Below are positions 1-64,000 of a stretch of DNA of 64,000 nt, in pieces. Positions within the stretch are counted from its first letter, which is position 1, and every line of letters begins with the position of its first letter. The translations under genes and the position numbers were made by a program. Origin of the DNA: Flavobacteriales bacterium 34_180_T64 (lineage in GTDB: Bacteria; Bacteroidota; Bacteroidia; Flavobacteriales; Flavobacteriaceae); the NCBI GenBank assembly GCA_002162765.1, contig MAAR01000009.1:124001-188000 (forward strand). Reading direction: 5' to 3'. The notes under the pieces were generated by a model. The model saw only the letters and a program-made list of their open reading frames with translations. It was not told where the DNA came from and did not search any database.

Positions 1-927
1 TTCTGAATTTAATTCTGGAAGGAAACGTTCATAATTAGTGATGATTTTTTTTCCTGTAGAATCCAGAATGAGTTCTCCACTTTCATTGGCTTTATATATG
101 GTCTCTTTCCAGGGCCAAACAACTCCTAATGATCCTATTATAAACCCTATTATTGAAGCCGTAGTGATACTCTTATAATGTTTTAAAATATAACTTAGGA
201 CATGAGAAAATGTTACCAATCCAACTACAGAGCCTAAAGTAAAGACCGCTAATACTTTTAGCATTCTAACACGTTCCGCATTATTTACAAAATCAAAATC
301 CCCGCCAAAAATTTCATAAACAGTATCAAATAATGCATTGACTGAATCAACTAATAACAGTACGTAATTACCTAATATAATTAATACGAAGGATCCCGAA
401 AAACCCGGTAATGTCATACCAGAAACACTAATAATTCCACAGAGAAATACAAATAGAAGATTGTCATTTTCCATTGCAGGATCCAAAAAACTTATGCTTA
501 TACCTAAAACAATTCCAATTATTAAAGTAAGTACAGTTTTAAAATTCCAATTATTAAAATCCTTATTAATATAATAGATGGAGCCTATAATCATTCCAAA
601 AAACATACTCCAAATATATAGTTCGTAATTCACCAAAAAGTAATCTAGGATTTTAGAGATGCTAAAGTAACTTATAATCATTCCCAAAAATAGAAGACTT
701 AAAAATCGACCATTTATGTAATTATAAAAACTTTTAAAACGACCATTAATTAGTAATTTTAATGCAGTTTTATTTACTTTTTGAAGAGAATAGATGAATT
801 CTTCATAAAACCCAGCTACGAAAGCAACGACGCCACCAGAAACGCCAGGCACCTTATTTGCGGCACCCATACCTAATCCCTTTATAACTAAAAAGAGTTT
901 ATCGGTAAATGTTCTTGTGTTTTTCAT
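1..927 (-). CDS. DUF368 membrane protein, C-terminus cut by window edge
   Basis: The reading frame is open from ATG at 927 down to base 1, so about 309 residues are visible and the end lies outside the window. The N-terminus has the DUF368 signature MGAANKVPGVSGG (about residues 20-32), and a second half-motif LPGFSG follows further on. The rest is a series of hydrophobic helices, as expected for this polytopic inner-membrane family. DUF368 proteins such as PopT have been described as polyprenyl-phosphate transporters that recycle the lipid carrier of envelope synthesis; that role is inferred here. The start codon directly abuts the stop codon of the upstream DUF368 paralogue, so the two are surely co-transcribed. 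Confidence 0.9.
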   Translation of the reverse strand, partial: MKNTRTFTDKLFLVIKGLGMGAANKVPGVSGGVVAFVAGFYEEFIYSLQKVNKTALKLLINGRFKSFYNYINGRFLSLLFLGMIISYFSISKILDYFLVNYELYIWSMFFGMIIGSIYYINKDFNNWNFKTVLTLIIGIVLGISISFLDPAMENDNLLFVFLCGIISVSGMTLPGFSGSFVLIILGNYVLLLVDSVNALFDTVYEIFGGDFDFVNNAERVRMLKVLAVFTLGSVVGLVTFSHVLSYILKHYKSITTASIIGFIIGSLGVVWPWKETIYKANESGELILDSTGKKIITNYERFLPELNSE

Positions 928-1848
928 CTATCGCTGTTTTGAACCTATTCTTTCAAGAATAAAAATAACAAGAAAGCCAGCTGCCATCAAAAACAGGGCG
1001 GCTATTAATTGAGGATCGTGTTCAAAAGCAAAAGGCGATATACTTTTTTCCAATTGAGGAATTTCTTCACCTTTTGAGTTAAGTCTCCAGGTGATTACTT
1101 CTTTCCAAGGCCAAATTTTATTTAAAGAGCCAAAAATAAAACCTGTTAATAGGGACAATGTTAGATTATGATAATGTTTAAAAAGCCATTTTAAAACCCG
1201 ACTAAAACTCAATAAACCAATAACGGCTCCAAAAGCAAATAAGGCAACTTTTTTCATGTCAAAATCATGTAGTGCATCACTTAGAGTTTTGTAGGCACCT
1301 AGCATAACAAGGATAAATGCTCCTGAGATGCCAGGAAGTATCATGGCACAAATTGCAATAGCTCCAGCGAACATTAAAAACATGGGATTTTCGTTGTCTG
1401 ATAATGCGGGTAGCGTTGTGATATAATAGGCAATGAATGCTCCAAACAGGAGGACAACTAGTGTAGATAATTTCCATTTTGTAATTTGCTTTCCAACGAA
1501 GTAAATACTTGCCACAATCAAACCAAAGAAAAATGACCAGATTAGAATAGGATGCTGTTCTATGAGGTATTTTGCTAATCGCATAAACGACAAATAACTT
1601 ACAATCACACCAATCAATAAAGCCAGTAAGAAACTGCCGTTGAGCTGCTTCCAAAACGCAATTAGGCCTTCTTTTCTCAAGGTTTTAATAAGTGAGAAAT
1701 TAACTTGACTTATGGTATTTATGAGCTCCTCGTAGATTCCGGATATGAAAGCTATTGTACCACCAGAAACTCCCGGAACAGCATCAGCTGCTCCCATGGC
1801 AATACCCTTAAAGCTTATGATTAGATAATCAATAAAACGTCTTTGCAT
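928..1848 (-). CDS. DUF368 membrane protein (candidate polyprenyl-phosphate transporter)
   Basis: A 306-residue polytopic membrane protein. It carries MGAADAVPGVSGG at residues 18-30 and LPGISG at 171-176, the paired PG(V/I)SG motifs that define DUF368 and suggest an internal duplication. Members of the family act as undecaprenyl-phosphate translocases in other bacteria; activity here is inferred. The gene is complete and is followed with no spacer by a second DUF368 gene. The two proteins are clearly related but differ through most of their length, so this is an old tandem duplication rather than an assembly repeat. A TPR gene lies 37 bases upstream on the same strand. Confidence 0.92.
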   Translation of the reverse strand: MQRRFIDYLIISFKGIAMGAADAVPGVSGGTIAFISGIYEELINTISQVNFSLIKTLRKEGLIAFWKQLNGSFLLALLIGVIVSYLSFMRLAKYLIEQHPILIWSFFFGLIVASIYFVGKQITKWKLSTLVVLLFGAFIAYYITTLPALSDNENPMFLMFAGAIAICAMILPGISGAFILVMLGAYKTLSDALHDFDMKKVALFAFGAVIGLLSFSRVLKWLFKHYHNLTLSLLTGFIFGSLNKIWPWKEVITWRLNSKGEEIPQLEKSISPFAFEHDPQLIAALFLMAAGFLVIFILERIGSKQR

Positions 1849-1885
1849 TTTTATTTTTTATAAAGAATTCTAAAGATATGGAATT

Positions 1886-3301
1886 TTAGTGTGATGATTT
1901 TTTTGAATCTGAAATAATCTTTTTAATAGTTGGTTTATTCAAGATTTTCGGAAAAAGTTCTTCTAGTATAAAATAAAACTCTTTATCTAATAGCATGGCA
2001 TTTTTTAAATGGTAGTGCGCTTTTTCAGATTGATGCAGTGAAAAATAAAGCCCTGCTAATCTAAATTCAATTTCGGGAGTTTCAGGGTAGAACTCAGCGG
2101 CTTGAATTAAATTATAAACTGCCGCTTCAAACTCTCCTAAGTTAATTAAAATATCGCCTCTTGAAAGCCATGTAGGTAATTCGAAATTGCCAAGTTCTAA
2201 GGTTTTTTTATAACCTCTTTCAGCTTCCTCTAAAAGATTAAGCCGATGATTAATTTGGGCATATAATTTCCAATAAATAACATTGTCACAATCTATATTT
2301 ATGGCTTTATTAATGTAATGTAAGGCTTTATGGTAATTGCGTTTTTTGTTGTAAAACTTTGTAATTGCTATCCAGCCTTTATCCAATAACGGGTCCTCGT
2401 GTACAGTTTTATAGAAATACTGAACCGCTAGATCGCTTTTATTTAATTTTTCATAACAATGACCAATTCGGAGCAAAGCAAAAGAGCTTGGCTCATCTAA
2501 TGCTAAAGTGATTTTATAATTTTCAATAGCTTCGATGTAGTTCTTTTGTTTTTCTAAAACTTTACCTTTTTCTAAATAAGCGCCTACAAAACTATCATCG
2601 GAAATAATAGCAAAATCAAAGGCAGCTAAAGCTTTAGTATAGTCTTTTATAGTGAAATATTGTTTGCCGAGTTGATGCCAAGCCACTTCACAATACGGGT
2701 TTCTGTCCAGATATTGATTCAGAAAACTAATCGCTTCTTCATTTTGATCAAGATAGTCGAAACAATAGGTAATATTATAAAGAGAAGCGTAATCTTCTAG
2801 ATTTATTTCCAAGCATTTTATGAAGTACTCTTTTGCATTTTCAAATTTATCGAGGAACAGATATTCCATTCCTATTAGCGCATATAAATCAGAACTATCC
2901 TCGTTGTGGTCATGACTTAGTTCTAATGCTATTTTTAAAGTGTTTATTGCCTTTTGATGCTCATCTTTTTTTGAAAGGATATTCGCTTTTTGGATATATA
3001 CTTCTTCATTTGCCGGTTCAATGGTATATAGCGCATCTAAGAGTTTTTCTGCCGCTTCCAATTTGTTTTCTAATACATGAATTTCAATTTGAAATAATTT
3101 CAGATTTAAAGAAGTAGGATGTTGTTCTAGACCTAATTTAATCGCTTTTTTAGACAGTGCTATTTTACCAATTTCAAGGTAGTGGTTAATGATATTTTCA
3201 AATTCATTTGAATCAAAAAATAAAACATTATTCGTTTTAAGCATTGATTCAAATTTTGTAAGCGATAAATTGTTGTTGTCGTCTTGGTGACTAAACTCCA
3301 T
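1886..3301 (-). CDS. TPR-repeat protein
   Basis: A 471-residue soluble protein with no signal peptide or membrane segment. Almost the whole length is degenerate 34-residue helical repeats with the TPR pattern (small residue at 8, A/G at 20, P near 32), for example around ALYTIEPANEEVYIQKANIL, and I estimate ten or more units. TPR arrays are protein-binding scaffolds, and the partner cannot be read from the sequence. The gene is first in a minus-strand set with two DUF368 genes, which is the only hint of an envelope link. The upstream 158 bases (3302-3459) hold no obvious gene. Confidence 0.85.
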   Translation of the reverse strand: MEFSHQDDNNNLSLTKFESMLKTNNVLFFDSNEFENIINHYLEIGKIALSKKAIKLGLEQHPTSLNLKLFQIEIHVLENKLEAAEKLLDALYTIEPANEEVYIQKANILSKKDEHQKAINTLKIALELSHDHNEDSSDLYALIGMEYLFLDKFENAKEYFIKCLEINLEDYASLYNITYCFDYLDQNEEAISFLNQYLDRNPYCEVAWHQLGKQYFTIKDYTKALAAFDFAIISDDSFVGAYLEKGKVLEKQKNYIEAIENYKITLALDEPSSFALLRIGHCYEKLNKSDLAVQYFYKTVHEDPLLDKGWIAITKFYNKKRNYHKALHYINKAINIDCDNVIYWKLYAQINHRLNLLEEAERGYKKTLELGNFELPTWLSRGDILINLGEFEAAVYNLIQAAEFYPETPEIEFRLAGLYFSLHQSEKAHYHLKNAMLLDKEFYFILEELFPKILNKPTIKKIISDSKKSSH

Positions 3302-3459
3302 AAGCAGATTTGATTGTTCTTGGAATTAAATTTACTCTTCTATTGCCTACAATGAAGATTTTCCAAGATATGTTCTTAACAAAGTAATTAACACCTAAAT
3401 AGATTATTGATTTAAAATAAGGTAACGTATTGATAATGAGTGGGCATTGATAGCGGAAT

Positions 3460-4641
3460 TTAAGAAGAAATAGTATCTAATACTTTGATGATGATCTCAC
3501 ATCCTTTAATTATTTCTTCATTTGAGATCGTTAAAGGCGGTGTAATTCGAATAGCTTTTGACTCAAATAACAACCAAAATAATAGTAATCCTTCTTTCTG
3601 ACAATTTAAAATCACCTTATTTGCTATGTCACTATTGGGTGTTATCGCTGCGAGCATTAATCCTTTTCCTCTTATTTCAGAAATTAGAGGATGAACCAAA
3701 AGTGTACGAATGAGTTGTTCTTTATCAAGCGCCTCCGGCATTAAATTGCTTTCAGTAATTTCTTTGACGGTAGCGAGGGCTGCAGCCGCAATAACTGGGT
3801 GCCCTCCAAAAGTTGTTATATGACCAAATTTAGGGTTGTGTTGTAAAGTTTTCATCATTGCATTTGAAGCTGTAAATGCACCAATTGGAAGACCTCCACC
3901 AAGTCCTTTTCCTGTTACTAATATATCAGGTATACAGTCATAGTGTTCGAATCCAAAAAGTTTTCCAGTACGACCAAATCCTGGTTGGATTTCGTCTAAG
4001 ATTAAAAGGGCTCCTACCTCATCACATCGTGTTCTTACTTTTGATAAATAGTCGTTTATTGGTTCAATAAAACCAGCACCACCTTGTATGGTTTCTAAAA
4101 TTACTGCGGCAGTTTTATCAGTAATTAGCTTGAGATGATCTGTATTGTTAAATGTAATAAAATGAACATCTGGGATTAATGGTCTAAACGCTTGTTTGCG
4201 TTCTTCAAACCCCATAACACTCATCGATCCCATCGTATTTCCATGATATGCGTTATTTGCAGCGATAATTTGACTTCTCCCGGTAGCTCTTCTTGCTAAT
4301 TTAAGTGCGCCTTCAATTGCTTCAGTTCCAGAGTTGGTAAAATAAGTAGTCTCTAATTGTTTTGGTAAATGCGATGCAATTAATTTTGCAAGCGCTACAG
4401 TTGGTTCTTGAATAAACTCACCATAGACCATAACATGTAAGTACTTATCTAATTGCTGCTTTAAAGCCTCTATGACTTTTGGAGGTCTATGTCCTAAGCT
4501 ACAAGCGGAAACACCAGCATTGAAATCTAAATAGGCTTTATTTTGACTGTCATAAATGTATGAGCCTTCAGCATGTGATACTTCAAAAGCGAGTGGGTTA
4601 GGGCTAGTTTGAGCCTGATATTTATAAAAATCATCGGTCAT
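3460..4641 (-). CDS. Class III PLP-dependent aminotransferase
   Basis: A 393-residue fold-type I, class III aminotransferase of the acetylornithine/ornithine group. SGTEA (104-108) is part of the phosphate-binding region. LILDEIQPGFGRTG has the pyridine-N aspartate at D216, and TGKGLGGGLPIG has the Schiff-base lysine at K245. Class III enzymes move an amino group from a terminal amine or amino acid to a keto acid; the substrate is not decidable here, and no arginine or lysine pathway genes are adjacent. The start codon lies inside the 3' end of the OstA-like gene (11-base overlap), implying translational coupling with an envelope gene of unrelated function. Confidence 0.88.
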   Translation of the reverse strand: MTDDFYKYQAQTSPNPLAFEVSHAEGSYIYDSQNKAYLDFNAGVSACSLGHRPPKVIEALKQQLDKYLHVMVYGEFIQEPTVALAKLIASHLPKQLETTYFTNSGTEAIEGALKLARRATGRSQIIAANNAYHGNTMGSMSVMGFEERKQAFRPLIPDVHFITFNNTDHLKLITDKTAAVILETIQGGAGFIEPINDYLSKVRTRCDEVGALLILDEIQPGFGRTGKLFGFEHYDCIPDILVTGKGLGGGLPIGAFTASNAMMKTLQHNPKFGHITTFGGHPVIAAAALATVKEITESNLMPEALDKEQLIRTLLVHPLISEIRGKGLMLAAITPNSDIANKVILNCQKEGLLLFWLLFESKAIRITPPLTISNEEIIKGCEIIIKVLDTISS

Positions 4642-6442
4642 TCTTAGCAGCTTTTTTAGTGGACTTTTTTACTTTTTTTACGCTACGTTTTGGAGAGAGT
4701 CTATTTGTATTTATTCGTTTGGGTAAATTTCTCGCTGCTTTATTTTCTTTTTTTGAATCGGTTTTGTCCTTTGCATCCTCAATTCGTTTAAGCATATCTT
4801 CATCAAAAAATTCTTCTTGAGGAATATAATCGTCTAATCCTTTAATGACTGGTAAATTTAATGGTGGATCGTCACTAAACAGGTCCTCGACATTTTTAGG
4901 TCGCTCGTCATCTCGCCAATCAAAACCTCTGAATTTTCTCGCGCTTTCAGGAAATTCAGATTCTGGTGATAGACTGCCATCAATTTGTTGCATTAATCTA
5001 ATTTCTTCAATAACATTATCTGTAATCTTAATATTAATAAGTCCAGATTTTGATTTGTCAATTCCTACGAGTTCATTTTTATCGTCACGAGAGTAATATA
5101 TTTTTTCAGCATTTTTAATTATATCGACATTATAAAGCTCATTATTCTTAAATAATCCAATGAGCTGCCTTCCTTTTACCTGATTATAGCCATCACTTTC
5201 ACCAATGGTATCTCGACTAATTAAGAAGGCGTCATAAAATACTTTTAATGAATCTAGTTCTTCGGTTTCAGGATTCGAAATTAGCTGTATTGTATCGCCT
5301 GACATCTGATTGCCCAAATTCCAAAGCACTGGTTTTCGCTTTTTAGTAAAAGCATCCGATGATGAAAATCGCGACAAGTTTATAAATTGAGTAATCCCTG
5401 TTTTGTGATCAGCATGAATTGAATCTGCCTTACCGCTTAAATCACTCTTATAAATTTTTGCGTTGTAATAGGCTCTTGTAATACGATGTTCAGGTTTTCC
5501 AGTCACCATTATTTTATCGCTATGTAAGTAGAGCGAGTCATTTTCTTGAATGGTAATTGCTAATGCGCGTTTTGTTATAAATACAGAATCTTTTTCTCTA
5601 AACACCTCTGCATAATGCCCTTTTATTACGCTCTTATTTAAGGTATCTGTTACTTTTATGTTATTGGTGGCAGAAGCAAAACTTTTATTTCTATCAAAGT
5701 ATAAACTGTCTCCTTCTATAATCCTACTGTCATAATCAATACGTGAGTTTTTTATAAAATGGCCTGTATCGTTTTTCGTATCATAGAAGCCGCGTTCACA
5801 ATATATTGTACTAGTTTCTCCAACTATAGTGGAAGGGCCAAACATAAATGCGTTTCCAGATTCTGTATGAAAATCTAAGCGATTGGTTTCAAGCGTGTAT
5901 TCAGGATTGACGAGTACCACATCTTTCACAAATTGATACTTTTTATTTTGCATATAATAACGCCCAATCTGACTTGTGATGGTTCCAGAAGAATCACGAA
6001 CGACTTTGCCTTTACTCTTATAGAATGCTTGTTGCTTGATACGATCGAAGAATAGTGTATCTGTAGTTAAAACGGACTGAGGCTCAGTTAATACAACATC
6101 GCCACTGGCAAAAGCTAATTTAGTTTTTCCACTGTACTCAACATATTTAGCATTCATATTTATACTATCACCTTGTTGCATTTTGACATTGCTAAAGGCT
6201 TCTATGAAATCGTCATCTTCATAATAAATGGCCTTGTCGCAAAACATGTTAATACCATCGTGAATAATATGAATTTGTTGGGTATTATCTCTAACAAAAA
6301 CTTTAGCACCTTTATTTTTACTTTCATTAGAAATTAAAAATCCAGTATACTCAATTTGTATTCTTTTGGTTTCTTGAGAAAAAGAGGCTTTAGAAATAAA
6401 GCTGAAAAAAATAACAAGTAGTATGAATTTTAGTGCTTTCAA
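4631..6442 (-). CDS. OstA-like/LptA-type periplasmic protein
   Basis: A 603-residue exported protein of the OstA/LptA-N family. It opens with a signal peptide ending near KASFSQ. The following roughly 350 residues are short beta-rich repeats of the style 'mqqGDSInmnAKYVEYSGKTK', typical of the LptA/LptD jellyroll that carries lipopolysaccharide across the periplasm. The C-terminal 60 residues are very lysine- and arginine-rich. The start codon read here is TTG: an in-frame stop lies upstream and the first in-frame ATG falls well inside the mature domain, so TTG initiation is the best choice. The gene overlaps the aminotransferase gene downstream. A role in LPS export is a family-level inference. 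Confidence 0.82.
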   Translation of the reverse strand: MKALKFILLVIFFSFISKASFSQETKRIQIEYTGFLISNESKNKGAKVFVRDNTQQIHIIHDGINMFCDKAIYYEDDDFIEAFSNVKMQQGDSINMNAKYVEYSGKTKLAFASGDVVLTEPQSVLTTDTLFFDRIKQQAFYKSKGKVVRDSSGTITSQIGRYYMQNKKYQFVKDVVLVNPEYTLETNRLDFHTESGNAFMFGPSTIVGETSTIYCERGFYDTKNDTGHFIKNSRIDYDSRIIEGDSLYFDRNKSFASATNNIKVTDTLNKSVIKGHYAEVFREKDSVFITKRALAITIQENDSLYLHSDKIMVTGKPEHRITRAYYNAKIYKSDLSGKADSIHADHKTGITQFINLSRFSSSDAFTKKRKPVLWNLGNQMSGDTIQLISNPETEELDSLKVFYDAFLISRDTIGESDGYNQVKGRQLIGLFKNNELYNVDIIKNAEKIYYSRDDKNELVGIDKSKSGLINIKITDNVIEEIRLMQQIDGSLSPESEFPESARKFRGFDWRDDERPKNVEDLFSDDPPLNLPVIKGLDDYIPQEEFFDEDMLKRIEDAKDKTDSKKENKAARNLPKRINTNRLSPKRSVKKVKKSTKKAAKNDR

Positions 6443-6515
6443 TCTGTTTGATTTTGATTCAAAAATAACTATAATTTGATGGCATTAGTATGCCTTAACA
6501 AAAGTTTTAACACAA

Positions 6516-6549
6516 AAGACCTGCCAAATTGGAAATTGAAGCAGGTCTT
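6516..6549 (-). terminator. Hairpin terminator after purA
   Basis: AAGACCTGC (6516-6524) pairs with GCAGGTCTT (6541-6549) around a 16-base loop. It lies 18 bases beyond the purA stop codon and is flanked on both sides by A/T runs. It separates purA from the ostA-like gene on the same strand. Confidence 0.6.
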
Positions 6550-6566
6550 ATTTGATTTCAAAATAT

Positions 6567-7838
6567 TTATCTGATTATGGTCTGTTTTCTATCAGGACCA
6601 ACAGATACAATAGTAATTGGTATTTCTAGTTCTTTTTCTAAAAAGGCGATATAATCGTTGAGCTCTTTAGGCATTTGTGAGGCTTCAGTCATTTGAGTTA
6701 AGTCTTCGTCCCAACCTTTAAAATCTGTATATAATGGCGTCACATTTTCTGCTTCAATATTAAATGGTAAATGAGTAATTTCATTTCCGTTATAATTATA
6801 AGCGGTACATACCTTTAAAGTTTTAAACCCTGACAAAACATCACCTTTCATCATGATTAATTGCGTGACTCCATTGATTTGACAAGCATAGCGTAATGCG
6901 ACTAAATCTAACCATCCACAACGTCTAGATCGACCAGTAGTTGCTCCAAATTCATGACCTACACGTCCCATCGTTTCACCAACTTCATCAAATAACTCAG
7001 TTGGAAATGGACCAGAACCAACCCGTGTTGTATAGGCTTTAAAAATCCCAAATACGTCACCAATTTTATTTGGTGCAATTCCGAGACCCGTACAGGCGCC
7101 TGCTGCTGTAGTATTGGAAGAGGTTACAAATGGATATGTTCCAAAATCAATATCTAATAAAGAACCTTGCGCGCCTTCCGCTAGTATAGAATCTCCAGAT
7201 TTTTGAGCTTGGTGTAAAAATTCCTCTGAATCTATAAATTTTAAACTTTTTAGGGTTTTAATAGCATCGAAAAATTCAGTTTCTAATTCTTTCAAATCAT
7301 ATTGAATATCAACATTGTAAAAAGCAATCATTGCTTCATGTTTATTAGCTAATGCGCGATATTTAATTTTCCAATCTGCAAGTTCAATGTCTCCAACTCT
7401 AATCCCGTTTCTGCCTGTTTTATCCATATAGGTAGGGCCAATACCTTTAAGAGTCGAACCTATTTTTGCTTTTCCTTTAGCAGCTTCACTTGCCGCATCC
7501 AGCAAACGATGTGTTGGTAGAATGATATGAGCTTTTCTTGAAATCAAGAGGGATTTTCTATAATCTACACCTTGTTTCTCTAACTTATCTAACTCTTTTT
7601 TGAAAATAACTGGATCAATAACAACGCCATTACCAACAAGGTTTGCGGTGTCTTCATGAAATATTCCAGAAGGTATCGTATGTAAAACATGTTTTTTGCC
7701 GTTGAAGACTAAAGTGTGTCCTGCATTTGGACCACCTTGAAATCGTGCAATAATTTTGTATTTGGAGGTAAGTACATCAACAATTTTTCCTTTGCCTTCG
7801 TCACCCCATTGTAGTCCTAGTAGTAAATCTACTGCCAT
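6567..7838 (-). CDS. purA: Adenylosuccinate synthetase
   Basis: A 423-residue enzyme that joins IMP and aspartate using GTP, the first committed step to AMP. The N-terminal P-loop GLQWGDEGKGK contains the catalytic Asp (about residue 13), and GGPNAGHTLV contains the catalytic His. GIGPTYMDK, the SSNTTAAGACTGLGI region and TTGRSRRCGW (IMP-binding arginine) follow in the usual order. Length is normal. A fur-family gene ends 10 bases upstream on the same strand. A hairpin terminator follows the stop codon. Confidence 0.98.
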   Translation of the reverse strand: MAVDLLLGLQWGDEGKGKIVDVLTSKYKIIARFQGGPNAGHTLVFNGKKHVLHTIPSGIFHEDTANLVGNGVVIDPVIFKKELDKLEKQGVDYRKSLLISRKAHIILPTHRLLDAASEAAKGKAKIGSTLKGIGPTYMDKTGRNGIRVGDIELADWKIKYRALANKHEAMIAFYNVDIQYDLKELETEFFDAIKTLKSLKFIDSEEFLHQAQKSGDSILAEGAQGSLLDIDFGTYPFVTSSNTTAAGACTGLGIAPNKIGDVFGIFKAYTTRVGSGPFPTELFDEVGETMGRVGHEFGATTGRSRRCGWLDLVALRYACQINGVTQLIMMKGDVLSGFKTLKVCTAYNYNGNEITHLPFNIEAENVTPLYTDFKGWDEDLTQMTEASQMPKELNDYIAFLEKELEIPITIVSVGPDRKQTIIR

Positions 7839-7847
7839 TTTTAAAAA

Positions 7848-8303
7848 TTAGTTAGGTTGTTTGTTTTTTGTTCCGTAAAAGTAAAGTGAGTGATTGGAAA
7901 TTTTAATATCGAAAACTTCTTCTATAGTTTTTTTTATAGATTGTATTCTTGGATCGCAAAATTCAATTACCTCACCAGTATCAGTTAATATTACGTGATC
8001 GTGTTGTTTGTCAAAATAAGATTTTTCATAATGCGCCTGATTTTGACCGAACTGATGCTTTCTAACCAAAGCACATTCTAATAAAATTTCAATAGTATTA
8101 TATAATGTTGCTCGGCTAACACGATAATTTTTATTTTTCATTTTAATATATAATGATTCTATATCAAAATGTTCATCGCTAGCATAGATTTCCTGAAGAA
8201 TAGCATAGCGCTCAGGAGTTTTTCTATGGCCTTTTTCTTCGAGAAACGCAGTAAATACGTTCTTAACAATATCTTGGTTAGTTTGTTCTGTTTTTACACT
8301 CAT
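7848..8303 (-). CDS. Fur-family transcriptional regulator
   Basis: A 151-residue Fur-type repressor. The N-terminal winged helix includes [15 protein letters not shown] and [14 protein letters not shown], the DNA-recognition region. The dimerisation half has [15 protein letters not shown], where most Fur proteins read HDHLxCxxCG. The first CxxC pair of the structural zinc site is therefore missing, and only a single Cys follows (FCDPRI). The metal it senses cannot be told from this. It sits between relA and purA with short gaps (26 and 9 bases), so the three are probably co-transcribed. Confidence 0.9.
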
Positions 8304-8329
8304 AATACTTTGGCAAATTTACACAATTT

Positions 8330-10537
8330 TTACACTCTAGTAACCTTATCTATTCCATTAATTTTTTTAAGATTATTCATTAGTTTTTTAAGCATGGAAA
8401 TATTTTTTACAACGACATTTATTTTGCCACTAAAGACGCCATCATCACTTTGAAAACTGATGCTTTTCATATTTACGTGCATGTTTGAAGAAATAACTTC
8501 TGTAATATTATTTACGAGACCTAAATTATCAATTCCAGAAAGTGTAATTAAGGTTGAGAACTCTTGTTGCGATGAATCAATCCATTTTGCTTGTAATATA
8601 CGATAGGCATAATTAGATTGAAGACTTAAGGCATTTGGACAATTCTTCTTATGTACTTTTATACCTTCATTTATAGTTAAAAACCCAAATACTTGATCTC
8701 CTGGTATTGGATTGCAGCAAGACGATAATTTATATTCCAGTTTTTCTTCTTCTTTACCAAATACTAATAAATCATATTTTGCTGTAATTTCATCCTTGTC
8801 AATATCAAGAGCAACGGTTGGTTTACGAATCTTATTTTTTATATAACTCATAAACATATTGCTTCTGGAAGCAGCAAAGTCTTTCAGCATTTTATTATCA
8901 ATTGTACCAATACCAACACGGTAAAATAAATCGAGACTCGTTTTTAGTTTGAAATACGTCACCATATCATTAACTGACTTCTCATCGAGAGTGATTTTTA
9001 GCTGTTTAAGTTTGCGACGTAATATTTCCTTACCTTCTTCGGCGATACCTTTCTTTTCATCTTTAAGAGAAGATTTTATTTTACTTCGTGCTCTGGCGGT
9101 TGTGGCATAATCCAACCAGTTTGGGTTTGGTTTTGCATTTTCTGAAGTTAAAATTTCCACTTGGTCACCGCTTTGTAGCTCATGACTTAAAGGCACGAGT
9201 TTACCGTTGACTTTAGCGCCTCTAGTTTTCATGCCAACTTGCGTATGAATACTAAATGCGAAATCTAATGGACTAGCGCCCTTTGGTAAAGATTTTAAAT
9301 CACCTTTTGGAGAGAACACATAAATTTCTTTTGAATATAAATTAAGTTTGAATTGTTCTACAAAATCTACTGCATTAGTTTCATTTGATTCTAATGCTTC
9401 TTGGAGTTTATCTATCCAAGTGTCTAATGCGTCTTCAGTACTACCTTGTTTATATTTATAATGTGCGGCATATCCTTTTTCTGCGATTTCATTCATGCGT
9501 TCACTTCGGATTTGCACTTCTACCCAACGTCCTTTTGGACCCATTACGGTAATATGTAAGGCTTCATAACCCGTCGATTTTGGTGAAGAAATCCAATCTC
9601 TAAGTCGCGTAGGATTGGGTGTGAAATGGTCGGTAACAATGGAGTAAATTTTCCAGGCTATGAATTTTTCGTTGGCTACATCAGATTTGTAAATTATTCG
9701 AACGGCAAATTTGTCATAAACCTCATCAAAAGAAACGTCTTGCTTCGTCATTTTTCTTTTTATAGAATAAATGGATTTAGGACGCCCTTTAATTTCATAA
9801 TTCAACCCTTCATTGTCAAGAGAATCGACAATAACCTTTGAGAAAGATTTAATATACTTGCCTTGTTCTTCTTTACTATCTTCAATCTTATTTAAAATAT
9901 CTCTGTAAACTTCAGGTTCGGTGTATTTCAAACCTAAATCTTCGAGTTCAGACTTTATATTGTATAGCCCTATACGATGTGCTAATGGCGCATAAATATA
10001 TAATGTTTCAGAAGCTATTTTTTCTTGCTTATCAGATCGCATTGAGTCCATAGTTTGCATGTTATGGAGGCGATCGGCTATTTTAATAATAATAACACGA
10101 ACATCATCATTAAGAGTAAGCAGCATTTTTCGAAAATTCTCAGCCTGCATCGAAATGTCAGTTTCTTTATCATCAAGAGAAGAAATTTTAGTTAGACCAT
10201 CAACAATGCGAGCTATGGTTTCGCCAAATAGCCTTTCAATATCACTAATTGTATAATTTGGATTGTCTTCAACGACGTCATGAAGCAGTGCTGCAGCAAT
10301 ACAAGTTGCATCTAGACCGATTTCTGAAGCTACAATTGTTGCGACCGCAATAGGGTGAAAAATATAGGCTTCACCAGATTTTCTTCGTTGATCCTTATGT
10401 GCATCCACAGCGATGTCAAAAGCTTGACGTATTAATTTTTTGTCATCTTTTGTCAACGTTTGATAGCTTACTTTTAGAAGTTTTTTGTAAGCTTTTGTAA
10501 TTGTAGCATTTTCTATTTCAATAGCTTCTTCTGTCAT
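8330..10537 (-). CDS. Bifunctional (p)ppGpp synthetase/hydrolase RelA/SpoT
   Basis: A 735-residue long RSH enzyme of the stringent response. An intact HD hydrolase domain occupies the N-terminus, with H61 and LLHDVVED giving H86-D87. The synthetase domain contains the STGYEALHITV stretch around residue 330. The TGS domain (VFSPKGDLKSLPKGASPLDFAF) comes next, then a zinc-finger-like region with SSCCNPIPGD, and a C-terminal ACT domain. With both catalytic domains looking complete, the enzyme should make and degrade (p)ppGpp; many Bacteroidota encode one such long enzyme. The fur and purA genes follow on the same strand. Confidence 0.96.
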   Translation of the reverse strand: MTEEAIEIENATITKAYKKLLKVSYQTLTKDDKKLIRQAFDIAVDAHKDQRRKSGEAYIFHPIAVATIVASEIGLDATCIAAALLHDVVEDNPNYTISDIERLFGETIARIVDGLTKISSLDDKETDISMQAENFRKMLLTLNDDVRVIIIKIADRLHNMQTMDSMRSDKQEKIASETLYIYAPLAHRIGLYNIKSELEDLGLKYTEPEVYRDILNKIEDSKEEQGKYIKSFSKVIVDSLDNEGLNYEIKGRPKSIYSIKRKMTKQDVSFDEVYDKFAVRIIYKSDVANEKFIAWKIYSIVTDHFTPNPTRLRDWISSPKSTGYEALHITVMGPKGRWVEVQIRSERMNEIAEKGYAAHYKYKQGSTEDALDTWIDKLQEALESNETNAVDFVEQFKLNLYSKEIYVFSPKGDLKSLPKGASPLDFAFSIHTQVGMKTRGAKVNGKLVPLSHELQSGDQVEILTSENAKPNPNWLDYATTARARSKIKSSLKDEKKGIAEEGKEILRRKLKQLKITLDEKSVNDMVTYFKLKTSLDLFYRVGIGTIDNKMLKDFAASRSNMFMSYIKNKIRKPTVALDIDKDEITAKYDLLVFGKEEEKLEYKLSSCCNPIPGDQVFGFLTINEGIKVHKKNCPNALSLQSNYAYRILQAKWIDSSQQEFSTLITLSGIDNLGLVNNITEVISSNMHVNMKSISFQSDDGVFSGKINVVVKNISMLKKLMNNLKKINGIDKVTRV

Positions 10538-10656
10538 ATAACTAAAATAGCATAAAGAAAATTAATGAGCAATAGATTTGTTTGGTTTTTAGACCATTTT
10601 CCTAAAAGAAACTTTTTAGGTAATAATTTGATTTTTCAATAGGTATTTAAAACAAT

Positions 10657-11403
10657 TTAGCGTTTTTTTAATTTCGCTTTTATTTTAATCTTCTCCTTTT
10701 TTATAATACCTCGAATTCTACTTTTTAAAGGAATTCTAGAACCTAATCCTTCTTTAGCTGTATATAAGCATGGATGACATTTGCCACATGGTTTCATGTT
10801 TTTAGTAGGCCTGTGGCAAAACCATGTTAAGGCCATAATATCACTTAAATTTTGCGTTTGTGTGATGATCTTAATTTTATGTTTACTCAGATTTAGAATA
10901 GGAAATGTAAAATATTTAAATAGTGTATATTCTCTTTTGCCTTTATGCTCTTTATCAATATAGAAAATGTCAGGTTCATCTTGATTAAAAGTTTTGAAAT
11001 CAGCAATGGCAGCATCAACTCTACCATCCTTAAAAATGCAGAGTTGTAATTCACTAATTCCTTTGAATTCACAAAATCTAGCTAACCATTCATATTGGTG
11101 ACCAATAAAATTCTCATTTTGGATGGCCTCATACGCCTTAGTAATAGCTTCGTTTTGAGGAATGTCATCAATATTGAAAAACTGTAAAGGTTGAAGAAAC
11201 TCTTTTGTAAAACTATGTTGCTCTACTATTTGTTTTTGAATTAACTCCATGGCATTAAGTTCTGCCTTGGTAGATTTACGATCATAATCAATAATATAGT
11301 AAGGTGTCACCTCACAACGTTCAATAATGAGTAATTGTAATAGTTGAAAAGTAGAATCCCATCCTCCAGTCCATAAGAGGTTTATATGTCGGTTAGTGTT
11401 CAT
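10657..11403 (-). CDS. QueC-like PP-loop ATPase with zinc site
   Basis: A 248-residue protein of the adenine-nucleotide alpha-hydrolase fold. LLWTGGWDST (residues 9-18) is a variant of the SGGxDS PP-loop. C196, C206, C209 and C212 form a C-x9-C-x2-C-x2-C zinc site, one residue longer than the QueC pattern. QueC makes 7-cyano-7-deazaguanine for queuosine, but overall similarity looks low and no other que gene is near, so I call it only QueC-like. The last 25 residues are strongly basic. I chose ATG at 11403 because it forms an ATGA overlap with the upstream protease gene; the open frame extends 19 codons further. Confidence 0.72.
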   Translation of the reverse strand: MNTNRHINLLWTGGWDSTFQLLQLLIIERCEVTPYYIIDYDRKSTKAELNAMELIQKQIVEQHSFTKEFLQPLQFFNIDDIPQNEAITKAYEAIQNENFIGHQYEWLARFCEFKGISELQLCIFKDGRVDAAIADFKTFNQDEPDIFYIDKEHKGKREYTLFKYFTFPILNLSKHKIKIITQTQNLSDIMALTWFCHRPTKNMKPCGKCHPCLYTAKEGLGSRIPLKSRIRGIIKKEKIKIKAKLKKR

Positions 11404-12635
11404 GGTTTCTTTAAATTTTTTATCCGATTTAATAATGTAGGATGCGAATAATGCATCCACACATAAGCAGGATGAGGCGTTAAATTACTTAGGCTGTTTT
11501 TTGATAGTTTTTTAAGTGAACTAATTAAATGATCTGCAGCGTAGGTTGTTTTTGCATAATTATCGGCTTGATATTCAAACTTTCGCGAAAAATGATTCAT
11601 AATAAGTCCTGTGATTTCAGATATTGGTGAATATAATAATCCAAACGCAATTAAACCAACATGAAAGCTTGAGGTTTTTACACCTATTGCATGTGAAAGC
11701 AATGGGTTTGATATGAACAAGGCTAATATATATAACGTAAATCCAGTCAATAAAATTGAGGTAGCTAGGTTGAAAATGACATGCCTTTTTTTATAATGTC
11801 CAACTTCGTGAGCTAAAACTGCTACAATTTCTTCATCGGTTAATTCTTGCACCAATGTATCATATAATGTCACTCGTTTTTCAGATCCAAATCCTGAGAA
11901 ATAGGCATTAGCTTTTGTACTTCGTTTAGAGCCATCAATGATGAAGATGTTTTTTAAATTGAAACCAACTGACTTCGCATAATCAGATATTTTATCTCTT
12001 AGATTGCCATCATCCAAACGAATTTGCTTATTAAATAAAGGAACGATGAGTTTTGAATAAAACATGTTCATGAAAACTGAAAAGACAGCAATTATGCCCC
12101 AAGTATATATCCAAAAATGATCTTGGGTCTGTTGATAAAACCATACAATTAGAGCCATGATTCCTCCTCCCACAATAGCCATCATCAGCAATCCCTTTAA
12201 TTTATCTAAAATAAATGTCTTTTTTGTGGTTTTATTAAATCCAAACTTGGTTTCAATAACAAACGTTTTATAATAGGAAAAAGGTGTAGATATAATATCA
12301 CTGCCTAGCATGATAATTCCGAAAAATAGTAGAGCAACAATAATTGAATTCTCGTTATATGATCTTGCAAGGTTATCTACAAATTCGAAACCATCTAATA
12401 ATAAAAAACCTAGCGTAATACTCAAAGAAAAGAGCGAACTCCATATCCCAAATCGGTAATTAGCAGCTTTATACAATTGCGATTTTTTATAAGCTTCGTC
12501 ATCATAAACATCACTTAAATCATTAGGGACTTCATCGTTGAAATGTTTGGCATTTAAGGCATCCATAATTTTGTCAACGCAAAAATCAACAATGATAATT
12601 GCAATAATAATATAGAATAGAATGCTAGATGTCAT
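11400..12635 (-). CDS. M48 family (Ste24-type) zinc metalloprotease
   Basis: A 411-residue integral membrane protease related to CAAX prenyl protease 1. Hydrophobic helices fill most of the N-terminal 200 residues. The catalytic LAHEVGHYKKRH is at about residue 273-284, and the third zinc ligand lies in FSRKFEYQADNYA near residue 350. The region KRSTKANAYFSGFG before HEVGH is typical of the family. Bacterial members act in membrane-protein quality control; a substrate cannot be inferred. It overlaps the QueC-like gene by four bases (ATGA) and lies 8 bases after the RNA methyltransferase gene, so the three form an operon. Confidence 0.93.
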   Translation of the reverse strand: MTSSILFYIIIAIIIVDFCVDKIMDALNAKHFNDEVPNDLSDVYDDEAYKKSQLYKAANYRFGIWSSLFSLSITLGFLLLDGFEFVDNLARSYNENSIIVALLFFGIIMLGSDIISTPFSYYKTFVIETKFGFNKTTKKTFILDKLKGLLMMAIVGGGIMALIVWFYQQTQDHFWIYTWGIIAVFSVFMNMFYSKLIVPLFNKQIRLDDGNLRDKISDYAKSVGFNLKNIFIIDGSKRSTKANAYFSGFGSEKRVTLYDTLVQELTDEEIVAVLAHEVGHYKKRHVIFNLATSILLTGFTLYILALFISNPLLSHAIGVKTSSFHVGLIAFGLLYSPISEITGLIMNHFSRKFEYQADNYAKTTYAADHLISSLKKLSKNSLSNLTPHPAYVWMHYSHPTLLNRIKNLKKP

Positions 12636-12643
12636 GGTATAAA

Positions 12644-13444
12644 TTATTTAAAGTTACGCTGTCGCTGCGCTTCGAATATTAAAATACCTGCTGCTACAGA
12701 TACGTTCATTGAATCTATTTGACCTTTCATAGGTATCACAATATTTTGTGTAGCGCTTTCTAGCCATTCCTGGCTTAAGCCAGTTGCTTCTGTTCCAACT
12801 ACAATTGCGGTAGCCTTATTGAAATTTTGCGTGTGATATTCAACTGATGCTTGTAAGGCAGCACAGTAGATATTAATATGTTGTTCTCTCAAAACATGAA
12901 TGATTTCAGAAGTTTTACCCATAACAATTTGATTCGTAAATACACAACCAACACTAGAACGAATAATATTTGGATTATAGAGGTCCGTTTTTGGATTTGC
13001 AATTATAACTGCATCGACATTTGCGGCATCTGCTGTTCGTAAAATTGCACCTATGTTCCCAGGTTTTTCCGGTGCTTCTGCAATTAGAATTAAGGGGTTC
13101 GCATTTTTAAAGTCTAAAGATTCTAAATCGTGTTTTTTGGTTTTTACGATTGCAATTACACCTTCCGTTGTATCTCGATATGCCAATTTTTGAAAGACCT
13201 CTTTTGATATCTCAATAGATTCAAGATTATACGCAGTAAGCACATCGGCTTCAGAAGCTGAAAACAAATCCGGATAGTATAAAAGCGTTTCTATTTCATA
13301 TCCTCCTTTGATGGCTAATGATAATTCTCTTTTACCTTCAATAATAAATTCTCCAAACTCTTTACGCTTGCGAGATTTGTCTTTAAGCAAGCTAATGTGT
13401 TTTACTACTGGATTATGAATACTGCTTATGAGTTTATGAGTCAT
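12644..13444 (-). CDS. SpoU/TrmH-family RNA 2'-O-methyltransferase
   Basis: A 266-residue SPOUT methyltransferase with an N-terminal substrate-binding domain. All three SpoU motifs are visible: EAPEKPGNIGAILRTA (motif 1, with the conserved N and R), VVGTEATGLS (motif 2), and IPMKGQIDSMNVSVAAGIL (motif 3, the knotted SAM site). It methylates a ribose in rRNA or tRNA; which site cannot be read. It heads a minus-strand operon with the M48 protease and the QueC-like gene. Confidence 0.92.
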   Translation of the reverse strand: MTHKLISSIHNPVVKHISLLKDKSRKRKEFGEFIIEGKRELSLAIKGGYEIETLLYYPDLFSASEADVLTAYNLESIEISKEVFQKLAYRDTTEGVIAIVKTKKHDLESLDFKNANPLILIAEAPEKPGNIGAILRTADAANVDAVIIANPKTDLYNPNIIRSSVGCVFTNQIVMGKTSEIIHVLREQHINIYCAALQASVEYHTQNFNKATAIVVGTEATGLSQEWLESATQNIVIPMKGQIDSMNVSVAAGILIFEAQRQRNFK

Positions 13445-13537
13445 TACCTACGTAAGTTCTAAGTGCTGCAAATTTACATTTTTATATAGAAAGCATCCTC
13501 TGTTTTTTGTAAGACTTGATAATAGGATAAAATAATC

Positions 13538-13572
13538 TAAAAAAAAGCGAGCTCAATGGCTCGCTTTTTTTT
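13538..13572 (-). terminator. Strong hairpin terminator after the amidohydrolase genes
   Basis: AAAAAAAAGCGAGC (13539-13552) and GCTCGCTTTTTTTT (13559-13572) form a long A/T-flanked stem with a six-base loop. It abuts the stop codon of the 436-residue amidohydrolase gene, and the flanking A and T runs would let it work in either direction. Confidence 0.85.
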
Positions 13573-14881
13573 AATCTCGTGAATTATGCTTTTCAGAATA
13601 ACGTTTCCATAACTTCGTTTGATGTGTTTCCAAACTAATTAATCGTCCGTCAATAAACGCATGACTTATAATATTTGTTCTCATGTCTAAGGCATCACCT
13701 TCACTTATAAATAGTGTTGCGCTTTTCTTTTCAGTTAAACTTCCATAATCTGTATCAATACCTAAAATTTTGGCTGTATTGAGCGTGATTAATTCCAAAG
13801 CTTGCTCTTTAGTTAGACCATGAGCAACCGTTGTTCCAGCATAAAAAGGTAGATTTCGAGAATTCATACGTTCCATTTGACCACTCGCTTCAAGAGCTAC
13901 TAAAACGCCTTTATCCACTAATAATTTCGCCATTTTAAACGGTAAATCGTAATCTTCATCTTCATTGTTTGGTCTTGAATGTACGCGTTGTAAAAGCACT
14001 GGAACATTATTCTGACTTAGTAAGCTTGCAACCTTGTAGGCTTCTCTTCCTCCAACAATAACCATTTGTTCAATTCTATTTGCCTTACAAAATGCAATAG
14101 CATCAGTAATTCCTTTTTCGTCATCAACATTGATGAATAATTTTTTAGAACCATTAAAAAGACCTTGTGTTGCTTCATAGGGTAAATTTATTGTTGCTTT
14201 ACGTCCTTTTGCATAGGCTTTACTTTCATTAAGAAAATCTGTAATTTCTTTAACTTGTTTGCTATAATTTTTGTTTGGTTTCATTCCAGGTGCTTCACCT
14301 AGCCACGAACGGCCTCTAGAAAAGCTATTAGGCCAGTTTAGGTGAATTCCGTCATCTTCTTTTATAATGGCATCTTCCCAATTCCAAGCATCAAATTGCA
14401 CAACAGATGAGGTGCCTGCAATTCTTCCACCTCTTGGTGTGATTTGACCAATTAAAACACCATTCGGACGCATTGATTCAACTATTTTTGATTCTGCATT
14501 ATAAGCAATTAAACTTCTAATATGTGGTTTGAATGTGCCAACCTCAGTCTCATCTTTTGTTGCTCTTACCGCTCCAATTTCAACCAATCCTAAAGTAGAA
14601 TTTGGCATAATGAAACCAGGATATATATGCTTTCCATTGGCATCAATAATATCCATTCCACTTATGTCTATTTTTACTAATTTGCCATTTACTACGGTAG
14701 ACAATTTTCCGTCCTTAATAATGATTAACGCACTTTCGATGACTTCACCATTACCAACATGAGCTGTTCCGCCAACAATGGCAATATCCCTGGACTGTTT
14801 TGATGCAGGTGTTTGTTGTGCATTAACGAAGGATGAACACAACAGCGTCATTACAGTGACTATATATTTTAAATTTTTCAT
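13571..14881 (-). CDS. Exported amidohydrolase-family protein, degenerate metal site
   Basis: A 436-residue protein with a signal peptide ending near SFVNAQQ, so it is exported. The fold is the amidohydrolase TIM barrel with its beta-sandwich: the IIDANGKHIYPGFIMPNSTLG segment is where an active member would read PGxIDxHxH. Here both histidines are gone, and the later histidines and aspartate are also hard to place. ITLNTAKILGIDTDYGSLTEKKSATL is a typical amidohydrolase C-terminal segment. The gene starts 11 bases after a 991-residue relative, so the two are probably partners; catalysis by this subunit is doubtful. Confidence 0.82.
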   Translation of the reverse strand: MKNLKYIVTVMTLLCSSFVNAQQTPASKQSRDIAIVGGTAHVGNGEVIESALIIIKDGKLSTVVNGKLVKIDISGMDIIDANGKHIYPGFIMPNSTLGLVEIGAVRATKDETEVGTFKPHIRSLIAYNAESKIVESMRPNGVLIGQITPRGGRIAGTSSVVQFDAWNWEDAIIKEDDGIHLNWPNSFSRGRSWLGEAPGMKPNKNYSKQVKEITDFLNESKAYAKGRKATINLPYEATQGLFNGSKKLFINVDDEKGITDAIAFCKANRIEQMVIVGGREAYKVASLLSQNNVPVLLQRVHSRPNNEDEDYDLPFKMAKLLVDKGVLVALEASGQMERMNSRNLPFYAGTTVAHGLTKEQALELITLNTAKILGIDTDYGSLTEKKSATLFISEGDALDMRTNIISHAFIDGRLISLETHQTKLWKRYSEKHNSRD

Positions 14882-14892
14882 GGTTTTAATTT

Positions 14893-17868
14893 TTAGTGTT
14901 CAAATGCTACCGTATCACAATGGATATCTTCGTTTTCTTTAACTTTTATAGGCTGAGTTTTTAAGCCTTTATTCTTAGCTTGCATCATCATATTTATGAG
15001 CTCGCTTTTTTCATTTTTAATATTTGTTCGTAAAATTTCATCGCGCTTTATGTCAAAATAAGTAACACCTTCTATGATCGTTCTTTCAGCTTTTGCATAG
15101 ACTGAAAGTGGATGATCTGACCAAAGTACTAAATCGGCATCCTTACCAACTTTTATGCTTCCAACTCTATGATCAATGTGTAATAACTTTGCAGGGTTTA
15201 GTGTCACAAATTTCCATGCATCCTCTTCGCTAACACCTCCGTATTTGACTGATTTCGCAGCTTCTTGATTTAAGCGCCTCGACATTTCGCCATCATCACT
15301 ATTAATAGCGACAACAACTCCAGCGTTATGCATAATTGCAGCGTTGTATGGGATGGCATCGTTTACCTCATATTTATAGGCCCACCAATCACTAAATGTG
15401 GATCCACCAACACCATGAGCCTTCATTTTATCGGCTACTTTATAGCCTTCTAGAATATGTGTGAATGTATTGATGTTAAAATCGAATTTTTCTGCAACTT
15501 TCATTAACATGTTAATTTCACTTTGAACATAAGAATGGCAGGATATAAATCGTTCCTTGTTTAATATTTCCGCAAGAGTTTCCATTTCATAATCCTTACG
15601 ATACGGTTTTCCACTTTTTTTTAATGCGTCATACGCTTTTGCTCTGTTGAAATAATCCATATACAATTGCTCAACTCCCATACGTGTTTGAGGAAATCGT
15701 TCGCGACTTTCCCAATTCGATTGTTTAACGTTTTCACCCAAAGCAAATTTTATAAATTTGGGCATATCGTTGTAAATCATCTGGTCAGCAGATTCTCCCC
15801 ATTTTAATTTTACTATTGCAGAGCGTCCACCAATTGGATTTGAAGAACCATGAAGAATTTGCATGGAAGTTACACCTCCAGCTAAATTTCTGTATATGCC
15901 AATATTCTCTGGGTCTACCACATCTTCTAGCGTGACTTCTGCAGAGGAATTATGACCAGCTTCATTTCCACCACCAGTGATACCAATATGCGTATGTTCA
16001 TCTACAATTCCTGAAGTCAAATGTTTTCCTGTGGCATCAATTTCGGTTGCACTAGTATCTGACAAATTAGAACCAATTTTTACAATTTTACCGTTTTTGA
16101 CTAAAACATCTGTACGTTTTAAAATGCCTTCATTTTCATTGGTCCAAACCGTAGCATTTTTAAATAAGAGGGTTTCCGATTTTGGTAGTTCAGCAAATCC
16201 ATATCCATTATTCGGATAGGTGATAGGCATTACTTTCAACTCTTTAGATTCTGTGTCTTTTTTCTTATCAGCAGCATCACTTTTTTTATCAGCTGCTTTA
16301 GCGTAGAATGAAAGTTCATTGCCATTTGGCATTATAGTCTTTCCAATCAAATTACGGTTTTGTTTAACATTTGCAACAATTCTAACAAACTCTTGTTTCG
16401 TAGAGTCTTGAGTTGTAAATGAAACATTAATCCAATCGTTTAGATAACTTATCTTCGAACCATAGGTGTCTGATTTTGTTTTAATCTCAGATTTGAGTTT
16501 GTTCAGTTTACCTGATATAGTCATTGCATAGTTCTTACCTGCCAGCTTAAAGTTATAGTCACCTCGTATATCTTTAACATTCATGTCTTCGATAATATTT
16601 TGTTGGCCTTTTATCCAGTTTTCATATAAGGTCGTTTTGGAATCGAAAACATCACCAGAAGTAATTAAAAAATTAGCAAGATTACCATTTTTAAGTGAAC
16701 CAATCATATCTGACTTCCCTAAAAGTTCTGCCGGAATTGTAGTCAGTGCTGCTAACGCTTTTTCTTTCGATAAGCCATGCTTTAAAGCTTGCATTACGTT
16801 GGTTTTAAATTCTGAAATAGATTTTAATTTGTGCGTGGTAAAGGCAAACTTAACATTATTTTCCGCTAATACTTTTGGATTTGATGGTGCTTGATTCCAA
16901 GCTCTCATATCACTAATAGCTAACGAAGACGTTAAAAATGCATTTTCAACATCATATGCTTTAGGAAAGTTTAATGGTAAAATTAGTGATGCATTAGTGG
17001 CTTTGATTTCATTAATACGCTCATATTCGTCACCACCACCTAAAATAATATATTGAATACCTGCAGCATCTCCAACCTTATCAGCTCTCACCACATTTGC
17101 GCGATTGCCTGCATCAAATATTTTAACACCTTGCTTAGTGTTGTTTAATGCTTCAAGTGCTAAATCTGTAGTCTTTGTATTTCCCTTGGCATACCAATCG
17201 GCATCAATATACATTTGACGTAGTAAGGCCATACTTCCCATTAATGATGTTGGGTAAGATTGCTTTGAAGTAACACTTTTTCTAAAGGATAAGTATTGCC
17301 CTGAGTTTTGATCTAAAATTCTAGTTTCATTTCCTCCACTACTATTAAGTGAAACCAGAACACCGTTTCCTCTTACAATACCATTTTGAATATGTGTATT
17401 TACAACTCCAAATCCAGCTTTACGTAATTCAATAGCTTTTTTAGAATCGTAGTTAAACCTATCAATTCCGTTCTGTTCAGGCATTATATGGTCATTCCAA
17501 TAATAACCAGTTCTACTTGCATTAAATTGTGGGCTTCTTCTTGAGCCAGATGCAGATTTCGGTTTTTCGATACCAAAATTGGAATACATATCAATAAATG
17601 AAGGATATATACTCTTACCATTGAGATTAACTACAGTTGTGTTTTTTGGTATTACAATTGATGCTCCAGTAGAAATAACTTTACCATCTTTAATTAGTAA
17701 AGTGCCATTGTCAATAATTTGATCTGCGGTCACATAAATTTTGGCATTTGTAAAAGCAGTATAGTTCGTGTTTTTTGCAATAACGCCATCATTTTTTGGG
17801 AAATAATCTTGTGCGAAAAATGTCATGCTCCACATAAGAAATAGGAGACTGAAATACGTTTTTTTCAT
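14893..17868 (-). CDS. Exported double-length amidohydrolase-family protein
   Basis: A 991-residue protein with a signal peptide ending near MTFFAQDYF. It contains two amidohydrolase units. The N-terminal unit (about 30-430) has SIYPSFIDMYSNFG in place of the metal-binding HxH and looks inactive. The C-terminal unit (about 565-970) has VDEHTHIGITGG with an intact HxH, later histidines in FISCHSYVQ and FTHILEG, and the aspartate in AINSDDGE. A middle stretch near residue 545 is rich in Lys/Asp (AADKKSDAADKKKD). I infer a periplasmic hydrolase of cyclic amides, imidodipeptides or similar; the substrate is unknown. The degenerate 436-residue relative lies just downstream. Confidence 0.86.
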   Translation of the reverse strand: MKKTYFSLLFLMWSMTFFAQDYFPKNDGVIAKNTNYTAFTNAKIYVTADQIIDNGTLLIKDGKVISTGASIVIPKNTTVVNLNGKSIYPSFIDMYSNFGIEKPKSASGSRRSPQFNASRTGYYWNDHIMPEQNGIDRFNYDSKKAIELRKAGFGVVNTHIQNGIVRGNGVLVSLNSSGGNETRILDQNSGQYLSFRKSVTSKQSYPTSLMGSMALLRQMYIDADWYAKGNTKTTDLALEALNNTKQGVKIFDAGNRANVVRADKVGDAAGIQYIILGGGDEYERINEIKATNASLILPLNFPKAYDVENAFLTSSLAISDMRAWNQAPSNPKVLAENNVKFAFTTHKLKSISEFKTNVMQALKHGLSKEKALAALTTIPAELLGKSDMIGSLKNGNLANFLITSGDVFDSKTTLYENWIKGQQNIIEDMNVKDIRGDYNFKLAGKNYAMTISGKLNKLKSEIKTKSDTYGSKISYLNDWINVSFTTQDSTKQEFVRIVANVKQNRNLIGKTIMPNGNELSFYAKAADKKSDAADKKKDTESKELKVMPITYPNNGYGFAELPKSETLLFKNATVWTNENEGILKRTDVLVKNGKIVKIGSNLSDTSATEIDATGKHLTSGIVDEHTHIGITGGGNEAGHNSSAEVTLEDVVDPENIGIYRNLAGGVTSMQILHGSSNPIGGRSAIVKLKWGESADQMIYNDMPKFIKFALGENVKQSNWESRERFPQTRMGVEQLYMDYFNRAKAYDALKKSGKPYRKDYEMETLAEILNKERFISCHSYVQSEINMLMKVAEKFDFNINTFTHILEGYKVADKMKAHGVGGSTFSDWWAYKYEVNDAIPYNAAIMHNAGVVVAINSDDGEMSRRLNQEAAKSVKYGGVSEEDAWKFVTLNPAKLLHIDHRVGSIKVGKDADLVLWSDHPLSVYAKAERTIIEGVTYFDIKRDEILRTNIKNEKSELINMMMQAKNKGLKTQPIKVKENEDIHCDTVAFEH

Positions 17869-17951
17869 TATTAGGGGTTGGTTAGAAAAATTAAGTTTTA
17901 AATATAGAAATTATGAACGGAGTTCATAGACTTAAGCTGTTTTTTAACGTT

Positions 17952-19019
17952 TTATTCTTCAATTGTATCGAAGTAATTGACCAATAGAGCAACAACATAA
18001 CTATAACTCTTCATACCATCAGATTGATTATTGGCTTTTAGAAAATTATTATATGTAGACTTAAAAAGAGGTTCGGTAGGATTTTGATAGGCTTTCCAAA
18101 ACTCATGGACTTCCTTGTAGTTTTTTAGGATGCCTTTATTTATTTTAGAAACGAATAGGTCATATTGCGCTTTGTCTCGTTTATATAATTCGTTAAGACA
18201 GTGCCTTAGGGCAAACGCATAACCAGAATAATTGAAATACACATCGTCATGATGGATCGTTGCTAAACATCCAATAAAGTTTGCTTCATTTTCAGCAGCA
18301 TAGCCTAATTGATGTGCTATTTCATGACTTGCCGTTGTTGGGTATTTGAATTTAGGTATCAAACCATCTATTTGAGCTTCATTGGTAAACGGATTCAAAT
18401 AGCCAGAAAAACCCATATAGGTTAATGGCAAGCTATATATTGATCGCTTTAAGCTTTTTGATTCATATGCCAAATGGGGATATTTTTTTGAAAGCATTTG
18501 GTAACCCTGAGGTGTTAATCCTAACAATTCCTTTTTTGTATATGGCATTTCAACCTTTATAGAATCATTACTAGTGAGTGACAGATGTAAGGTGTTCGTT
18601 TTTGCAATTAAAAAATCTGTCGTTGAAATTAAAGCTTCAGTCGTATACTCCTTTTTTAAATTTAACGATGTATGTAAAGGGAGTCGATAGTAATTAAAAG
18701 CCCATAATATATGAAATGAAAAATAGCCAATAGAGACTGCTGCAAGAACATCAATACACCAAGATTTTGGAGATGTAATGATCCGTTTTCTATGCAATAC
18801 CAACCAACGCAAACAATATACTATTGCTAATGTATAAAGCAGGTCTCCAACAGAAAAGGGGATCCATCCAAAAACTAGGTGCATCAATTTAGAAATCGAT
18901 TGATACAACCCATTGCTGTATAAATTTTCTACAGTATTTGGGAATTTTGCCAGTAGTTTAATCAGCAAGATTTGGAACACAATGGAACATGCAATAATTA
19001 ATTTCAGGTGTTTGCGCAT
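17952..19019 (-). CDS. DUF3810 membrane protein with HEXXH motif
   Basis: A 355-residue protein with three hydrophobic helices in the first 110 residues and a large soluble part after that. The soluble part holds TTASHEIAHQLGYAAENEANF, giving H232, E233, H236 and acidic residues at 243 and 245, the layout of a zinc metallopeptidase active site. This matches the DUF3810 family of Bacteroidota, for which I know no established function. It is transcribed away from pepD. The short leader between them carries the pepD promoter. Confidence 0.85.
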   Translation of the reverse strand: MRKHLKLIIACSIVFQILLIKLLAKFPNTVENLYSNGLYQSISKLMHLVFGWIPFSVGDLLYTLAIVYCLRWLVLHRKRIITSPKSWCIDVLAAVSIGYFSFHILWAFNYYRLPLHTSLNLKKEYTTEALISTTDFLIAKTNTLHLSLTSNDSIKVEMPYTKKELLGLTPQGYQMLSKKYPHLAYESKSLKRSIYSLPLTYMGFSGYLNPFTNEAQIDGLIPKFKYPTTASHEIAHQLGYAAENEANFIGCLATIHHDDVYFNYSGYAFALRHCLNELYKRDKAQYDLFVSKINKGILKNYKEVHEFWKAYQNPTEPLFKSTYNNFLKANNQSDGMKSYSYVVALLVNYFDTIEE

Positions 19020-19063
19020 AAATCAAAAATAGAAAAATGTTTTATAAAACTTATGCTATTACT

Positions 19064-19071
19064 TACCTTTG
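19064..19071 (+). promoter_or_regulatory. pepD -7 promoter element
   Basis: TACCTTTG matches the Bacteroidota -7 consensus TAnnTTTG and lies 22 bases before the ATG at 19093. Because it covers the upstream in-frame ATG at 19069, it argues that translation starts at 19093. No clear -33 TTTG was found. Confidence 0.55.
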
Positions 19072-19092
19072 TGCAACTTAAAGCTATATATA

Positions 19093-20556
19093 ATGAATTC
19101 GGAAATAAGAGAATTAGAACCAAATCAACTTTGGAATAAATTTGCAGACCTAAATGCAGTACCTAGACCTTCAAAAAAAGAAGAACGTGTCATTCAGTTT
19201 ATGAAAGACTTTGGTTCAAAACTTGGTTTAGAAACTGTTGAAGATCATGTTGGAAATGTGATCATCAAAAAGCCTGCATCTCAGGGTATGGAAGACCGTA
19301 AAACTATCGTGATGCAATCACATTTGGATATGGTTCATCAAAAAAACAATGATACTAATTTCGATTTTGACACGCAAGGGATTGATATGTATGTCGAAGG
19401 TGACTGGGTGCGCGCAAAAGGAACAACACTTGGAGCCGACAATGGTTTAGGAGTTGCTACAATTATGGCTATTTTAGAAAGTAGCGATATTGAACACCCT
19501 GCGATCGAAGCTCTGTTTACAATAGATGAAGAGACAGGTATGACAGGCGCTATGGGATTAGAAGGAGGGATGCTTGATGGTGAAATTCTTTTGAACCTTG
19601 ATACTGAAGAGGACGATGAAATAGGAGTTGGTTGTGCTGGTGGTGTTGATGTGACCGCTACAAGAAGCTACGAAGTAGAAGAAACGCCAGAGTTTAAACT
19701 TGGATTTAAAATTACGGTTAAAGGATTACAAGGAGGACATTCAGGAATGCAAATTCATGAAGGCTTAGGAAATGCAAACAAGATTATGAATCGTATGATT
19801 TTTAATGGGTTTGAAAATTTCGGTTTGCGGATTTCTGAAATTGATGGTGGCAGCCTACGTAATGCTATTCCTAGAGAAAGTAACGCTATAGTGGCGATTG
19901 ATGCAGTTCATGAAGACGCATTTGTATCTGAAATGCAACAGCTGGTTGAAGAAATTAGTATCGAATTAAAAACGATGGAGCCCGATTTAGTAGTTGAAGT
20001 TACTAAAACAGAATTGCCAAATGGAATCATGGATTTAGGTGTTCAGGAAGGGTTGACAAGAGCTATTTATGCAGCTTGTAATGGTGTGTTTAGAATGAGC
20101 CCGGATATTCCAGGTTTAGTGGAAACTTCAAATAATATAGCACGTGTAATTGTTAAAGATGGCGCCGTAAAAATTGGATGTTTAACAAGATCATCTGTTG
20201 AAAGTTCAAAATGGGATTTAGCGAATACATTGCGATCAGTCTTTGAGTTGACTGGATGTGAAGTTGAATTTGGCGGAGATTACCCAGGCTGGAAGCCAAA
20301 CATGGATTCTGATATTTTGAAATTGATGGTTCCTATATATAAGTCCTTAAATAATGACGAAGAACCTCATGTTGCTGCTTGTCATGCAGGATTAGAATGT
20401 GGTATTCTTGGAACTAATTATCCAGATATGGACATGATTAGTTTCGGACCTAATATTAAAGGAGCACATTCTCCGGATGAGCGCGCTCAGATATCATCAG
20501 CTCAAAAATATTGGAAATTCGTTTTAGAGATTCTAAAACAAATACCAAAAAGATAA
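19093..20556 (+). CDS. pepD: Aminoacyl-histidine dipeptidase (M20 peptidase)
   Basis: A 487-residue cytosolic dinuclear zinc peptidase. SHLDMVHQ is the first metal-ligand segment (HxD), GADNGLGVA carries the bridging aspartate, and DEETGMTGAMGL holds the catalytic glutamate and next ligand. HSGMQIHEGLGNANK is in the lid/dimerisation domain, and ISFGPNIKGAHSPDE near the C-terminus contributes the last His. PepD cleaves Xaa-His dipeptides. I start the gene at ATG 19093, giving MNSEIRELEPNQLWNKF, since eight upstream codons overlap the promoter. A bidirectional hairpin terminator follows. Confidence 0.94.
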   Translation: MNSEIRELEPNQLWNKFADLNAVPRPSKKEERVIQFMKDFGSKLGLETVEDHVGNVIIKKPASQGMEDRKTIVMQSHLDMVHQKNNDTNFDFDTQGIDMYVEGDWVRAKGTTLGADNGLGVATIMAILESSDIEHPAIEALFTIDEETGMTGAMGLEGGMLDGEILLNLDTEEDDEIGVGCAGGVDVTATRSYEVEETPEFKLGFKITVKGLQGGHSGMQIHEGLGNANKIMNRMIFNGFENFGLRISEIDGGSLRNAIPRESNAIVAIDAVHEDAFVSEMQQLVEEISIELKTMEPDLVVEVTKTELPNGIMDLGVQEGLTRAIYAACNGVFRMSPDIPGLVETSNNIARVIVKDGAVKIGCLTRSSVESSKWDLANTLRSVFELTGCEVEFGGDYPGWKPNMDSDILKLMVPIYKSLNNDEEPHVAACHAGLECGILGTNYPDMDMISFGPNIKGAHSPDERAQISSAQKYWKFVLEILKQIPKR

Positions 20557-20562
20557 ACCAAT

Positions 20563-20596
20563 AAAAAAAGCCTTTCAATTTGAAAGGCTTTTTTGT
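20563..20596. terminator. Bidirectional hairpin between pepD and the PPIase gene
   Basis: AAAAAAAGCCTTTCAA (20563-20578) pairs with TTGAAAGGCTTTTTT from 20580. With A and T runs on opposite arms it can serve both the plus-strand pepD and the convergent minus-strand isomerase gene. Confidence 0.85.
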
Positions 20597-20614
20597 TTTT
20601 ATTCTGTAATGTTT

Positions 20615-21826
20615 TTATTCTTTACCTTGAATACCAGCAATTTCTAAATCAAAGATTAAATTACTGTTTGCCGGAATTGGTCCGTAGTCTTGCGCACCAT
20701 AGCCTAAGTACGAAGGAACGAATACACGACACTTATCGCCAACATTCATATTAAGCATGGCCTCTCTAAATCCTGCTGCTAATGATGCGGTTTCATTATA
20801 GATAGTAGCGAAAGGTTCATAGCCTTTTTGTTGTTCTCTACGTTCATCATATTTACCATACTTTTCGGCAACTGCTTTCATATTTGTGTCAAAAAGATCA
20901 CCGCTTTCAAAATATCCTGCGTAGTATACTAATGCTTTATCTGCAGAGCTAGGTTTTACACCATTGCTTTCATGCGTGAAAATCATCACAACACCAGTAG
21001 GTAGTTTTTTAACAGTGCCTTCTAAATTTTCATTCTTCTTTATAAATGCTTCTCTTGCAATCTCAGCTTTAGCTTCAGCTTCTTTCTCAGCTTTTTCTTT
21101 TCGTGCTTTTTCTTTTTCAGCAATAAGAGGTAATTCCTCTTCGAATACTTTTGGTGCATTAAAAGATTTTGCCTTAGATCCTTTTCTAATGATATTTAAT
21201 TTTTCAATAATTACATCTTCAACAGGCTTATTTCTTGCGCCAACTTTCACATTAGAAATAGAATCTTGAATATTAATTCCTGAAACTAATTCACCAAATA
21301 CTGAATGACAGCTTACTCTAGGCGCAGAACAATTTTTCAAATTGTTATTGACATCATAGGCGTCGAGACTAGGATAAGGCACTTCCATAATAAAAAACTG
21401 ACTTCCATTTGTTGCGATACCACCAGAATTGGCCATCGATAAAATACCAGGTTTATCATGTTTTAACTCAGGAAGCACTTCATTATCAAATTTATAACCT
21501 GGATTACCAGACCCTGTTGCAGTGTGATCACCACCTTGTATCATAAATTTATCCATAACACGATGAAATGTTAATCCGTCGTAATAGCGTTTGTCCTTAA
21601 ACGCTTCATCTACCATAGGATGATTTCCTTCAGCTAATGCCACAAAGTTAGCTACTGTAACTGGGACTTTCTCATAAAATAATTCTGCAACCATTGTTCC
21701 TTTATTAGTAACAAATTCTGCATATAATCCATCTTCTAATTCTGGATATTCTTCCTTGCAAGATGTAGACGCTGTTAATAAAGTAAATAGTAAAGCGAGT
21801 TGTAGTGTTTTGCTAATCAATTTCAT
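20615..21826 (-). CDS. Cyclophilin-FKBP fusion peptidyl-prolyl isomerase
   Basis: A 403-residue exported protein joining two unrelated proline isomerase folds. A signal sequence ends near C23 (TASTSC, a weak lipobox). Residues about 30-212 are a cyclophilin with FHRVMDKFMIQGGD (catalytic R89 and Q97) and NGSQFFI (140-146). Residues 225-265 form a charged EK/A-rich helix, then an FKBP domain fills 268-403 with YYAGYFESGDLFD, VGDKCRVFVPSYLGYG and IPANSNLIFDLEI. It should help fold exported proteins in the periplasm or at a membrane. It lies 15 bases after gldI, another FKBP, so three isomerase domains come from two adjacent genes. Confidence 0.92.
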   Translation of the reverse strand: MKLISKTLQLALLFTLLTASTSCKEEYPELEDGLYAEFVTNKGTMVAELFYEKVPVTVANFVALAEGNHPMVDEAFKDKRYYDGLTFHRVMDKFMIQGGDHTATGSGNPGYKFDNEVLPELKHDKPGILSMANSGGIATNGSQFFIMEVPYPSLDAYDVNNNLKNCSAPRVSCHSVFGELVSGINIQDSISNVKVGARNKPVEDVIIEKLNIIRKGSKAKSFNAPKVFEEELPLIAEKEKARKEKAEKEAEAKAEIAREAFIKKNENLEGTVKKLPTGVVMIFTHESNGVKPSSADKALVYYAGYFESGDLFDTNMKAVAEKYGKYDERREQQKGYEPFATIYNETASLAAGFREAMLNMNVGDKCRVFVPSYLGYGAQDYGPIPANSNLIFDLEIAGIQGKE

Positions 21827-21841
21827 TGTAATGTATTTGTA

Positions 21842-22390
21842 TTAATCGTTTTGGTTTTGAGTAATTGTGTTGACGGTCACTTCACATATTAAAGGAATGT
21901 TTGCTCCAATTTTATTTGAATCGCCATAATAGCCATAAGCCTTTTGAGATGGGAATAAAAATGTAATAGTTTCGCCAGGTTTCATAAGTTTTAAGCCCTC
22001 ACGTAATCCGGTAAACAATTCTTCTTGATCCATTGCATAATCTTGAGATTGTAGTTCTTCAATAGAATAAATTTCAACATCATTAAAGTCTTTTACGGTA
22101 TAATTGAAGTTTACGATATCTCCAAAATTTGGAGTAATAGAATCCTGTTCAATCTTTGTATTGTAATAATACCAAAATCCACTTTCTGATGCAAAATAAT
22201 CAACCTCTGGATTGGCATCAATAATCGTTTGAATTTGATGTTGCTCTTTCTTGAAAAGTTTCTTATTTCGTTCTACAGAAGCATCTATAAAAGATCCAGA
22301 ACTCACTGAGACTGGAATACGTGCTTCAGGAGATTTACAGCCGAAAAAGCAGCAAACTATTAGAGCTATTGTAATTAATCTATTCATCAT
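21842..22390 (-). CDS. gldI: Gliding-associated FKBP-type isomerase lipoprotein GldI
   Basis: A 182-residue lipoprotein (FFGC, C18) with a single FKBP domain. The first 80 residues are a linker with FIDASVERNKKLFKKEQ and GFWYYYNTKI. The FKBP core has FGDIVNFNYTVKDFNDVEIYS, TGLREGLKLMKPGETITFLFPS and AYGYYGDSNKIGANIPL. Small FKBP lipoproteins of this layout in Flavobacteriia are GldI, one of the proteins required for gliding and type IX secretion. The gene overlaps the end of the upstream DHH phosphoesterase gene by 11 bases, and the cyclophilin-FKBP gene follows after 15 bases. Confidence 0.88.
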   Translation of the reverse strand: MMNRLITIALIVCCFFGCKSPEARIPVSVSSGSFIDASVERNKKLFKKEQHQIQTIIDANPEVDYFASESGFWYYYNTKIEQDSITPNFGDIVNFNYTVKDFNDVEIYSIEELQSQDYAMDQEELFTGLREGLKLMKPGETITFLFPSQKAYGYYGDSNKIGANIPLICEVTVNTITQNQND

Positions 22391-23402
22391 TTAGGGCATT
22401 AATATAGCTTGGTAATATACTAATAAATTTTTCAATTGTGGCTTTCATGTCTAAATCACTCTTACCACCAGCTGCATTAACATGGCCTCCACCACCAAAA
22501 TGAGCTCTTGAAAATTCGTTTACAGAAAACGTGCCTTTACTTCGTAATGATATTTTAACAATACCTTCTTTTTGATTTTCAATAAATATTGCTGCAAATC
22601 GAATGCCTTGAAGCGACAATGCATAATTTACAATACCTTCAGTATCTCCCTTTTTAAAATTAAAGCGATTAAGTTCGTTTTGACTTAATGTTATATATGC
22701 CGTTCGAAAATCTGGTAAAACTTTTAAATTTTGTAAAGCACAACCCAATAAACGCAAGCGATCATGGCTATTCGTATCATGAATATTATTGTGAATTTCA
22801 GAATTATTTGCTCCTTTTTCTATGAGTTTCGCTATAACATTATGTGTAGTACTCGTAGTGGAAGGGAATCTAAACGATCCTGTATCTGTCATGATACCAG
22901 CATACAAACAACTTGCAATGTCTGATTCAATGACATCGGTATCTCCTAGCATGTCAATAAAATGGTACACCATTTCACAGGTAGACGACATAGATACATC
23001 TGAGTACATAAAATCTGCATAGTCATCTGGTTGTTGATGATGATCGATCATGACTTTAATTGCTGTCGATTCAGATACTGGTAATTCCATGCCACCAATT
23101 CTATTGAGTGCATTAAAATCTAAAGTAAAAATAATACTTGCTTCCTTAATTAAGGTATCACAAATATTAGGTTCTAAGTCGTACTTTAATATATCGGCTT
23201 CGCCTGGCATCCATTTTAAAAAATCAGGATAATCATTAGGCGCTATAATTTTCACCTCGTGGCGATTCGAATTTTTTAAATAATGAAATAATCCTAAAGC
23301 CGATCCAATGGCATCTCCATCGGGATTTTTATGCGGTACTATAATAATGTTTTGAGGGCTATTTAAAAGCGCGGTAATGTTCTGAATATCATCTTTTGTC
23401 AT
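22380..23402 (-). CDS. DHH-family phosphoesterase, NrnA-like
   Basis: A 340-residue soluble enzyme of the DHH/DHHA1 family. PHKNPDGDAIGSALG is motif I, IMTDTGSFRF is motif II, VMIDHHQQPDDY is the DHH motif, and FGGGGHVNAAGGKS is the DHHA1 substrate-binding motif. NrnA-type members degrade short RNA fragments and dephosphorylate pAp; the length and motif order fit. It is the first gene of a set with gldI and the isomerase fusion and is divergent from ndk. Confidence 0.93.
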   Translation of the reverse strand: MTKDDIQNITALLNSPQNIIIVPHKNPDGDAIGSALGLFHYLKNSNRHEVKIIAPNDYPDFLKWMPGEADILKYDLEPNICDTLIKEASIIFTLDFNALNRIGGMELPVSESTAIKVMIDHHQQPDDYADFMYSDVSMSSTCEMVYHFIDMLGDTDVIESDIASCLYAGIMTDTGSFRFPSTTSTTHNVIAKLIEKGANNSEIHNNIHDTNSHDRLRLLGCALQNLKVLPDFRTAYITLSQNELNRFNFKKGDTEGIVNYALSLQGIRFAAIFIENQKEGIVKISLRSKGTFSVNEFSRAHFGGGGHVNAAGGKSDLDMKATIEKFISILPSYINALNDE

Positions 23403-23439
23403 AGTAGGCGAAGATACACTTTTTTAATAATGGTTTGTA

Positions 23440-23469
23440 TTGTTTTTATGAAGAAATGCGTTACTTTTG
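23440..23469 (+). promoter_or_regulatory. ndk promoter
   Basis: TTG at 23440-23442, a 19-base spacer, then TACTTTTG at 23462-23469, which matches the Bacteroidota TTG/TAnnTTTG arrangement. The ndk ATG follows 21 bases later. Confidence 0.7.
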
Positions 23470-23489
23470 CCAAAAATTAAAATAAACAC

Positions 23490-23909
23490 ATGGCAACAAA
23501 TAGAACATTTACAATGCTTAAACCAGATTCTGTTGAAAAAGGGAATATTGGTGCAATTATGGAAAAAATTACAGCTTCAGGATTTCGTATCGTAGCTATG
23601 AAGTTAACTCAAATGACAACTGCAGATGCTCAGGCATTTTATGAAGTGCATAGCGAACGTCCATTTTATGGAGAGTTAGTTGAGTACATGACACGCGGAC
23701 CAATAGTGGCTGCTGTTTTAGAAAAAGAAAATGCTGTTGAAGATTTTAGAACCTTAATTGGAGCTACAAATCCTGCTGAAGCTGCTGAAGGTACAATTCG
23801 TAAATTGTATGCTGCATCAATAGGAGAGAATGCTGTACATGGAAGTGATAGTGATGATAATGCTGCTATTGAAGCTGCGTTCCATTTTTCAGGAAGAGAG
23901 ATGTTTTAA
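23490..23909 (+). CDS. ndk: Nucleoside-diphosphate kinase
   Basis: A 139-residue enzyme that equalises NTP pools by a phospho-histidine ping-pong mechanism. [15 protein letters not shown] contains the conserved Lys, GTIRKLYA the conserved Arg, and NAVHGSDS the active-site H117. Length matches the short bacterial form. It has its own promoter, is divergent from the phosphoesterase gene, and is followed by a palindromic repeat. Confidence 0.98.
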
Positions 23910-23935
23910 GTCTTATTACAGGTAAACGAAGTGAT

Positions 23936-24049
23936 GTCATTGCGAACACCGTGAAGCAATCTGTTTAAAGAATGAGATTGCCACGTCGCTAGCTTCGCTA
24001 GGTACTCTCAAGGAAGCATTGCTTCCTTTCGTGTAATCCTCGCAATGAC
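23936..24049. repeat. REP-like palindromic element
   Basis: GTCATTGCGA (23936-23945) and TCGCAATGAC (24040-24049) are perfect outer arms about 95 bases apart. Between them are GAAGCAATCT with a partner AGATTGC, the small palindrome CTAGCTTCGCTAG, and AAGGAAGC-ATT-GCTTCCTT. The layout of nested hairpins is that of the non-coding dispersed repeats common between genes in Flavobacteriaceae. Only one copy of this type is in the window. Confidence 0.75.
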
Positions 24050-24063
24050 AATCTATTATATAT

Positions 24064-24092
24064 TAAAAAAGCAACCTAATGGGTTGCTTTTT
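24064..24092. terminator. Hairpin overlapping the end of the four-helix membrane gene
   Basis: AAAAAAGCAACC and GGTTGCTTTTTT form a stem whose loop contains the TAG stop codon of the minus-strand gene. A and T runs flank it on both sides, so it may serve both strands. Confidence 0.7.
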
Positions 24093-24672
24093 TTTTGTGA
24101 TCTAATGCATCCCAAGCGATTTTCATTTCTTTCAGATAATCTTTGGGGTTTAAGCTCGTATTTAATTCAATAAAATTAAAGATAAATCCGAATAAAATCA
24201 CAATGGTAGTTACAAGTATAATCAGTTCTTCAACCTCGTCTTGAGATTCGTAAAAATGCCATGAATTCATCGCAAATATATAGATGACGACGATAAGATT
24301 TAAAATCCTCAAAAGCATAGAAATAACTCTAGACTTGCTATCTTGAGGATGACTAGGTAAATATTTCATCCATTTAGTCCAATACCCATTATGATTAAAA
24401 GTGGTCTCCAATTTAGTTAATTGCCAAGCAAATATGATTAAATGTCTTGTTATGGATTTCATCGTTTTAATGAGAGCGAAAACAATGAAAAAAAGACAAG
24501 CCTCTAAAGCAAATTTTTGATATAAATTTGAAGAAATTAAGTGATTGAAAAGCACGCCTATTATAGTGATACTAAACCCAAGTATAGTCAATCGGTAGCC
24601 CATAAAAGTTCGCATGCTACTGGAAACTTCCTGGTATTCTAAAAGCAATATCTCTCTATCTGACTCAGACAT
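24076..24672 (-). CDS. Predicted membrane protein of unknown function
   Basis: A 198-residue protein I do not recognise. It has four hydrophobic segments: about 26-45 and 52-70 close together, then 123-139 (ILNLIVVIYIFAMNS) and 150-168. The N-terminus has a short acidic cytosolic start (MSESDREILLLEYQEV) and the C-terminus ends in a basic tail. The pattern suggests two helical hairpins joined by a soluble loop. The gene stands alone, with hairpin terminators on both sides and a repeat downstream. Confidence 0.65.
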   Translation of the reverse strand: MSESDREILLLEYQEVSSSMRTFMGYRLTILGFSITIIGVLFNHLISSNLYQKFALEACLFFIVFALIKTMKSITRHLIIFAWQLTKLETTFNHNGYWTKWMKYLPSHPQDSKSRVISMLLRILNLIVVIYIFAMNSWHFYESQDEVEELIILVTTIVILFGFIFNFIELNTSLNPKDYLKEMKIAWDALDHKKKATH

Positions 24673-24766
24673 AATATTATATTTGTAACTTAAATATAGT
24701 TAAGCTTTTATAGAAATAGATTTATATTCGATGAAGTATTTTGTTTTACTGATTAAGCACAAAATA

Positions 24767-24801
24767 ACAAAAAGCCACAACATCATGTTGTGGCTTTTTG
24801 T
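24767..24801. terminator. Bidirectional terminator after the csp gene
   Basis: ACAAAAAGCCACAACA (24767-24782) and TGTTGTGGCTTTTTGT (24786-24801) are perfect 16-base arms around a three-base loop. It ends 22 bases beyond the csp stop codon. Confidence 0.9.
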
Positions 24802-24822
24802 TTTATAATAAAGGTGTATCTA

Positions 24823-25013
24823 TTAAATTACTTTGACGTGTACTGCGTTTAATCCTTTGTTACCTTCTACCAACTCAAATTCAACGGTATCGTCTTCGCG
24901 AATCTCGTCAATTAATCCTGAGATGTGTACAAAATGGTCTTTGTTTGAAGGGTCTTCTGTGATAAAATCAATCCTTTGGCATCATTGAAGAATTTTACTG
25001 TTCCTGTATTCAT
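24823..25013 (-). pseudogene. Cold-shock (CspA-family) gene with a frameshift
   Basis: From ATG 25013 the frame reads MNTGTVKFFNDAKG, an exact cold-shock domain start, then shifts and ends at TAA 24912-24914 after 33 residues. In the frame one base over, the sequence resumes as FITEDPSNKDHFVHISGL and continues through EDDTVEFELVEGNKGLN to VKVI and TAA at 24823. The span is 191 bases, one short of the 192 needed for 63 codons plus stop, so a single base is missing near 24969-24972, inside RNP1 (KGFGFI). The remainder looks well conserved, so this is either a recent mutation or a sequencing error. Cold-shock proteins are RNA chaperones. Confidence 0.88.
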
Positions 25014-25313
25014 ATGTTAAAATAACTATATTTCAAGAGTAATACCAAGAAATTTCCTGTTAAATTAGGTCGCTAAACGACAATGTTTTGTCGATTAACA
25101 GGGATGTTTAACATTTATTTAACCGTTCATCGAATATTTATTAGAATCGTTAACAGAATTGTTAAATTTTTCTATATTTAGCATTCGCTCCAAGAAAATC
25201 TACATCTTCATAAGTGATTAACTTACTTTATTATTAGTGGTAAACCCAAGTTTGGATTTTAACCTACCCCAGATTATTGAATGTACCTAATTACTAATTA
25301 ATTAATTCTTATT
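25014..25313. other. 300-base intergenic leader between csp and the T9SS protein gene
   Basis: No gene is seen. It contains a six-pair hairpin CGACAATGTTTTGTCG (25078-25093). Four TTAAC boxes begin at 25095, 25108, 25119 and 25150. An imperfect -7 match, TATATTTA, lies at about 25173-25180. If that element is the promoter, the large surface-protein gene has a leader of roughly 130 bases. The csp promoter on the minus strand must also lie here but is not clear. Confidence 0.4.
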
Positions 25314-28300
25314 ATGAAAAAAATCAACAATTTTTTTAGAGGGATAACTATACTGTGTTTCCTAATTTCGATGTCGTCCTATGGTCAGAATTCGACTTGT
25401 GCTACAGCCGCTCCATTAACAATTGGAGGAACTGCTTGTTCAGGTACTTCCGGAGGACCAAATTCTGGTGACCCAACTGGGTTTGATGGTACAGACAATA
25501 ATGTTTGTTCTTCATCTTATTCAGGTGGAGACGATTATATTTTTGAATATACGGCAACAACGGCTGATGCTTTACAATTAGATCTTAATGCTACTAACAC
25601 TTGGACAGGATTATTAGTTACAGCCGGATGTCCTACAACTGGAACCTGTTTTGCAAGTGCAACCAGTTCTTCATCTAATGAATCTTTAGTTACACCGCCA
25701 ATGACAATTGGAACTACTTATTATATTCAAATTTCAACGTACCCTACACCTAATAGTCCAGGGCAATTTTGTTTGGATGCTAATTTGACAGCTCCTCCAG
25801 AGCCGATTGCTAATGAAACTTGTGCAACAGCGCAACCAATTGCTTGCGGTGAAACTATTAGTGCAACTACAGATGGGACTACAGGATCGAATACTGAAAC
25901 AGGAGGATGTAATCAGAGTAATTATGGTGTATGGTACACATTTACTGGAGACGGAAATGCTTATACATATGATCTCGTTGCAGAGAATATATCTTTAGAT
26001 TTAGAAATGTCTATTTCAAGTGGTTCTTGTGGTAGTTTAACTAATATTGCTTGTAGAGATGCAGCAGGTTCTGGTGATGAGACTTATAGCTTAGATTCCG
26101 TAGACGGGACGCAATACTATATTTATATTTCATATTATAGCACGTTTGGTACAACTACAGGTGACTTTACCTTGACTGCAACTTGTGTAGCAGGTCCAAC
26201 CTGTACCGATGGTATTCAAAATGGAGATGAAGAAGATATTGATTGTGGAGGTACTGCTTGTGCTCCATGTCCACCTTCTTATTGTGATCCTGATCCATCT
26301 AGTATTGATTCCACTGGACTTACGAGTGTTACCGTGGAAGGTACTGTGTTTCCTAGTCTTGCGGCTACGGGCTATGAGGATTTTACTGCACTTCCTTCAG
26401 TGAATTTATCGCAAGTATTGACTTCAACTGTTGTCATTGATTATAGTCATAGTTATGATTATTATACGAGAATTTGGATTGATTTTAATGATGATTTTGT
26501 ATTTGATGAGTCTGAAGTGGTTTTTGAAGTACCAAACTCTACAGACGACCCTGTTAATGCAGAATTTATTATACCTGTTGATCCTGCAACTGTAGGAAAT
26601 CATAGAATGCGTATAGGGGGGCATGATTATGCTTATCCAGATCCATGTTGGACTGGAAGCTATGCGGCATTTATGGATGTTACCGTAAAAATTCAAGGTC
26701 CACCAGCTTGTGGTCCGGCAGATATAGCTAATACGGAAGTTAGTGCAAATTGTACTTCGGGATCAGAAGGGTTTACGGTGAATGTTGACGTTGCTTTTGC
26801 AAATTGGGGAAATACAATAATTGATTCAAATGGAGGTGAATGGCCAATAGCTCCATTTGCACCAGGGAATTACCCAATAGGACCTTTCGATGATGGAGAT
26901 TCCGTCGAACTAACGATGCAACATCTTGATGGACCAACGTCTCTTTGTAATTTTTCAATAGGTACATTTACAAATACATGTCCACCAGAATATGATTTAT
27001 GTCCAGGAGCTACTCTTGTTACTGTTGGAGTTGAAGAATGCGGACCAGATGTAACAGGTACTAATGCTGATACAACAGATTCTGGGGTAACTCAAGCTTC
27101 TTGTGCAACTGCTACATATAGTGGAGGTGATATTTGGTACACGTTTGTAATGCCAGCTAGTCAAACCACTTTAATTTATAACAGAAGTGCTTCTGACTTT
27201 TCAACTACTCAAGCTGAATTGTATAGTGGTGCTTGTGGAGCTTTAATTGAAGAAGATTGTACAACTAGTACTTCAGATTCCTTTGAAGGTTTAACTGCAG
27301 GTGCAACATACTATTTGAGAATATATGATTGGGGTAACAATGATATTGGTGATGTTACATTTTGTTTAGGCACACCACCACCACCACCCGCTAATGATCT
27401 TTGTGCAGATGCCTTACCACTTGCTTGTGGTGATGCTCTTGAAGGATTTAATGCTGCAGCAACAGATGTTGGTGAAGGACCAACTTGTGGAACATCTCCA
27501 GGAGATAGTGGTGTTTGGTATGCATTTGAAGGTAATGAAACAGAGGTTACAATTACTACGTGTAATGCAGCTACTGACTTTGATACAAAAATTAATGTGT
27601 ATACAGGAGAATGTGGTGCCCTAGTTTGTGAAACGGGTGACGACGATGCAACTTGTACTCATAGTAATTTACACTCTGAAGCTACATTTATTGCTAGAAC
27701 TGGTGTAACATATTATGTATATGTAAGTGGATTTGGTAGCGCGTCTGGAAACTTTGTCTTGAGTGCTGAATGTGGTCCAACACCTTATGTTCTTATTAGT
27801 ACAGAACAAGATATGTCTTTACGTGATAATATAAATGTAATATCTGGTGGCGTTGGCGTTATGACTGATGGTCAGCAACTTAAAGTTGATCAAGACAGTC
27901 ATATTCTTGCATTTGGTGAAGCATCTCAAATTGCGATAAGCAATGGTAGTACAGTAGCTACGGAAATTTTAGCTCCTGCTGCACCAGTGCTTTTAGCATT
28001 TGAAAACAATGCGTATTCAAGTGGATCGAGTCCAAGTGTAACAGTTAATAATGGTGAAACCACTCATTTACTTGAATCAGTTTATAAACATGTTGTAGTA
28101 GAAGAAGGTGGTACTGCTATATTTATTCAGCCTAATGTTTATATCGATGAACTGAAGATGAGGAAAGGTGCTACTCTAGAATTTATTGGATGTACTAATG
28201 TAATGATTAACAGGAATTTTCAAGTAGCCGAAGGAGGTACAATTAATGCCGATCAGAATACTGTGACATTCTTTGTCGACAACATGATTTCCATCGAAAA

Positions 28301-29513
28301 AGGATCTGACGTAAACGCACATATGTATGCTAGCAATAACTTTAGTGCTGATGGCGGAGGTATTAATGGAGAAATTACTACTTTAGAAGGGGTCTTTGTA
28401 GGTGAAAAAGTTGACCTTAAGAAGAACGTGAAAGTTGCTGCTCATATTTATGATGTTTCTTGTGCAGTTGAGCCACCTAGAGGTGTTCCACTTGCTGGAG
28501 AATTTTGCTTCTTTCCAGTTGAAATTGCATGTAATGAAACAGTAACAGGTGATACGTCGCTTTTCGATGTTGAGGACGTAGACTTTTGTGGTACATCCTT
28601 AAGTTCAGCTTCAGGTGTATGGCATGTGTTGACTGGTACAGGTGATGTAATAACTGCAACAGCCGATACTTTTGGATCTTCATTTGATACAAAAATAGGA
28701 GTGTTTACTGGTTCTTGTGGTGATTTAGTATGTCTAGGTGGTGATGATGATGCATCAGATCCTTTTAGTTTACAATCTGAATTTGAATTTAATACTGTAG
28801 CAGGTGAGTCATATTACATCTATGTAACTGGATTTAGTTCTAATGCAGGTGCATATACATTAAATGTAACATGTGATTTACCACCGGAACCTTGTGATTC
28901 AAGTGATGAAAATGTTACGATATCAATTAATTATGATAATTTTCCAACTGAAACAGCTTGGACTATTACTGATGAAAATAATAATGTAGTAGCTTCTGGT
29001 TCTGGGTCTAGTGGGGATACTACTTTTATTCAAACTGTGGCATTATGTAGTAGTGGTTGTTATGATTTTGAAATTACTGATTCTTTTGGAGATGGTATTT
29101 GCTGTACTTATGGATCTGGATCTTATAGTGTAACGGATGGATTTGGTAATATAGTTGCTTCAGGAGGCGATTTTGGATCTTCAGAAACTACTAATTTCTG
29201 TTTATCAGGTGGTGCACGTATGGCGAGTCCAGATGCAATTACAACTGATGATGAGATCAAGTTAGATTGGGATCTATATCCTAACCCTACGAAATCGAAT
29301 CAAGTTACCTTAGGTCTTCAAGATTATATGGGACAAGATGTTACTTTTGAAGTATTAGATTATACAGGTAAGGTCTTAGTTCAAGAATCTTTCAGTAACC
29401 TAAGAAATGCGAAGCAAACTGTAAGTTTAAATAATATCATAAACGGTGTTTATGTAGTACGATTAACCACTAGAAATGGTGTGAGTACGAAACAACTTAT
29501 AGTATCCTATTAA
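25314..29513 (+). CDS. Large secreted multidomain protein with T9SS sorting tail
   Basis: A 1,399-residue secreted protein with a signal peptide ending near SSYGQNS. It has at least five cysteine-bearing beta-sandwich units of PPC-like type, each opening like ETCATAQPIACGE and closing like YYIYVTGFSSNAG (about 27-158, 168-290, 555-690, 695-830, 1065-1190). Between them lie a Cys-rich DGIQNGDEEDIDCGG segment (297-311), a GEVED-type domain with IDFNDDFVFDESEV (about 335-460), and a beta-helix-like stretch (about 835-1050). The end (LYPNPTKSNQVTL to KQLIVSY) is a type A T9SS sorting domain. No catalytic motif is seen; an adhesin or matrix role is inferred. A strong terminator follows. Confidence 0.88.
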   Translation: MKKINNFFRGITILCFLISMSSYGQNSTCATAAPLTIGGTACSGTSGGPNSGDPTGFDGTDNNVCSSSYSGGDDYIFEYTATTADALQLDLNATNTWTGLLVTAGCPTTGTCFASATSSSSNESLVTPPMTIGTTYYIQISTYPTPNSPGQFCLDANLTAPPEPIANETCATAQPIACGETISATTDGTTGSNTETGGCNQSNYGVWYTFTGDGNAYTYDLVAENISLDLEMSISSGSCGSLTNIACRDAAGSGDETYSLDSVDGTQYYIYISYYSTFGTTTGDFTLTATCVAGPTCTDGIQNGDEEDIDCGGTACAPCPPSYCDPDPSSIDSTGLTSVTVEGTVFPSLAATGYEDFTALPSVNLSQVLTSTVVIDYSHSYDYYTRIWIDFNDDFVFDESEVVFEVPNSTDDPVNAEFIIPVDPATVGNHRMRIGGHDYAYPDPCWTGSYAAFMDVTVKIQGPPACGPADIANTEVSANCTSGSEGFTVNVDVAFANWGNTIIDSNGGEWPIAPFAPGNYPIGPFDDGDSVELTMQHLDGPTSLCNFSIGTFTNTCPPEYDLCPGATLVTVGVEECGPDVTGTNADTTDSGVTQASCATATYSGGDIWYTFVMPASQTTLIYNRSASDFSTTQAELYSGACGALIEEDCTTSTSDSFEGLTAGATYYLRIYDWGNNDIGDVTFCLGTPPPPPANDLCADALPLACGDALEGFNAAATDVGEGPTCGTSPGDSGVWYAFEGNETEVTITTCNAATDFDTKINVYTGECGALVCETGDDDATCTHSNLHSEATFIARTGVTYYVYVSGFGSASGNFVLSAECGPTPYVLISTEQDMSLRDNINVISGGVGVMTDGQQLKVDQDSHILAFGEASQIAISNGSTVATEILAPAAPVLLAFENNAYSSGSSPSVTVNNGETTHLLESVYKHVVVEEGGTAIFIQPNVYIDELKMRKGATLEFIGCTNVMINRNFQVAEGGTINADQNTVTFFVDNMISIEKGSDVNAHMYASNNFSADGGGINGEITTLEGVFVGEKVDLKKNVKVAAHIYDVSCAVEPPRGVPLAGEFCFFPVEIACNETVTGDTSLFDVEDVDFCGTSLSSASGVWHVLTGTGDVITATADTFGSSFDTKIGVFTGSCGDLVCLGGDDDASDPFSLQSEFEFNTVAGESYYIYVTGFSSNAGAYTLNVTCDLPPEPCDSSDENVTISINYDNFPTETAWTITDENNNVVASGSGSSGDTTFIQTVALCSSGCYDFEITDSFGDGICCTYGSGSYSVTDGFGNIVASGGDFGSSETTNFCLSGGARMASPDAITTDDEIKLDWDLYPNPTKSNQVTLGLQDYMGQDVTFEVLDYTGKVLVQESFSNLRNAKQTVSLNNIINGVYVVRLTTRNGVSTKQLIVSY

Positions 29514-29533
29514 TTTAATAATTAATTAAAATT

Positions 29534-29566
29534 AAAAGAGACCACAATTTGTGGTCTCTTTTTTTT
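29534..29566 (+). terminator. Terminator of the T9SS protein gene
   Basis: AAAAGAGACCACAA (29534-29547) pairs with TTGTGGTCTCTTTT, followed by a longer T run. It begins 21 bases after the stop codon. Confidence 0.9.
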
Positions 29567-29567
29567 G

Positions 29568-29675
29568 TGTCAAACTGAGCTTGTCGAAGTTTTATCGATT
29601 ATCGATACGTAAACATATTTCGACAGGCTCAATATGACACTAGACAAGCTCAGTACAGGCAAGCTCAGTTTGACA
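29568..29675. repeat. Palindromic repeat built on TGTCAAACTGAGCTTG
   Basis: TGTCAAACTGAGCTTG (29568-29583) has a perfect 16-base inverted copy at 29660-29675. Inside are TCGAAG/TTTCGACAGGCTCA segments and further partial copies of CAAGCTCAGT (from about 29645), so hairpins can nest or swap partners. This is a well-known style of dispersed intergenic repeat in Flavobacteriaceae. It differs in sequence from the repeat after ndk. Confidence 0.75.
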
Positions 29676-29741
29676 TATTACAATCTACTTGACGTTTCAG
29701 ATAACTACTTTTATATTAAACAGTCCTAAATGACCGATATA

Positions 29742-30038
29742 TTAACGAAGCACTATTTTTTTAATGACCGCTTTACCTAAAGCCTCGTTAAGCATCGCAA
29801 TAATCTTATCTTTCCCATAGCTCAATTCTTCTCTAAGCACGCTAGAACTTAATTGAATGTATAGTGTCTCACGTTCTAAATGGACAGACGTCGTATAATT
29901 GTTGACGCCATTACCCATCAAGCTTTTCCAAGCGTCTTGCACATTAACCTTGTCTAATCCTTTTTGTAGCTTATTGGTATCTACAAACTCTTTTAAGACA
30001 TCGCTAATTTTTAGGTTCTCATTGTTTCGTTTTGCCAT
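29742..30038 (-). CDS. DUF721/DciA-like protein
   Basis: A 98-residue protein. The KISDVLKEFVDTNKLQKGL start, the VQDAWKSLMG segment and the C-terminal ALGKAVIKKIVLR fit the DUF721 family. DciA, the named member, recruits the replicative helicase in bacteria that lack DnaC or DnaI. This version is core-only, without the long tails of many homologues. It overlaps the upstream lipoprotein gene by one base (TAATG) in an operon led by recF, so replication and repair functions are linked. Confidence 0.82.
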   Translation of the reverse strand: MAKRNNENLKISDVLKEFVDTNKLQKGLDKVNVQDAWKSLMGNGVNNYTTSVHLERETLYIQLSSSVLREELSYGKDKIIAMLNEALGKAVIKKIVLR

Positions 30039-30454
30039 TAGTCTAATTCTAAGGGTTGATATCGTTTATAGGTATAGATTGCTTTAGCGCTATTTATGAT
30101 TGTAAGTTGGTCTGCACTTGCATTTAAAACCGTTTCTTTCCATTCTGAAAATGGGGTGCTATAATACAAATGTAAACTGTCATTTTCAATACTGACTTTA
30201 ATATGTTCTACATCTTGCGATGTTTCAAAAGTGCCACTAAAATTGGGTTTTACTTTTTTTCTAAATCCTATTAGGCTATCATTAATACTTATATAATCTA
30301 TAGTCGCATTGTAATTGTAATCCCGAGAACTGCCATCAAAGAAGGTTGCTTTTTCAATTTCCCAATACCCATTTATATGTTCAATATAAGTTTCTGGATC
30401 AGTATAGCAACTCATAAAAACAAGCATCAACACAGAGATAGTAAACCGTTTCAT
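30038..30454 (-). CDS. Small lipocalin-like lipoprotein
   Basis: A 138-residue protein with a short hydrophobic leader and MSC lipobox (C16). After that come [12 protein letters not shown] and alternating beta-strands that fit a small lipocalin-type barrel, with YWEI near the start. The function is unknown. It overlaps recF by four bases (ATGA) and dciA by one base, so it is translationally coupled inside a DNA-metabolism operon although it is exported. Confidence 0.7.
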
Positions 30455-31530
30455 AGTTTAAATATTTTATACGATTGGTGAATCTGCTTTACAACGGTTT
30501 CTGTACGTTCCGCATGTGTATCACTAATAAATATTTGTCCAAAATCTTCGTTGTCTACAAGACTGATGATTTGGGCAACACGATGCTCGTCTAATTTATC
30601 AAATATATCATCTAACAATAAAATAGGAGCAACACCACTTTGCTGTTTTATAAAATCAAATTGTGCCAATTTTAAAGCTATTAAAAATGATTTTTGCTGG
30701 CCTTGGCTTCCGAATTTTTTTATTGGATACTGTTCAATTTCCAAATTAAGATCATCCTTATGGATACCAACACTCGTATAATGGATGGCTTTGTCTTTAG
30801 TTAAAGATTTCTCTAAAAGTGTTTGCAATTTGTCTTCGTATAAATCACTCTTGTAACTTAAACTTACAGATTCATTATCATTGCTTATGGCTTTATAACG
30901 TGTTTTAAAAATAGGAATGAATGCCTTTAAAAATTGATCTCTCGTTTCAAATATCAAAGTGCCATAGGTATCCAATTGCGCGTTATAAATTTCTAATGTT
31001 GACGCATTAAACGTGTTGTTTAATGCGAAATATTTAAGTAATGCATTACGCTGCGACAATACTTTGTTGTAATTTATAAGATTGGATAAATAGGTTTTGT
31101 CACTTTGAGAAATGACACTGTCTATAAATTTACGTCTCGTATCGCTACCCTCAATGATTAAATCTCTATCTGCTGGCGAAATGATTACTAATGGAATAAA
31201 ACCAATATGATCACTAAATTTTTCATAGGCTTTATTGTTGCGTTTAATAACTTTTTTTTGACCGCGTTTCAATGAAACCACAATTTTTTCCGACCGATCA
31301 TCTTTATCGAAAACACCATCAACAACAAAAAACTCTTGATTATGCTTGATGTTTTGAGTAGCAACAGGATTAAAATAGCTCTTTCCAAACGCCAAATGAT
31401 AGATAGCGTCTAATACATTTGTTTTTCCAACACCATTGGATCCAACAAAGCAATTAATCTTGTTATCAAATTCAAAGTCTTGACTTTCAAAATTCTTATA
31501 GTTAATCAATGTTAGGCCACTTAGTGTCAT
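30451..31530 (-). CDS. recF: DNA replication and repair protein RecF
   Basis: A 359-residue SMC-like ATPase that acts with RecO and RecR to load RecA at gaps. Walker A is GSNGVGKT (30-37), the ABC signature region is [18 protein letters not shown], and Walker B is [43 protein letters not shown] lies in the lobe II arm. Length is normal. It heads an operon with the lipocalin-like gene and dciA. The divergent TPR gene starts about 135 bases away. Confidence 0.97.
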
Positions 31531-31635
31531 TAATCTTGAGCTAGAATTCGTGTTTTAGTTGTCCAATACGGAAAAGGATGTGCAAATTATTGAAAAATAA
31601 CAAATAAATTACCTTTTAAATCCCAATAAAAATTT

Positions 31636-31643
31636 TATTTTTG
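31636..31643 (+). promoter_or_regulatory. -7 promoter element before the TPR/ribH operon
   Basis: TATTTTTG matches TAnnTTTG and lies 22 bases before the ATG at 31665. No convincing -33 box is seen. Confidence 0.5.
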
Positions 31644-31664
31644 CGGCGCACAAATAGACAATAT

Positions 31665-32429
31665 ATGGCAACTTATAAGAAAAGAGGTTTTAAACCAAAA
31701 ACGAAATCTGAGAAGGTAGATGCTCTAGAAGAAAACTCAACAACAGCTGAGGTATTTAATACCTTAGACGAAAAAGCATCGAGAGCTGAAGAGTGGACTG
31801 TTAAGAATCAAAAATATATTTTTGTAATTGTTGGTTTAGCTGCTGCAATCGTTTTAGGATATTTAGGTTATAATAAATTTGTAGCAGAGCCTAAAGGAAG
31901 CGTAGCAATGAACGATATGTTTAAAGCACAGCAATATTTTGATCAAGCCGTAAATGGAACTGAAAAAGATTCCCTGTATACCTTAACCTTAAATGGAGGT
32001 GAAGGAAAATTCGGAATGTTAGATATTATAAATGAATATGGTGGTACACCAGCTGCTAATTTGGCAAGTTACTACGCAGGAATGTCTTACTTAAACCTTA
32101 AGGATTATACAAATGCAATTACGCATTTACAAGATTTCTCTAGTGATGATGTCATGTTAAATGCAATCTCTAAAGGCGGTATTGCTGATGCATTCGTACA
32201 ATTGAATCAACCAGAAGATGCTTTAGGGTATTATGAATCAGCTGTAAAATTATCATCGAATGAATTTACAACACCAATGTATCTATTTAAAGCTGGAAAC
32301 ACAGCGCTTACAGTAGGGAAAGTTGATAAAGCATTAAACTATTTCAATCGTATTAAGAACGATTATTCAAGCTCAAATGAAGCTGTAGATATAGATGTAT
32401 TTATTGGTAAAGCCGAAGCGAGTATGTAA
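31665..32429 (+). CDS. TPR protein with one membrane anchor
   Basis: A 254-residue protein starting MATYKKRGFKPKTK; the eight extra upstream codons run into the promoter, so ATG 31665 is preferred. A basic cytosolic N-terminus is followed by a single membrane helix (YIFVIVGLAAAIVLGYLGY, near residues 55-73). The remaining part has TPR-like repeats (AANLASYYAGMSYLNLKDYT and DALGYYESAVKLSS). The layout resembles YfgM-type ancillary proteins near the Sec/BAM machinery, which is only an analogy. ribH starts one base after its stop codon. Confidence 0.82.
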   Translation: MATYKKRGFKPKTKSEKVDALEENSTTAEVFNTLDEKASRAEEWTVKNQKYIFVIVGLAAAIVLGYLGYNKFVAEPKGSVAMNDMFKAQQYFDQAVNGTEKDSLYTLTLNGGEGKFGMLDIINEYGGTPAANLASYYAGMSYLNLKDYTNAITHLQDFSSDDVMLNAISKGGIADAFVQLNQPEDALGYYESAVKLSSNEFTTPMYLFKAGNTALTVGKVDKALNYFNRIKNDYSSSNEAVDIDVFIGKAEASM

Positions 32430-32430
32430 T

Positions 32431-32916
32431 ATGGCAACTAAAAATCAAAATTTATCAGATTACGATAAAAACACAATCCCAAGCGCGAAAAATTTTCGGT
32501 TTGGGATTGTTGTTTCAGAATGGAATCCTAATATCACAAATGGTCTTTTTAAAGGTGCTTATGATACACTAATAGAAAATGGTGCTCTAGATAAGAACAT
32601 CGTACATTGGAATGTTCCTGGGAGTTTTGAATTGATTTATGGTTCAAAAAAAATGATTGATCAAAACGTGGATGCCGTCATTGCAATTGGCAGTGTCATT
32701 CAAGGTGAGACGAAACATTTTGATTTCGTTTGTGAAGCTGTTTCACAAGGGATAAAAGACTTAAATATAAATACGGACACACCAGTTATATTTTGTGTGC
32801 TTACTGATAACACGATGCAACAAGGCATAGAGCGGTCAGGAGGAACGTATGGAAATAAAGGTGTAGAGGCAGCTGTTGCCGCAATTAAGATGGCATCACT
32901 TCGAGAAAACGCCTAA
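32431..32916 (+). CDS. ribH: 6,7-dimethyl-8-ribityllumazine synthase
   Basis: A 161-residue enzyme for the penultimate step of riboflavin synthesis. FGIVVSEWNPNIT is the substrate-binding N-terminal region, WNVPGSFELIYG lines the site, and IQGETKHFDFV holds the conserved His. VIFCVLTDNTMQQGIERSGG is the C-terminal signature. ATG 32431 gives MATKNQNL and follows the TPR stop codon at one base, so I reject the 12-codon upstream extension. No FMN riboswitch-like leader is seen. Confidence 0.96.
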   Translation: MATKNQNLSDYDKNTIPSAKNFRFGIVVSEWNPNITNGLFKGAYDTLIENGALDKNIVHWNVPGSFELIYGSKKMIDQNVDAVIAIGSVIQGETKHFDFVCEAVSQGIKDLNINTDTPVIFCVLTDNTMQQGIERSGGTYGNKGVEAAVAAIKMASLRENA

Positions 32917-33023
32917 TTTTACGGATACTATTCGCTTTAATTTGTTAACAATTTTTAGCAATTCAAAAGCTATATTTCTTTGTATTTTAAGTACATTTGA
33001 AATGTAACAAAGACTTCGTTTTA

Positions 33024-33242
33024 GTGAATTTATTTAAACAACGTAAAAACAAACGATTCACATATACACCTCGTCATTTAAAGGAAAATGAGACTGACGA
33101 TACCAAAAGTTTAGAATCGCAATGGAAAGACGCTAAGTCTTTAAATAAGCGAAAGACGAATCCATTTGCAACATTACCATTTCTGGTCTTGTTTTTGATA
33201 GCTATTCTAATAGTACTATATATTTTAAGTCGTTACGAATAA
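33024..33242 (+). CDS. Small C-terminally anchored membrane protein (paralogue 1)
   Basis: A 72-residue protein starting at GTG 33024: NLFKQRKNKRFTYTPRHL aligns with GIFGSRKNKKYDYTPRYY of the next gene, which fixes the start. A charged cytosolic segment is followed by one C-terminal membrane helix (LPFLVLFLIAILIVLYIL). Proteins of this kind next to ribH are sometimes labelled riboflavin synthase subunit beta, but nothing enzymatic is visible here. The two related genes sit between ribH and mutL. Confidence 0.7.
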   Translation: MNLFKQRKNKRFTYTPRHLKENETDDTKSLESQWKDAKSLNKRKTNPFATLPFLVLFLIAILIVLYILSRYE

Positions 33243-33251
33243 AAATAGATT

Positions 33252-33539
33252 ATGGGAATTTTTGGATCACGTAAAAATAAAAAATACGATTACACACCGC
33301 GTTACTATCAAGGTGAAGGCAGCCCGTTTGAATTAAAACATAAGTTTGACGATCATCGCAAAACTGTAGGTAGTAATAAAGGGCTCAAAACGAAGTTTAA
33401 TAATGCCGTCGATGATTATAAGTATGTTGCAGATGAAGGTGGCGCAAATAAACGTGTTTTAATTATTATTGCTGTTTTAATTATAGTTTTCCTTTTTATA
33501 ATTGACTTCGATTTGTCTATTTTCTTTTCAAAACGCTAA
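33252..33539 (+). CDS. Small C-terminally anchored membrane protein (paralogue 2)
   Basis: A 95-residue protein, related to the preceding gene over its first 20 residues (RKNKKYDYTPRYY). The middle is charged and the last 25 residues form a membrane helix (RVLIIIAVLIIVFLFIIDF). The stop codon overlaps the mutL start by one base (TAATG), so it is translated with mutL. Function unknown. Confidence 0.75.
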   Translation: MGIFGSRKNKKYDYTPRYYQGEGSPFELKHKFDDHRKTVGSNKGLKTKFNNAVDDYKYVADEGGANKRVLIIIAVLIIVFLFIIDFDLSIFFSKR

Positions 33540-35389
33540 TGGCAGACATCATTCAACTTTTACCAGATCACGTCGCTAATCAAATTGCTGCAGGTGAAGT
33601 CGTACAACGACCAGCTTCAGTAGTTAAAGAATTAATGGAGAATGCTATTGATGCTGAAGCAACGGCAATTAAGTTAATTGTTAAAGAAGCTGGGAAAACC
33701 TTAATCCAAGTTATTGACAATGGAAAAGGGATGAGTGCTACTGATGCAAGATTGAGTTTTGAACGGCATGCCACTTCAAAAATACGATCTGCAGAAGATT
33801 TATTTAGTTTGCATACTAAAGGATTTCGTGGAGAAGCCTTGGCGAGTATCGCAGCCATTGCACATATTGAGCTAAAAACGAAGCAGCCTCAAGATGAGCT
33901 TGGAACTCAAATCACAATTGAGGGAAGTGAAGTAAGCTCTCAAGAGTTTGTTGTTACTCCTGAAGGCACTTCTATTGCTGTTAAAAATTTATTTTTTAAT
34001 ATTCCAGCAAGACGTAATTTTCTAAAATCGAATACGGTTGAACTACGACATATCATTGATGAATTTCATCGCGTGTCATTAGCGCATCCAAATATTGCTT
34101 TCATTATGTATCATAACGGAAGTGAATCTTTTAATCTTCCTGAAAGTAATTATAGACAACGTGTTGTTAATATTTTTGGAGGTAGAACCAATGAGAAATT
34201 AGTACCAGTTGATGAAGAAACTGAAGTGTTGAAGATTTCAGGTTTTGTTGGGAAACCAGAATTTGCTAAAAAAACAAAATCTGAACAATTCTTTTTTGTC
34301 AACCATCGATTTATTAAAAGTCCGTATCTCAATCATGCAATAAATGCTGCATTTGAAGGTTTAATGAAAGATGGCTGTCATCCAAGTTATTTTTTAAACT
34401 TAACAGTCGACCCTAAATCAATTGATATTAATATACATCCCACAAAAACTGAAATCAAATTCGAGGATGAGCATACGCTTTACGCCATATTAAGATCTTC
34501 AGTTAAGCATAGTTTAGGTCAGTTTAATATTGCGCCTGTTTTAGATTTTGAAAGGGATACGAATTTGGACACACCCTATAATTATAAAGATAAGAACGCT
34601 TCAACGCCATTTGTTGAAGTCAATCGCGATTTTAATCCCTTTAGTGACGAGAAGTCAGCAAAAGTATTTTCTTCGGTTAGTTATAAAAAAGAAAGTGCGC
34701 CATGGGAAAGTTTGTATGTTGGAATGGAGTCCAAAGGAACACGAGATCTTAAGGACTTCAGTGAAATGGAATTTGAAAGTGATCATCAAACAGAATCTAT
34801 ATTTTCGGGAGATACACAATCAGAGACGTCTCAGACCACCTACCAACTACACAATAAATATATAGTGAGCACTATCAAGTCTGGAATGCTGCTTATTGAT
34901 CAGCATAGAGCGCATCAACGTGTTTTGTATGAGAGTCTTCTAAAAAGCTTAACTGTAAAGGAGGGCATAAGCCAGCAATTGCTATTTCCTTTTAAACTGG
35001 AATTTACAGCAACTGAATTGCCAATCTTACAGCAATTAAAAACGGATTTAGAATCTACGGGATTCGTATTTTCGAAAATCGAAAATGATTCCGTTGAAAT
35101 TATGGGGACTCCCATAAATGTGTCTGAGAATGAAATATCAAATATTTTACAGCAACTTATTGCTGATGTGCAACAAGAAATTCCAGATAGTCATTTTAGT
35201 GCCACTGATTTATTAGCAAAATCTATGGCCAAAAGTATGGCTATAAAAAATGGTCAGTCTTTGTCAAAACTAGAGCAAGAGCACTTGGTAAATAGTTTAT
35301 TCGCTTGTAAAGAATCTGCAGTGTCACCAACCAATCGCACAACATTTATAACAATGAGCGTTGCCGATATGGATAAAAAATTTATGTAA
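33539..35389 (+). CDS. mutL: DNA mismatch repair protein MutL
   Basis: A 616-residue GHKL ATPase that links MutS recognition to repair. The N-terminal motifs are intact: ELMENAIDA, VIDNGKGM, RHATSKI and GFRGEALASIAAI. A variable linker covers about 340-430. The C-terminal domain has IDQHRAHQRVLYE at 453-465, where endonuclease-type MutL proteins have DQHAxxExxxxE: here Q460 takes the place of the first glutamate. SLFACKESAVSPTNRTTF near the end takes the place of the CPHGRP-type motif. Nuclease activity is therefore uncertain. Two rhomboid genes follow 10 bases downstream. Confidence 0.95.
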   Translation: MADIIQLLPDHVANQIAAGEVVQRPASVVKELMENAIDAEATAIKLIVKEAGKTLIQVIDNGKGMSATDARLSFERHATSKIRSAEDLFSLHTKGFRGEALASIAAIAHIELKTKQPQDELGTQITIEGSEVSSQEFVVTPEGTSIAVKNLFFNIPARRNFLKSNTVELRHIIDEFHRVSLAHPNIAFIMYHNGSESFNLPESNYRQRVVNIFGGRTNEKLVPVDEETEVLKISGFVGKPEFAKKTKSEQFFFVNHRFIKSPYLNHAINAAFEGLMKDGCHPSYFLNLTVDPKSIDINIHPTKTEIKFEDEHTLYAILRSSVKHSLGQFNIAPVLDFERDTNLDTPYNYKDKNASTPFVEVNRDFNPFSDEKSAKVFSSVSYKKESAPWESLYVGMESKGTRDLKDFSEMEFESDHQTESIFSGDTQSETSQTTYQLHNKYIVSTIKSGMLLIDQHRAHQRVLYESLLKSLTVKEGISQQLLFPFKLEFTATELPILQQLKTDLESTGFVFSKIENDSVEIMGTPINVSENEISNILQQLIADVQQEIPDSHFSATDLLAKSMAKSMAIKNGQSLSKLEQEHLVNSLFACKESAVSPTNRTTFITMSVADMDKKFM

Positions 35390-35399
35390 CTAGAAGCTT

Positions 35400-36155
35400 A
35401 TGATGAGAGGTATTACAGATACTGTTAAACATTTGATTATTATCAATGTTGTGATGTTTATTGGAACGCTAGCTATCGGTAATGGGGAGTCGTTTTATAG
35501 ATGGTTTGCGCTATATTTCCCTCAAAATGAATTGTTTCAGCCATGGCAGGTTATTACGCATATGTTTATGCATGGTGGTGCCATGCATATAATATTTAAT
35601 ATGTTTGCCTTATGGATGTTTGGAACTTCCGTAGAGCAACAATTAGGAAGTAAGAAGTTCCTATTTATTTATATATCTGCAGGTTTAGGAGCGGTTTTGT
35701 TCCAACTTGGATATTACTATTTTAATTATTTGCCTTTGCATTCTGATTTGATTAGTACTGGCTTAACCGACAATCAAATCGTACAAATGTTTACCTCTAA
35801 TGAGACAATTAGTGGCATAAACGAAATTCAATTTTCAAAGCTTAAGGAAGCATTTCCAATTTATAATGCCTCAATGGTTGGAGCGTCTGGATGTATCATG
35901 GGTATATTGGCTGCCTTTGGAATGATGAATCCAGAAGCTAAATTGATGCTTATCTTTTTGCCTATACCAATAAAAGCGAAGTACTTTATACCAGGTATAA
36001 TTATTTTGGATGTTGTTTCAGCACTAACAGGTCAATCCTTCTTTAGTCCGAGCAATACGGCTTATATGGCCCATGTTGGAGGCGCTTTGATTGGTGCATT
36101 TATAATGTGGTACTGGCGAAAAACACAGTTTAATAAAAACCGTTGGGATTTATGA
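35400..36155 (+). CDS. Rhomboid intramembrane serine protease (first of pair)
   Basis: A 251-residue rhomboid with six or more membrane helices. HGGAMHIIFNMFALWMFG is the conserved helix-2 region, GASG (161-164) holds the catalytic S163, and MAHVGG holds H225. A loop of about 45 residues (110-155) is inserted before the serine helix. An alternative start at the second ATG (35403) is equally likely. It is followed with an ATGA overlap by another rhomboid. Substrates are unknown. Confidence 0.93.
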   Translation: MMRGITDTVKHLIIINVVMFIGTLAIGNGESFYRWFALYFPQNELFQPWQVITHMFMHGGAMHIIFNMFALWMFGTSVEQQLGSKKFLFIYISAGLGAVLFQLGYYYFNYLPLHSDLISTGLTDNQIVQMFTSNETISGINEIQFSKLKEAFPIYNASMVGASGCIMGILAAFGMMNPEAKLMLIFLPIPIKAKYFIPGIIILDVVSALTGQSFFSPSNTAYMAHVGGALIGAFIMWYWRKTQFNKNRWDL

Positions 36156-37021
36156 CCTCTCTTGGATACGATATAAAAGATAAACTGAATCGCCTAAACG
36201 CATTCGAAAAAATAATTGGCCTTAATATAGCAGTATTTCTTATAGGTCTAATAATTGGGAAAGCGAATAAAACAGCCAGCGCCTTAAGCTGGTTAGAATT
36301 GCCTAAAGATTTTTTTGATTTTATCGCTAAACCATGGACAATCCTTACCTATGGATTTGCACATTATGGTTTTATCCATATTTTATTTAACCTTTTGGTA
36401 CTTTATTTTGTGTCACGATTGCTTTTAAATTTAATTGATACTAAGCGTTCATTGAGTATTTATTTTTTAGGGATTATTATTGGAGGCCTTTCATTTTTAC
36501 TAGTGTTTAATGTACTTCCGAATAAGATAGTGAATCATATAGGGCCCTTAGTTGGTGCTTCGGCAGGTGTGAGAGCTTTACTTATTTTTGTGTGTACATA
36601 CATGCCAAATAAGGAGGCACGATTTTTTGCTATTACTATTAAGTTGTGGCATATAGGACTTGCGATTGTAGTTTTAGATGTATTGGGATTATTTAGTATA
36701 AATGCAGGCGGAAATGTGGCGCATTTAGGAGGAAGTTTACTTGGGTATTTGTATGCTTCGCAACTTCAAAAAGGAACCGATATTGGCGCAGGATTTCAAC
36801 GATTTACGGATGCTATTGCAAATTTATTTAAAACGAAATCGCCATTAAGAACAGTACATAAAAAGAAAAAGAAACCTTTTGTTGGTCATAATAAAACGAA
36901 GTTTGATGAGTTTAATAATCAAAAGAAAATTGACCTTATTCTCGATAAAATCAGTAAAAGTGGCTACGAAAGTCTGAATGCAGAGGAGAAGACTTTTCTT
37001 TTTAAGGCTGGCAAAGATTAA
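36152..37021 (+). CDS. Rhomboid intramembrane serine protease (second of pair)
   Basis: A 289-residue rhomboid starting at ATG 36152, which overlaps the previous stop codon (ATGA). FAHYGFIHILFNLLVLYFV is the conserved helix, VGASAG contains the catalytic S137, and VAHLGGS contains H191. The last 80 residues are a basic cytosolic tail (KKKKKPFVGHNKTKF) ending in the conserved ILDKISKSGYESLNAEEKTFLFKAG. This tail and the family layout are typical of the second of the tandem rhomboids in Bacteroidota. Confidence 0.93.
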   Translation: MTSLGYDIKDKLNRLNAFEKIIGLNIAVFLIGLIIGKANKTASALSWLELPKDFFDFIAKPWTILTYGFAHYGFIHILFNLLVLYFVSRLLLNLIDTKRSLSIYFLGIIIGGLSFLLVFNVLPNKIVNHIGPLVGASAGVRALLIFVCTYMPNKEARFFAITIKLWHIGLAIVVLDVLGLFSINAGGNVAHLGGSLLGYLYASQLQKGTDIGAGFQRFTDAIANLFKTKSPLRTVHKKKKKPFVGHNKTKFDEFNNQKKIDLILDKISKSGYESLNAEEKTFLFKAGKD

Positions 37022-37026
37022 ACTAT

Positions 37027-38046
37027 ATGAAGCGACTCAACCTAATAGATAAAGTAGTGTTTTTGGTAAATTCCATTGCTGCTACTATGTTGTTGTTGTC
37101 GTATATTTTACCCTATGTGTCTCCTAAGAGTTTTGCGTTTTTGTCAATGTTAAGCCTTGCAGTACCTCTGTTAATCATTTTCAATATTCTCTTTGTTTTG
37201 TATTGGTTATTGAAAGTTAAAAAGCAATTACTATTGTCTTTAATGGTCTTAGGACTTGGATATAGTCATATGTTTTCATTATATAAGTTTTCATCTTCAA
37301 AAAAAGTGGATACCTCCGAAAACATATCCATAATGAATTATAATGTGCGTTTATTTAATTTATTTGAATGGATACCTGATGCCTCAATAAAGCAAAAATT
37401 AGTTGATTTTATCTTAGATAAGAATCCTGATATTTTAAGTATTCAAGAGTACCATCCAGATGAGACGATTAAATTTAAAGAGTATTTTAAATATGAAAAA
37501 TTATCAGGAAATAAAGTAAAAAATGGACAAGCGATTTTTTCAAAATTTCCAATTGTAAATTCGGGTTCCATAGAATTCCCGAATACCTCTAATAATGCGA
37601 TTTATGCAGATGTTGTTAAAGGGAGTGATACCATTAGAATTTACAATGTGCATTTAGAATCTTTAAGAATAGATCCTTCTGTTGAAAAATTATCGAATGA
37701 AACTTCGGAAAACTTATCAAATCGAGTGAGTACAACTTTTAAAATTCAACAATCTCAAACGGAACAATTCTTAAAGCATAAAGCCCAAAGTCCTTATAAA
37801 ATGATTATTTGTGGCGATTTTAATAATACGGCGTATTCGTATGTGTATAAGGAGGTTAGAGGCGATTTGCAAGATGCTTTTGTTGAAGCAGGTAATGGCT
37901 TTGGTCGTACTTTTAATTTCAAATTCTTTCCCGTTCGAATAGATTTTATTCTTGTTGACGGTAGTTTTGATATCAATAGTTTTAAGACCTATGATGTACA
38001 ATTTTCTGATCATTATCCAATTCTAGCTAAAGTAAAATTACATTAG
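37027..38046 (+). CDS. Membrane-anchored endonuclease/exonuclease/phosphatase-fold protein
   Basis: A 339-residue protein with three N-terminal membrane helices (first 85 residues) and a C-terminal EEP catalytic domain outside or facing the cytosol. ISIMNYNVRLF is the first metal-region motif, SIQEYHP contains the conserved glutamate, VHLES follows, CGDFNNTAYSYVY carries the D/N pair, and SDHYPILA gives the terminal D-H catalytic pair. The substrate could be nucleic acid, phosphoinositide or sphingolipid; not decidable. Its end overlaps the convergent DUF6122 gene by nine bases. Confidence 0.88.
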   Translation: MKRLNLIDKVVFLVNSIAATMLLLSYILPYVSPKSFAFLSMLSLAVPLLIIFNILFVLYWLLKVKKQLLLSLMVLGLGYSHMFSLYKFSSSKKVDTSENISIMNYNVRLFNLFEWIPDASIKQKLVDFILDKNPDILSIQEYHPDETIKFKEYFKYEKLSGNKVKNGQAIFSKFPIVNSGSIEFPNTSNNAIYADVVKGSDTIRIYNVHLESLRIDPSVEKLSNETSENLSNRVSTTFKIQQSQTEQFLKHKAQSPYKMIICGDFNNTAYSYVYKEVRGDLQDAFVEAGNGFGRTFNFKFFPVRIDFILVDGSFDINSFKTYDVQFSDHYPILAKVKLH

Positions 38047-38346
38047 CCAGCAATCACTGAGGTCCGCAATAATATGCACGAGTAACCCGATTCCTAACAA
38101 TCTCAATTTCTTTATTGATAGCATTAAAATATAACCCGCAATTGCGTAATAGGAATGTAGTGGATGAAAATTGATACTACATCTGTTTGGATCAAATATT
38201 GGATTTGCTAATACATGGTCAACGTCAATTAGTAAACCTAGAATCATAATAAAATAGGCATACTTCCATCGGGATTTAAAAAAAAACAAAGCAATAATTA
38301 ATGGTAGACCAAAATGAATTCCATAATGAATTATTGATTGAAACAT
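38038..38346 (-). CDS. DUF6122-type small membrane protein
   Basis: A 102-residue protein with about four membrane helices and conserved histidines: IHYGIHFGLP, DVDHVLANPIFD, CSINFHPLHSY and HIIADL. The pattern of His/Asp at helix ends is reminiscent of membrane metal-dependent hydrolases (YdjM/DUF457-like), but this is only a resemblance. Its start overlaps the wbqC stop by one base (TAATG). Confidence 0.75.
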   Translation of the reverse strand: MFQSIIHYGIHFGLPLIIALFFFKSRWKYAYFIMILGLLIDVDHVLANPIFDPNRCSINFHPLHSYYAIAGYILMLSIKKLRLLGIGLLVHIIADLSDCWLM

Positions 38347-38966
38347 TAAGGTGTCAAATTTTGAGATTCGAGATATAGTAAGGCATTCGGGCCTTCATTA
38401 CATATGAGATCTAAGATGCTTAAATTGGATAGAAATCCATGTTTGTCATCAAATACTTGGACATAGCTCGCAAAAGATTCTGGTTTTTCTTTTCTGCTTT
38501 CTACTAAGTATCTATAATCGACTTTGTCTTTTGGGTTTTTTTCAAAATCTTCAGTAGTCTTGATTTCAAAAGGAATTTGCAAGCAATCATAAATGACTTC
38601 TAAGCAAGCCATGTTAAAATCTAAAAGAGTTTCAAATTTCATAGTAAATAAAGGCTTGAGATCATCTTCATAGAATTCGAAAAAGGGAGAACTGCTATAG
38701 GCTATTTGAATGGATTTCCAGTGAAGATCTTGCCAATTTGTCGTATCAGATATACGTATGTTTTTATAAAGCTGTCGGTTATTTTGAGAATAAACAACAG
38801 GAACAGTTAAAGACAATCTGCCATTTGCACCATAAATGAAGGCACGATTTCTATAGGTTTGTTTTTGATAATTATCACAGCGTTCAAAAGTCGTTCGCTT
38901 CGCATTTATGATCGCAACAAACGAAGCAATACTAGGGAAGTAGGAAGGATGTATGAGAATATCCAT
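38346..38966 (-). CDS. WbqC family protein
   Basis: A 206-residue protein with the WbqC-like layout: IHPSYFPSIASFVAI at the start, YRNRAFIYGANGRLSLTVPV (the conserved 'T.I..P.G...LTVPV' region), then WQDLHWKSIQIAYSSSPFF. WbqC proteins are often found near polysaccharide or glycosylation genes; enzymatic role unclear. It is coupled to the DUF6122 gene downstream and lies 27 bases after lepB, so the three probably share a transcript. Confidence 0.87.
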   Translation of the reverse strand: MDILIHPSYFPSIASFVAIINAKRTTFERCDNYQKQTYRNRAFIYGANGRLSLTVPVVYSQNNRQLYKNIRISDTTNWQDLHWKSIQIAYSSSPFFEFYEDDLKPLFTMKFETLLDFNMACLEVIYDCLQIPFEIKTTEDFEKNPKDKVDYRYLVESRKEKPESFASYVQVFDDKHGFLSNLSILDLICNEGPNALLYLESQNLTP

Positions 38967-38993
38967 GACTTATATAAACATCAAATTTAAACG

Positions 38994-40553
38994 CTAGCTA
39001 TTTGCTGATTTACGCTTTCTCCATTTGCTAAAGCCGATCCACCCAAATAGAACTACAAAAAATGGAATGAGATATGAAACAGGTTTTCCGCTTCCTCCAA
39101 CCGTGGTAAACAAACGTTCCCAACGAATTTTACTAAATCCTTTACCATTTGTGTCCCAACTCATCCATACAAATACAGGCTTTCCAACAACATGATCAAA
39201 CGGAACAAATCCCCAAGATCTAGAATCTAACGAATTGTGACGATTATCACCCATCATCCAGTAGTAGTCTTGTTTAAACGTGTATTCCGAGACAACCTTT
39301 CCATCAATGCTAATTTCAGTTCCATTAACTTGTAAGTTGTGTCCTTCATACACACTTATAATTCGCTTGTAAAGCGGTAAAACTTCAAGGTTTAAAGCAA
39401 CAGTTTTTCCAGCTTCAGGAATGTAAAGTGGCCCGAAGAAATCGTTATTCCAAGAATACTGTTCATGTCTTGGAAAAATACTAGGATCTCTACGGTTCAG
39501 TGAATCTTTTAAAACCACAATATTTGCAACATCTGGATGGTTTTTTAAACGATTAATAGCGTCATCTGTTGCTGCTGGAATTAAATACGAATCTCGTGTA
39601 GAACCATAACCTAGTCCATCTGTAATATCATAGCGATTCAATAAAGCGTAAATGTTATTTGGCTGAATATTTCTTTTGAATGAAATTTCATAAGAAAATT
39701 GCACTTTTGCACGATCTGGAAGCGCATTTTGCTTGCCATTAATATAGACATAACCATCTCTTACTTCTAATGAATCCCCTGGGTTTGCTACACAGCGCTT
39801 GACATAATTTGTACGTTTATCAATAGGCTTGTAATAGCTTTTGTCAGCAGGTTTATACATGTTGTATAAGGTATCAACAGGCCAATTAAAAACGACTATA
39901 TCGTTTTGTTCAATGGACTCAAAACCTGGTATTCTAAAATAAGGTAATTCAAAATTAGGCACATATGATTTAACCTTTGCAACTGGTATTGTGTCATGGA
40001 CCATTGGTGCTCCAATTGTTGTCATAGGCGTTCGAGCGCCATAATGAATTTTACTTACCAATAGAAAATCACCAACTAATAGGGTCTTTTCTAAAGAAGA
40101 CGTTGGAATGGTAAAAGGCTGCATGAAATAAGTATGTACCAACGTTGCGGCTACAATAGCAAACAGAATTGAACTTACCCAATCACCAAATTCAGATTTC
40201 GGATGCAAACTTCTGCCTTCAATGTATTTGACATCAGTGGCGTAATTAAGATAAACATTGTAAAACCCTAAAGTGACAATTGCAAGGAGAGTATCCATGG
40301 TTGAATTCTTTCCAAAACTTCGAGCCGTCTCTACCCAGATTACTGGAAATAGTATCAAATTTACAATAGGCACAAATAACAAAATAGTCCACCATTTAGG
40401 ACGATTTATAATTTTCATAAGTACAACTGCATTATATATAGGCACAAAAGCCTCCCAAGGTTGTCGTCCGGCTTTTGCATAAAGTTTCCATGTGCTAAGT
40501 CCGTGTAAAACCTGAATTGCTAAGAAAAATATAAACCATTGCATTAATGTCAT
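38994..40553 (-). CDS. lepB: Signal peptidase I, long Bacteroidota form
   Basis: A 519-residue membrane protease that removes Sec signal peptides. The first 110 residues hold extra membrane helices of a DUF5684-like region (WEAFVPIYNAVVLMKIINRP). The peptidase follows: PFTIPTSSLEKTL contains the nucleophile S153, YVKRCVANPGDSL contains the base K252, and MMGDNRHNSLDSRSWGFVP is the C-terminal box. A large insertion of about 150 residues separates the latter two. A final helix and basic tail close the protein. Length is normal for this phylum but about twice that of short bacterial forms. Confidence 0.94.
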   Translation of the reverse strand: MTLMQWFIFFLAIQVLHGLSTWKLYAKAGRQPWEAFVPIYNAVVLMKIINRPKWWTILLFVPIVNLILFPVIWVETARSFGKNSTMDTLLAIVTLGFYNVYLNYATDVKYIEGRSLHPKSEFGDWVSSILFAIVAATLVHTYFMQPFTIPTSSLEKTLLVGDFLLVSKIHYGARTPMTTIGAPMVHDTIPVAKVKSYVPNFELPYFRIPGFESIEQNDIVVFNWPVDTLYNMYKPADKSYYKPIDKRTNYVKRCVANPGDSLEVRDGYVYINGKQNALPDRAKVQFSYEISFKRNIQPNNIYALLNRYDITDGLGYGSTRDSYLIPAATDDAINRLKNHPDVANIVVLKDSLNRRDPSIFPRHEQYSWNNDFFGPLYIPEAGKTVALNLEVLPLYKRIISVYEGHNLQVNGTEISIDGKVVSEYTFKQDYYWMMGDNRHNSLDSRSWGFVPFDHVVGKPVFVWMSWDTNGKGFSKIRWERLFTTVGGSGKPVSYLIPFFVVLFGWIGFSKWRKRKSANS

Positions 40554-40620
40554 AATTGAATTTTTTTTATCTTTTATGTAAGTTGAAATTTGCGTTCAAA
40601 CGTTACATTTATTGTATTTA

Positions 40621-41322
40621 TTAACCTATGTTTAACACATCTTTCATCGAAAATACACCTTTTTTACCAAGGATCCATTCTGCCGCAATGACAGCACCAA
40701 AGGCAAATCCTTCTCTATTGTGAGCAGTGTGTTTTATTTGAATAGTATCCACTTGTGATTGATATTTGATTTCATGAGTCCCAGGCACATCATCAATTCG
40801 TTTAGCTGTAATGCCGAGTTCATCAGGCATTGGAATACCTTTAGACCAATTCGTGTATTCCGAGTTTTTGATAATGTCTTCTGCTAAAGAAATAGCGGTT
40901 CCACTTGGAGCGTCCATTTTTTGTGTGTGATGAATTTCCTCAATACTAGTTTTATATTGTGGAAGACCCTTCATTAATTTTGAAAGTGTTTTATTTATTT
41001 CAAAAAATATGTTGACGCCAATGCTAAAGTTAGAGGCGTATAAAAAACCGCCGTCTTTCTCTTTGCATAATTCCACAACATGATCATATTGGTCAAGCCA
41101 TCCGGTTGTACCTGAAATAACAGGAACATCCGCCAATAGACAACTCGTAATATTTGAGGCAGCCATAGTTGGTATACTGAAATCAATCGCAACATCAACA
41201 TCAGATAAATTAATAGCATTGTCTTTGCTAGTTACTTTAAGTACGATTTCATGATGTCTTTGAAGCGCAATATTCTCTATCACTTTCCCCATTTTCCCAT
41301 AACCAAGCAATGCAATTTTCAT
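40621..41322 (-). CDS. dapB: 4-hydroxy-tetrahydrodipicolinate reductase
   Basis: A 233-residue enzyme of lysine and diaminopimelate synthesis. LLGYGKMGKV (5-14) is the nucleotide-binding loop. EEIHHTQKMDAPSGTA (128-143) carries the catalytic H131/H132 and K135. FSIGVNIFFEI marks the start of the C-terminal domain, and AHNREGFAFGAVIAAEWI the end. It is somewhat shorter than the E. coli enzyme, as is usual in this phylum. It is followed by lepB and preceded by DUF5683, parB and parA. Confidence 0.95.
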   Translation of the reverse strand: MKIALLGYGKMGKVIENIALQRHHEIVLKVTSKDNAINLSDVDVAIDFSIPTMAASNITSCLLADVPVISGTTGWLDQYDHVVELCKEKDGGFLYASNFSIGVNIFFEINKTLSKLMKGLPQYKTSIEEIHHTQKMDAPSGTAISLAEDIIKNSEYTNWSKGIPMPDELGITAKRIDDVPGTHEIKYQSQVDTIQIKHTAHNREGFAFGAVIAAEWILGKKGVFSMKDVLNIG

Positions 41323-41324
41323 AA

Positions 41325-41939
41325 TTAAAAATTAAAGTTTAAGGTTAACCCTAGGTTTGCAGCGTTTTCTTGTTCGTCATATTTAAAATGAGGTCTAATG
41401 GCGAGATTCTCATCTACATTGTATTGTAATAAATGCGCATCTACATTAGCATCAATAATATTAAGAACATACCCTCCAATTGCGATTAAAAGAGATAATT
41501 CTTTATTTCTTCTTAGGGTTTCTTGAGCATTAATAAGGCCATCATCAGAAATTCTCGGTGTTGCCAATGGATTGCCATTTTGATCTGTTCCATAAAATTC
41601 ATCATCAGTAAAACCAGCCAATCGACGTTTATATGCATTTCTATATCGCTTGTATTCTTTGTTGTTATCAATGTAAAAATAGACAGGTATTCCAATAGCT
41701 GCATATACAAGTGGTATTTTCCAATATTTTTTATTGTAAGCTTGCCCTAGTCCAGGTAAAACTGCAGAATAAAAAGCAGCTTTAGATGGTGATAAAGGAT
41801 CTATTGGTGGTCTTGCAATACTGTCTTGTATTACAAGTAAATCAGTTTCTACTTGATCATCATCATTAGTTTTTTGGGAAAAACAAATACTGCAAATCAA
41901 AGAAATAAATAAGGTGATATGGAGTTGCTTACTTAGCAC
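41325..41939 (-). CDS. DUF5683 membrane-associated protein
   Basis: A protein of about 204 residues beginning with a signal peptide that ends at SICFSQ. PLSPSKAAFYSAVLPGLGQAYNKKYWKIPLVYAAIG is the conserved core with P-G-x-G-Q-x-Y-N, typical of DUF5683. It then has a membrane helix and a short beta-rich end (NLGLTLNFNF). No ATG is available near the start: candidates are GTG 41939 or TTG 41948, both inside the end of parB, so the start is uncertain. Function unknown. Confidence 0.78.
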   Translation of the reverse strand: MLSKQLHITLFISLICSICFSQKTNDDDQVETDLLVIQDSIARPPIDPLSPSKAAFYSAVLPGLGQAYNKKYWKIPLVYAAIGIPVYFYIDNNKEYKRYRNAYKRRLAGFTDDEFYGTDQNGNPLATPRISDDGLINAQETLRRNKELSLLIAIGGYVLNIIDANVDAHLLQYNVDENLAIRPHFKYDEQENAANLGLTLNFNF

Positions 41940-42831
41940 GTTGAACAAGTTTTTTAATACGATTAAAGTCTTCTTCCGAATGAAAAGGAATTGTTATTTT
42001 TCCTTTCCCATTCTTAGAAACATTAACGCTTATTTTGTGGCCAAAGTATTCTGAAAACTCTCTGACTCCCTTTTTAATATATTTTGGTAACTCCTCTTTT
42101 TTTGAAGGAATCGAAGTTGATTGATCGGTTTGATAATTTCTAACTAGAGCTTCAGTATCTCGAACAGATAATTTATTAGTAATAATTTTTTCATAAATAT
42201 CTAGTTGAATATTTTGATCTTCAATTGTTATGATCGCTCGGCCATGCCCCATAGAAATGAAACCATCTCGTATTCCAGTTTGAATGATGGGATCTAGCTT
42301 CAGTAGCCTTAAATAATTAGCAATTGTAGAACGCTTTTTTCCAACGCGTTCACTCATTTGTTCTTGTGTAAGATTAATTTCGTCTATTAATCGCTGATAA
42401 GACAATGCAATTTCTATAGGATCTAAATCTTGACGTTGGATATTTTCAACCAAGGCCATTTCTAATGATTCTTGGTCGTTTGCAATACGTATGTATGCTG
42501 GAATAGTTTTTAATCCTAATAATTTAGAAGCTCTATAGCGACGTTCACCAGAAACCAATTGAAATTTATTAAATTCCAGTTTTCTCACTGTTATAGGTTG
42601 AATGACGCCTAATTCTTTTATTGAAGATGCCAATTCATGTAACATTTCTTCATTGAAACTTGTCCTTGGCTGAAATGGGTTGATTTCTATTAATTCCAAC
42701 TCTAATTCAACAATGTTACCTATAACTTTATCAGCGTTTTTATCTTGTACAGATTTGATGTCGTTTGAAGGATCTTTTAGAAGCGCAGATAATCCTCTAC
42801 CTAAAGCTTGTTTTTTTGTTGCCTTCGCCAT
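41929..42831 (-). CDS. parB: Chromosome partitioning protein ParB
   Basis: A 300-residue CTP-dependent DNA clamp. Its N-terminal box is INPFQPRTSFNEEMLHELA, followed by GVIQPITVRK and VSGERRYRASKLLG (CTP-binding patches). VENIQRQDLDPIEIA and the helix-turn-helix MSERVGKKRSTIANYLRLL follow. The C-terminal dimer domain is basic. It overlaps parA by one base (TAATG). No parS site was recognised in the window. Confidence 0.96.
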   Translation of the reverse strand: MAKATKKQALGRGLSALLKDPSNDIKSVQDKNADKVIGNIVELELELIEINPFQPRTSFNEEMLHELASSIKELGVIQPITVRKLEFNKFQLVSGERRYRASKLLGLKTIPAYIRIANDQESLEMALVENIQRQDLDPIEIALSYQRLIDEINLTQEQMSERVGKKRSTIANYLRLLKLDPIIQTGIRDGFISMGHGRAIITIEDQNIQLDIYEKIITNKLSVRDTEALVRNYQTDQSTSIPSKKEELPKYIKKGVREFSEYFGHKISVNVSKNGKGKITIPFHSEEDFNRIKKLVQRAK

Positions 42832-43598
42832 TAGATCTCATTTTTTTTGATAATTTCCTTTGCTAAACTTAAATAATTTGAAGCCCCTTTGCTACTTACA
42901 TCATAATTAATAATACTTTCTCCATAACTAGGTGCTTCTCCTAAACGAACGTTACGTTGTATAATTGTTTGAAAAACCATATCACTAAAATGTTTTTGAA
43001 CCTCTTCGACCACCTGATTTGAAAGTCGTAACCTTGAATCAAACATGGTAAGTAACAGACCCTCTATGTCTAAACTGGTATTGTGTATTTTTTGAACACT
43101 TTTTATGGTGTTTAATAATTTGCCTAAACCTTCTAAAGCAAAATATTCGCACTGAATAGGTATAATCACCGAATCTGCCGCTGTAAGCGCATTTAAGGTT
43201 AATAAACCAAGAGAAGGTGCACAGTCAATTAAAATGTAATCATAAGATGCTTTTAAATGTGATACTGCTTGTTTTAGCATGTATTCACGGTCTTCCTTAT
43301 CAACCAATTCAATTTCTATTGCAACCAAATCAATATGTGCAGGTACAATGTCAACATTTGGTGCAGACGTTTTAACAATACATTCTTCTACAGAACTTGT
43401 ATGTTCTAATAACTGATAGGAGCCAATTTCTACTGCGTTGACATCTATGCCTAAACCTGAAGAAGCGTTAGCTTGTGGATCCGCATCAATGAGTAATACT
43501 TTTTTTTCTAAAACGCCTAAAGAAGCAGCTAAGTTAACTGAAGTGGTCGTTTTGCCGACACCTCCCTTTTGATTGGCAATTGCAATGATTTTACCCAT
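42831..43598 (-). CDS. parA: Chromosome partitioning ATPase ParA
   Basis: A 255-residue Walker-type ATPase, also called Soj. KGGVGKTTT (10-18) is the deviant P-loop with signature lysine, DADPQANASSGLG is the A' motif, and ILIDCAPSLGLLTLNAL is Walker B. Length and lack of an N-terminal DNA-binding extension mark a chromosomal ParA. It heads the parA-parB-DUF5683-dapB-lepB-wbqC run on the minus strand. Confidence 0.97.
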   Translation of the reverse strand: MGKIIAIANQKGGVGKTTTSVNLAASLGVLEKKVLLIDADPQANASSGLGIDVNAVEIGSYQLLEHTSSVEECIVKTSAPNVDIVPAHIDLVAIEIELVDKEDREYMLKQAVSHLKASYDYILIDCAPSLGLLTLNALTAADSVIIPIQCEYFALEGLGKLLNTIKSVQKIHNTSLDIEGLLLTMFDSRLRLSNQVVEEVQKHFSDMVFQTIIQRNVRLGEAPSYGESIINYDVSSKGASNYLSLAKEIIKKNEI

Positions 43599-43714
43599 TA
43601 AATGATTTGGTTTTTATAACGGTAAAAATACAATTATTTGTGAGTATAAAAAATGTAACTTGTTAACAATAGATTGGTAAAACTGCAATAATTAAAGGTT
43701 TTTTTTTAAAGCCG

Positions 43715-44599
43715 TTATGACTTGTTTTTCTTGGCTCTAATCAGTTGCTCAAGTTGATCCCACATCTCTTGAGGGATATCTTCTAATAAATTGAACTCTC
43801 CAGCGCCTTTTAACCATTCTCCTCCGTCAATGGTAATCACTTCACCATTTACATAACTTGAGAAATCTGACACTAAATATGCGGCTAAATTTGCTAATTC
43901 TTGATGTTCGCCAACCCGTTTTAATGGCACCTTTTTAGCCATATCAAATTTGTCTTTTAAATTGCCTGGGAGTAATCTATCCCAAGCGCCTTTAGTAGGG
44001 AATGGACCAGGGGCAATTGCGTTGAATCGCATACCATATTTTGCCCATTCTACTGCAAGGCTTCGCGTCATAGCTAAAACGCCAGCTTTTGCAGAAGCAC
44101 TGGGAACAACATAGCCCGAGCCAGTCCAAGCGTATGTGGTTACAATATTTAAAACAGTCGTGTTTTTTTGTTTTGTGTCAATCCAATGTTTACCAAAAAC
44201 TAAAGTGCAATTTTTAGTCCCTTTTAAAACAATATCTATAATTGTATCAAAGGCATTGGACGATAAGCGTTCCGTTGGAGAAATAAAATTACCAGCTGCG
44301 TTGTTAAGTAGAATATCTACAGTCTCAAATTGGTCAATAACTTGTTTATGCATTGCTTCAACTTGATCGTAATGCCTTACATCACATTGCAGAGGTAGAC
44401 ATCTTCCTCCTGTTTCCGCCTCTAGTTCCTTTGCAGTAGTTTTTAGTTTTTCTAAATTTCTTGAAGTTATGACTACTAAAGCACCTAATTCTAAAAAGTA
44501 TTTGGTCATCGCTTTCCCCAGACCACTTCCACCTCCTGTAACGACTATTGTCTTGCCTTTAAGCGCATCATCACGAAGCATTTTTTGCGAATAATTCAT
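43715..44599 (-). CDS. SDR oxidoreductase, 2,4-dienoyl-CoA reductase type
   Basis: A 294-residue NADPH-dependent short-chain dehydrogenase. TGGGSGLG (21-28) is the cofactor loop and LLNNAAGNFISPTERLS the NNAG-type motif. Where classical SDRs have YxxxK, this reads PSASAKAGVLAMTRSLAVEW: the lysine is kept but tyrosine is replaced, as in the DECR branch that reduces 2,4-dienoyl-CoA in unsaturated fatty-acid oxidation. FNAIAPGPFPTKGAWDRL also fits that branch. The gene is divergent from nirK, and the 155 bases between hold the nirK control region. Confidence 0.88.
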   Translation of the reverse strand: MNYSQKMLRDDALKGKTIVVTGGGSGLGKAMTKYFLELGALVVITSRNLEKLKTTAKELEAETGGRCLPLQCDVRHYDQVEAMHKQVIDQFETVDILLNNAAGNFISPTERLSSNAFDTIIDIVLKGTKNCTLVFGKHWIDTKQKNTTVLNIVTTYAWTGSGYVVPSASAKAGVLAMTRSLAVEWAKYGMRFNAIAPGPFPTKGAWDRLLPGNLKDKFDMAKKVPLKRVGEHQELANLAAYLVSDFSSYVNGEVITIDGGEWLKGAGEFNLLEDIPQEMWDQLEQLIRAKKNKS

Positions 44600-44652
44600 T
44601 GTAAATATGTTTTTTTAAATATAAATAAAGTTTTGTGGACTAAATGCTATTT

Positions 44653-44666
44653 ATGACAAAAGTCAT
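44653..44666. promoter_or_regulatory. Candidate Crp/Fnr-family site upstream of nirK
   Basis: ATGAC-AAAA-GTCAT is a perfect 5-4-5 inverted repeat, the spacing used by Fnr, DNR and HcpR-type activators. Its centre lies about 41 bases before the transcription start predicted from the -7 box at 44689-44696, the classic class II activator position. The regulator itself is not in the window. Confidence 0.5.
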
Positions 44667-44688
44667 GTTTTAGGAAAATGTTAAAATT

Positions 44689-44696
44689 TACTTTTG
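44689..44696 (+). promoter_or_regulatory. nirK -7 promoter element
   Basis: TACTTTTG matches TAnnTTTG. No -33 TTTG is present at the right distance, consistent with a promoter that needs an activator. The ATG follows at 44755, giving a leader of about 55 bases. Confidence 0.6.
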
Positions 44697-44711
44697 ACTA
44701 AATAAAATAAA

Positions 44712-44725
44712 AGACATTTTTATCC
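44712..44725. promoter_or_regulatory. Degenerate Rrf2-type operator in the nirK leader
   Basis: AGACATTTTTATCC matches the operator-like sequence before the Rrf2 gene (GGACAAATTTATCC) at 11 of 14 positions. The right arm, extended to TTTATCCTTATTAA, matches the corresponding arm before the Rrf2 gene at 13 of 14. It lies just downstream of the predicted start, a position suited to repression. Confidence 0.4.
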
Positions 44726-44754
44726 TTATTAAATAATCAAACAACTAATACATT

Positions 44755-46215
44755 ATGATCCAAAACAGAAAACAAACAACTATTATTATGAGTTTGTTAA
44801 CAGTACTAGCGTTGTTCCTAACCTCTTGTATTGATAATGAAAAAAAAACTCAGGCAAATGCTGCAGATATTCCTGTAAGTAAAGAAATGACTGCGGAATT
44901 AACTTCACCGCCAAATGTTCCAACTCCAGTTGGGCGTAGAAAGGCTAAAAAGCTCATTGTTAATATGGAAATTCTTGAACAAGAAGGAACCATGACGGAT
45001 GGAACGACTTACAATTACTGGACTTTTGGTGGTTCGGTACCTGGGAGTTTTATTAGAACTAGAGTTGGAGATGAAGTGGAATTCACATTATCTAATCATC
45101 CAGATAATAAATTACCACATAATATAGATTTGCATGCAGTAACTGGTCCTGGAGGAGGAGCAACCTCTTCTTTTGTAGCTCCTGGTCATGAAAAGAAGTT
45201 CAATTTTAAAACTATAAACCCTGGGTTATATGTATATCACTGTGCAACCGCTCCTGTTGGGATGCATATTGCTAATGGTATGTATGGATTGATTCTAGTT
45301 GAACCTGAAGGAGGTTTGCCTAAAGTGGATAAAGAGTATTACATCATGCAAGGAGATTTTTATACTAAAGGTGAAAATGGTGATCCAGGATTGCAACCTT
45401 TTGATATGCAAAAGGCCGTAGATGAGGATGCTGATTATGTTGTCTTTAATGGAAGTGTGGGTGCATTAACTGGTGATAACGCTATTACAGCTAATGTGGG
45501 TGAAACGGTTCGTTTATACATTGGTAATGGTGGACCAAACTTAGTGTCTTCATTTCACGTAATTGGTGAAATATTTGATAAAGTTTATGTTGAAGGAGGC
45601 GACTTAATCAATGAGAATGTTCAAACAACATTAGTTCCTGCAGGTGGAGCCGCTATTGTTGAATTCAGAGTAGATGTACCTGGAACATTTATTTTAGTGG
45701 ATCACTCAATTTTTAGAGCTTTTAATAAAGGAGCTTTAGGTATGTTGAAAGTAGAAGGAGAAGAAAATAAGAAAATTTATTCTGGTATTGTTCAAGAAGG
45801 GATTTATAATCCTGAAGGTGGCGGAATTCAAGTAATGCCAAACGGAAATGACAAAAAGCCAACAGTTGCTGTATCTAAAACTTTAGCCGAAAAAATGGAA
45901 TCTGGTAAACAAGTTTATATGAAAACATGTTTTGCATGTCACCAAGCAGAAGGACAAGGAATACCGAACGCGTTTCCGCCGCTTGCAAAATCCGATTACT
46001 TAAATGCAAATGTAAATCGTGCCATCGAAATTGTACTTAAAGGAAAAACAGGTGAAATTACCGTTAATGGTGAAACGTATAACAGTGTAATGACCAGACA
46101 AGCCATAAGTAATGATGAAATTGCAGATGTAATGACATACATCTATAACTCATGGGGTAATAATAAAACAAACGTTACTAAGAGTCAAGTAGATCAAGTA
46201 AAAAGTGGACATTAA
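44755..46215 (+). CDS. nirK: Copper nitrite reductase with C-terminal cytochrome c domain
   Basis: A 486-residue lipoprotein (LTSC, C25) that reduces nitrite to nitric oxide in the periplasm. Type 1 copper ligands are H122, C163, H171 and M176. Type 2 ligands are H127, H162 and H317. The catalytic pair is D125 and H268, and spacing agrees with characterised NirK proteins. After the two cupredoxin domains (about 65-335), residues 375-465 form a class I cytochrome c with CFACH (392-396) and a likely M446 ligand, which would deliver electrons directly. It is first in a plus-strand run through norF. No Tat signal is seen. Confidence 0.97.
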   Translation: MIQNRKQTTIIMSLLTVLALFLTSCIDNEKKTQANAADIPVSKEMTAELTSPPNVPTPVGRRKAKKLIVNMEILEQEGTMTDGTTYNYWTFGGSVPGSFIRTRVGDEVEFTLSNHPDNKLPHNIDLHAVTGPGGGATSSFVAPGHEKKFNFKTINPGLYVYHCATAPVGMHIANGMYGLILVEPEGGLPKVDKEYYIMQGDFYTKGENGDPGLQPFDMQKAVDEDADYVVFNGSVGALTGDNAITANVGETVRLYIGNGGPNLVSSFHVIGEIFDKVYVEGGDLINENVQTTLVPAGGAAIVEFRVDVPGTFILVDHSIFRAFNKGALGMLKVEGEENKKIYSGIVQEGIYNPEGGGIQVMPNGNDKKPTVAVSKTLAEKMESGKQVYMKTCFACHQAEGQGIPNAFPPLAKSDYLNANVNRAIEIVLKGKTGEITVNGETYNSVMTRQAISNDEIADVMTYIYNSWGNNKTNVTKSQVDQVKSGH

Positions 46216-46226
46216 TTAATAGCACT

Positions 46227-46997
46227 ATGAAGCCTATTTTAAGATTGACAATTTGCATACTATTTGTGTGGACTAACTTGGCAAATTGTCAATCTAAAAT
46301 GGTTCCTATCAAAGGAGGAACTTATATCCCACTATACGGAAGAGATTCTTTAATGGTCACAATTACAGATTTTCAAATGGATGTATATCCAGTGACAAAT
46401 CAAGACTATTTAGAATTTGTAAAAAAGTACCCAAAGTGGAAACGTTCTCAAGTTAAAAAAATATTTGCCGATGCTAATTATTTAAGTACATGGACATCTG
46501 ATATCGAACTAGGTAATCAACAAGAAATGTTAGCGCCAATTACCAATATATCATGGTTTGCGGCAAATGATTATTGTGAATGTCAAGGTAAACGATTACC
46601 TACTGTAGATGAATGGGAGTACGCTGCCATGGCAAATAAGGATCTTCCTGATGCGAGACAATTGGAAACCTACAATGCATATATTTTGGGTTGGTATGAA
46701 AAACCTAGAACATTCAATAATGAGATTGGATCAACCTTTAAAAACTATTGGAATGTTTACGATTTGCATGGTTTAGTTTGGGAATGGACCTCCGATTTTA
46801 ACTCCGTAATGATTTCAGGAGAGTCTCGAAAAGATGTTGATAATGACAGTAATTTATTCTGTGGTAGCGCCGCAATTGGCGCAACCGATTTAATGAATTA
46901 TGCAGCGTTTATGAGATATGCTACAAGAGGAAGCCTCAAAGCAAAATACGCAATGAAGAATTTAGGATTTAGATGCGTTAAAAATATAAATCAATAA
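46227..46997 (+). CDS. nirV: NirV-like exported formylglycine-generating-enzyme-fold protein
   Basis: A 256-residue exported protein with the SUMF1/FGE fold: GGTYIPL, YPVTNQDYLEFV, ITNISWFAANDYCECQGKRLPTVDEWEYAA split around residues 105-134, DLHGLVWEWTSDF and LGFRCV. NirV proteins of this fold accompany nirK in several denitrifiers, with no settled function. Only one cysteine (C212) is in the active-site region where true formylglycine enzymes have two, so sulfatase-type chemistry is unlikely. Eleven bases after nirK and two before sco. A role in NirK maturation is inferred. Confidence 0.85.
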   Translation: MKPILRLTICILFVWTNLANCQSKMVPIKGGTYIPLYGRDSLMVTITDFQMDVYPVTNQDYLEFVKKYPKWKRSQVKKIFADANYLSTWTSDIELGNQQEMLAPITNISWFAANDYCECQGKRLPTVDEWEYAAMANKDLPDARQLETYNAYILGWYEKPRTFNNEIGSTFKNYWNVYDLHGLVWEWTSDFNSVMISGESRKDVDNDSNLFCGSAAIGATDLMNYAAFMRYATRGSLKAKYAMKNLGFRCVKNINQ

Positions 46998-46999
46998 TC

Positions 47000-47719
47000 A
47001 TGAAACAATTAATTACGATTGTATGTTCACTCTTAGTCATTTTTTCATTTTCATCTTGCAAAGATGATACGTCAGATATTACTGGTGATGAAGCAGCAGT
47101 GTATCAATGTCCAATGAAATGTGAAGGAGATAAGACTTATGAAAAAGAAGGGAGTTGCCCTGTTTGTAATATGGATATTTTAGTCATATCAAATCAAAAA
47201 AAACAGATCTCAAATAATCATGAAATTTCCGATGAATCCATTTTCAATTTAACCACTAATTGGAATACTGAAGAAGGTAAAGTTATTCAATTGGAAGACT
47301 TAAAAGGTGAAACTTTGGTCATGGTTATGATTTATACAACTTGTAAAGCTGCGTGTCCAAGACTGGTGGCAGATATGAGAAATATTGAAGCTCAGATTCC
47401 AAAAGCAAACCTTGAAGACTTAAATTTTGTTCTAGTTAGTATAGATCCTGAAACAGATACTCCAAAACGATTAAAAGCATTTGCAAAAGAAAATTTTATG
47501 GATGGGGAGCAATGGACATTTTTACAAGGAACGGTAAGTGGTGTCAGAGAGTTTGCCAATGTGTTGGCTGTAAAGTACAAGCAAATTTCACCCTTAGATT
47601 TTTCACATTCAAATATTATAAGTGTATTCAATTCTAAAGGGGAATTAATGCATCAACAAGAAGGTTTAGGCGTGAATAATAAAGAAACCGTAAAAACCAT
47701 TCTAGAACTAACAAATTAA
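47000..47719 (+). CDS. SCO-family copper chaperone with N-terminal metal-binding domain
   Basis: A 239-residue lipoprotein (SSC, C20). Residues 36-60 read QCPMKCEGDKTYEKEGSCPVCNMDI split as a small heavy-metal-binding domain with CPMKC and CPVCNMD. A thioredoxin-like SCO domain follows, with the copper site C115-x3-C119 (TTCKAACP) and H203 (DFSHSN). SCO proteins insert copper into cuproenzymes. Since NorBC has no copper, the likely client is NirK or an oxidase elsewhere. The metal domain joined to SCO could hold copper before transfer. Confidence 0.9.
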   Translation: MKQLITIVCSLLVIFSFSSCKDDTSDITGDEAAVYQCPMKCEGDKTYEKEGSCPVCNMDILVISNQKKQISNNHEISDESIFNLTTNWNTEEGKVIQLEDLKGETLVMVMIYTTCKAACPRLVADMRNIEAQIPKANLEDLNFVLVSIDPETDTPKRLKAFAKENFMDGEQWTFLQGTVSGVREFANVLAVKYKQISPLDFSHSNIISVFNSKGELMHQQEGLGVNNKETVKTILELTN

Positions 47720-47747
47720 AAACGAATATTAATCAAAACTATATTAT

Positions 47748-48182
47748 ATGTTATCAAAAAAACAAGCACGAGCCTTTTTTCTAGGGGGAACTGTAGTTAC
47801 TTTTTTAATATTTATTGGTTTAACAGTTTACTCTTTTGGTAAACCTCAAGACCAGTCAAATTATGAAGCTATTACAGAATCCGTAGTAAGAGGAAAAGAA
47901 TTATGGGAAACTAACAATTGTATGGGATGTCATACACTATTGGGGGAAGGCGCTTATTATGCTCCCGAATTAACTAAAGTGATAGATCGTAGAGGTAAAG
48001 GTTACATCAAAGCTGTCTTAATGACGCCTGTAGATTGGGCACCAAACGGTAGAAAAATGGTGGCCTATGGATTTTCACAAGAAGAAGCTGAAGATTTAAT
48101 AGCCTTTTTTGACTGGATTGATGATGTTGATTTAAACGGATTTGATACGGTTGTATCACCACTAGCAAAAGATAAAAACTAA
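47748..48182 (+). CDS. norC: Nitric oxide reductase subunit C (cytochrome c)
   Basis: A 144-residue membrane-anchored monoheme cytochrome c. One N-terminal helix (FFLGGTVVTFLIFIGLTVY) is followed by NNCMGCHTLLGEGAYYAPEL with C58, C61 and H62, and M104 in KMVAYGF as the sixth ligand. This is the NorC pattern, passing electrons to NorB. It is 10 bases before norB. Confidence 0.95.
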   Translation: MLSKKQARAFFLGGTVVTFLIFIGLTVYSFGKPQDQSNYEAITESVVRGKELWETNNCMGCHTLLGEGAYYAPELTKVIDRRGKGYIKAVLMTPVDWAPNGRKMVAYGFSQEEAEDLIAFFDWIDDVDLNGFDTVVSPLAKDKN

Positions 48183-48192
48183 ACAAAAAATT

Positions 48193-49533
48193 ATGAAATA
48201 TAAATCACAAAAAGTAGCATATTGGTTTTTTGCCCTTTCAATGTTGTTGTTTGGACTTCAAATTATATATGGTTTTATAATGGGATTTGCGCATGCTGGA
48301 TTTGATGTTCTTCATGATGTAATTCCTTTTAATACAGCCAGAGCTGTACATACTAACCTATTAGTAGTGTGGCTGTTGTCAGGTTTTATGGGAGCTGCGT
48401 ATTACATTATACCAGAAGAAGCACAACGCGAATTGGTAAGTGTGAAACTGGCATATGTACAATTGATTAGTTTAGCGGTAGTGGGTGTTATCTCTATTAT
48501 AGGGTTTCATTTTAATTACTGGGAAGGACGTAAATTTTTAGAGATTCCGCGACCTTTAGATTATTTGGTAGTCGTGAATGTCCTTTTGTTTTTAGGACTT
48601 ATTTTAACGACTCTATTTAAAGGAAAGCGTAGAACAACAACGGCTTTAGTACTTTCAATGGGATTGCTTTTTGCAGCTTTATTGTATTTGCCTGGAATGC
48701 TTCCATTTGATAGTCAAGTAATGGATTCCTTTTTCAGATGGTGGGTTGTACACCTATGGGTTGAAGGTGTTTGGGAATTGATTATGGGAGGTATTCTATC
48801 ATTCTTATTAATCAAACTAACTGGTGTTGATAGAGAAGTTATCGAAAAATGGTTGTATGTAATTGTTGGATTGACATTCTTATCAGGAGTTTTAGGAACA
48901 GGTCATCACTATTATTATATTGGTGTGAATAAAATTTGGTTAATTGTTGGTGGTATTTTCTCTGCTCTAGAGCCTTTAGCGTTCTTAGCAATGGCATTAT
49001 TTGCAGTAAATATGTATAGAAAAGGAGAGAAGAAGCATCCTAATAAATTAGCATTATTTTGGACGCTTGGTGCTGCTATTGTGTCATTTATAGGTGCTGG
49101 ACTTCTAGGATTTGCACATACTTTACCACAAACCAATCTTTATACACACGGAACATTAGTGACAGCAATGCACGGCCATCTCGCATTTTGGGGCGCATAT
49201 GCAATGATAGTGCTTGCCATAATTAGTTATAGTTTACCAAATATGACTGGTAGAAAATTATACGAAAGTACACGAGGTAGAATGGCGTTCTGGATGTCTA
49301 ATATAGGAATGATAGGAATGACCGTAGCCTTTGGAGTTGCTGGTGTGGTTCAAGTTTATTTAGAGCGTAGAATGAAAATGGAATTTATGGAAGTTCAAAA
49401 AGAAGTAGAAGTTCATTTCGTTGTTTTAATTATTTGTGCTACTTTATTCTTAACAGGAATTACATTGTACATGATTGACTTTTATAAACATGGAAAACCA
49501 ACAGATGAAGCATTAGAAGCAACATCGAATTAA
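48193..49533 (+). CDS. norB: Nitric oxide reductase subunit B
   Basis: A 446-residue, 12-helix heme-copper-superfamily enzyme that reduces two NO to N2O. Heme and FeB ligands are all present: H53 (low-spin heme), H187 with E191 and E195 in HLWVEGVWE, H238/H239 in GTGHHYYYIG, E260, and H327/H329 in MHGHLAFWG. Each key position is offset by a constant 20 from the Pseudomonas enzyme. There is no quinol-oxidase N-terminal extension, so with NorC this is a cytochrome-type cNor. Confidence 0.97.
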   Translation: MKYKSQKVAYWFFALSMLLFGLQIIYGFIMGFAHAGFDVLHDVIPFNTARAVHTNLLVVWLLSGFMGAAYYIIPEEAQRELVSVKLAYVQLISLAVVGVISIIGFHFNYWEGRKFLEIPRPLDYLVVVNVLLFLGLILTTLFKGKRRTTTALVLSMGLLFAALLYLPGMLPFDSQVMDSFFRWWVVHLWVEGVWELIMGGILSFLLIKLTGVDREVIEKWLYVIVGLTFLSGVLGTGHHYYYIGVNKIWLIVGGIFSALEPLAFLAMALFAVNMYRKGEKKHPNKLALFWTLGAAIVSFIGAGLLGFAHTLPQTNLYTHGTLVTAMHGHLAFWGAYAMIVLAIISYSLPNMTGRKLYESTRGRMAFWMSNIGMIGMTVAFGVAGVVQVYLERRMKMEFMEVQKEVEVHFVVLIICATLFLTGITLYMIDFYKHGKPTDEALEATSN

Positions 49534-49547
49534 TTAAATTTTAAATA

Positions 49548-50819
49548 ATGAAAAAGCATTTAGTTTGTTTCACCATTACTGCGATAATGGCCTTGAATAC
49601 ATATGCTCAACAATTTGATTTGTCAGCAGAAATAAGACCACGTTATGAAAACAAACATGGACATGGAACTCTTATCGCACCAGACACCGATGGGACCAAT
49701 TTTGTGTCTCAGCGTACACGTTTAAATTTCGGATTTAAAAATCCAAAAATGAGGCTAAAAGTTACATTTCAAAATGTGAGAGTTTGGGGAGATGTAAGTA
49801 CATTATCTAGTAATGATAATGCCACTGCTTTGCATGAAGCATGGGCAGAAGCTATTTTAAACACTAAAATAACTTTAAAATTTGGGCGTCAGGAAATTTC
49901 TTATGATGATCAAAGGATATTCGGTAGTGTTGGCTGGGCGCAACAAGCGCGAAGTCATGATGCCTTTTTGTTTAAATATGCTCCGAACGCAAATCATAAA
50001 ATTGATGTAGGATTTGCAATGAATGCCGATTCACAATCTGGTGTTGATAATTTATATAGCAATGCCGCTGGATATAAGGCGTTTCAATATGCTTGGTATC
50101 ATGGTGATTTCAAGAAATTCGGAGTGAGCTTTTTGATGTTAAACACAGGTATTGAATATCTAGAGAATGAAGGTACATCCGATGAAGATCAGACTATAGA
50201 TTTTATGCAAACAGTGGGTCCAAGATTGACTTATAAATCTGGTAAATTCAATGCGAATGCATCGGCCTATTTTCAAATGGGTAAATCTTTGAATATGGAT
50301 GTAAGTGCATCTAATTTTTCAGGGAATGTTGGCTATAAGATAAATGACAACTTTAATTTTGGTGTCGGAATTGAATATCTTTCAGGAAAGGATATGGATG
50401 ATGCAGATTCAGATATAAAATCCTTTGCTCCACTATTTGGAACCAATCATAAGTTTAATGGATTGATGGATTATTTCTATGTTGGAAATCATGCAAACAA
50501 TGTTGGTTTAAATGATATTAATGCTACAATAGCTTATAAAAAGAATAAGTTTTCGGCAAAAATTGTTCCTCACTTTTTTACAGCTGTAGGTAATGTATTT
50601 GATGCTTCAGAAAAAATGGATAATAGTCTGGGAACTGAAATCGATTTAACAATAGGTTATAAATTAGCGAAGGATATTTCTATAAATGCTGGATATTCTC
50701 AAATGTTTGCTACCGATACAATGGAAGTGATTAAAGGAGGAGACAAAGATGAAAATAATTCTTGGGCTTGGGTAATGATTACATTTAAACCAAACTTATT
50801 TTCTCATAAAATAGAGTAA
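49548..50819 (+). CDS. Outer-membrane porin, alginate-export-family type
   Basis: A 423-residue protein with a signal peptide ending NTYAQQ and alternating beta-strands to the end (WAWVMITFKPNLF), so an outer-membrane barrel. LSAEIRPRYENKHGHG, FVSQRTRLNFGF, HEAWAEAIL and LKFGRQEISYDDQRIFGS match the alginate_exp-like barrel family. In a nitrite/NO operon, it is more likely to admit nitrite or another small anion than alginate; this is inference. It sits between norB and norQ, followed by a hairpin. Confidence 0.85.
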   Translation: MKKHLVCFTITAIMALNTYAQQFDLSAEIRPRYENKHGHGTLIAPDTDGTNFVSQRTRLNFGFKNPKMRLKVTFQNVRVWGDVSTLSSNDNATALHEAWAEAILNTKITLKFGRQEISYDDQRIFGSVGWAQQARSHDAFLFKYAPNANHKIDVGFAMNADSQSGVDNLYSNAAGYKAFQYAWYHGDFKKFGVSFLMLNTGIEYLENEGTSDEDQTIDFMQTVGPRLTYKSGKFNANASAYFQMGKSLNMDVSASNFSGNVGYKINDNFNFGVGIEYLSGKDMDDADSDIKSFAPLFGTNHKFNGLMDYFYVGNHANNVGLNDINATIAYKKNKFSAKIVPHFFTAVGNVFDASEKMDNSLGTEIDLTIGYKLAKDISINAGYSQMFATDTMEVIKGGDKDENNSWAWVMITFKPNLFSHKIE

Positions 50820-50835
50820 TATAAGTATTAGAAAT

Positions 50836-50885
50836 AAGAGACCAGAGTTGAATTTTTAAAAGAGATTAACACTGGTCTTTTATTG
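50836..50885 (+). terminator. Imperfect hairpin between porin and norQ
   Basis: AAGAGACCAGAGTT (50836-50849) pairs with AACACTGGTCTTTT (50868-50881) with two mismatches and an 18-base loop, followed by TATT. It may end or attenuate the upstream transcript, lowering norQDEF relative to nirK-norB. No clear promoter lies in the remaining 26 bases before norQ. Confidence 0.5.
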
Positions 50886-50911
50886 TAAATTGACCTAATT
50901 AATATACTAAA

Positions 50912-51685
50912 ATGAGCACACCATATTATCATGCTATAGGAAAAGAGATTGCTGTTTTTGACCATGCCTATAAATGTAAAATCCCGTTTCTGTTAAAGGG
51001 TCCTACAGGTACTGGGAAGTCGCGATTTATTGAACACATGGCTCATGAATTGAATACAAGACTAATTACAATTTCTTGTCACGAGGAAACGTCATCTACC
51101 GATTTAATTGGAAGATTTATAATTAAAGGGGCCGAAACAGTTTGGTTAGATGGTCCTTTAACGACTGCTGTTAAGGAAGGACATGTTTTATATTTAGATG
51201 AAATTGCAGAGGCAAGACCAGACGTAATTGTCGCAATTCATTCCTTAACGGATCACCGTCGGGAATTATTTATTGATAAATTGGGAGAAACAATTAAAGC
51301 ACATGAAAACTTCATGCTTGTTGCTTCGTTCAATCCGGGATATCAAAGAGGGTTTAAAGAGTTGAAACCGTCTACAAGACAACGTTTTGTTGCAATATCA
51401 TTTGCGTATCCCGAGCCCAAAATAGAAACTGAAATCTTAGTTTCAGAAACGGGAATTGAAAAAAATGACGCTAAAAGATTAGTGAATATCGCTACAAAAA
51501 TTAGAAATTTAACAGAGTTAGGTTTAACTGAAACGGTTTCAACGCGGTTGTTGGTGGATGCAGCACAGTTAATACATGTTGGTTTACCAAAACGATTGGC
51601 AGTTCACGTTGCAGTTATAGAGCCTTTAACAGATGATTTAGAAGTGATAGCTGCACTTAAAGACTTGAGTGACTTAATGATATAA
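50912..51685 (+). CDS. norQ: NorQ/CbbQ-family MoxR-type AAA+ ATPase
   Basis: A 257-residue AAA+ ATPase. Walker A is GPTGTGKS (30-37), Walker B is VLYLDEIAEA (92-101), and sensor 1 lies in MLVASFNPGYQRG. NorQ works with NorD to activate NorBC, probably by inserting the FeB iron. It lies four bases before norD. Confidence 0.95.
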   Translation: MSTPYYHAIGKEIAVFDHAYKCKIPFLLKGPTGTGKSRFIEHMAHELNTRLITISCHEETSSTDLIGRFIIKGAETVWLDGPLTTAVKEGHVLYLDEIAEARPDVIVAIHSLTDHRRELFIDKLGETIKAHENFMLVASFNPGYQRGFKELKPSTRQRFVAISFAYPEPKIETEILVSETGIEKNDAKRLVNIATKIRNLTELGLTETVSTRLLVDAAQLIHVGLPKRLAVHVAVIEPLTDDLEVIAALKDLSDLMI

Positions 51686-51689
51686 TAGT

Positions 51690-53468
51690 ATGTTTGAGTT
51701 CGAACCTGATGAATATATATTTACAAAATTCGCATTCTTTTTTAAGAAACGTAAACGAAAAAAAGAAGCAGAACTCGAGTATACAGTAAATTTAAGTGAG
51801 GTGAAATCTAGATTAACCATTTTCGCCAGAGCAATTACGGGAGAATCTATTGAGATATTTGAGGCTAAACGAGAAGGCGGCTATAGAAACAATAATTTCT
51901 TTTTACCATCGAAGTTTCAAGATTTTCCAACGGTTGATGAAAATGTGTCTTTCTACCTATTTAGAATTTTGTATCTATCGATACAAAAGAATTTAGGTTT
52001 GAACTGGAAAGATAATCAAGAACATGATTTAAAGGAGTCTCAAATTAAAGCCGAAGAAACATCAAATGAAGTGCTCATTCAGTTGTTTTCTCAATTTCCA
52101 ATTACTAAAATTTACTATGAAAAATTTCTTTCATTTTATGAAAGCAAAATTGACGCAAAATCTTCTGTCGATTATTCATTTATTTACGGAAAATGGATGC
52201 AAGACACTCTTAATGAGGATTCAGATAAGCAGCTAGAGAATTTTACAGATAAGGTTAAGAAAGCTAATGAAGAACAACCAAAAACCATTATAAAATCAAA
52301 AGCCGTAGAAGAAATTATTTCTGTGCAAATTGATCAAAAGCAAATGGACGATGCCGTGTTACAGCATCAATTTGAAAAGGTGGAAACCGCAGAAGAATTT
52401 GGTGGAAACTTCAGAGATATGGATGGTGATGATGACTTAGATGATCATTCCAATGCTTTAGATGAGGTCGACATGAAATTTACGGTTCGCGTTGATGATA
52501 CTGCACATTCTGTTTATCAGGCTGATTTCATTGAGAATACGACAATTTCTGAAAGCTCAGAAAGTGTTAATGCCAATGCCTATTTTGAAAGTTATGATGA
52601 ATGGGATTTTTCGACACGATCTTATAAAGAGGATTTTTGTAAAGTCTACCCAAAAACACAATTGGAATCTGATGCCTCCTATTACAAAAAAACACTGAGT
52701 GAGAATCGATCAACATTAGTTGGACTTCGAAAAATGCTCGCAACAGTAAACAATAAATATCAACAACAACGCAGACAAAGACAAGGAGAGGAGTTTGATA
52801 TCGATGCCATAACAGATTTGTTCATTGATATAAAATCTGGTCATACACCATCAGAAAAAATATATCTTTCTAAACGGAAAAAAGTAAAGGACTTGAGCAT
52901 ATTATTGCTTTTGGATATCAGCTTATCAAGTGACGGTTATGCCGCTGGTAATAGAGTGATTGATGTAGAGAAACAAGTGTCCATTCTATTCGGTGAAATT
53001 TTGGACGAGTTTAATATTGATTTTTCTATTGATTGCTTTTATTCTAAAACAAGAAATCATTCTACGTATTTAACGCTAAAAGGATTTGATGAAGACTGGA
53101 ATATTGCTAAGCATAGAGTAGGAGCAATTGAGCCTAATGGTTATACGAGAATTGGAGCTGCGTTAAGACATTCAGGAGCACTGTTAGATAAGCGAGATAC
53201 TAAAAATAAATGGGTGATTTTAATTTCTGATGGTAAGCCAAATGATTATGATAAATATGAAGGAAAATATGGTGTGAATGACGTAAAACAGGCATTAAGA
53301 GAACTAAATGAAAGACAAATAAATTCTTATGCACTAGCAATTGAAGCAAATGCAAAATATTATTTACCACAAATGTTTGGGCAAAATCACTATCAAATTC
53401 TAACGACACCAGTAGAGCTATTGCAATCGTTAGTGAAATTGTATGAAAAAATAAAACACCAATCTTAA
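51690..53468 (+). CDS. norD: NorD, VWA-domain activation protein
   Basis: A 592-residue protein with a soluble alpha-rich N-terminal half, an acidic middle (DMDGDDDLDDHSNALDE, near 250), and a C-terminal von Willebrand A domain. The MIDAS site DISLS is at 409-413 with the later YTRIGAALRHSG (Thr ligand) and ILISDGKPNDY. With NorQ it matures the NO reductase. Length and order match NorD of proteobacteria. Confidence 0.94.
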   Translation: MFEFEPDEYIFTKFAFFFKKRKRKKEAELEYTVNLSEVKSRLTIFARAITGESIEIFEAKREGGYRNNNFFLPSKFQDFPTVDENVSFYLFRILYLSIQKNLGLNWKDNQEHDLKESQIKAEETSNEVLIQLFSQFPITKIYYEKFLSFYESKIDAKSSVDYSFIYGKWMQDTLNEDSDKQLENFTDKVKKANEEQPKTIIKSKAVEEIISVQIDQKQMDDAVLQHQFEKVETAEEFGGNFRDMDGDDDLDDHSNALDEVDMKFTVRVDDTAHSVYQADFIENTTISESSESVNANAYFESYDEWDFSTRSYKEDFCKVYPKTQLESDASYYKKTLSENRSTLVGLRKMLATVNNKYQQQRRQRQGEEFDIDAITDLFIDIKSGHTPSEKIYLSKRKKVKDLSILLLLDISLSSDGYAAGNRVIDVEKQVSILFGEILDEFNIDFSIDCFYSKTRNHSTYLTLKGFDEDWNIAKHRVGAIEPNGYTRIGAALRHSGALLDKRDTKNKWVILISDGKPNDYDKYEGKYGVNDVKQALRELNERQINSYALAIEANAKYYLPQMFGQNHYQILTTPVELLQSLVKLYEKIKHQS

Positions 53469-53492
53469 TAACGCAGAACTACTCACAAACAA

Positions 53493-54074
53493 TTGAATAA
53501 AATCACAACACATTATAGAAACATATACTATCCACCTGGAGGCATTTTAATTTGGCTTATCATTTTATTAGAACTGTTTACATTTGGTATCGCTCTAATT
53601 GTAATGGTTGTATATGGTAAGCAGGAACCTGAATTATTTCATGATTCTAGATTAATGTTGAATGCCACTTATGGAATGGTAAATACTATTTTTTTACTGA
53701 CAAGTGGCTATTTCATGGCTATTTCTGTTTCAGAATTGAAAAATGAAAACAAGGAAAAATTTAAAAAATATTTAGTTTTAACTATGCTTTTTGGTATCCT
53801 GTTTTTAGGATTAAAAAGTATTGAATATTATGAAAAGATAGAGGCTGGTGTATTAATTGGTTTTAATACGTTTTTCACCTTCTATTGGATGCTGACTCTA
53901 TTTCATGTAATTCATGTAATAGTTGGATTAGTAATACTTTCATCTGTCTATCTTGGGATAAGAAAAAAAGATTCAGACACTAAACTTGAAGATGTAGAAG
54001 CAAGTGCAGCGTTTTGGCATATGTGTGATTTAATTTGGATTTTATTATTTCCTATTCTTTATTTATTTTTTTAG
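53493..54074 (+). CDS. norE: NorE, cytochrome c oxidase subunit III-like
   Basis: A 193-residue membrane protein with five helices of the COX3 fold: YYPPGGILIWLIILLELFTFG, the SGYFMAISVSELKN segment, HVIHVIVGLVIL and AAFWHMCDLIWILLFPILY. NorE is needed for full NO reductase activity in some denitrifiers. The start codon is TTG at 53493; the first in-frame ATG would remove helix 1, so TTG is preferred. Confidence 0.9.
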   Translation: MNKITTHYRNIYYPPGGILIWLIILLELFTFGIALIVMVVYGKQEPELFHDSRLMLNATYGMVNTIFLLTSGYFMAISVSELKNENKEKFKKYLVLTMLFGILFLGLKSIEYYEKIEAGVLIGFNTFFTFYWMLTLFHVIHVIVGLVILSSVYLGIRKKDSDTKLEDVEASAAFWHMCDLIWILLFPILYLFF

Positions 54075-54075
54075 T

Positions 54076-54312
54076 ATGAATAAAACGGCAACTTTAACAT
54101 GGGTTATCTTAATTGGTCTTACAGTAGCTTCTGCTGTATTTTCAATAGTGCAAAACTCGTATATAGTGCTTATTATTTTGGTCTTAGCTGTATTGAAATT
54201 TATTGGTATAGCGTTTCAATTTATGGAACTGAAAAAAGCACATGTTTTTTGGAAAATTATTGTATGTATCTTTTTATTCATTTTTCTGTCAACCATATTA
54301 ATTGTAAATTAA
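54076..54312 (+). CDS. norF: NorF-like small membrane protein (COX4 superfamily)
   Basis: A 78-residue protein with three helices: TLTWVILIGLTVASAVFSI, YIVLIILVLAVLKFIGIAFQFMELK and IVCIFLFIFLSTILIV. The KFIGIAFQFMELKKAH core is the subunit IV/NorF signature. It is one base after norE and is the last plus-strand gene of the cluster. Confidence 0.87.
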   Translation: MNKTATLTWVILIGLTVASAVFSIVQNSYIVLIILVLAVLKFIGIAFQFMELKKAHVFWKIIVCIFLFIFLSTILIVN

Positions 54313-54353
54313 ACTTAGCTCAGTCTTTATTTTTATTCTTTAGAAATCAAGTA

Positions 54354-55547
54354 TCATGGTGCCTTTGAAGGTGTTTTGTAAATATTAAATACAATGCTTA
54401 GGATCCCTATTGGCAAGAGCATGCTGGAAAGAAATAGCAAGAGGTAATAGTTTGCTATTAATCCACTTCCTGAATGAAATTTATACCCTTGAATGATGAG
54501 CAATAGTTCAGTTATAACGAAGCCTAAAATAAAAATATAGACACCTAAGTATAATCCTTTAGTATATGTTACTAATCGACTTTGAATAATAAAAGAAAGC
54601 AAAAATCCAGAAATAGCGCCCAACAGGGTTAAATGAATAAATCCAATAACCACATTTCGATGCTGGTAAATGCTTTGTGAGATTTCAGGAATAAGAGAGA
54701 GGACCTGCAAGCCCATTTTTAATCCAAAACAAACTATGGCAAAGGTGTAAACATGAACACTAAGTTTAGTATTGTGTTTTAAAACCAGATTAAGTTTTGA
54801 TACTATAAGCTTAAAAAAAAGAACAAAACTGATCAATTGCAGAATAACCCCAAATGCATTTATCCAAAATAGGGGAGAATGAGGTGCATACCAATGGATA
54901 GGTAGTGCTAAGGAAAGAAAGATAGAAAGTATTAGAGTCTTATAGAATAATCGAAATAGCTTGGAGTCTTGTATTTGCAAAAGATGGAAAAATACTGCGA
55001 TAACTGCTATTAAAAACCAGCCATTAAATTGAAAGTGTAAAAAGAACTGTATAGCAATCTGATAAAAGGCAGAAGCTGAACCTAGCAAAGCTACTGCAGG
55101 GCCTAAGCACCAGACTCCAAGTGTCGATAAAAGCATAAATACGAGTGCAGTTCTCAATAAATGACGGGTAACAATGGAGCTAGTATTATGATGTTTCCAA
55201 ACGAGATAGGCAAAATAGTAGCTACAAAAAATGTGTAAGGTAGAAAAGGAAATAGAAACAGCAGCATAACCCTGAATAGGAAAACTGATCATCATACCAA
55301 TCACGGCAAATTCAGTAAGCCAAAACAAACGGTTATAGATTTGTTTTTTGTCCTTGATAAAATAATGTACAATTAGAGTGAATAGCATTAAATACACCCA
55401 TCCCAACATAGCAACGTGGGAATGTCCATGTGTTAGAAATTTATAATTTATGGGAATAGGGTCAATTGACGTATACCGTAATGCTAAACCCATTAAGGCA
55501 GCTATTAGAAAATTGATAAGACAAACTAGTACCAGTTTCTTTGGCAT
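54354..55547 (-). CDS. Heme-copper oxidase subunit I-like membrane protein
   Basis: A 397-residue, roughly 12-helix membrane protein. FLTHGHSHVAMLGW (H40, H42, H44) resembles the low-spin heme helix of heme-copper oxidases, and FFLHFQFNGWFL and GFIHLTLLGAISG recall later histidine helices. The CuB/FeB ligand set is not complete, so I do not call it an oxidase. It could be an NO-linked heme or copper membrane protein, NnrS being one comparison. ATG 55547 is preferred over an upstream TTG. It is convergent to norF with 41 bases between and lies beyond a terminator from ric. Confidence 0.6.
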   Translation of the reverse strand: MPKKLVLVCLINFLIAALMGLALRYTSIDPIPINYKFLTHGHSHVAMLGWVYLMLFTLIVHYFIKDKKQIYNRLFWLTEFAVIGMMISFPIQGYAAVSISFSTLHIFCSYYFAYLVWKHHNTSSIVTRHLLRTALVFMLLSTLGVWCLGPAVALLGSASAFYQIAIQFFLHFQFNGWFLIAVIAVFFHLLQIQDSKLFRLFYKTLILSIFLSLALPIHWYAPHSPLFWINAFGVILQLISFVLFFKLIVSKLNLVLKHNTKLSVHVYTFAIVCFGLKMGLQVLSLIPEISQSIYQHRNVVIGFIHLTLLGAISGFLLSFIIQSRLVTYTKGLYLGVYIFILGFVITELLLIIQGYKFHSGSGLIANYYLLLFLSSMLLPIGILSIVFNIYKTPSKAP

Positions 55548-55602
55548 GGTGTTTTTAATGATAAATATAAGAGGTTTCACCAAATGATTGTACTAGAATT
55601 GA

Positions 55603-55638
55603 AAATTCCAGAAGGTTTAAGGAAACCTTCCGGAATTT
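55603..55638 (-). terminator. Terminator after ric
   Basis: AAATTCC-A-GAAGGTTT and AAACCTTC-C-GGAATTT form a 15-pair stem with one A/C mismatch and a four-base loop, about 50 bases beyond the ric stop codon. Confidence 0.75.
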
Positions 55639-55687
55639 GTTGAATCAAAAACCAGATGTTGCTATCAATCAAAAATTTGGATTGCTA

Positions 55688-56419
55688 TTAACCAAATTGC
55701 AGTTCTAGTTTTATAGATTCAGGGAATAAAATATTATTTTCTATATGAATATGTGTATGAAGATCTTTTTCAAACTCCTCTAACATAGCAAAAGTTACTT
55801 TGTAAGTGTTACAGGCATCAGCAGGAGGCGTATAGTTGTTTGTTAATTTCGCTATTTCTCTGAAGCGTACACCTTCATTATCATGTTCGTCTTTCATCAT
55901 GGCAATTGGGTTTTCAACGGTTCCAAAATTGGGCGCCTTAACTGAGCCATCTCCTAAAGTAGCATTTACCATATTTTTAATAAACGGGAATAGGATTAAT
56001 TCCTCTTTTTTCATGTGTGATGCAAGGTCGGACGAAGAACCAGTAAATAATTCGTTTATTTTATGTAATTCTGGATGTCTTTCACCATGAACACGACAGA
56101 GTTTATTTAAGAACTGTAGCAATACCGGGATTTTTTCTTCAACATAACGGTGATGCTTTTTTTCAATATAGTCGATTAGTAAATCTAAAGGCCAGGATTT
56201 ATAATCTATAGTCGGATTACTTGTATCATTTAAGACTCTATTAAGTCGATCCAATAGATCATTCGGGTTAATTCCGTTCTTATCACAAACCTCTTCAACG
56301 GTTCTATGACCTCTGCAGCAAAAATCGATACCATATTTATTAAAAACAGCAGCAGTTCTATAATCTTCTGCAACATATTCTCCTATTTGTTTCTGTGTGT
56401 TTTTTTGTAATGTTTCCAT
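55688..56419 (-). CDS. ric: Iron-sulfur cluster repair di-iron protein (Ric/YtfE/ScdA)
   Basis: A 243-residue cytosolic protein that mends Fe-S clusters and removes NO after nitrosative stress. The N-terminal DUF542 domain has KYGIDFCCRGHRTVEEVC (about 29-46) with the paired cysteines. The hemerythrin domain then supplies His and Glu ligands in YIEKKHHRYVEEKIP, HMKKEELILFPF, MKDEHDNEG and HTHIHIENNILFPE. Length matches YtfE/ScdA. A perfect palindrome lies 15 bases before its ATG, and the Rrf2 regulator gene is immediately upstream. Confidence 0.95.
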   Translation of the reverse strand: METLQKNTQKQIGEYVAEDYRTAAVFNKYGIDFCCRGHRTVEEVCDKNGINPNDLLDRLNRVLNDTSNPTIDYKSWPLDLLIDYIEKKHHRYVEEKIPVLLQFLNKLCRVHGERHPELHKINELFTGSSSDLASHMKKEELILFPFIKNMVNATLGDGSVKAPNFGTVENPIAMMKDEHDNEGVRFREIAKLTNNYTPPADACNTYKVTFAMLEEFEKDLHTHIHIENNILFPESIKLELQFG

Positions 56420-56433
56420 ATTGATTTTATTTC

Positions 56434-56447
56434 GGATAAATTTATCC
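56434..56447. promoter_or_regulatory. Candidate Rrf2 operator before ric
   Basis: GGATAAATTTATCC is a perfect 14-base palindrome 15 bases upstream of the ric ATG. Read on the minus strand it contains TAAATTTA, a 7-of-8 match to the -7 element, so binding would block a ric promoter. Confidence 0.6.
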
Positions 56448-56466
56448 TATATATAATTAAATTTTT

Positions 56467-56901
56467 TTACATTTTTAAAAATGAAGCGCCAGACTTAATG
56501 TTTTGCGCCAATTCTTCCAAAGTAGTATTTTCTAACATATCGCGTAATTCATCTTTTACTATTTTGAATTTATGATGAACAGGACAAGGATGAATTTCAT
56601 CACAAGTATGTAGTCCTAAACCACAGTTACTGTAAATCTTGTCACCATCAATTGCATTTACGATTTGAGACAGTTTTACAGTGGCAATTTCATTTTTATT
56701 TATTTCAAAACCACCATGTGCACCTTTAACAGAGTTGATGACACCATTTTTTACAAGTGCTTGTAATATTTTTGCTGTGAATGCTTCTGGTGAAGCAATT
56801 TCTTTAGCTATCGCTTTAGGACTAACTCTCTTACCTTCAGCAGAGTTAATAGCAATAAAAATAGAAGCTTTAATGCCATATTCACAGGCTTTAGAAAACA
56901 T
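56467..56901 (-). CDS. Rrf2-family Fe-S transcriptional regulator, NsrR-like
   Basis: A 144-residue winged-helix regulator. SPKAIAKEIASPEAFTAKILQALVKNGV is the recognition region, split around residues 27-54, and SVKGAHGGFEI is the wing. Three cysteines, C93, C100 and C106 (SNCGLGLHTCDEIHPC), are placed as the cluster ligands of IscR and NsrR. Its place beside ric and nor favours NO sensing through an Fe-S cluster. A palindrome overlapping its own promoter implies autorepression. Confidence 0.9.
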   Translation of the reverse strand: MFSKACEYGIKASIFIAINSAEGKRVSPKAIAKEIASPEAFTAKILQALVKNGVINSVKGAHGGFEINKNEIATVKLSQIVNAIDGDKIYSNCGLGLHTCDEIHPCPVHHKFKIVKDELRDMLENTTLEELAQNIKSGASFLKM

Positions 56902-56922
56902 ATTTTGAAATATTTAGTTATG

Positions 56923-56954
56923 CAAATATATAATTAATATTTAATAAGGACAAA
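56923..56954 (-). promoter_or_regulatory. Promoter of the Rrf2 gene
   Basis: On the minus strand, TTTG (56954-56951), a 20-base spacer and TATATTTG (56930-56923) form a full Bacteroidota -33/-7 promoter. The ATG follows about 22 bases later. Confidence 0.75.
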
Positions 56955-56962
56955 TTTATCCT
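56947..56962. promoter_or_regulatory. Candidate Rrf2 autoregulatory operator
   Basis: AGGACAAATTTATCCT is palindromic at all but one pair, and symmetry continues outward so that 12 of 14 pairs match over 28 bases (56941-56968). The -33 TTTG of the Rrf2 promoter lies inside it. Confidence 0.65.
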
Positions 56963-57004
56963 AATTAAATGTACATTAAAAATTTAGAGAAGGATACCCT
57001 GTTT

Positions 57005-59125
57005 TTATTCGATTAATATATCTAAGATTTTTATGGCAGCATCGCTTATTTTTGTTCCGGGTCCAAATACAGCAACTGCCCCAGAATCAAATAAATATTG
57101 ATAATCTTGTTTAGGGATGACACCGCCAACAATTACCATAATATCTTCACGACCATATTCTTTAAGAGCTTCAATTACTTGAGGCACGAGGGTTTTATGG
57201 CCAGCGGCTAAAGAAGAAACACCTAGAATATGAACATCATTTTCAACAGCTTGTTTTGCAGCTTCTTGTGGTGTTTGAAATAAAGGACCTATATCAACAT
57301 CAAAACCTACATCGGCATATCCTGTGGCAACTACTTTTGCGCCACGATCGTGTCCGTCTTGTCCCATTTTAGCAATCATAATACGAGGTCTTCGACCATC
57401 CTGATCTGCAAATTTATCTGCAAGTTCTTTAGCTTTTTTAAATGATTCGTCGTCTTTTATTTCTTTACTATACACACCTGAAAAAGATTTAATTTGTGCT
57501 TTGTATCGTCCAAACTCCGTTTCTAAAGCATCACTAATTTCACCTAGTGTAGCACGTTCGCGAGCGGCTTCAACTGCTAAAGCTAATAAATTTCCTTGTC
57601 CTGAACGAGCAGCATCCGTTAATTTAGATAATATCTCATTTACTTTTGAAGAATTCCTGTGTTTTTTTATCGCATTAAGGCTTTCAATTTGGGAATTTCT
57701 AACGGTTTGATTATCGACTTCAAGAGTTTGAATAGGGTCTTCTTCTTTGAGTCTGTATTTATTTACACCGACGATAATATCTTGACCAGAATCAATTCTT
57801 GCTTGTTTACGTGCAGCTGCCTCTTCAATTCTTATTTTTGGAATACCGGCTTCGATAGCCTTTGTCATTCCTCCAAGTTCTTCGACTTCTTCAATTAATC
57901 CCCATGCTTCTTGAGCGATGTCATTAGTCAGTTTTTCAACATAATAACTTCCAGCCCAAGGGTCAACAGTTTTGCTTATTTTTGTTTCTTCTTGAAGATA
58001 TATTTGTGTGTTTCTTGCAATACGGGCAGAAAAATCGGTCGGTAATGCTATGGCTTCATCTAAAGCATTTGTGTGTAAACTTTGAGTGCCTCCAAAAGCT
58101 GCAGCCGAAGCTTCAATACAAGTACGAGCTACATTATTAAAAGGATCTTGTTCAGTAAGACTCCATCCAGACGTTTGACAATGTGTTCGTAATGCAAGTG
58201 ATTTTTCATTCTTAGGATTAAATTGTTTCACCATTTTGGCCCAAAGCATTCTTGCCGCACGCAACTTTGCAATTTCCATAAAATGATTCATACCTATTGC
58301 CCAGAAAAATGATAAACGTGGTGCGAAGGTGTCGATATCCATTCCTGCATCTAAACCTTTTCTTATATATTCTAATCCGTCCGCAAGCGTATACGCTAAT
58401 TCAATGTCACAGGTGGCACCAGCTTCTTGCATATGATATCCTGAAATGCTGATACTATTAAATTTTGGCATGTGTTTGCTCGTAAACTCAAAAATATCTG
58501 AAATAATTTTCATGGATGGTGTAGGAGGGTAGATGTACGTATTTCGCACCATAAATTCTTTCAGAATATCATTTTGAATTGTTCCTGCGAGTTGCTCTGG
58601 TGCAACACCTTGTTCTTCAGCAGCGACAATATAAAACGCCATGATGGGTAGTACGGCACCATTCATTGTCATGGATACACTCATTTTATCTAATGGAATC
58701 TGATTGAAGAGTATTTTCATGTCTTCAACAGAATCAATAGCTACTCCTGCTTTTCCAACGTCTCCAACAACTCGTTCATGATCAGAATCATAACCTCTAT
58801 GAGTTGCCAAATCAAAAGCTACCGATAATCCTTTTTGACCAGCCGCTAAATTTCGTCTATAAAAGGCATTGCTTTCTTCAGCGGTTGAGAATCCAGCATA
58901 TTGACGAATGGTCCACGGCCTTCGAACATACATTGTACTATAGGGTCCTCTTAGATGAGGCGCAATTCCTGCGACAAAGTTTAAATGTTCAATGTCTTTG
59001 ATGTCGTCTTTAGAATAGGCCGATTTTACACTGATGTTTTCAGCCGTTAAAAAGACACTTTTAGTATCAGAATTATGACTTTCTGTGGACGCTTTAAGTT
59101 TAATATGTTGAATGTCTTTACGCAT
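57005..59125 (-). CDS. scpA: Methylmalonyl-CoA mutase, catalytic large subunit
   Basis: A 706-residue adenosylcobalamin enzyme that interconverts methylmalonyl-CoA and succinyl-CoA. The barrel domain includes [20 protein letters not shown] (about 61-80), [20 protein letters not shown] and [16 protein letters not shown]. The C-terminal B12 domain has D590-x-H592-x-x-G595 ([13 protein letters not shown]) with the cobalt-ligand H592, and [12 protein letters not shown] after it. Together with the small subunit gene about 720 bases upstream it forms the heterodimeric type. It may also be named mutB or mcmA2. Confidence 0.97.
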
Positions 59126-59133
59126 CGTTGACC

Positions 59134-59745
59134 TTATTTAAGAGGTTCTTTTTTGGTTTTTTCAGACTCTGGTGTTGAAAAATCAACATCGTGTAATTTT
59201 GCATAGTAATAATCTAAAGCGATGAACAGGGCTAAATACCTATCTTCCTTTATCGTTGCAGTTTTCGTTTTTAGTGGATCTGCAAACATTCTGACACTCA
59301 TACTATTTGCGTGTATCAAAGCATTAAAGGTTTCTTTTAAATCTTCATCAAGCATATTATCTCCAATACAGGCTAGGATTTTATGCTTGTGATTTAGATA
59401 GCTGTTTGTGTTTTGCAAATCCCAAAGAGATTCATCTTTTTGAAGTGCTTCAAAAACACGTTTCGTATGTTCTGAAACTACAGTCGTAAAATCTACTTTA
59501 TTGTTAACCGCTTCACCAATAAATCTAGAATATGATCTGTTATATAATCTTCTTTCAGAATCATAGGTATCAAAAATATCTTCTTCAAAAGAAATTAATG
59601 CTTCCTTTAGGAGTTCCGTATTTAATCCGTCACAGATTAATATATCAGTTCTATCTTGATACTTAAATTCAAGTTTTGAAACTTCGTTTTTACATCCGAA
59701 ACAGAATAATAAAATTAGAAGCAATATGTAGTTAGTAGATTTCAT
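59134..59745 (-). CDS. Lipoprotein of unknown function in the mutase operon
   Basis: A 203-residue lipoprotein starting at ATG 59745 ([14 protein letters not shown]), with lipobox FGC at about residue 18. The rest is mostly alpha-helical, with [20 protein letters not shown] and [20 protein letters not shown], and no domain I recognise. It lies eight bases before scpA and about 100 after the small mutase subunit gene, an unexpected place for an exported protein. Confidence 0.68.
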
Positions 59746-59847
59746 GTGTTCATATTTATTGTTTTTCAAAGGTCACATGTTGTTCGCTATTAATCATTCC
59801 CTTGGGTGATAAAGCTTTTAACATGCTCGTTTCATAATTCAAATGTG

Positions 59848-61218
59848 TTATTCAGATTTAAGGCGTTCTTTTTCTAATGTTTCAGCCAGCCGTTTTTCAA
59901 TAATAGGCTCAATTAAAGTTTTTATCGGATTTGTTTTAATAAAGGGATAAAGTTCCAATTCATGTTTCATCTTGTCATTAGGATTTGGGTGTTTATTTGT
60001 TCCTAATAATGATATCTCACCAACATTAAACTGTTGCTGTTCTTTAGTAGCACTTTCTTTAATTTTACGTTGAATGATGCCTTCTTTAAGTTGCTTTAGA
60101 AAACCACCGTTGGCTTCGATGTTTTTAAAAAGTTCTAACGCTTTTTCTGAAAGTTGTTCCGTTAAACTTTCAATATAATAAGCGCCATCAGAAGGATTAT
60201 TTACCTTGTCAAAATAACTCTCGTGCTTTAGTACTAAGAGTTGGTTTCTGGAAATTCGTTCGCCAAATTCATTGTCTTTATGGTAAATGCCGTCATAGGC
60301 TAAGTTGCAAACTGTATTTGCACCACCGAGAATAGCACTCATACATTCTGTTGTAGTACGTAGCAAATTAGTATTATAATCGTAAAGCGTTTTATTACGT
60401 TTTGTTGGATTTACGAATACATCGCAATCTGAATTTAACTCATATTCTGAAGCTAAAGTGCTCCATAATAAACGTAAGGCTCGAAGTTTTGCAATCTCAA
60501 AGAAATAATTTGTGCCCACAGACACATTAAAAGTTATCTGTAATGATGGTTTTATATCATTTAAATTAGTGTCCTTTATATGATTGAGATATTCATTCGT
60601 ATGTGCCAAGGTATAAGCTAATTGCTGAACGATTGTTGCTCCTGCATTTTGATATAAACTCAGGTCAATGCTAATCCTATTTGTGTTATTTAAGATTGTT
60701 TCGAATTGTCTGTGATCTTCTTTAAGAGTACTATGCCAATTCCCGGTTCTAGCTAAATTTCCAATTATATCAGTAGTAATGTATATATTATTTGTTGGGA
60801 AATTTAATTTAATATGCTTCACATAATCAGCATCTAAAAACTGAATATCTAAATAAATGCGAGTAGCGGAAAGATCAATATCTTTTAACACATTCTCCAT
60901 AGCGACAGCATTTGATGGAATAATGAATTTTATACTATCCGCACCTCTTTGAATTGCATCGTGTGCCTTTTGGTTAGATAAGCGTGTGTCTGCAACAAAT
61001 ATTGTTTTGCAAATTTTCCAAGCTGTAGCTTTCGTTTTTGGTGTTTGAAAATTAGAATTTACGGCGTCAGCATGATAGAAAGGTTTTACATCAATGCCTT
61101 CATTAGTTTTCCAAATAAGTGTTTCGTTATAATCGGCGCCTTTTAAGTCGACTTGAATTTTTTGTTTCCATTGTTTAGAAGAAACTTCTGAAAACATATT
61201 GAATAAGCTTTTAGTCAT
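59848..61218 (-). CDS. mutA: Methylmalonyl-CoA mutase small (beta) subunit
   Basis: A 456-residue mutase-type barrel subunit without catalytic cobalamin motifs. MFSEVSSKQWKQKIQVDLKGADYNETLIWKTNEGIDVKPFY is typical of the beta subunit start, split over residues 8-48. LRALRLLWSTLASEY and GANTVCNLAYDGIYHKDNEFGERISRN match the subunit core. It ends after the barrel, with no B12-binding domain, so it is much shorter than the 600-plus residues of other beta subunits. ATG 61218 overlaps the divIC stop by eight bases; I reject a TTG six codons upstream. Confidence 0.9.
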   Translation of the reverse strand: MTKSLFNMFSEVSSKQWKQKIQVDLKGADYNETLIWKTNEGIDVKPFYHADAVNSNFQTPKTKATAWKICKTIFVADTRLSNQKAHDAIQRGADSIKFIIPSNAVAMENVLKDIDLSATRIYLDIQFLDADYVKHIKLNFPTNNIYITTDIIGNLARTGNWHSTLKEDHRQFETILNNTNRISIDLSLYQNAGATIVQQLAYTLAHTNEYLNHIKDTNLNDIKPSLQITFNVSVGTNYFFEIAKLRALRLLWSTLASEYELNSDCDVFVNPTKRNKTLYDYNTNLLRTTTECMSAILGGANTVCNLAYDGIYHKDNEFGERISRNQLLVLKHESYFDKVNNPSDGAYYIESLTEQLSEKALELFKNIEANGGFLKQLKEGIIQRKIKESATKEQQQFNVGEISLLGTNKHPNPNDKMKHELELYPFIKTNPIKTLIEPIIEKRLAETLEKERLKSE

Positions 61219-61537
61219 CTTTCTTTTGTTTGGCAATACTATCTTCGTATTCTATAATATAAATTTCCTCTTTCTCCTTTTTCATGTAATATTTCTCTCT
61301 TGCAAGTTTTTCTAATCCATCATCTGTACTTAGCGTTTGAATCGCTTTTTTATCAGTTTCAATTTCTTTTTTGTAGTATTCTTTTTCGTTTTCTAAGTCT
61401 TCAACATCTGTGTTTAATTCATGATGAATTAACCACGAATTTGCGTCAAAAAATAGCATCCAAACAGCGAAAACAATAAAAATGATAAGAAATAAATTCT
61501 TGAATGGTTTTAAATATTTTGTTTTGCTTGAGGTCAT
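61211..61537 (-). CDS. FtsB/DivIC-type septum formation protein
   Basis: A 108-residue protein with a short cytosolic basic start, one membrane helix (NLFLIIFIVFAVWMLFF, 15-31), and a coiled coil (ELNTDVEDLENEKEYYKKEIE and on to about 75). EKLAREKYYMKKEKEEIYIIE is the conserved DivIC/FtsB tail. It would join FtsL and FtsQ at the division site. Downstream it overlaps mutA, and upstream it is one base from udk. Confidence 0.9.
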   Translation of the reverse strand: MTSSKTKYLKPFKNLFLIIFIVFAVWMLFFDANSWLIHHELNTDVEDLENEKEYYKKEIETDKKAIQTLSTDDGLEKLAREKYYMKKEKEEIYIIEYEDSIAKQKKDD

Positions 61538-61538
61538 T

Positions 61539-62144
61539 TTATAAACGTTGATTGATTATTGTTTTTACAATATCAACAGCTACGGTGTTGTATTTATTGT
61601 TTGGAATGATAATATCGGCATATTCTTTCATGGGTTCAATAAACTGCTGATGCATTGGCTTTAATGTATTCTGATATCTAGTAAGGACTTCATCAATATC
61701 ACGCCCACGTTCCGTAATATCTCTTTTTAAACGCCGAATTAATCGTTCATCACTATCGGCATGTACGAAAATCTTAATATCAAACATATCACGTAATTCA
61801 GGATTAGTTAAAATCAGGATGCCTTCAACAATAATCACCTTTCTTGGATGAGTTAAAATAGTATCACCAGTTCTATTGTGTTTCACAAAAGAATAAACTG
61901 GTTGATGAATTGGGTCTCCTTTTCGCAATTCTTTTAGATGAGATTCAAGTAGTTCAAAATCTATGGATCTAGGATGATCAAAATTTATTTGGATACGCTC
62001 CTCGTAACTTAAATGTGTAGTGTCTTGATAATAGGAATCTTGCGATATTACACCAACTTCACCCTCTGGAAGCTCGTTTAATATTTGATTAACAACTGTA
62101 GTTTTGCCACAACCAGTTCCTCCTGCAATCCCTATAATAAGCAT
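61539..62144 (-). CDS. udk: Uridine kinase
   Basis: A 201-residue kinase of pyrimidine salvage, converting uridine or cytidine to UMP or CMP. GIAGGTGCGKTTVV (5-18) is the P-loop, SQDSYYQD holds the catalytic Asp, NFDHPRSIDFELL follows, and RRLKRDITERGRDIDEVLTRY is the lid. Length is standard. It begins the udk-divIC-mutA-lipoprotein-scpA run. Confidence 0.97.
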   Translation of the reverse strand: MLIIGIAGGTGCGKTTVVNQILNELPEGEVGVISQDSYYQDTTHLSYEERIQINFDHPRSIDFELLESHLKELRKGDPIHQPVYSFVKHNRTGDTILTHPRKVIIVEGILILTNPELRDMFDIKIFVHADSDERLIRRLKRDITERGRDIDEVLTRYQNTLKPMHQQFIEPMKEYADIIIPNNKYNTVAVDIVKTIINQRL

Positions 62145-62237
62145 ATTATTTATTTAAATTTATATGACAAATTTAACCATTTACATGGGAATTTAATGGC
62201 GAATTTGAAACTTTTCATGTCAATACAAATGACCGTA

Positions 62238-63341
62238 TTAATTAGCTAACAATTTTACGATTCCAAGGTTTTCTATACCTACATAAATATAGCCATCTGG
62301 GCCTTGATTTACAGAACGAATCCGACCAAGCCCATCTAGTAATCGTTCTTCCTTTATCACTTTTCCATTATCTAAATAACAATTATTCAGATACCGAAAT
62401 TTTAATGAGCCTATTAAAAGATTTCCTTTCCATTCTGGATATTTATCGCTGGTTATAAATGCCATGCCACTTGGCGCTATAGAAGGGTCCCAATAATGAA
62501 TGGGTTGCTCCATTCCTTGACGCGATGTTTCATTTGTAATTTTGGTGCCTATATAGTTAATTCCATATGTTATAACAGGCCATCCATAATTCTTGCCAGA
62601 TCCAATTATGTTGATTTCATCACCTCCTTTTGGGCCATGCTCATGAGTCCATATCTCTCCTGTTGTGGGATGGATAGTCATGCCTTGAGGGTTTCTATGT
62701 CCATAGGAGTAAATTGCTGTTTTAGCATTTTCGTAATTTACAAAAGGATTGTCCATTGGGATTTGTCCATTGTCATGTAGCCGATAAATTTTACCACAAT
62801 CTCTAGTGATGTCTTGAGGGTTTGTATCTCTATCGCCACGTTCACCAATTGAAAAAAATAAAAATCCCTTTGAGTCAAAAACTATTCTAGATCCAAAATG
62901 CTGACCTCTGGTAGAATTTGGCGTAGCTTTATAAAGCACCTGCTTTTCTATAAGTTTATTATCAAATAATTTAGCGCGCATTAAAGCTGTATTGCCACCT
63001 CTTTCTTTACCTTCTGGTGAAGCATATGTAAAATAAATCCAACCGTTTTCATTGTAATTTGGATGAAGCGCTATATCTAAAAGACCTCCTTGGCCTTTAT
63101 AATAAACTTCTGGAATATTTTTTATAGTTGTTTTTACTCCATTTTTAAAATGAATTAATCGACCATTCTTTTCGGTGATTAACATAGCATTGTCAGGAAG
63201 AAAAACAAAACCCCAAGGTATGTCTAAACCAGAAATAATTAGTTCATAAGTATGGTTTTTATTAATTGGGTTTTTATCTTGAGCACAAGCAAGAATACTT
63301 AAAAAGACTAGTAAAAAAGCTACTGTAGATTTCGGAAACAT
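62238..63341 (-). CDS. PQQ-dependent sugar dehydrogenase-like lipoprotein
   Basis: A 367-residue beta-propeller protein. A lipobox ILAC at about residue 20 anchors it. LDIPWGFVFLPDNAMLITEKNGRL, GQGGLLDIALHPNY, HFGSRIVFDSKGFLFFSIGERGD, YGHRNPQGMTIHP, WTHEHGPKGGDEIN and YGWPVITYGINY mark the soluble aldose dehydrogenase (Asd/YliI) family. It would oxidise sugars with PQQ in the periplasm or at the surface if PQQ is supplied; no pqq genes are in the window. ATG 63341 is preferred over a TTG three codons upstream. Confidence 0.92.
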   Translation of the reverse strand: MFPKSTVAFLLVFLSILACAQDKNPINKNHTYELIISGLDIPWGFVFLPDNAMLITEKNGRLIHFKNGVKTTIKNIPEVYYKGQGGLLDIALHPNYNENGWIYFTYASPEGKERGGNTALMRAKLFDNKLIEKQVLYKATPNSTRGQHFGSRIVFDSKGFLFFSIGERGDRDTNPQDITRDCGKIYRLHDNGQIPMDNPFVNYENAKTAIYSYGHRNPQGMTIHPTTGEIWTHEHGPKGGDEINIIGSGKNYGWPVITYGINYIGTKITNETSRQGMEQPIHYWDPSIAPSGMAFITSDKYPEWKGNLLIGSLKFRYLNNCYLDNGKVIKEERLLDGLGRIRSVNQGPDGYIYVGIENLGIVKLLAN

Positions 63342-63401
63342 AAAAAACAATATTATCCAATAAAATTAAAAAAAATAGTGTTAGTTTTTAAAGAAAAGCT
63401 A

Positions 63402-63409
63402 TATATTTG
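63402..63409 (+). promoter_or_regulatory. -7 promoter element of the tRNA gene
   Basis: TATATTTG matches TAnnTTTG and ends 13 bases before the mature tRNA 5' end. Confidence 0.6.
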
Positions 63410-63422
63410 CAGCTCTAATTTT

Positions 63423-63497
63423 CGGGGTGTAGCGTAGCCCGGTTATCGCGCCACGTTTGGGACGTGGAGGCCGCAGGTTCGAATCCTGCCACCCCGA
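63423..63497 (+). tRNA. tRNA-Pro (anticodon TGG)
   Basis: CGGGGTG pairs with CACCCCG as the acceptor stem, with discriminator A. The anticodon arm is CCACG-TTTGGGA-CGTGG, giving anticodon TGG for proline. The T arm is GCAGG-TTCGAAT-CCTGC. The 3' CCA is not encoded. A promoter element lies upstream and a hairpin follows. Confidence 0.96.
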
Positions 63498-63499
63498 CT

Positions 63500-63531
63500 A
63501 AAGTTCAGTAATTATTACTGGACTTTTTTTG
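63500..63531 (+). terminator. Terminator after tRNA-Pro
   Basis: AAAGTTCAGTAAT and ATTACTGGACTTT pair with one G-T wobble, followed by a T run. Confidence 0.85.
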
Positions 63532-63600
63532 TTATAAATTTATCCAATAGTTTGATAATAACTTTTGATAACTAGCAAGTAAGGATTTTATGAAAAATTC

Positions 63601-63608
63601 TACTTTTG
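63601..63608 (+). promoter_or_regulatory. -7 promoter element of trxB
   Basis: TACTTTTG matches TAnnTTTG, 24 bases before the trxB ATG. No good -33 box is seen. Confidence 0.5.
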
Positions 63609-63632
63609 TGAATATAAAATCATATTATAATT

Positions 63633-64000
63633 ATGTCAGATACAATTGAAAAAGTAAAATGCCTTATTATAGGTTCAGGTCCCGCGGGTTATACTGCAGC
63701 AATTTATGCAGCAAGAGCAAATATGAAACCTGTTTTATATCAAGGAACTCAACCTGGTGGACAGTTAACGACTACAAATGAAGTCGAAAATTTCCCGGGA
63801 TATCCAGATGGTGTTACTGGACCAGAAATGATGATTGAGTTACAAAAGCAAGCTGAACGTTTTGAAACCGATGTACGCGATGGTTGGGTAACTAAGGTTG
63901 ATTTTTCTGGTGATGTTCATAAAGTTTGGGTTAATGAGACTAAAGAAATTCATTGCGATACTGTAGTAATTTCTACTGGAGCAGCAGCAAAATATTTAGG
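63633..64000 (+). CDS. trxB: Thioredoxin-disulfide reductase, N-terminal part
   Basis: About 122 residues are visible before the window ends. The FAD-binding CLIIGSGPAGYTAAIYAARAN lies at 10-30, followed by TQPGGQLTTTNEVENFPGYP, the conserved TrxB segment after the first strand, and VVISTGAAAKYLG at the cut. The enzyme reduces thioredoxin with NADPH. The redox CxxC would lie outside the window. Confidence 0.95.
   Translation, partial: MSDTIEKVKCLIIGSGPAGYTAAIYAARANMKPVLYQGTQPGGQLTTTNEVENFPGYPDGVTGPEMMIELQKQAERFETDVRDGWVTKVDFSGDVHKVWVNETKEIHCDTVVISTGAAAKYL

Follow-up and report, generated by a model that had tools for sequence, protein, structure and literature searches.

A flavobacterial nirK-nor gene unit with a predicted Fnr-type promoter and a terminator-like hairpin before norQ

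Bacteroidota are important N2O consumers but, to our knowledge, little has been described of how they switch denitrification on. For the cytochrome-fused copper nitrite reductases, one account recognises no characterised types with a C-terminal cytochrome c other than the Pseudoalteromonas haloplanktis and Ralstonia pickettii enzymes (PMC13324648). In gene content, a close described relative of the locus presented here is Flavobacterium enshiense R6S-5-6, which carries NirK, NirV, NorBC, NorE, NorQ, NorD and NosL/D/F/Y/Z in one genome; the available text mentions no sco, promoter or hairpin, and the likeness is one of gene content (PMC9867689).

The window, i.e., the whole 64,000-nucleotide stretch of Flavobacteriales bacterium 34_180_T64 DNA that was analysed, carries the ordinary nitrite-to-N2O respiratory gene set of flavobacteria. 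Reading of the open reading frames (ORFs), together with profile matches (for Pfam, over the gathering score), confirmed the gene content given by an initial annotation: ten plus-strand ORFs, all open, at 44755-54312. These genes, their flanking genes and the regulatory features discussed below are as follows.

44653..44666, plus strand: Fnr-type palindrome ATGACaaaaGTCAT, its centre at -41.5 relative to the predicted transcription start 44701
44689..44696, plus strand: -7 element TACTTTTG (TAnnTTTG), its first base 35 nt downstream of the first base of the box core TGAC
44755..46215, plus strand: nirK, Cu nitrite reductase of three domains, the C-terminal one a cytochrome c (profile and structure-chain matches, alignment)
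46227..46997, plus strand: nirV, FGE-sulfatase-fold protein (Pfam FGE-sulfatase)
47000..47719, plus strand: sco, SCO1/SenC protein with N-terminal HMBD (Pfam SCO1-SenC, HMBD)
47748..48182, plus strand: norC, monohaem cytochrome c subunit of cNor (Pfam Cytochrom_C, adjoins norB)
48193..49533, plus strand: norB, cNor catalytic subunit (Pfam COX1, structure-chain match)
49548..50819, plus strand: porin-like outer-membrane protein (Pfam Alginate_exp)
50833..50884, plus strand: terminator-like hairpin in the porin-norQ gap, its 3' arm rich in U
50912..51685, plus strand: norQ, AAA+ protein with CbbQ/NirQ/NorQ C-terminal domain (Pfam AAA_5, CbbQ_C)
51690..53468, plus strand: norD, VWA-domain partner of NorQ (Pfam VWA_CoxE)
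53493..54074, plus strand: norE, COX3-like membrane protein, TTG start codon (Pfam COX3)
54076..54312, plus strand: norF, small COX4_pro-like membrane protein (Pfam COX4_pro)
54354-55583, minus strand: weakly COX1-like membrane protein
55688-56419, minus strand: ric/ytfE
56467-56901, minus strand: Rrf2 regulator gene

From nirK to norF, the intergenic gaps measure 11, 2, 28, 10, 14, 92, 4, 24, and 1 nt, so that spacings described as mostly 1-30 bases hold with the sole exception of porin-norQ. One family genome (G124) repeats all ten genes in this order, with NorB 96% and NirK 89% identical, and differs by a porin-norQ gap of 304 nt. As a conserved unit, the exact ten-gene order was rejected: among the sampled family genomes, 26 others have cNor and one of these shows it, and no example came from 80 named loci, some of which are cut by contig ends and in which genes were matched only by queries at E 1e-4 and 40% coverage. 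The fixed piece of the unit is nirK-nirV-sco, found together in 79 of these 80 loci, while the position of the nor genes varies; a literature search for this linkage, mostly among open-access papers, found no report of it. The porin had been assigned to nitrite entry, but this reading rests on association, the protein being a member of the Alginate_exp family.

NirK scores 364.4 bits against TIGR02376 (cut-off 296.3), and bears a Cytochrom_C domain at residues 382-465, with the haem motif CFACH at 392. Its best solved match is 2zoo (E 5.9e-189), which we take to be the P. haloplanktis enzyme, followed by 3ziy and others (E about 1e-176), presumably from R. pickettii; the domain order is common to all of them over nearly the full length. 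Unlike these enzymes, NirK here has a lipobox-like, hence lipoprotein-like, N terminus (judged by eye) and a constant linkage to nirV and sco. In line with the initial annotation, the ligands align: H122, D125, H127, H162, C163, H171, M176, H268, and H317, assumed here to be the type 1 and type 2 copper ligands and the catalytic Asp and His, are invariant in 29/29 fused NirKs, the sole unfused NirK fetched (L009) having been excluded from the alignment. The protein is thus assigned to the copper nitrite reductases of the C-terminal cytochrome c class, with predicted reduction of nitrite to NO. The fusion was considered as a special trait of this NirK and rejected, as it is the family norm: CxxCH lies behind the NirK domain in 29 of the 30 family NirKs fetched, and in 79 of the 80 named loci (L174 being without). 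Nor does it remove the need for separate electron donors, as had been proposed, because the tethered haem needs to be reduced in its turn; for the P. haloplanktis enzyme, cytochrome c549 is given as an effective donor (PMC13324648). Electrons would reach nitrite through the haem domain of NirK, supplied by a c-type donor in the periplasm or the membrane. The Sco protein retains CxxxC and the distal His, like all 41 aligned sequences that passed the length filter (this one included), and the constant linkage suggests that Sco, perhaps with NirV, delivers copper to NirK.

NorB aligns over its length with the bacterial cNor chains 3o0r_B (382 bits), presumably P. aeruginosa NorB, and 4xyd_A (361 bits), and its ligand motifs HxxxE, HH, and HxH are retained relative to the former, as previously noted. 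With 446 aa, it is devoid of the N-terminal quinol-Nor extension, and its best matches are cNor NorB chains; the distant NorB-type matches in the family are frames of 739-789 aa. NorC, encoded by a gene ending 10 nt upstream of norB, carries CMGCH. From these sequence features, NorB and NorC are of the cNor type, with NorQ and NorD partners present (CbbQ_C, VWA_CoxE). As in bacterial cNor systems, norC, norQ, norD, norE, and norF adjoin norB; unlike in those of 3o0r_B and 4xyd_A, nirK-nirV-sco lies upstream and a porin gene separates norB from norQ. NorQ and NorD mature NorB, NorE and NorF being accessory, and in this organism NorCB so equipped would reduce NO to N2O.

The absence of nosZ and nitrate reductase genes holds for the ORFs read at 40000-60000 of the window. 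Nevertheless, N2O as the end product, as deduced from this absence, was not borne out, and the N2O-only reading was rejected once the search of the organism's own genome (90.84% complete) had found both NosZ and NapA. The nir-nor unit lies on contig C6, the nos genes on C11 and the nap genes on C18. NosZ, of clade II, reaches 946 bits (cut-off 625); NapA exceeds the cut-off of NF010055 (945 vs 904 bits) and falls below that of TIGR01706 (907 vs 930.55). A NapB domain, NosD, and NosL are over their cut-offs, an ABC pair lies beside the nos genes, and no NrfA was found in this one genome. Reductases for nitrate, nitrite, NO, and N2O are thus encoded together, NapA being over one of two model cut-offs. 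NosZ is also over its cut-off in 15 of the 17 sampled family genomes having both NirK and cNor. That the unit serves NO detoxification, or a partial denitrification ending at N2O, as first suggested, would agree with the ric and Rrf2 regulator genes at its flank and with the lack of adjoining nos or nap genes, but is very unlikely given NosZ, NosD, NosL, and NapA in the same genome and a hemN-nos promoter of the same geometry as that of nirK. The unit is, with high confidence, the central section of a pathway for complete denitrification, as a statement about genes rather than activity. Since genes for the preceding and following steps lie in the same genome, the organism probably denitrifies all the way to N2, NosZ being the predicted catalyst of the last step.

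The nir-nor unit itself is ordinary; what is new is two regulatory features, the promoter pair and the hairpin before norQ. The flavobacterial -7 element has the consensus TAnnTTTG at -12 to -5 (PMC9723704). With the transcription start predicted from this element, the nirK box is centred at -41.5, the class II Crp/Fnr geometry; a class II promoter is thus predicted, with regulator binding and activation. In the own genome, a box exactly 35 nt before TAnnTTTG occurs at six perfect sites, among them those of nirK, hemN-nos, a P-type ATPase, and the cbb3 oxidase genes. Across 100 sampled family genomes, the exact pair gave 332 matches and is present in 82 of these genomes; as controls, reversing the pattern gave 6 matches, and lengthening the spacer by two bases gave 8. 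Upstream of nirK (80 loci, start codons chosen by script), the pair was found at 31 loci with one box mismatch allowed, 6 of them exact, vs 2/80 for the reverse-complement control, and a box at any other offset from 28 to 42 at none. As 49 of the 80 regions are without it, other controls of nirK exist. These counts over 80 loci, like those for hairpins and gaps below, include related species.

By itself, the palindrome shows no enrichment: in the own genome, ATGACN4GTCAT occurs 3 times vs 4 in the control, and TGACN4GTCA has one match in the window vs 0.61 expected. Before nirK, exact TGACN4GTCA occurs in 6/30 regions (shuffled mean 0.04), and TGACN4RTCA in 17/80 (shuffled mean 0.22). The signal rests on the place before nirK and the pairing with TAnnTTTG, not on the palindrome alone. 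Because an own-genome scan with two mismatches gave 112 sites vs 78 in the control, interpretation was limited to the perfect sites (6) and those with one mismatch (17), three of the latter lying inside ORFs of the other strand. A literature search on Bacteroidota Fnr regulons, again mostly among open-access papers, found no report of such promoter features.

At low oxygen, an Fnr-type activator would bind at -41.5 and recruit RNA polymerase to the TAnnTTTG promoter. A candidate is encoded next to the P-type ATPase gene that has a perfect site: this Fnr-like protein has an N-terminal CxxC; its longest frame has Cys at positions 20, 23, 45, 69, 75, and 122, with no third Cys at the spacing of E. 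coli Fnr. It matches FNR chains such as 5e44, but scores best with 2gau, a Crp/Fnr protein for which no function is stated. Alternatively, nirK might be under a Crp/Fnr relative that senses NO or nitrite, or under another one (DNR, HcpR, MalR-like), the genome encoding three HTH_Crp_2 proteins. TTGACnnnnGTCAA is given as the HcpR site in two cyanobacteria (PMC1274295), and the Crp/Fnr homologue of a Flavobacteriales metagenome-assembled genome was assigned to a MalR-like carbon sensor, with no evidence of Crp/Fnr denitrification control in Ignavibacteria and other organisms of that bioreactor (PMC8510549). A regulator other than an oxygen-sensing Fnr is nevertheless the less probable case, as the perfect sites include those of cbb3 and hemN genes, typical of oxygen control, and the candidate bears the CxxC and the likeness to FNR chains.

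The ten genes had been described as one unit, of which the single likely promoter is supported, whereas a conserved terminator-like hairpin before norQ speaks against it. Hairpins were detected in 28 of 35 norB-norQ gaps (shuffled mean 1.6), or 27 of 33 once two duplicate locus pairs (L064/L136 and L061/L104) were merged, and are missing from the other 7/35, as well as from 2/5 porin-norQ and 6/6 sco-norQ gaps. L059, which overlaps L070, was dropped from the hairpin and gap counts, and L071 was also left out. Among all co-directional gaps of 60-330 nt, these junctions included, 34% (165/480) contain a hairpin. Several of the Flavobacterium norB-norQ hairpins are near-identical.

Because of the hairpin, probably just a fraction of the transcripts extends into the maturation genes. 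As no TAnnTTTG is present in the 92-nt porin-norQ gap to start a second transcript, norQDEF would be reached by read-through. The same observation favours a single uninterrupted transcript, in which the hairpin would be an RNA-stabilising or processing element and not a terminator; this could well be so, although we lean against it, since the same detector finds hairpins with a T-rich tail more commonly here (28/35) than at convergent gene ends (41/70). A literature search for a terminator between norCB and norQ, mostly among open-access papers, found no report of such an element. A graded effect along a nor operon has a precedent in Bradyrhizobium, where, in a table of the report, the influence of mutating nnrR declines from norB through norQ to norD (PMC6710368).

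Three proposals are put forward jointly and tentatively, the whole set being somewhat less probable than its failure in some part: that a fixed-geometry Fnr-type class II promoter, common to nir-nor, hemN-nos, and cbb3, governs flavobacterial denitrification; that a conserved terminator, placed before norQ and after norB or the porin gene, determines how much catalytic subunit is made relative to the NorQD chaperone; and that NirV and the HMBD-bearing Sco form a dedicated copper-loading pair for NirK. The N2O-end claim, now corrected, would have marked the organism as an N2O source. Beyond this correction, the nir-nor unit points to a conserved break between the nor catalytic and maturation genes, and to a promoter rule that shows at the sequence level in most of the sampled genomes of the family.

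The ten-gene list of the initial annotation was confirmed, all ten plus-strand ORFs being open in the ORF reading of the window and their Pfam and NCBIfam matches agreeing.

Features of the unit and its flanks
44755-54312, plus strand: nirK, nirV, sco, norC, norB, porin, norQ, norD, norE, norF, in this order (Pfam, NCBIfam)
54354-55583, minus strand: weakly COX1-like membrane protein, flanking the unit
Flank of the unit, minus strand: RIC iron-sulphur repair protein
Flank of the unit, minus strand: Rrf2 regulator

NirK scores above the TIGR02376 cut-off (NCBIfam). Among solved structures it matches nitrite reductases best, 2zoo first, nearly over the full length and with the haem domain included; the structures ranking next are presumably those of R. 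pickettii. In structure-database sequence matching, cNor NorB chains align with the window NorB. The nearest named NirK, that of Flagellimonas onchidii, is 88% identical, in a comparison that may omit the window's own genome and very near ones. The protein at 54354-55583 carries an HGHSH motif and co-occurs with ric, often also with Rrf2, in many named loci.

The haem domain, present in 29 of 30 fetched Flavobacteriaceae NirKs, gives a shorter route to the type 1 copper, yet this haem must itself be reduced. Cytochrome c549 is reported as an effective donor to the P. haloplanktis enzyme, with membrane-bound donors possible (PMC13324648); the proposal that the fusion removes the need for separate NirK donors is, therefore, unsupported. 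The Sco CxxxC and distal His are kept in 41/41 aligned sequences, and NirV Cys117, Cys212, and Cys250 in 79/79. Together with the constant linkage of these genes, this conservation suggests that Sco, perhaps with NirV, may deliver copper to NirK.

Gene order in the family is modular. Among 199 Flavobacteriaceae genomes, the window's own included, NirK exceeds the curated cut-off in 37, NosZ in 87, and cNorB at ≥77% identity occurs in 27. NirK and cNor coincide in 17 genomes (15 also with NosZ), and match coordinates place nirK within 10 kb of norB in 10 of the 17. The succession nirK, nirV, sco is kept in 79 of 80 named loci, counting L139, with an extra gene inside, and L164, with a split nirV frame; the lone exception is a 3.2-kb contig. 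The porin often follows (30 sco-porin pairs), and cNorB, present in 23 of the 80 loci, can stand on either side of the nirK block or around it. One of 26 other cNor genomes repeats the exact ten-gene order (locus L044). A second, divergent NorC/NorB-like pair was observed at L046:13265-15029 and in L050, L055, L059, L062, L066, L109, and L118. Its NorB-like protein (~446 aa) shares ~20-23% identity with the window NorB in the copies for which a figure is given. In 8/8 copies it keeps the HH pair, while the NorB HxH motif reads HxM, an apparent change of one haem ligand; in the PDB, the L046 copy matches NorB 4xyd best (3e-12).

The 92-nt porin-norQ gap is predicted to form a hairpin whose 3' arm is U-rich (-22.1 kcal/mol, z -4.0, 0/200 shuffles as good). 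Similar hairpins, differing in sequence, occur in 28/35 norB-norQ gaps (shuffled mean 1.6; 27/33 once loci present twice are merged) and in 3/5 porin-norQ gaps (shuffled mean 0). None was found in six sco-norQ gaps, and they are nearly absent at other in-unit junctions, most of which are too short for one. The same detector fires in 165/480 co-directional gaps of 60-330 nt, 41/70 convergent gaps, and 5/96 divergent gaps. The hairpin is read as a putative partial terminator, which would reduce norQD expression compared with that of the catalytic genes; the competing explanation is an RNA-stability element.

Class II Crp/Fnr activators bind at -41.5. Two elements precede nirK:

44653-44666: Fnr-type box ATGACaaaaGTCAT (motif scan)
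44689-44696: -7 element TACTTTTG, starting 35 nt after the start of TGAC

As the Flavobacterium psychrophilum -7 element, TAnnTTTG, occupies -12 to -5 (PMC9723704), the predicted centre of the nirK box is at -41.5. Perfect matches to this pair occur at six places in the genome:

Site 1: upstream of nirK
Site 2: upstream of hemN, first gene of the nos region
Site 3: upstream of an E1-E2 (P-type) ATPase gene
Site 4: upstream of a 61-aa ORF, then a cbb3 gene
Site 5: upstream of a hypothetical gene (193 codons or more)
Site 6: near a contig end, no gene assigned

With one box mismatch allowed, 31 of the 80 named nirK loci have the pair at offset 35, six of these being exact matches. The remaining offsets between 28 and 42 yielded no locus and the reverse-complement control two; 49 upstream regions are without the pair. 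The exact pair has 332 matches in 100 family genomes, spread over 82 of them. The backward pattern gave 6 matches, and a spacer two longer gave 8, each in a different genome. An apparent family-wide regulon emerges, its gene content having been read for the window's genome alone.

Three HTH_Crp_2 proteins are encoded in this genome. The gene of one is divergent from the ATPase gene of site 3; its product carries a CxxC in its N-terminal part, with FNR structures among its matches. The likeliest regulator of the pair promoters would be an oxygen-sensing Fnr, an NO-sensing Crp/Fnr relative being less likely. A Crp/Fnr homologue of a Flavobacteriales MAG has been interpreted as a MalR-like carbon sensor (PMC8510549).

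The 3.16-Mb assembly (19 contigs, 91% complete) also encodes a clade II NosZ (C11:144779-146584, on the nos contig; 946 bits, cut-off 625), adjoined by NosD, NosL, and an ABC pair. NapA passes one model (945 bits, cut-off 904) and falls below the other (907 bits, cut-off 930.55); it is accompanied by a NapB-domain cytochrome, a DsrP-like membrane subunit, and a ferredoxin-like subunit. In the Nap cluster of locus L043 (1172-7186), the membrane subunit resembles DsrP (above cut-off) and the ferredoxin subunit DsrO (just below), unlike NapC-type quinol oxidation. A 605-aa protein adjoining nos genes (L041:3918-5735) has no Pfam or NCBIfam match. A search of the genome for NrfA found none. The three COX1 matches at E 0.001 are the window NorB, cbb3 CcoNO, and an aa3-like oxidase; the divergent NorB-like gene is not among them.

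Bacteroidota NirKs, many of them from complete denitrifiers, are described within a diverse AniA-represented group (PMC10999283), nirK + nosZ genomes are reported as overrepresented in Bacteroidetes (PMC4250227), and the same gene types as in the window unit are reported for F. enshiense (PMC9867689). Given these similar published gene sets, the unit is a further instance of an already known system. N2O as its end product, as first proposed, does not hold at the genome level: since NosZ and NapA are encoded in the same genome, the predicted route would run from nitrate to N2.
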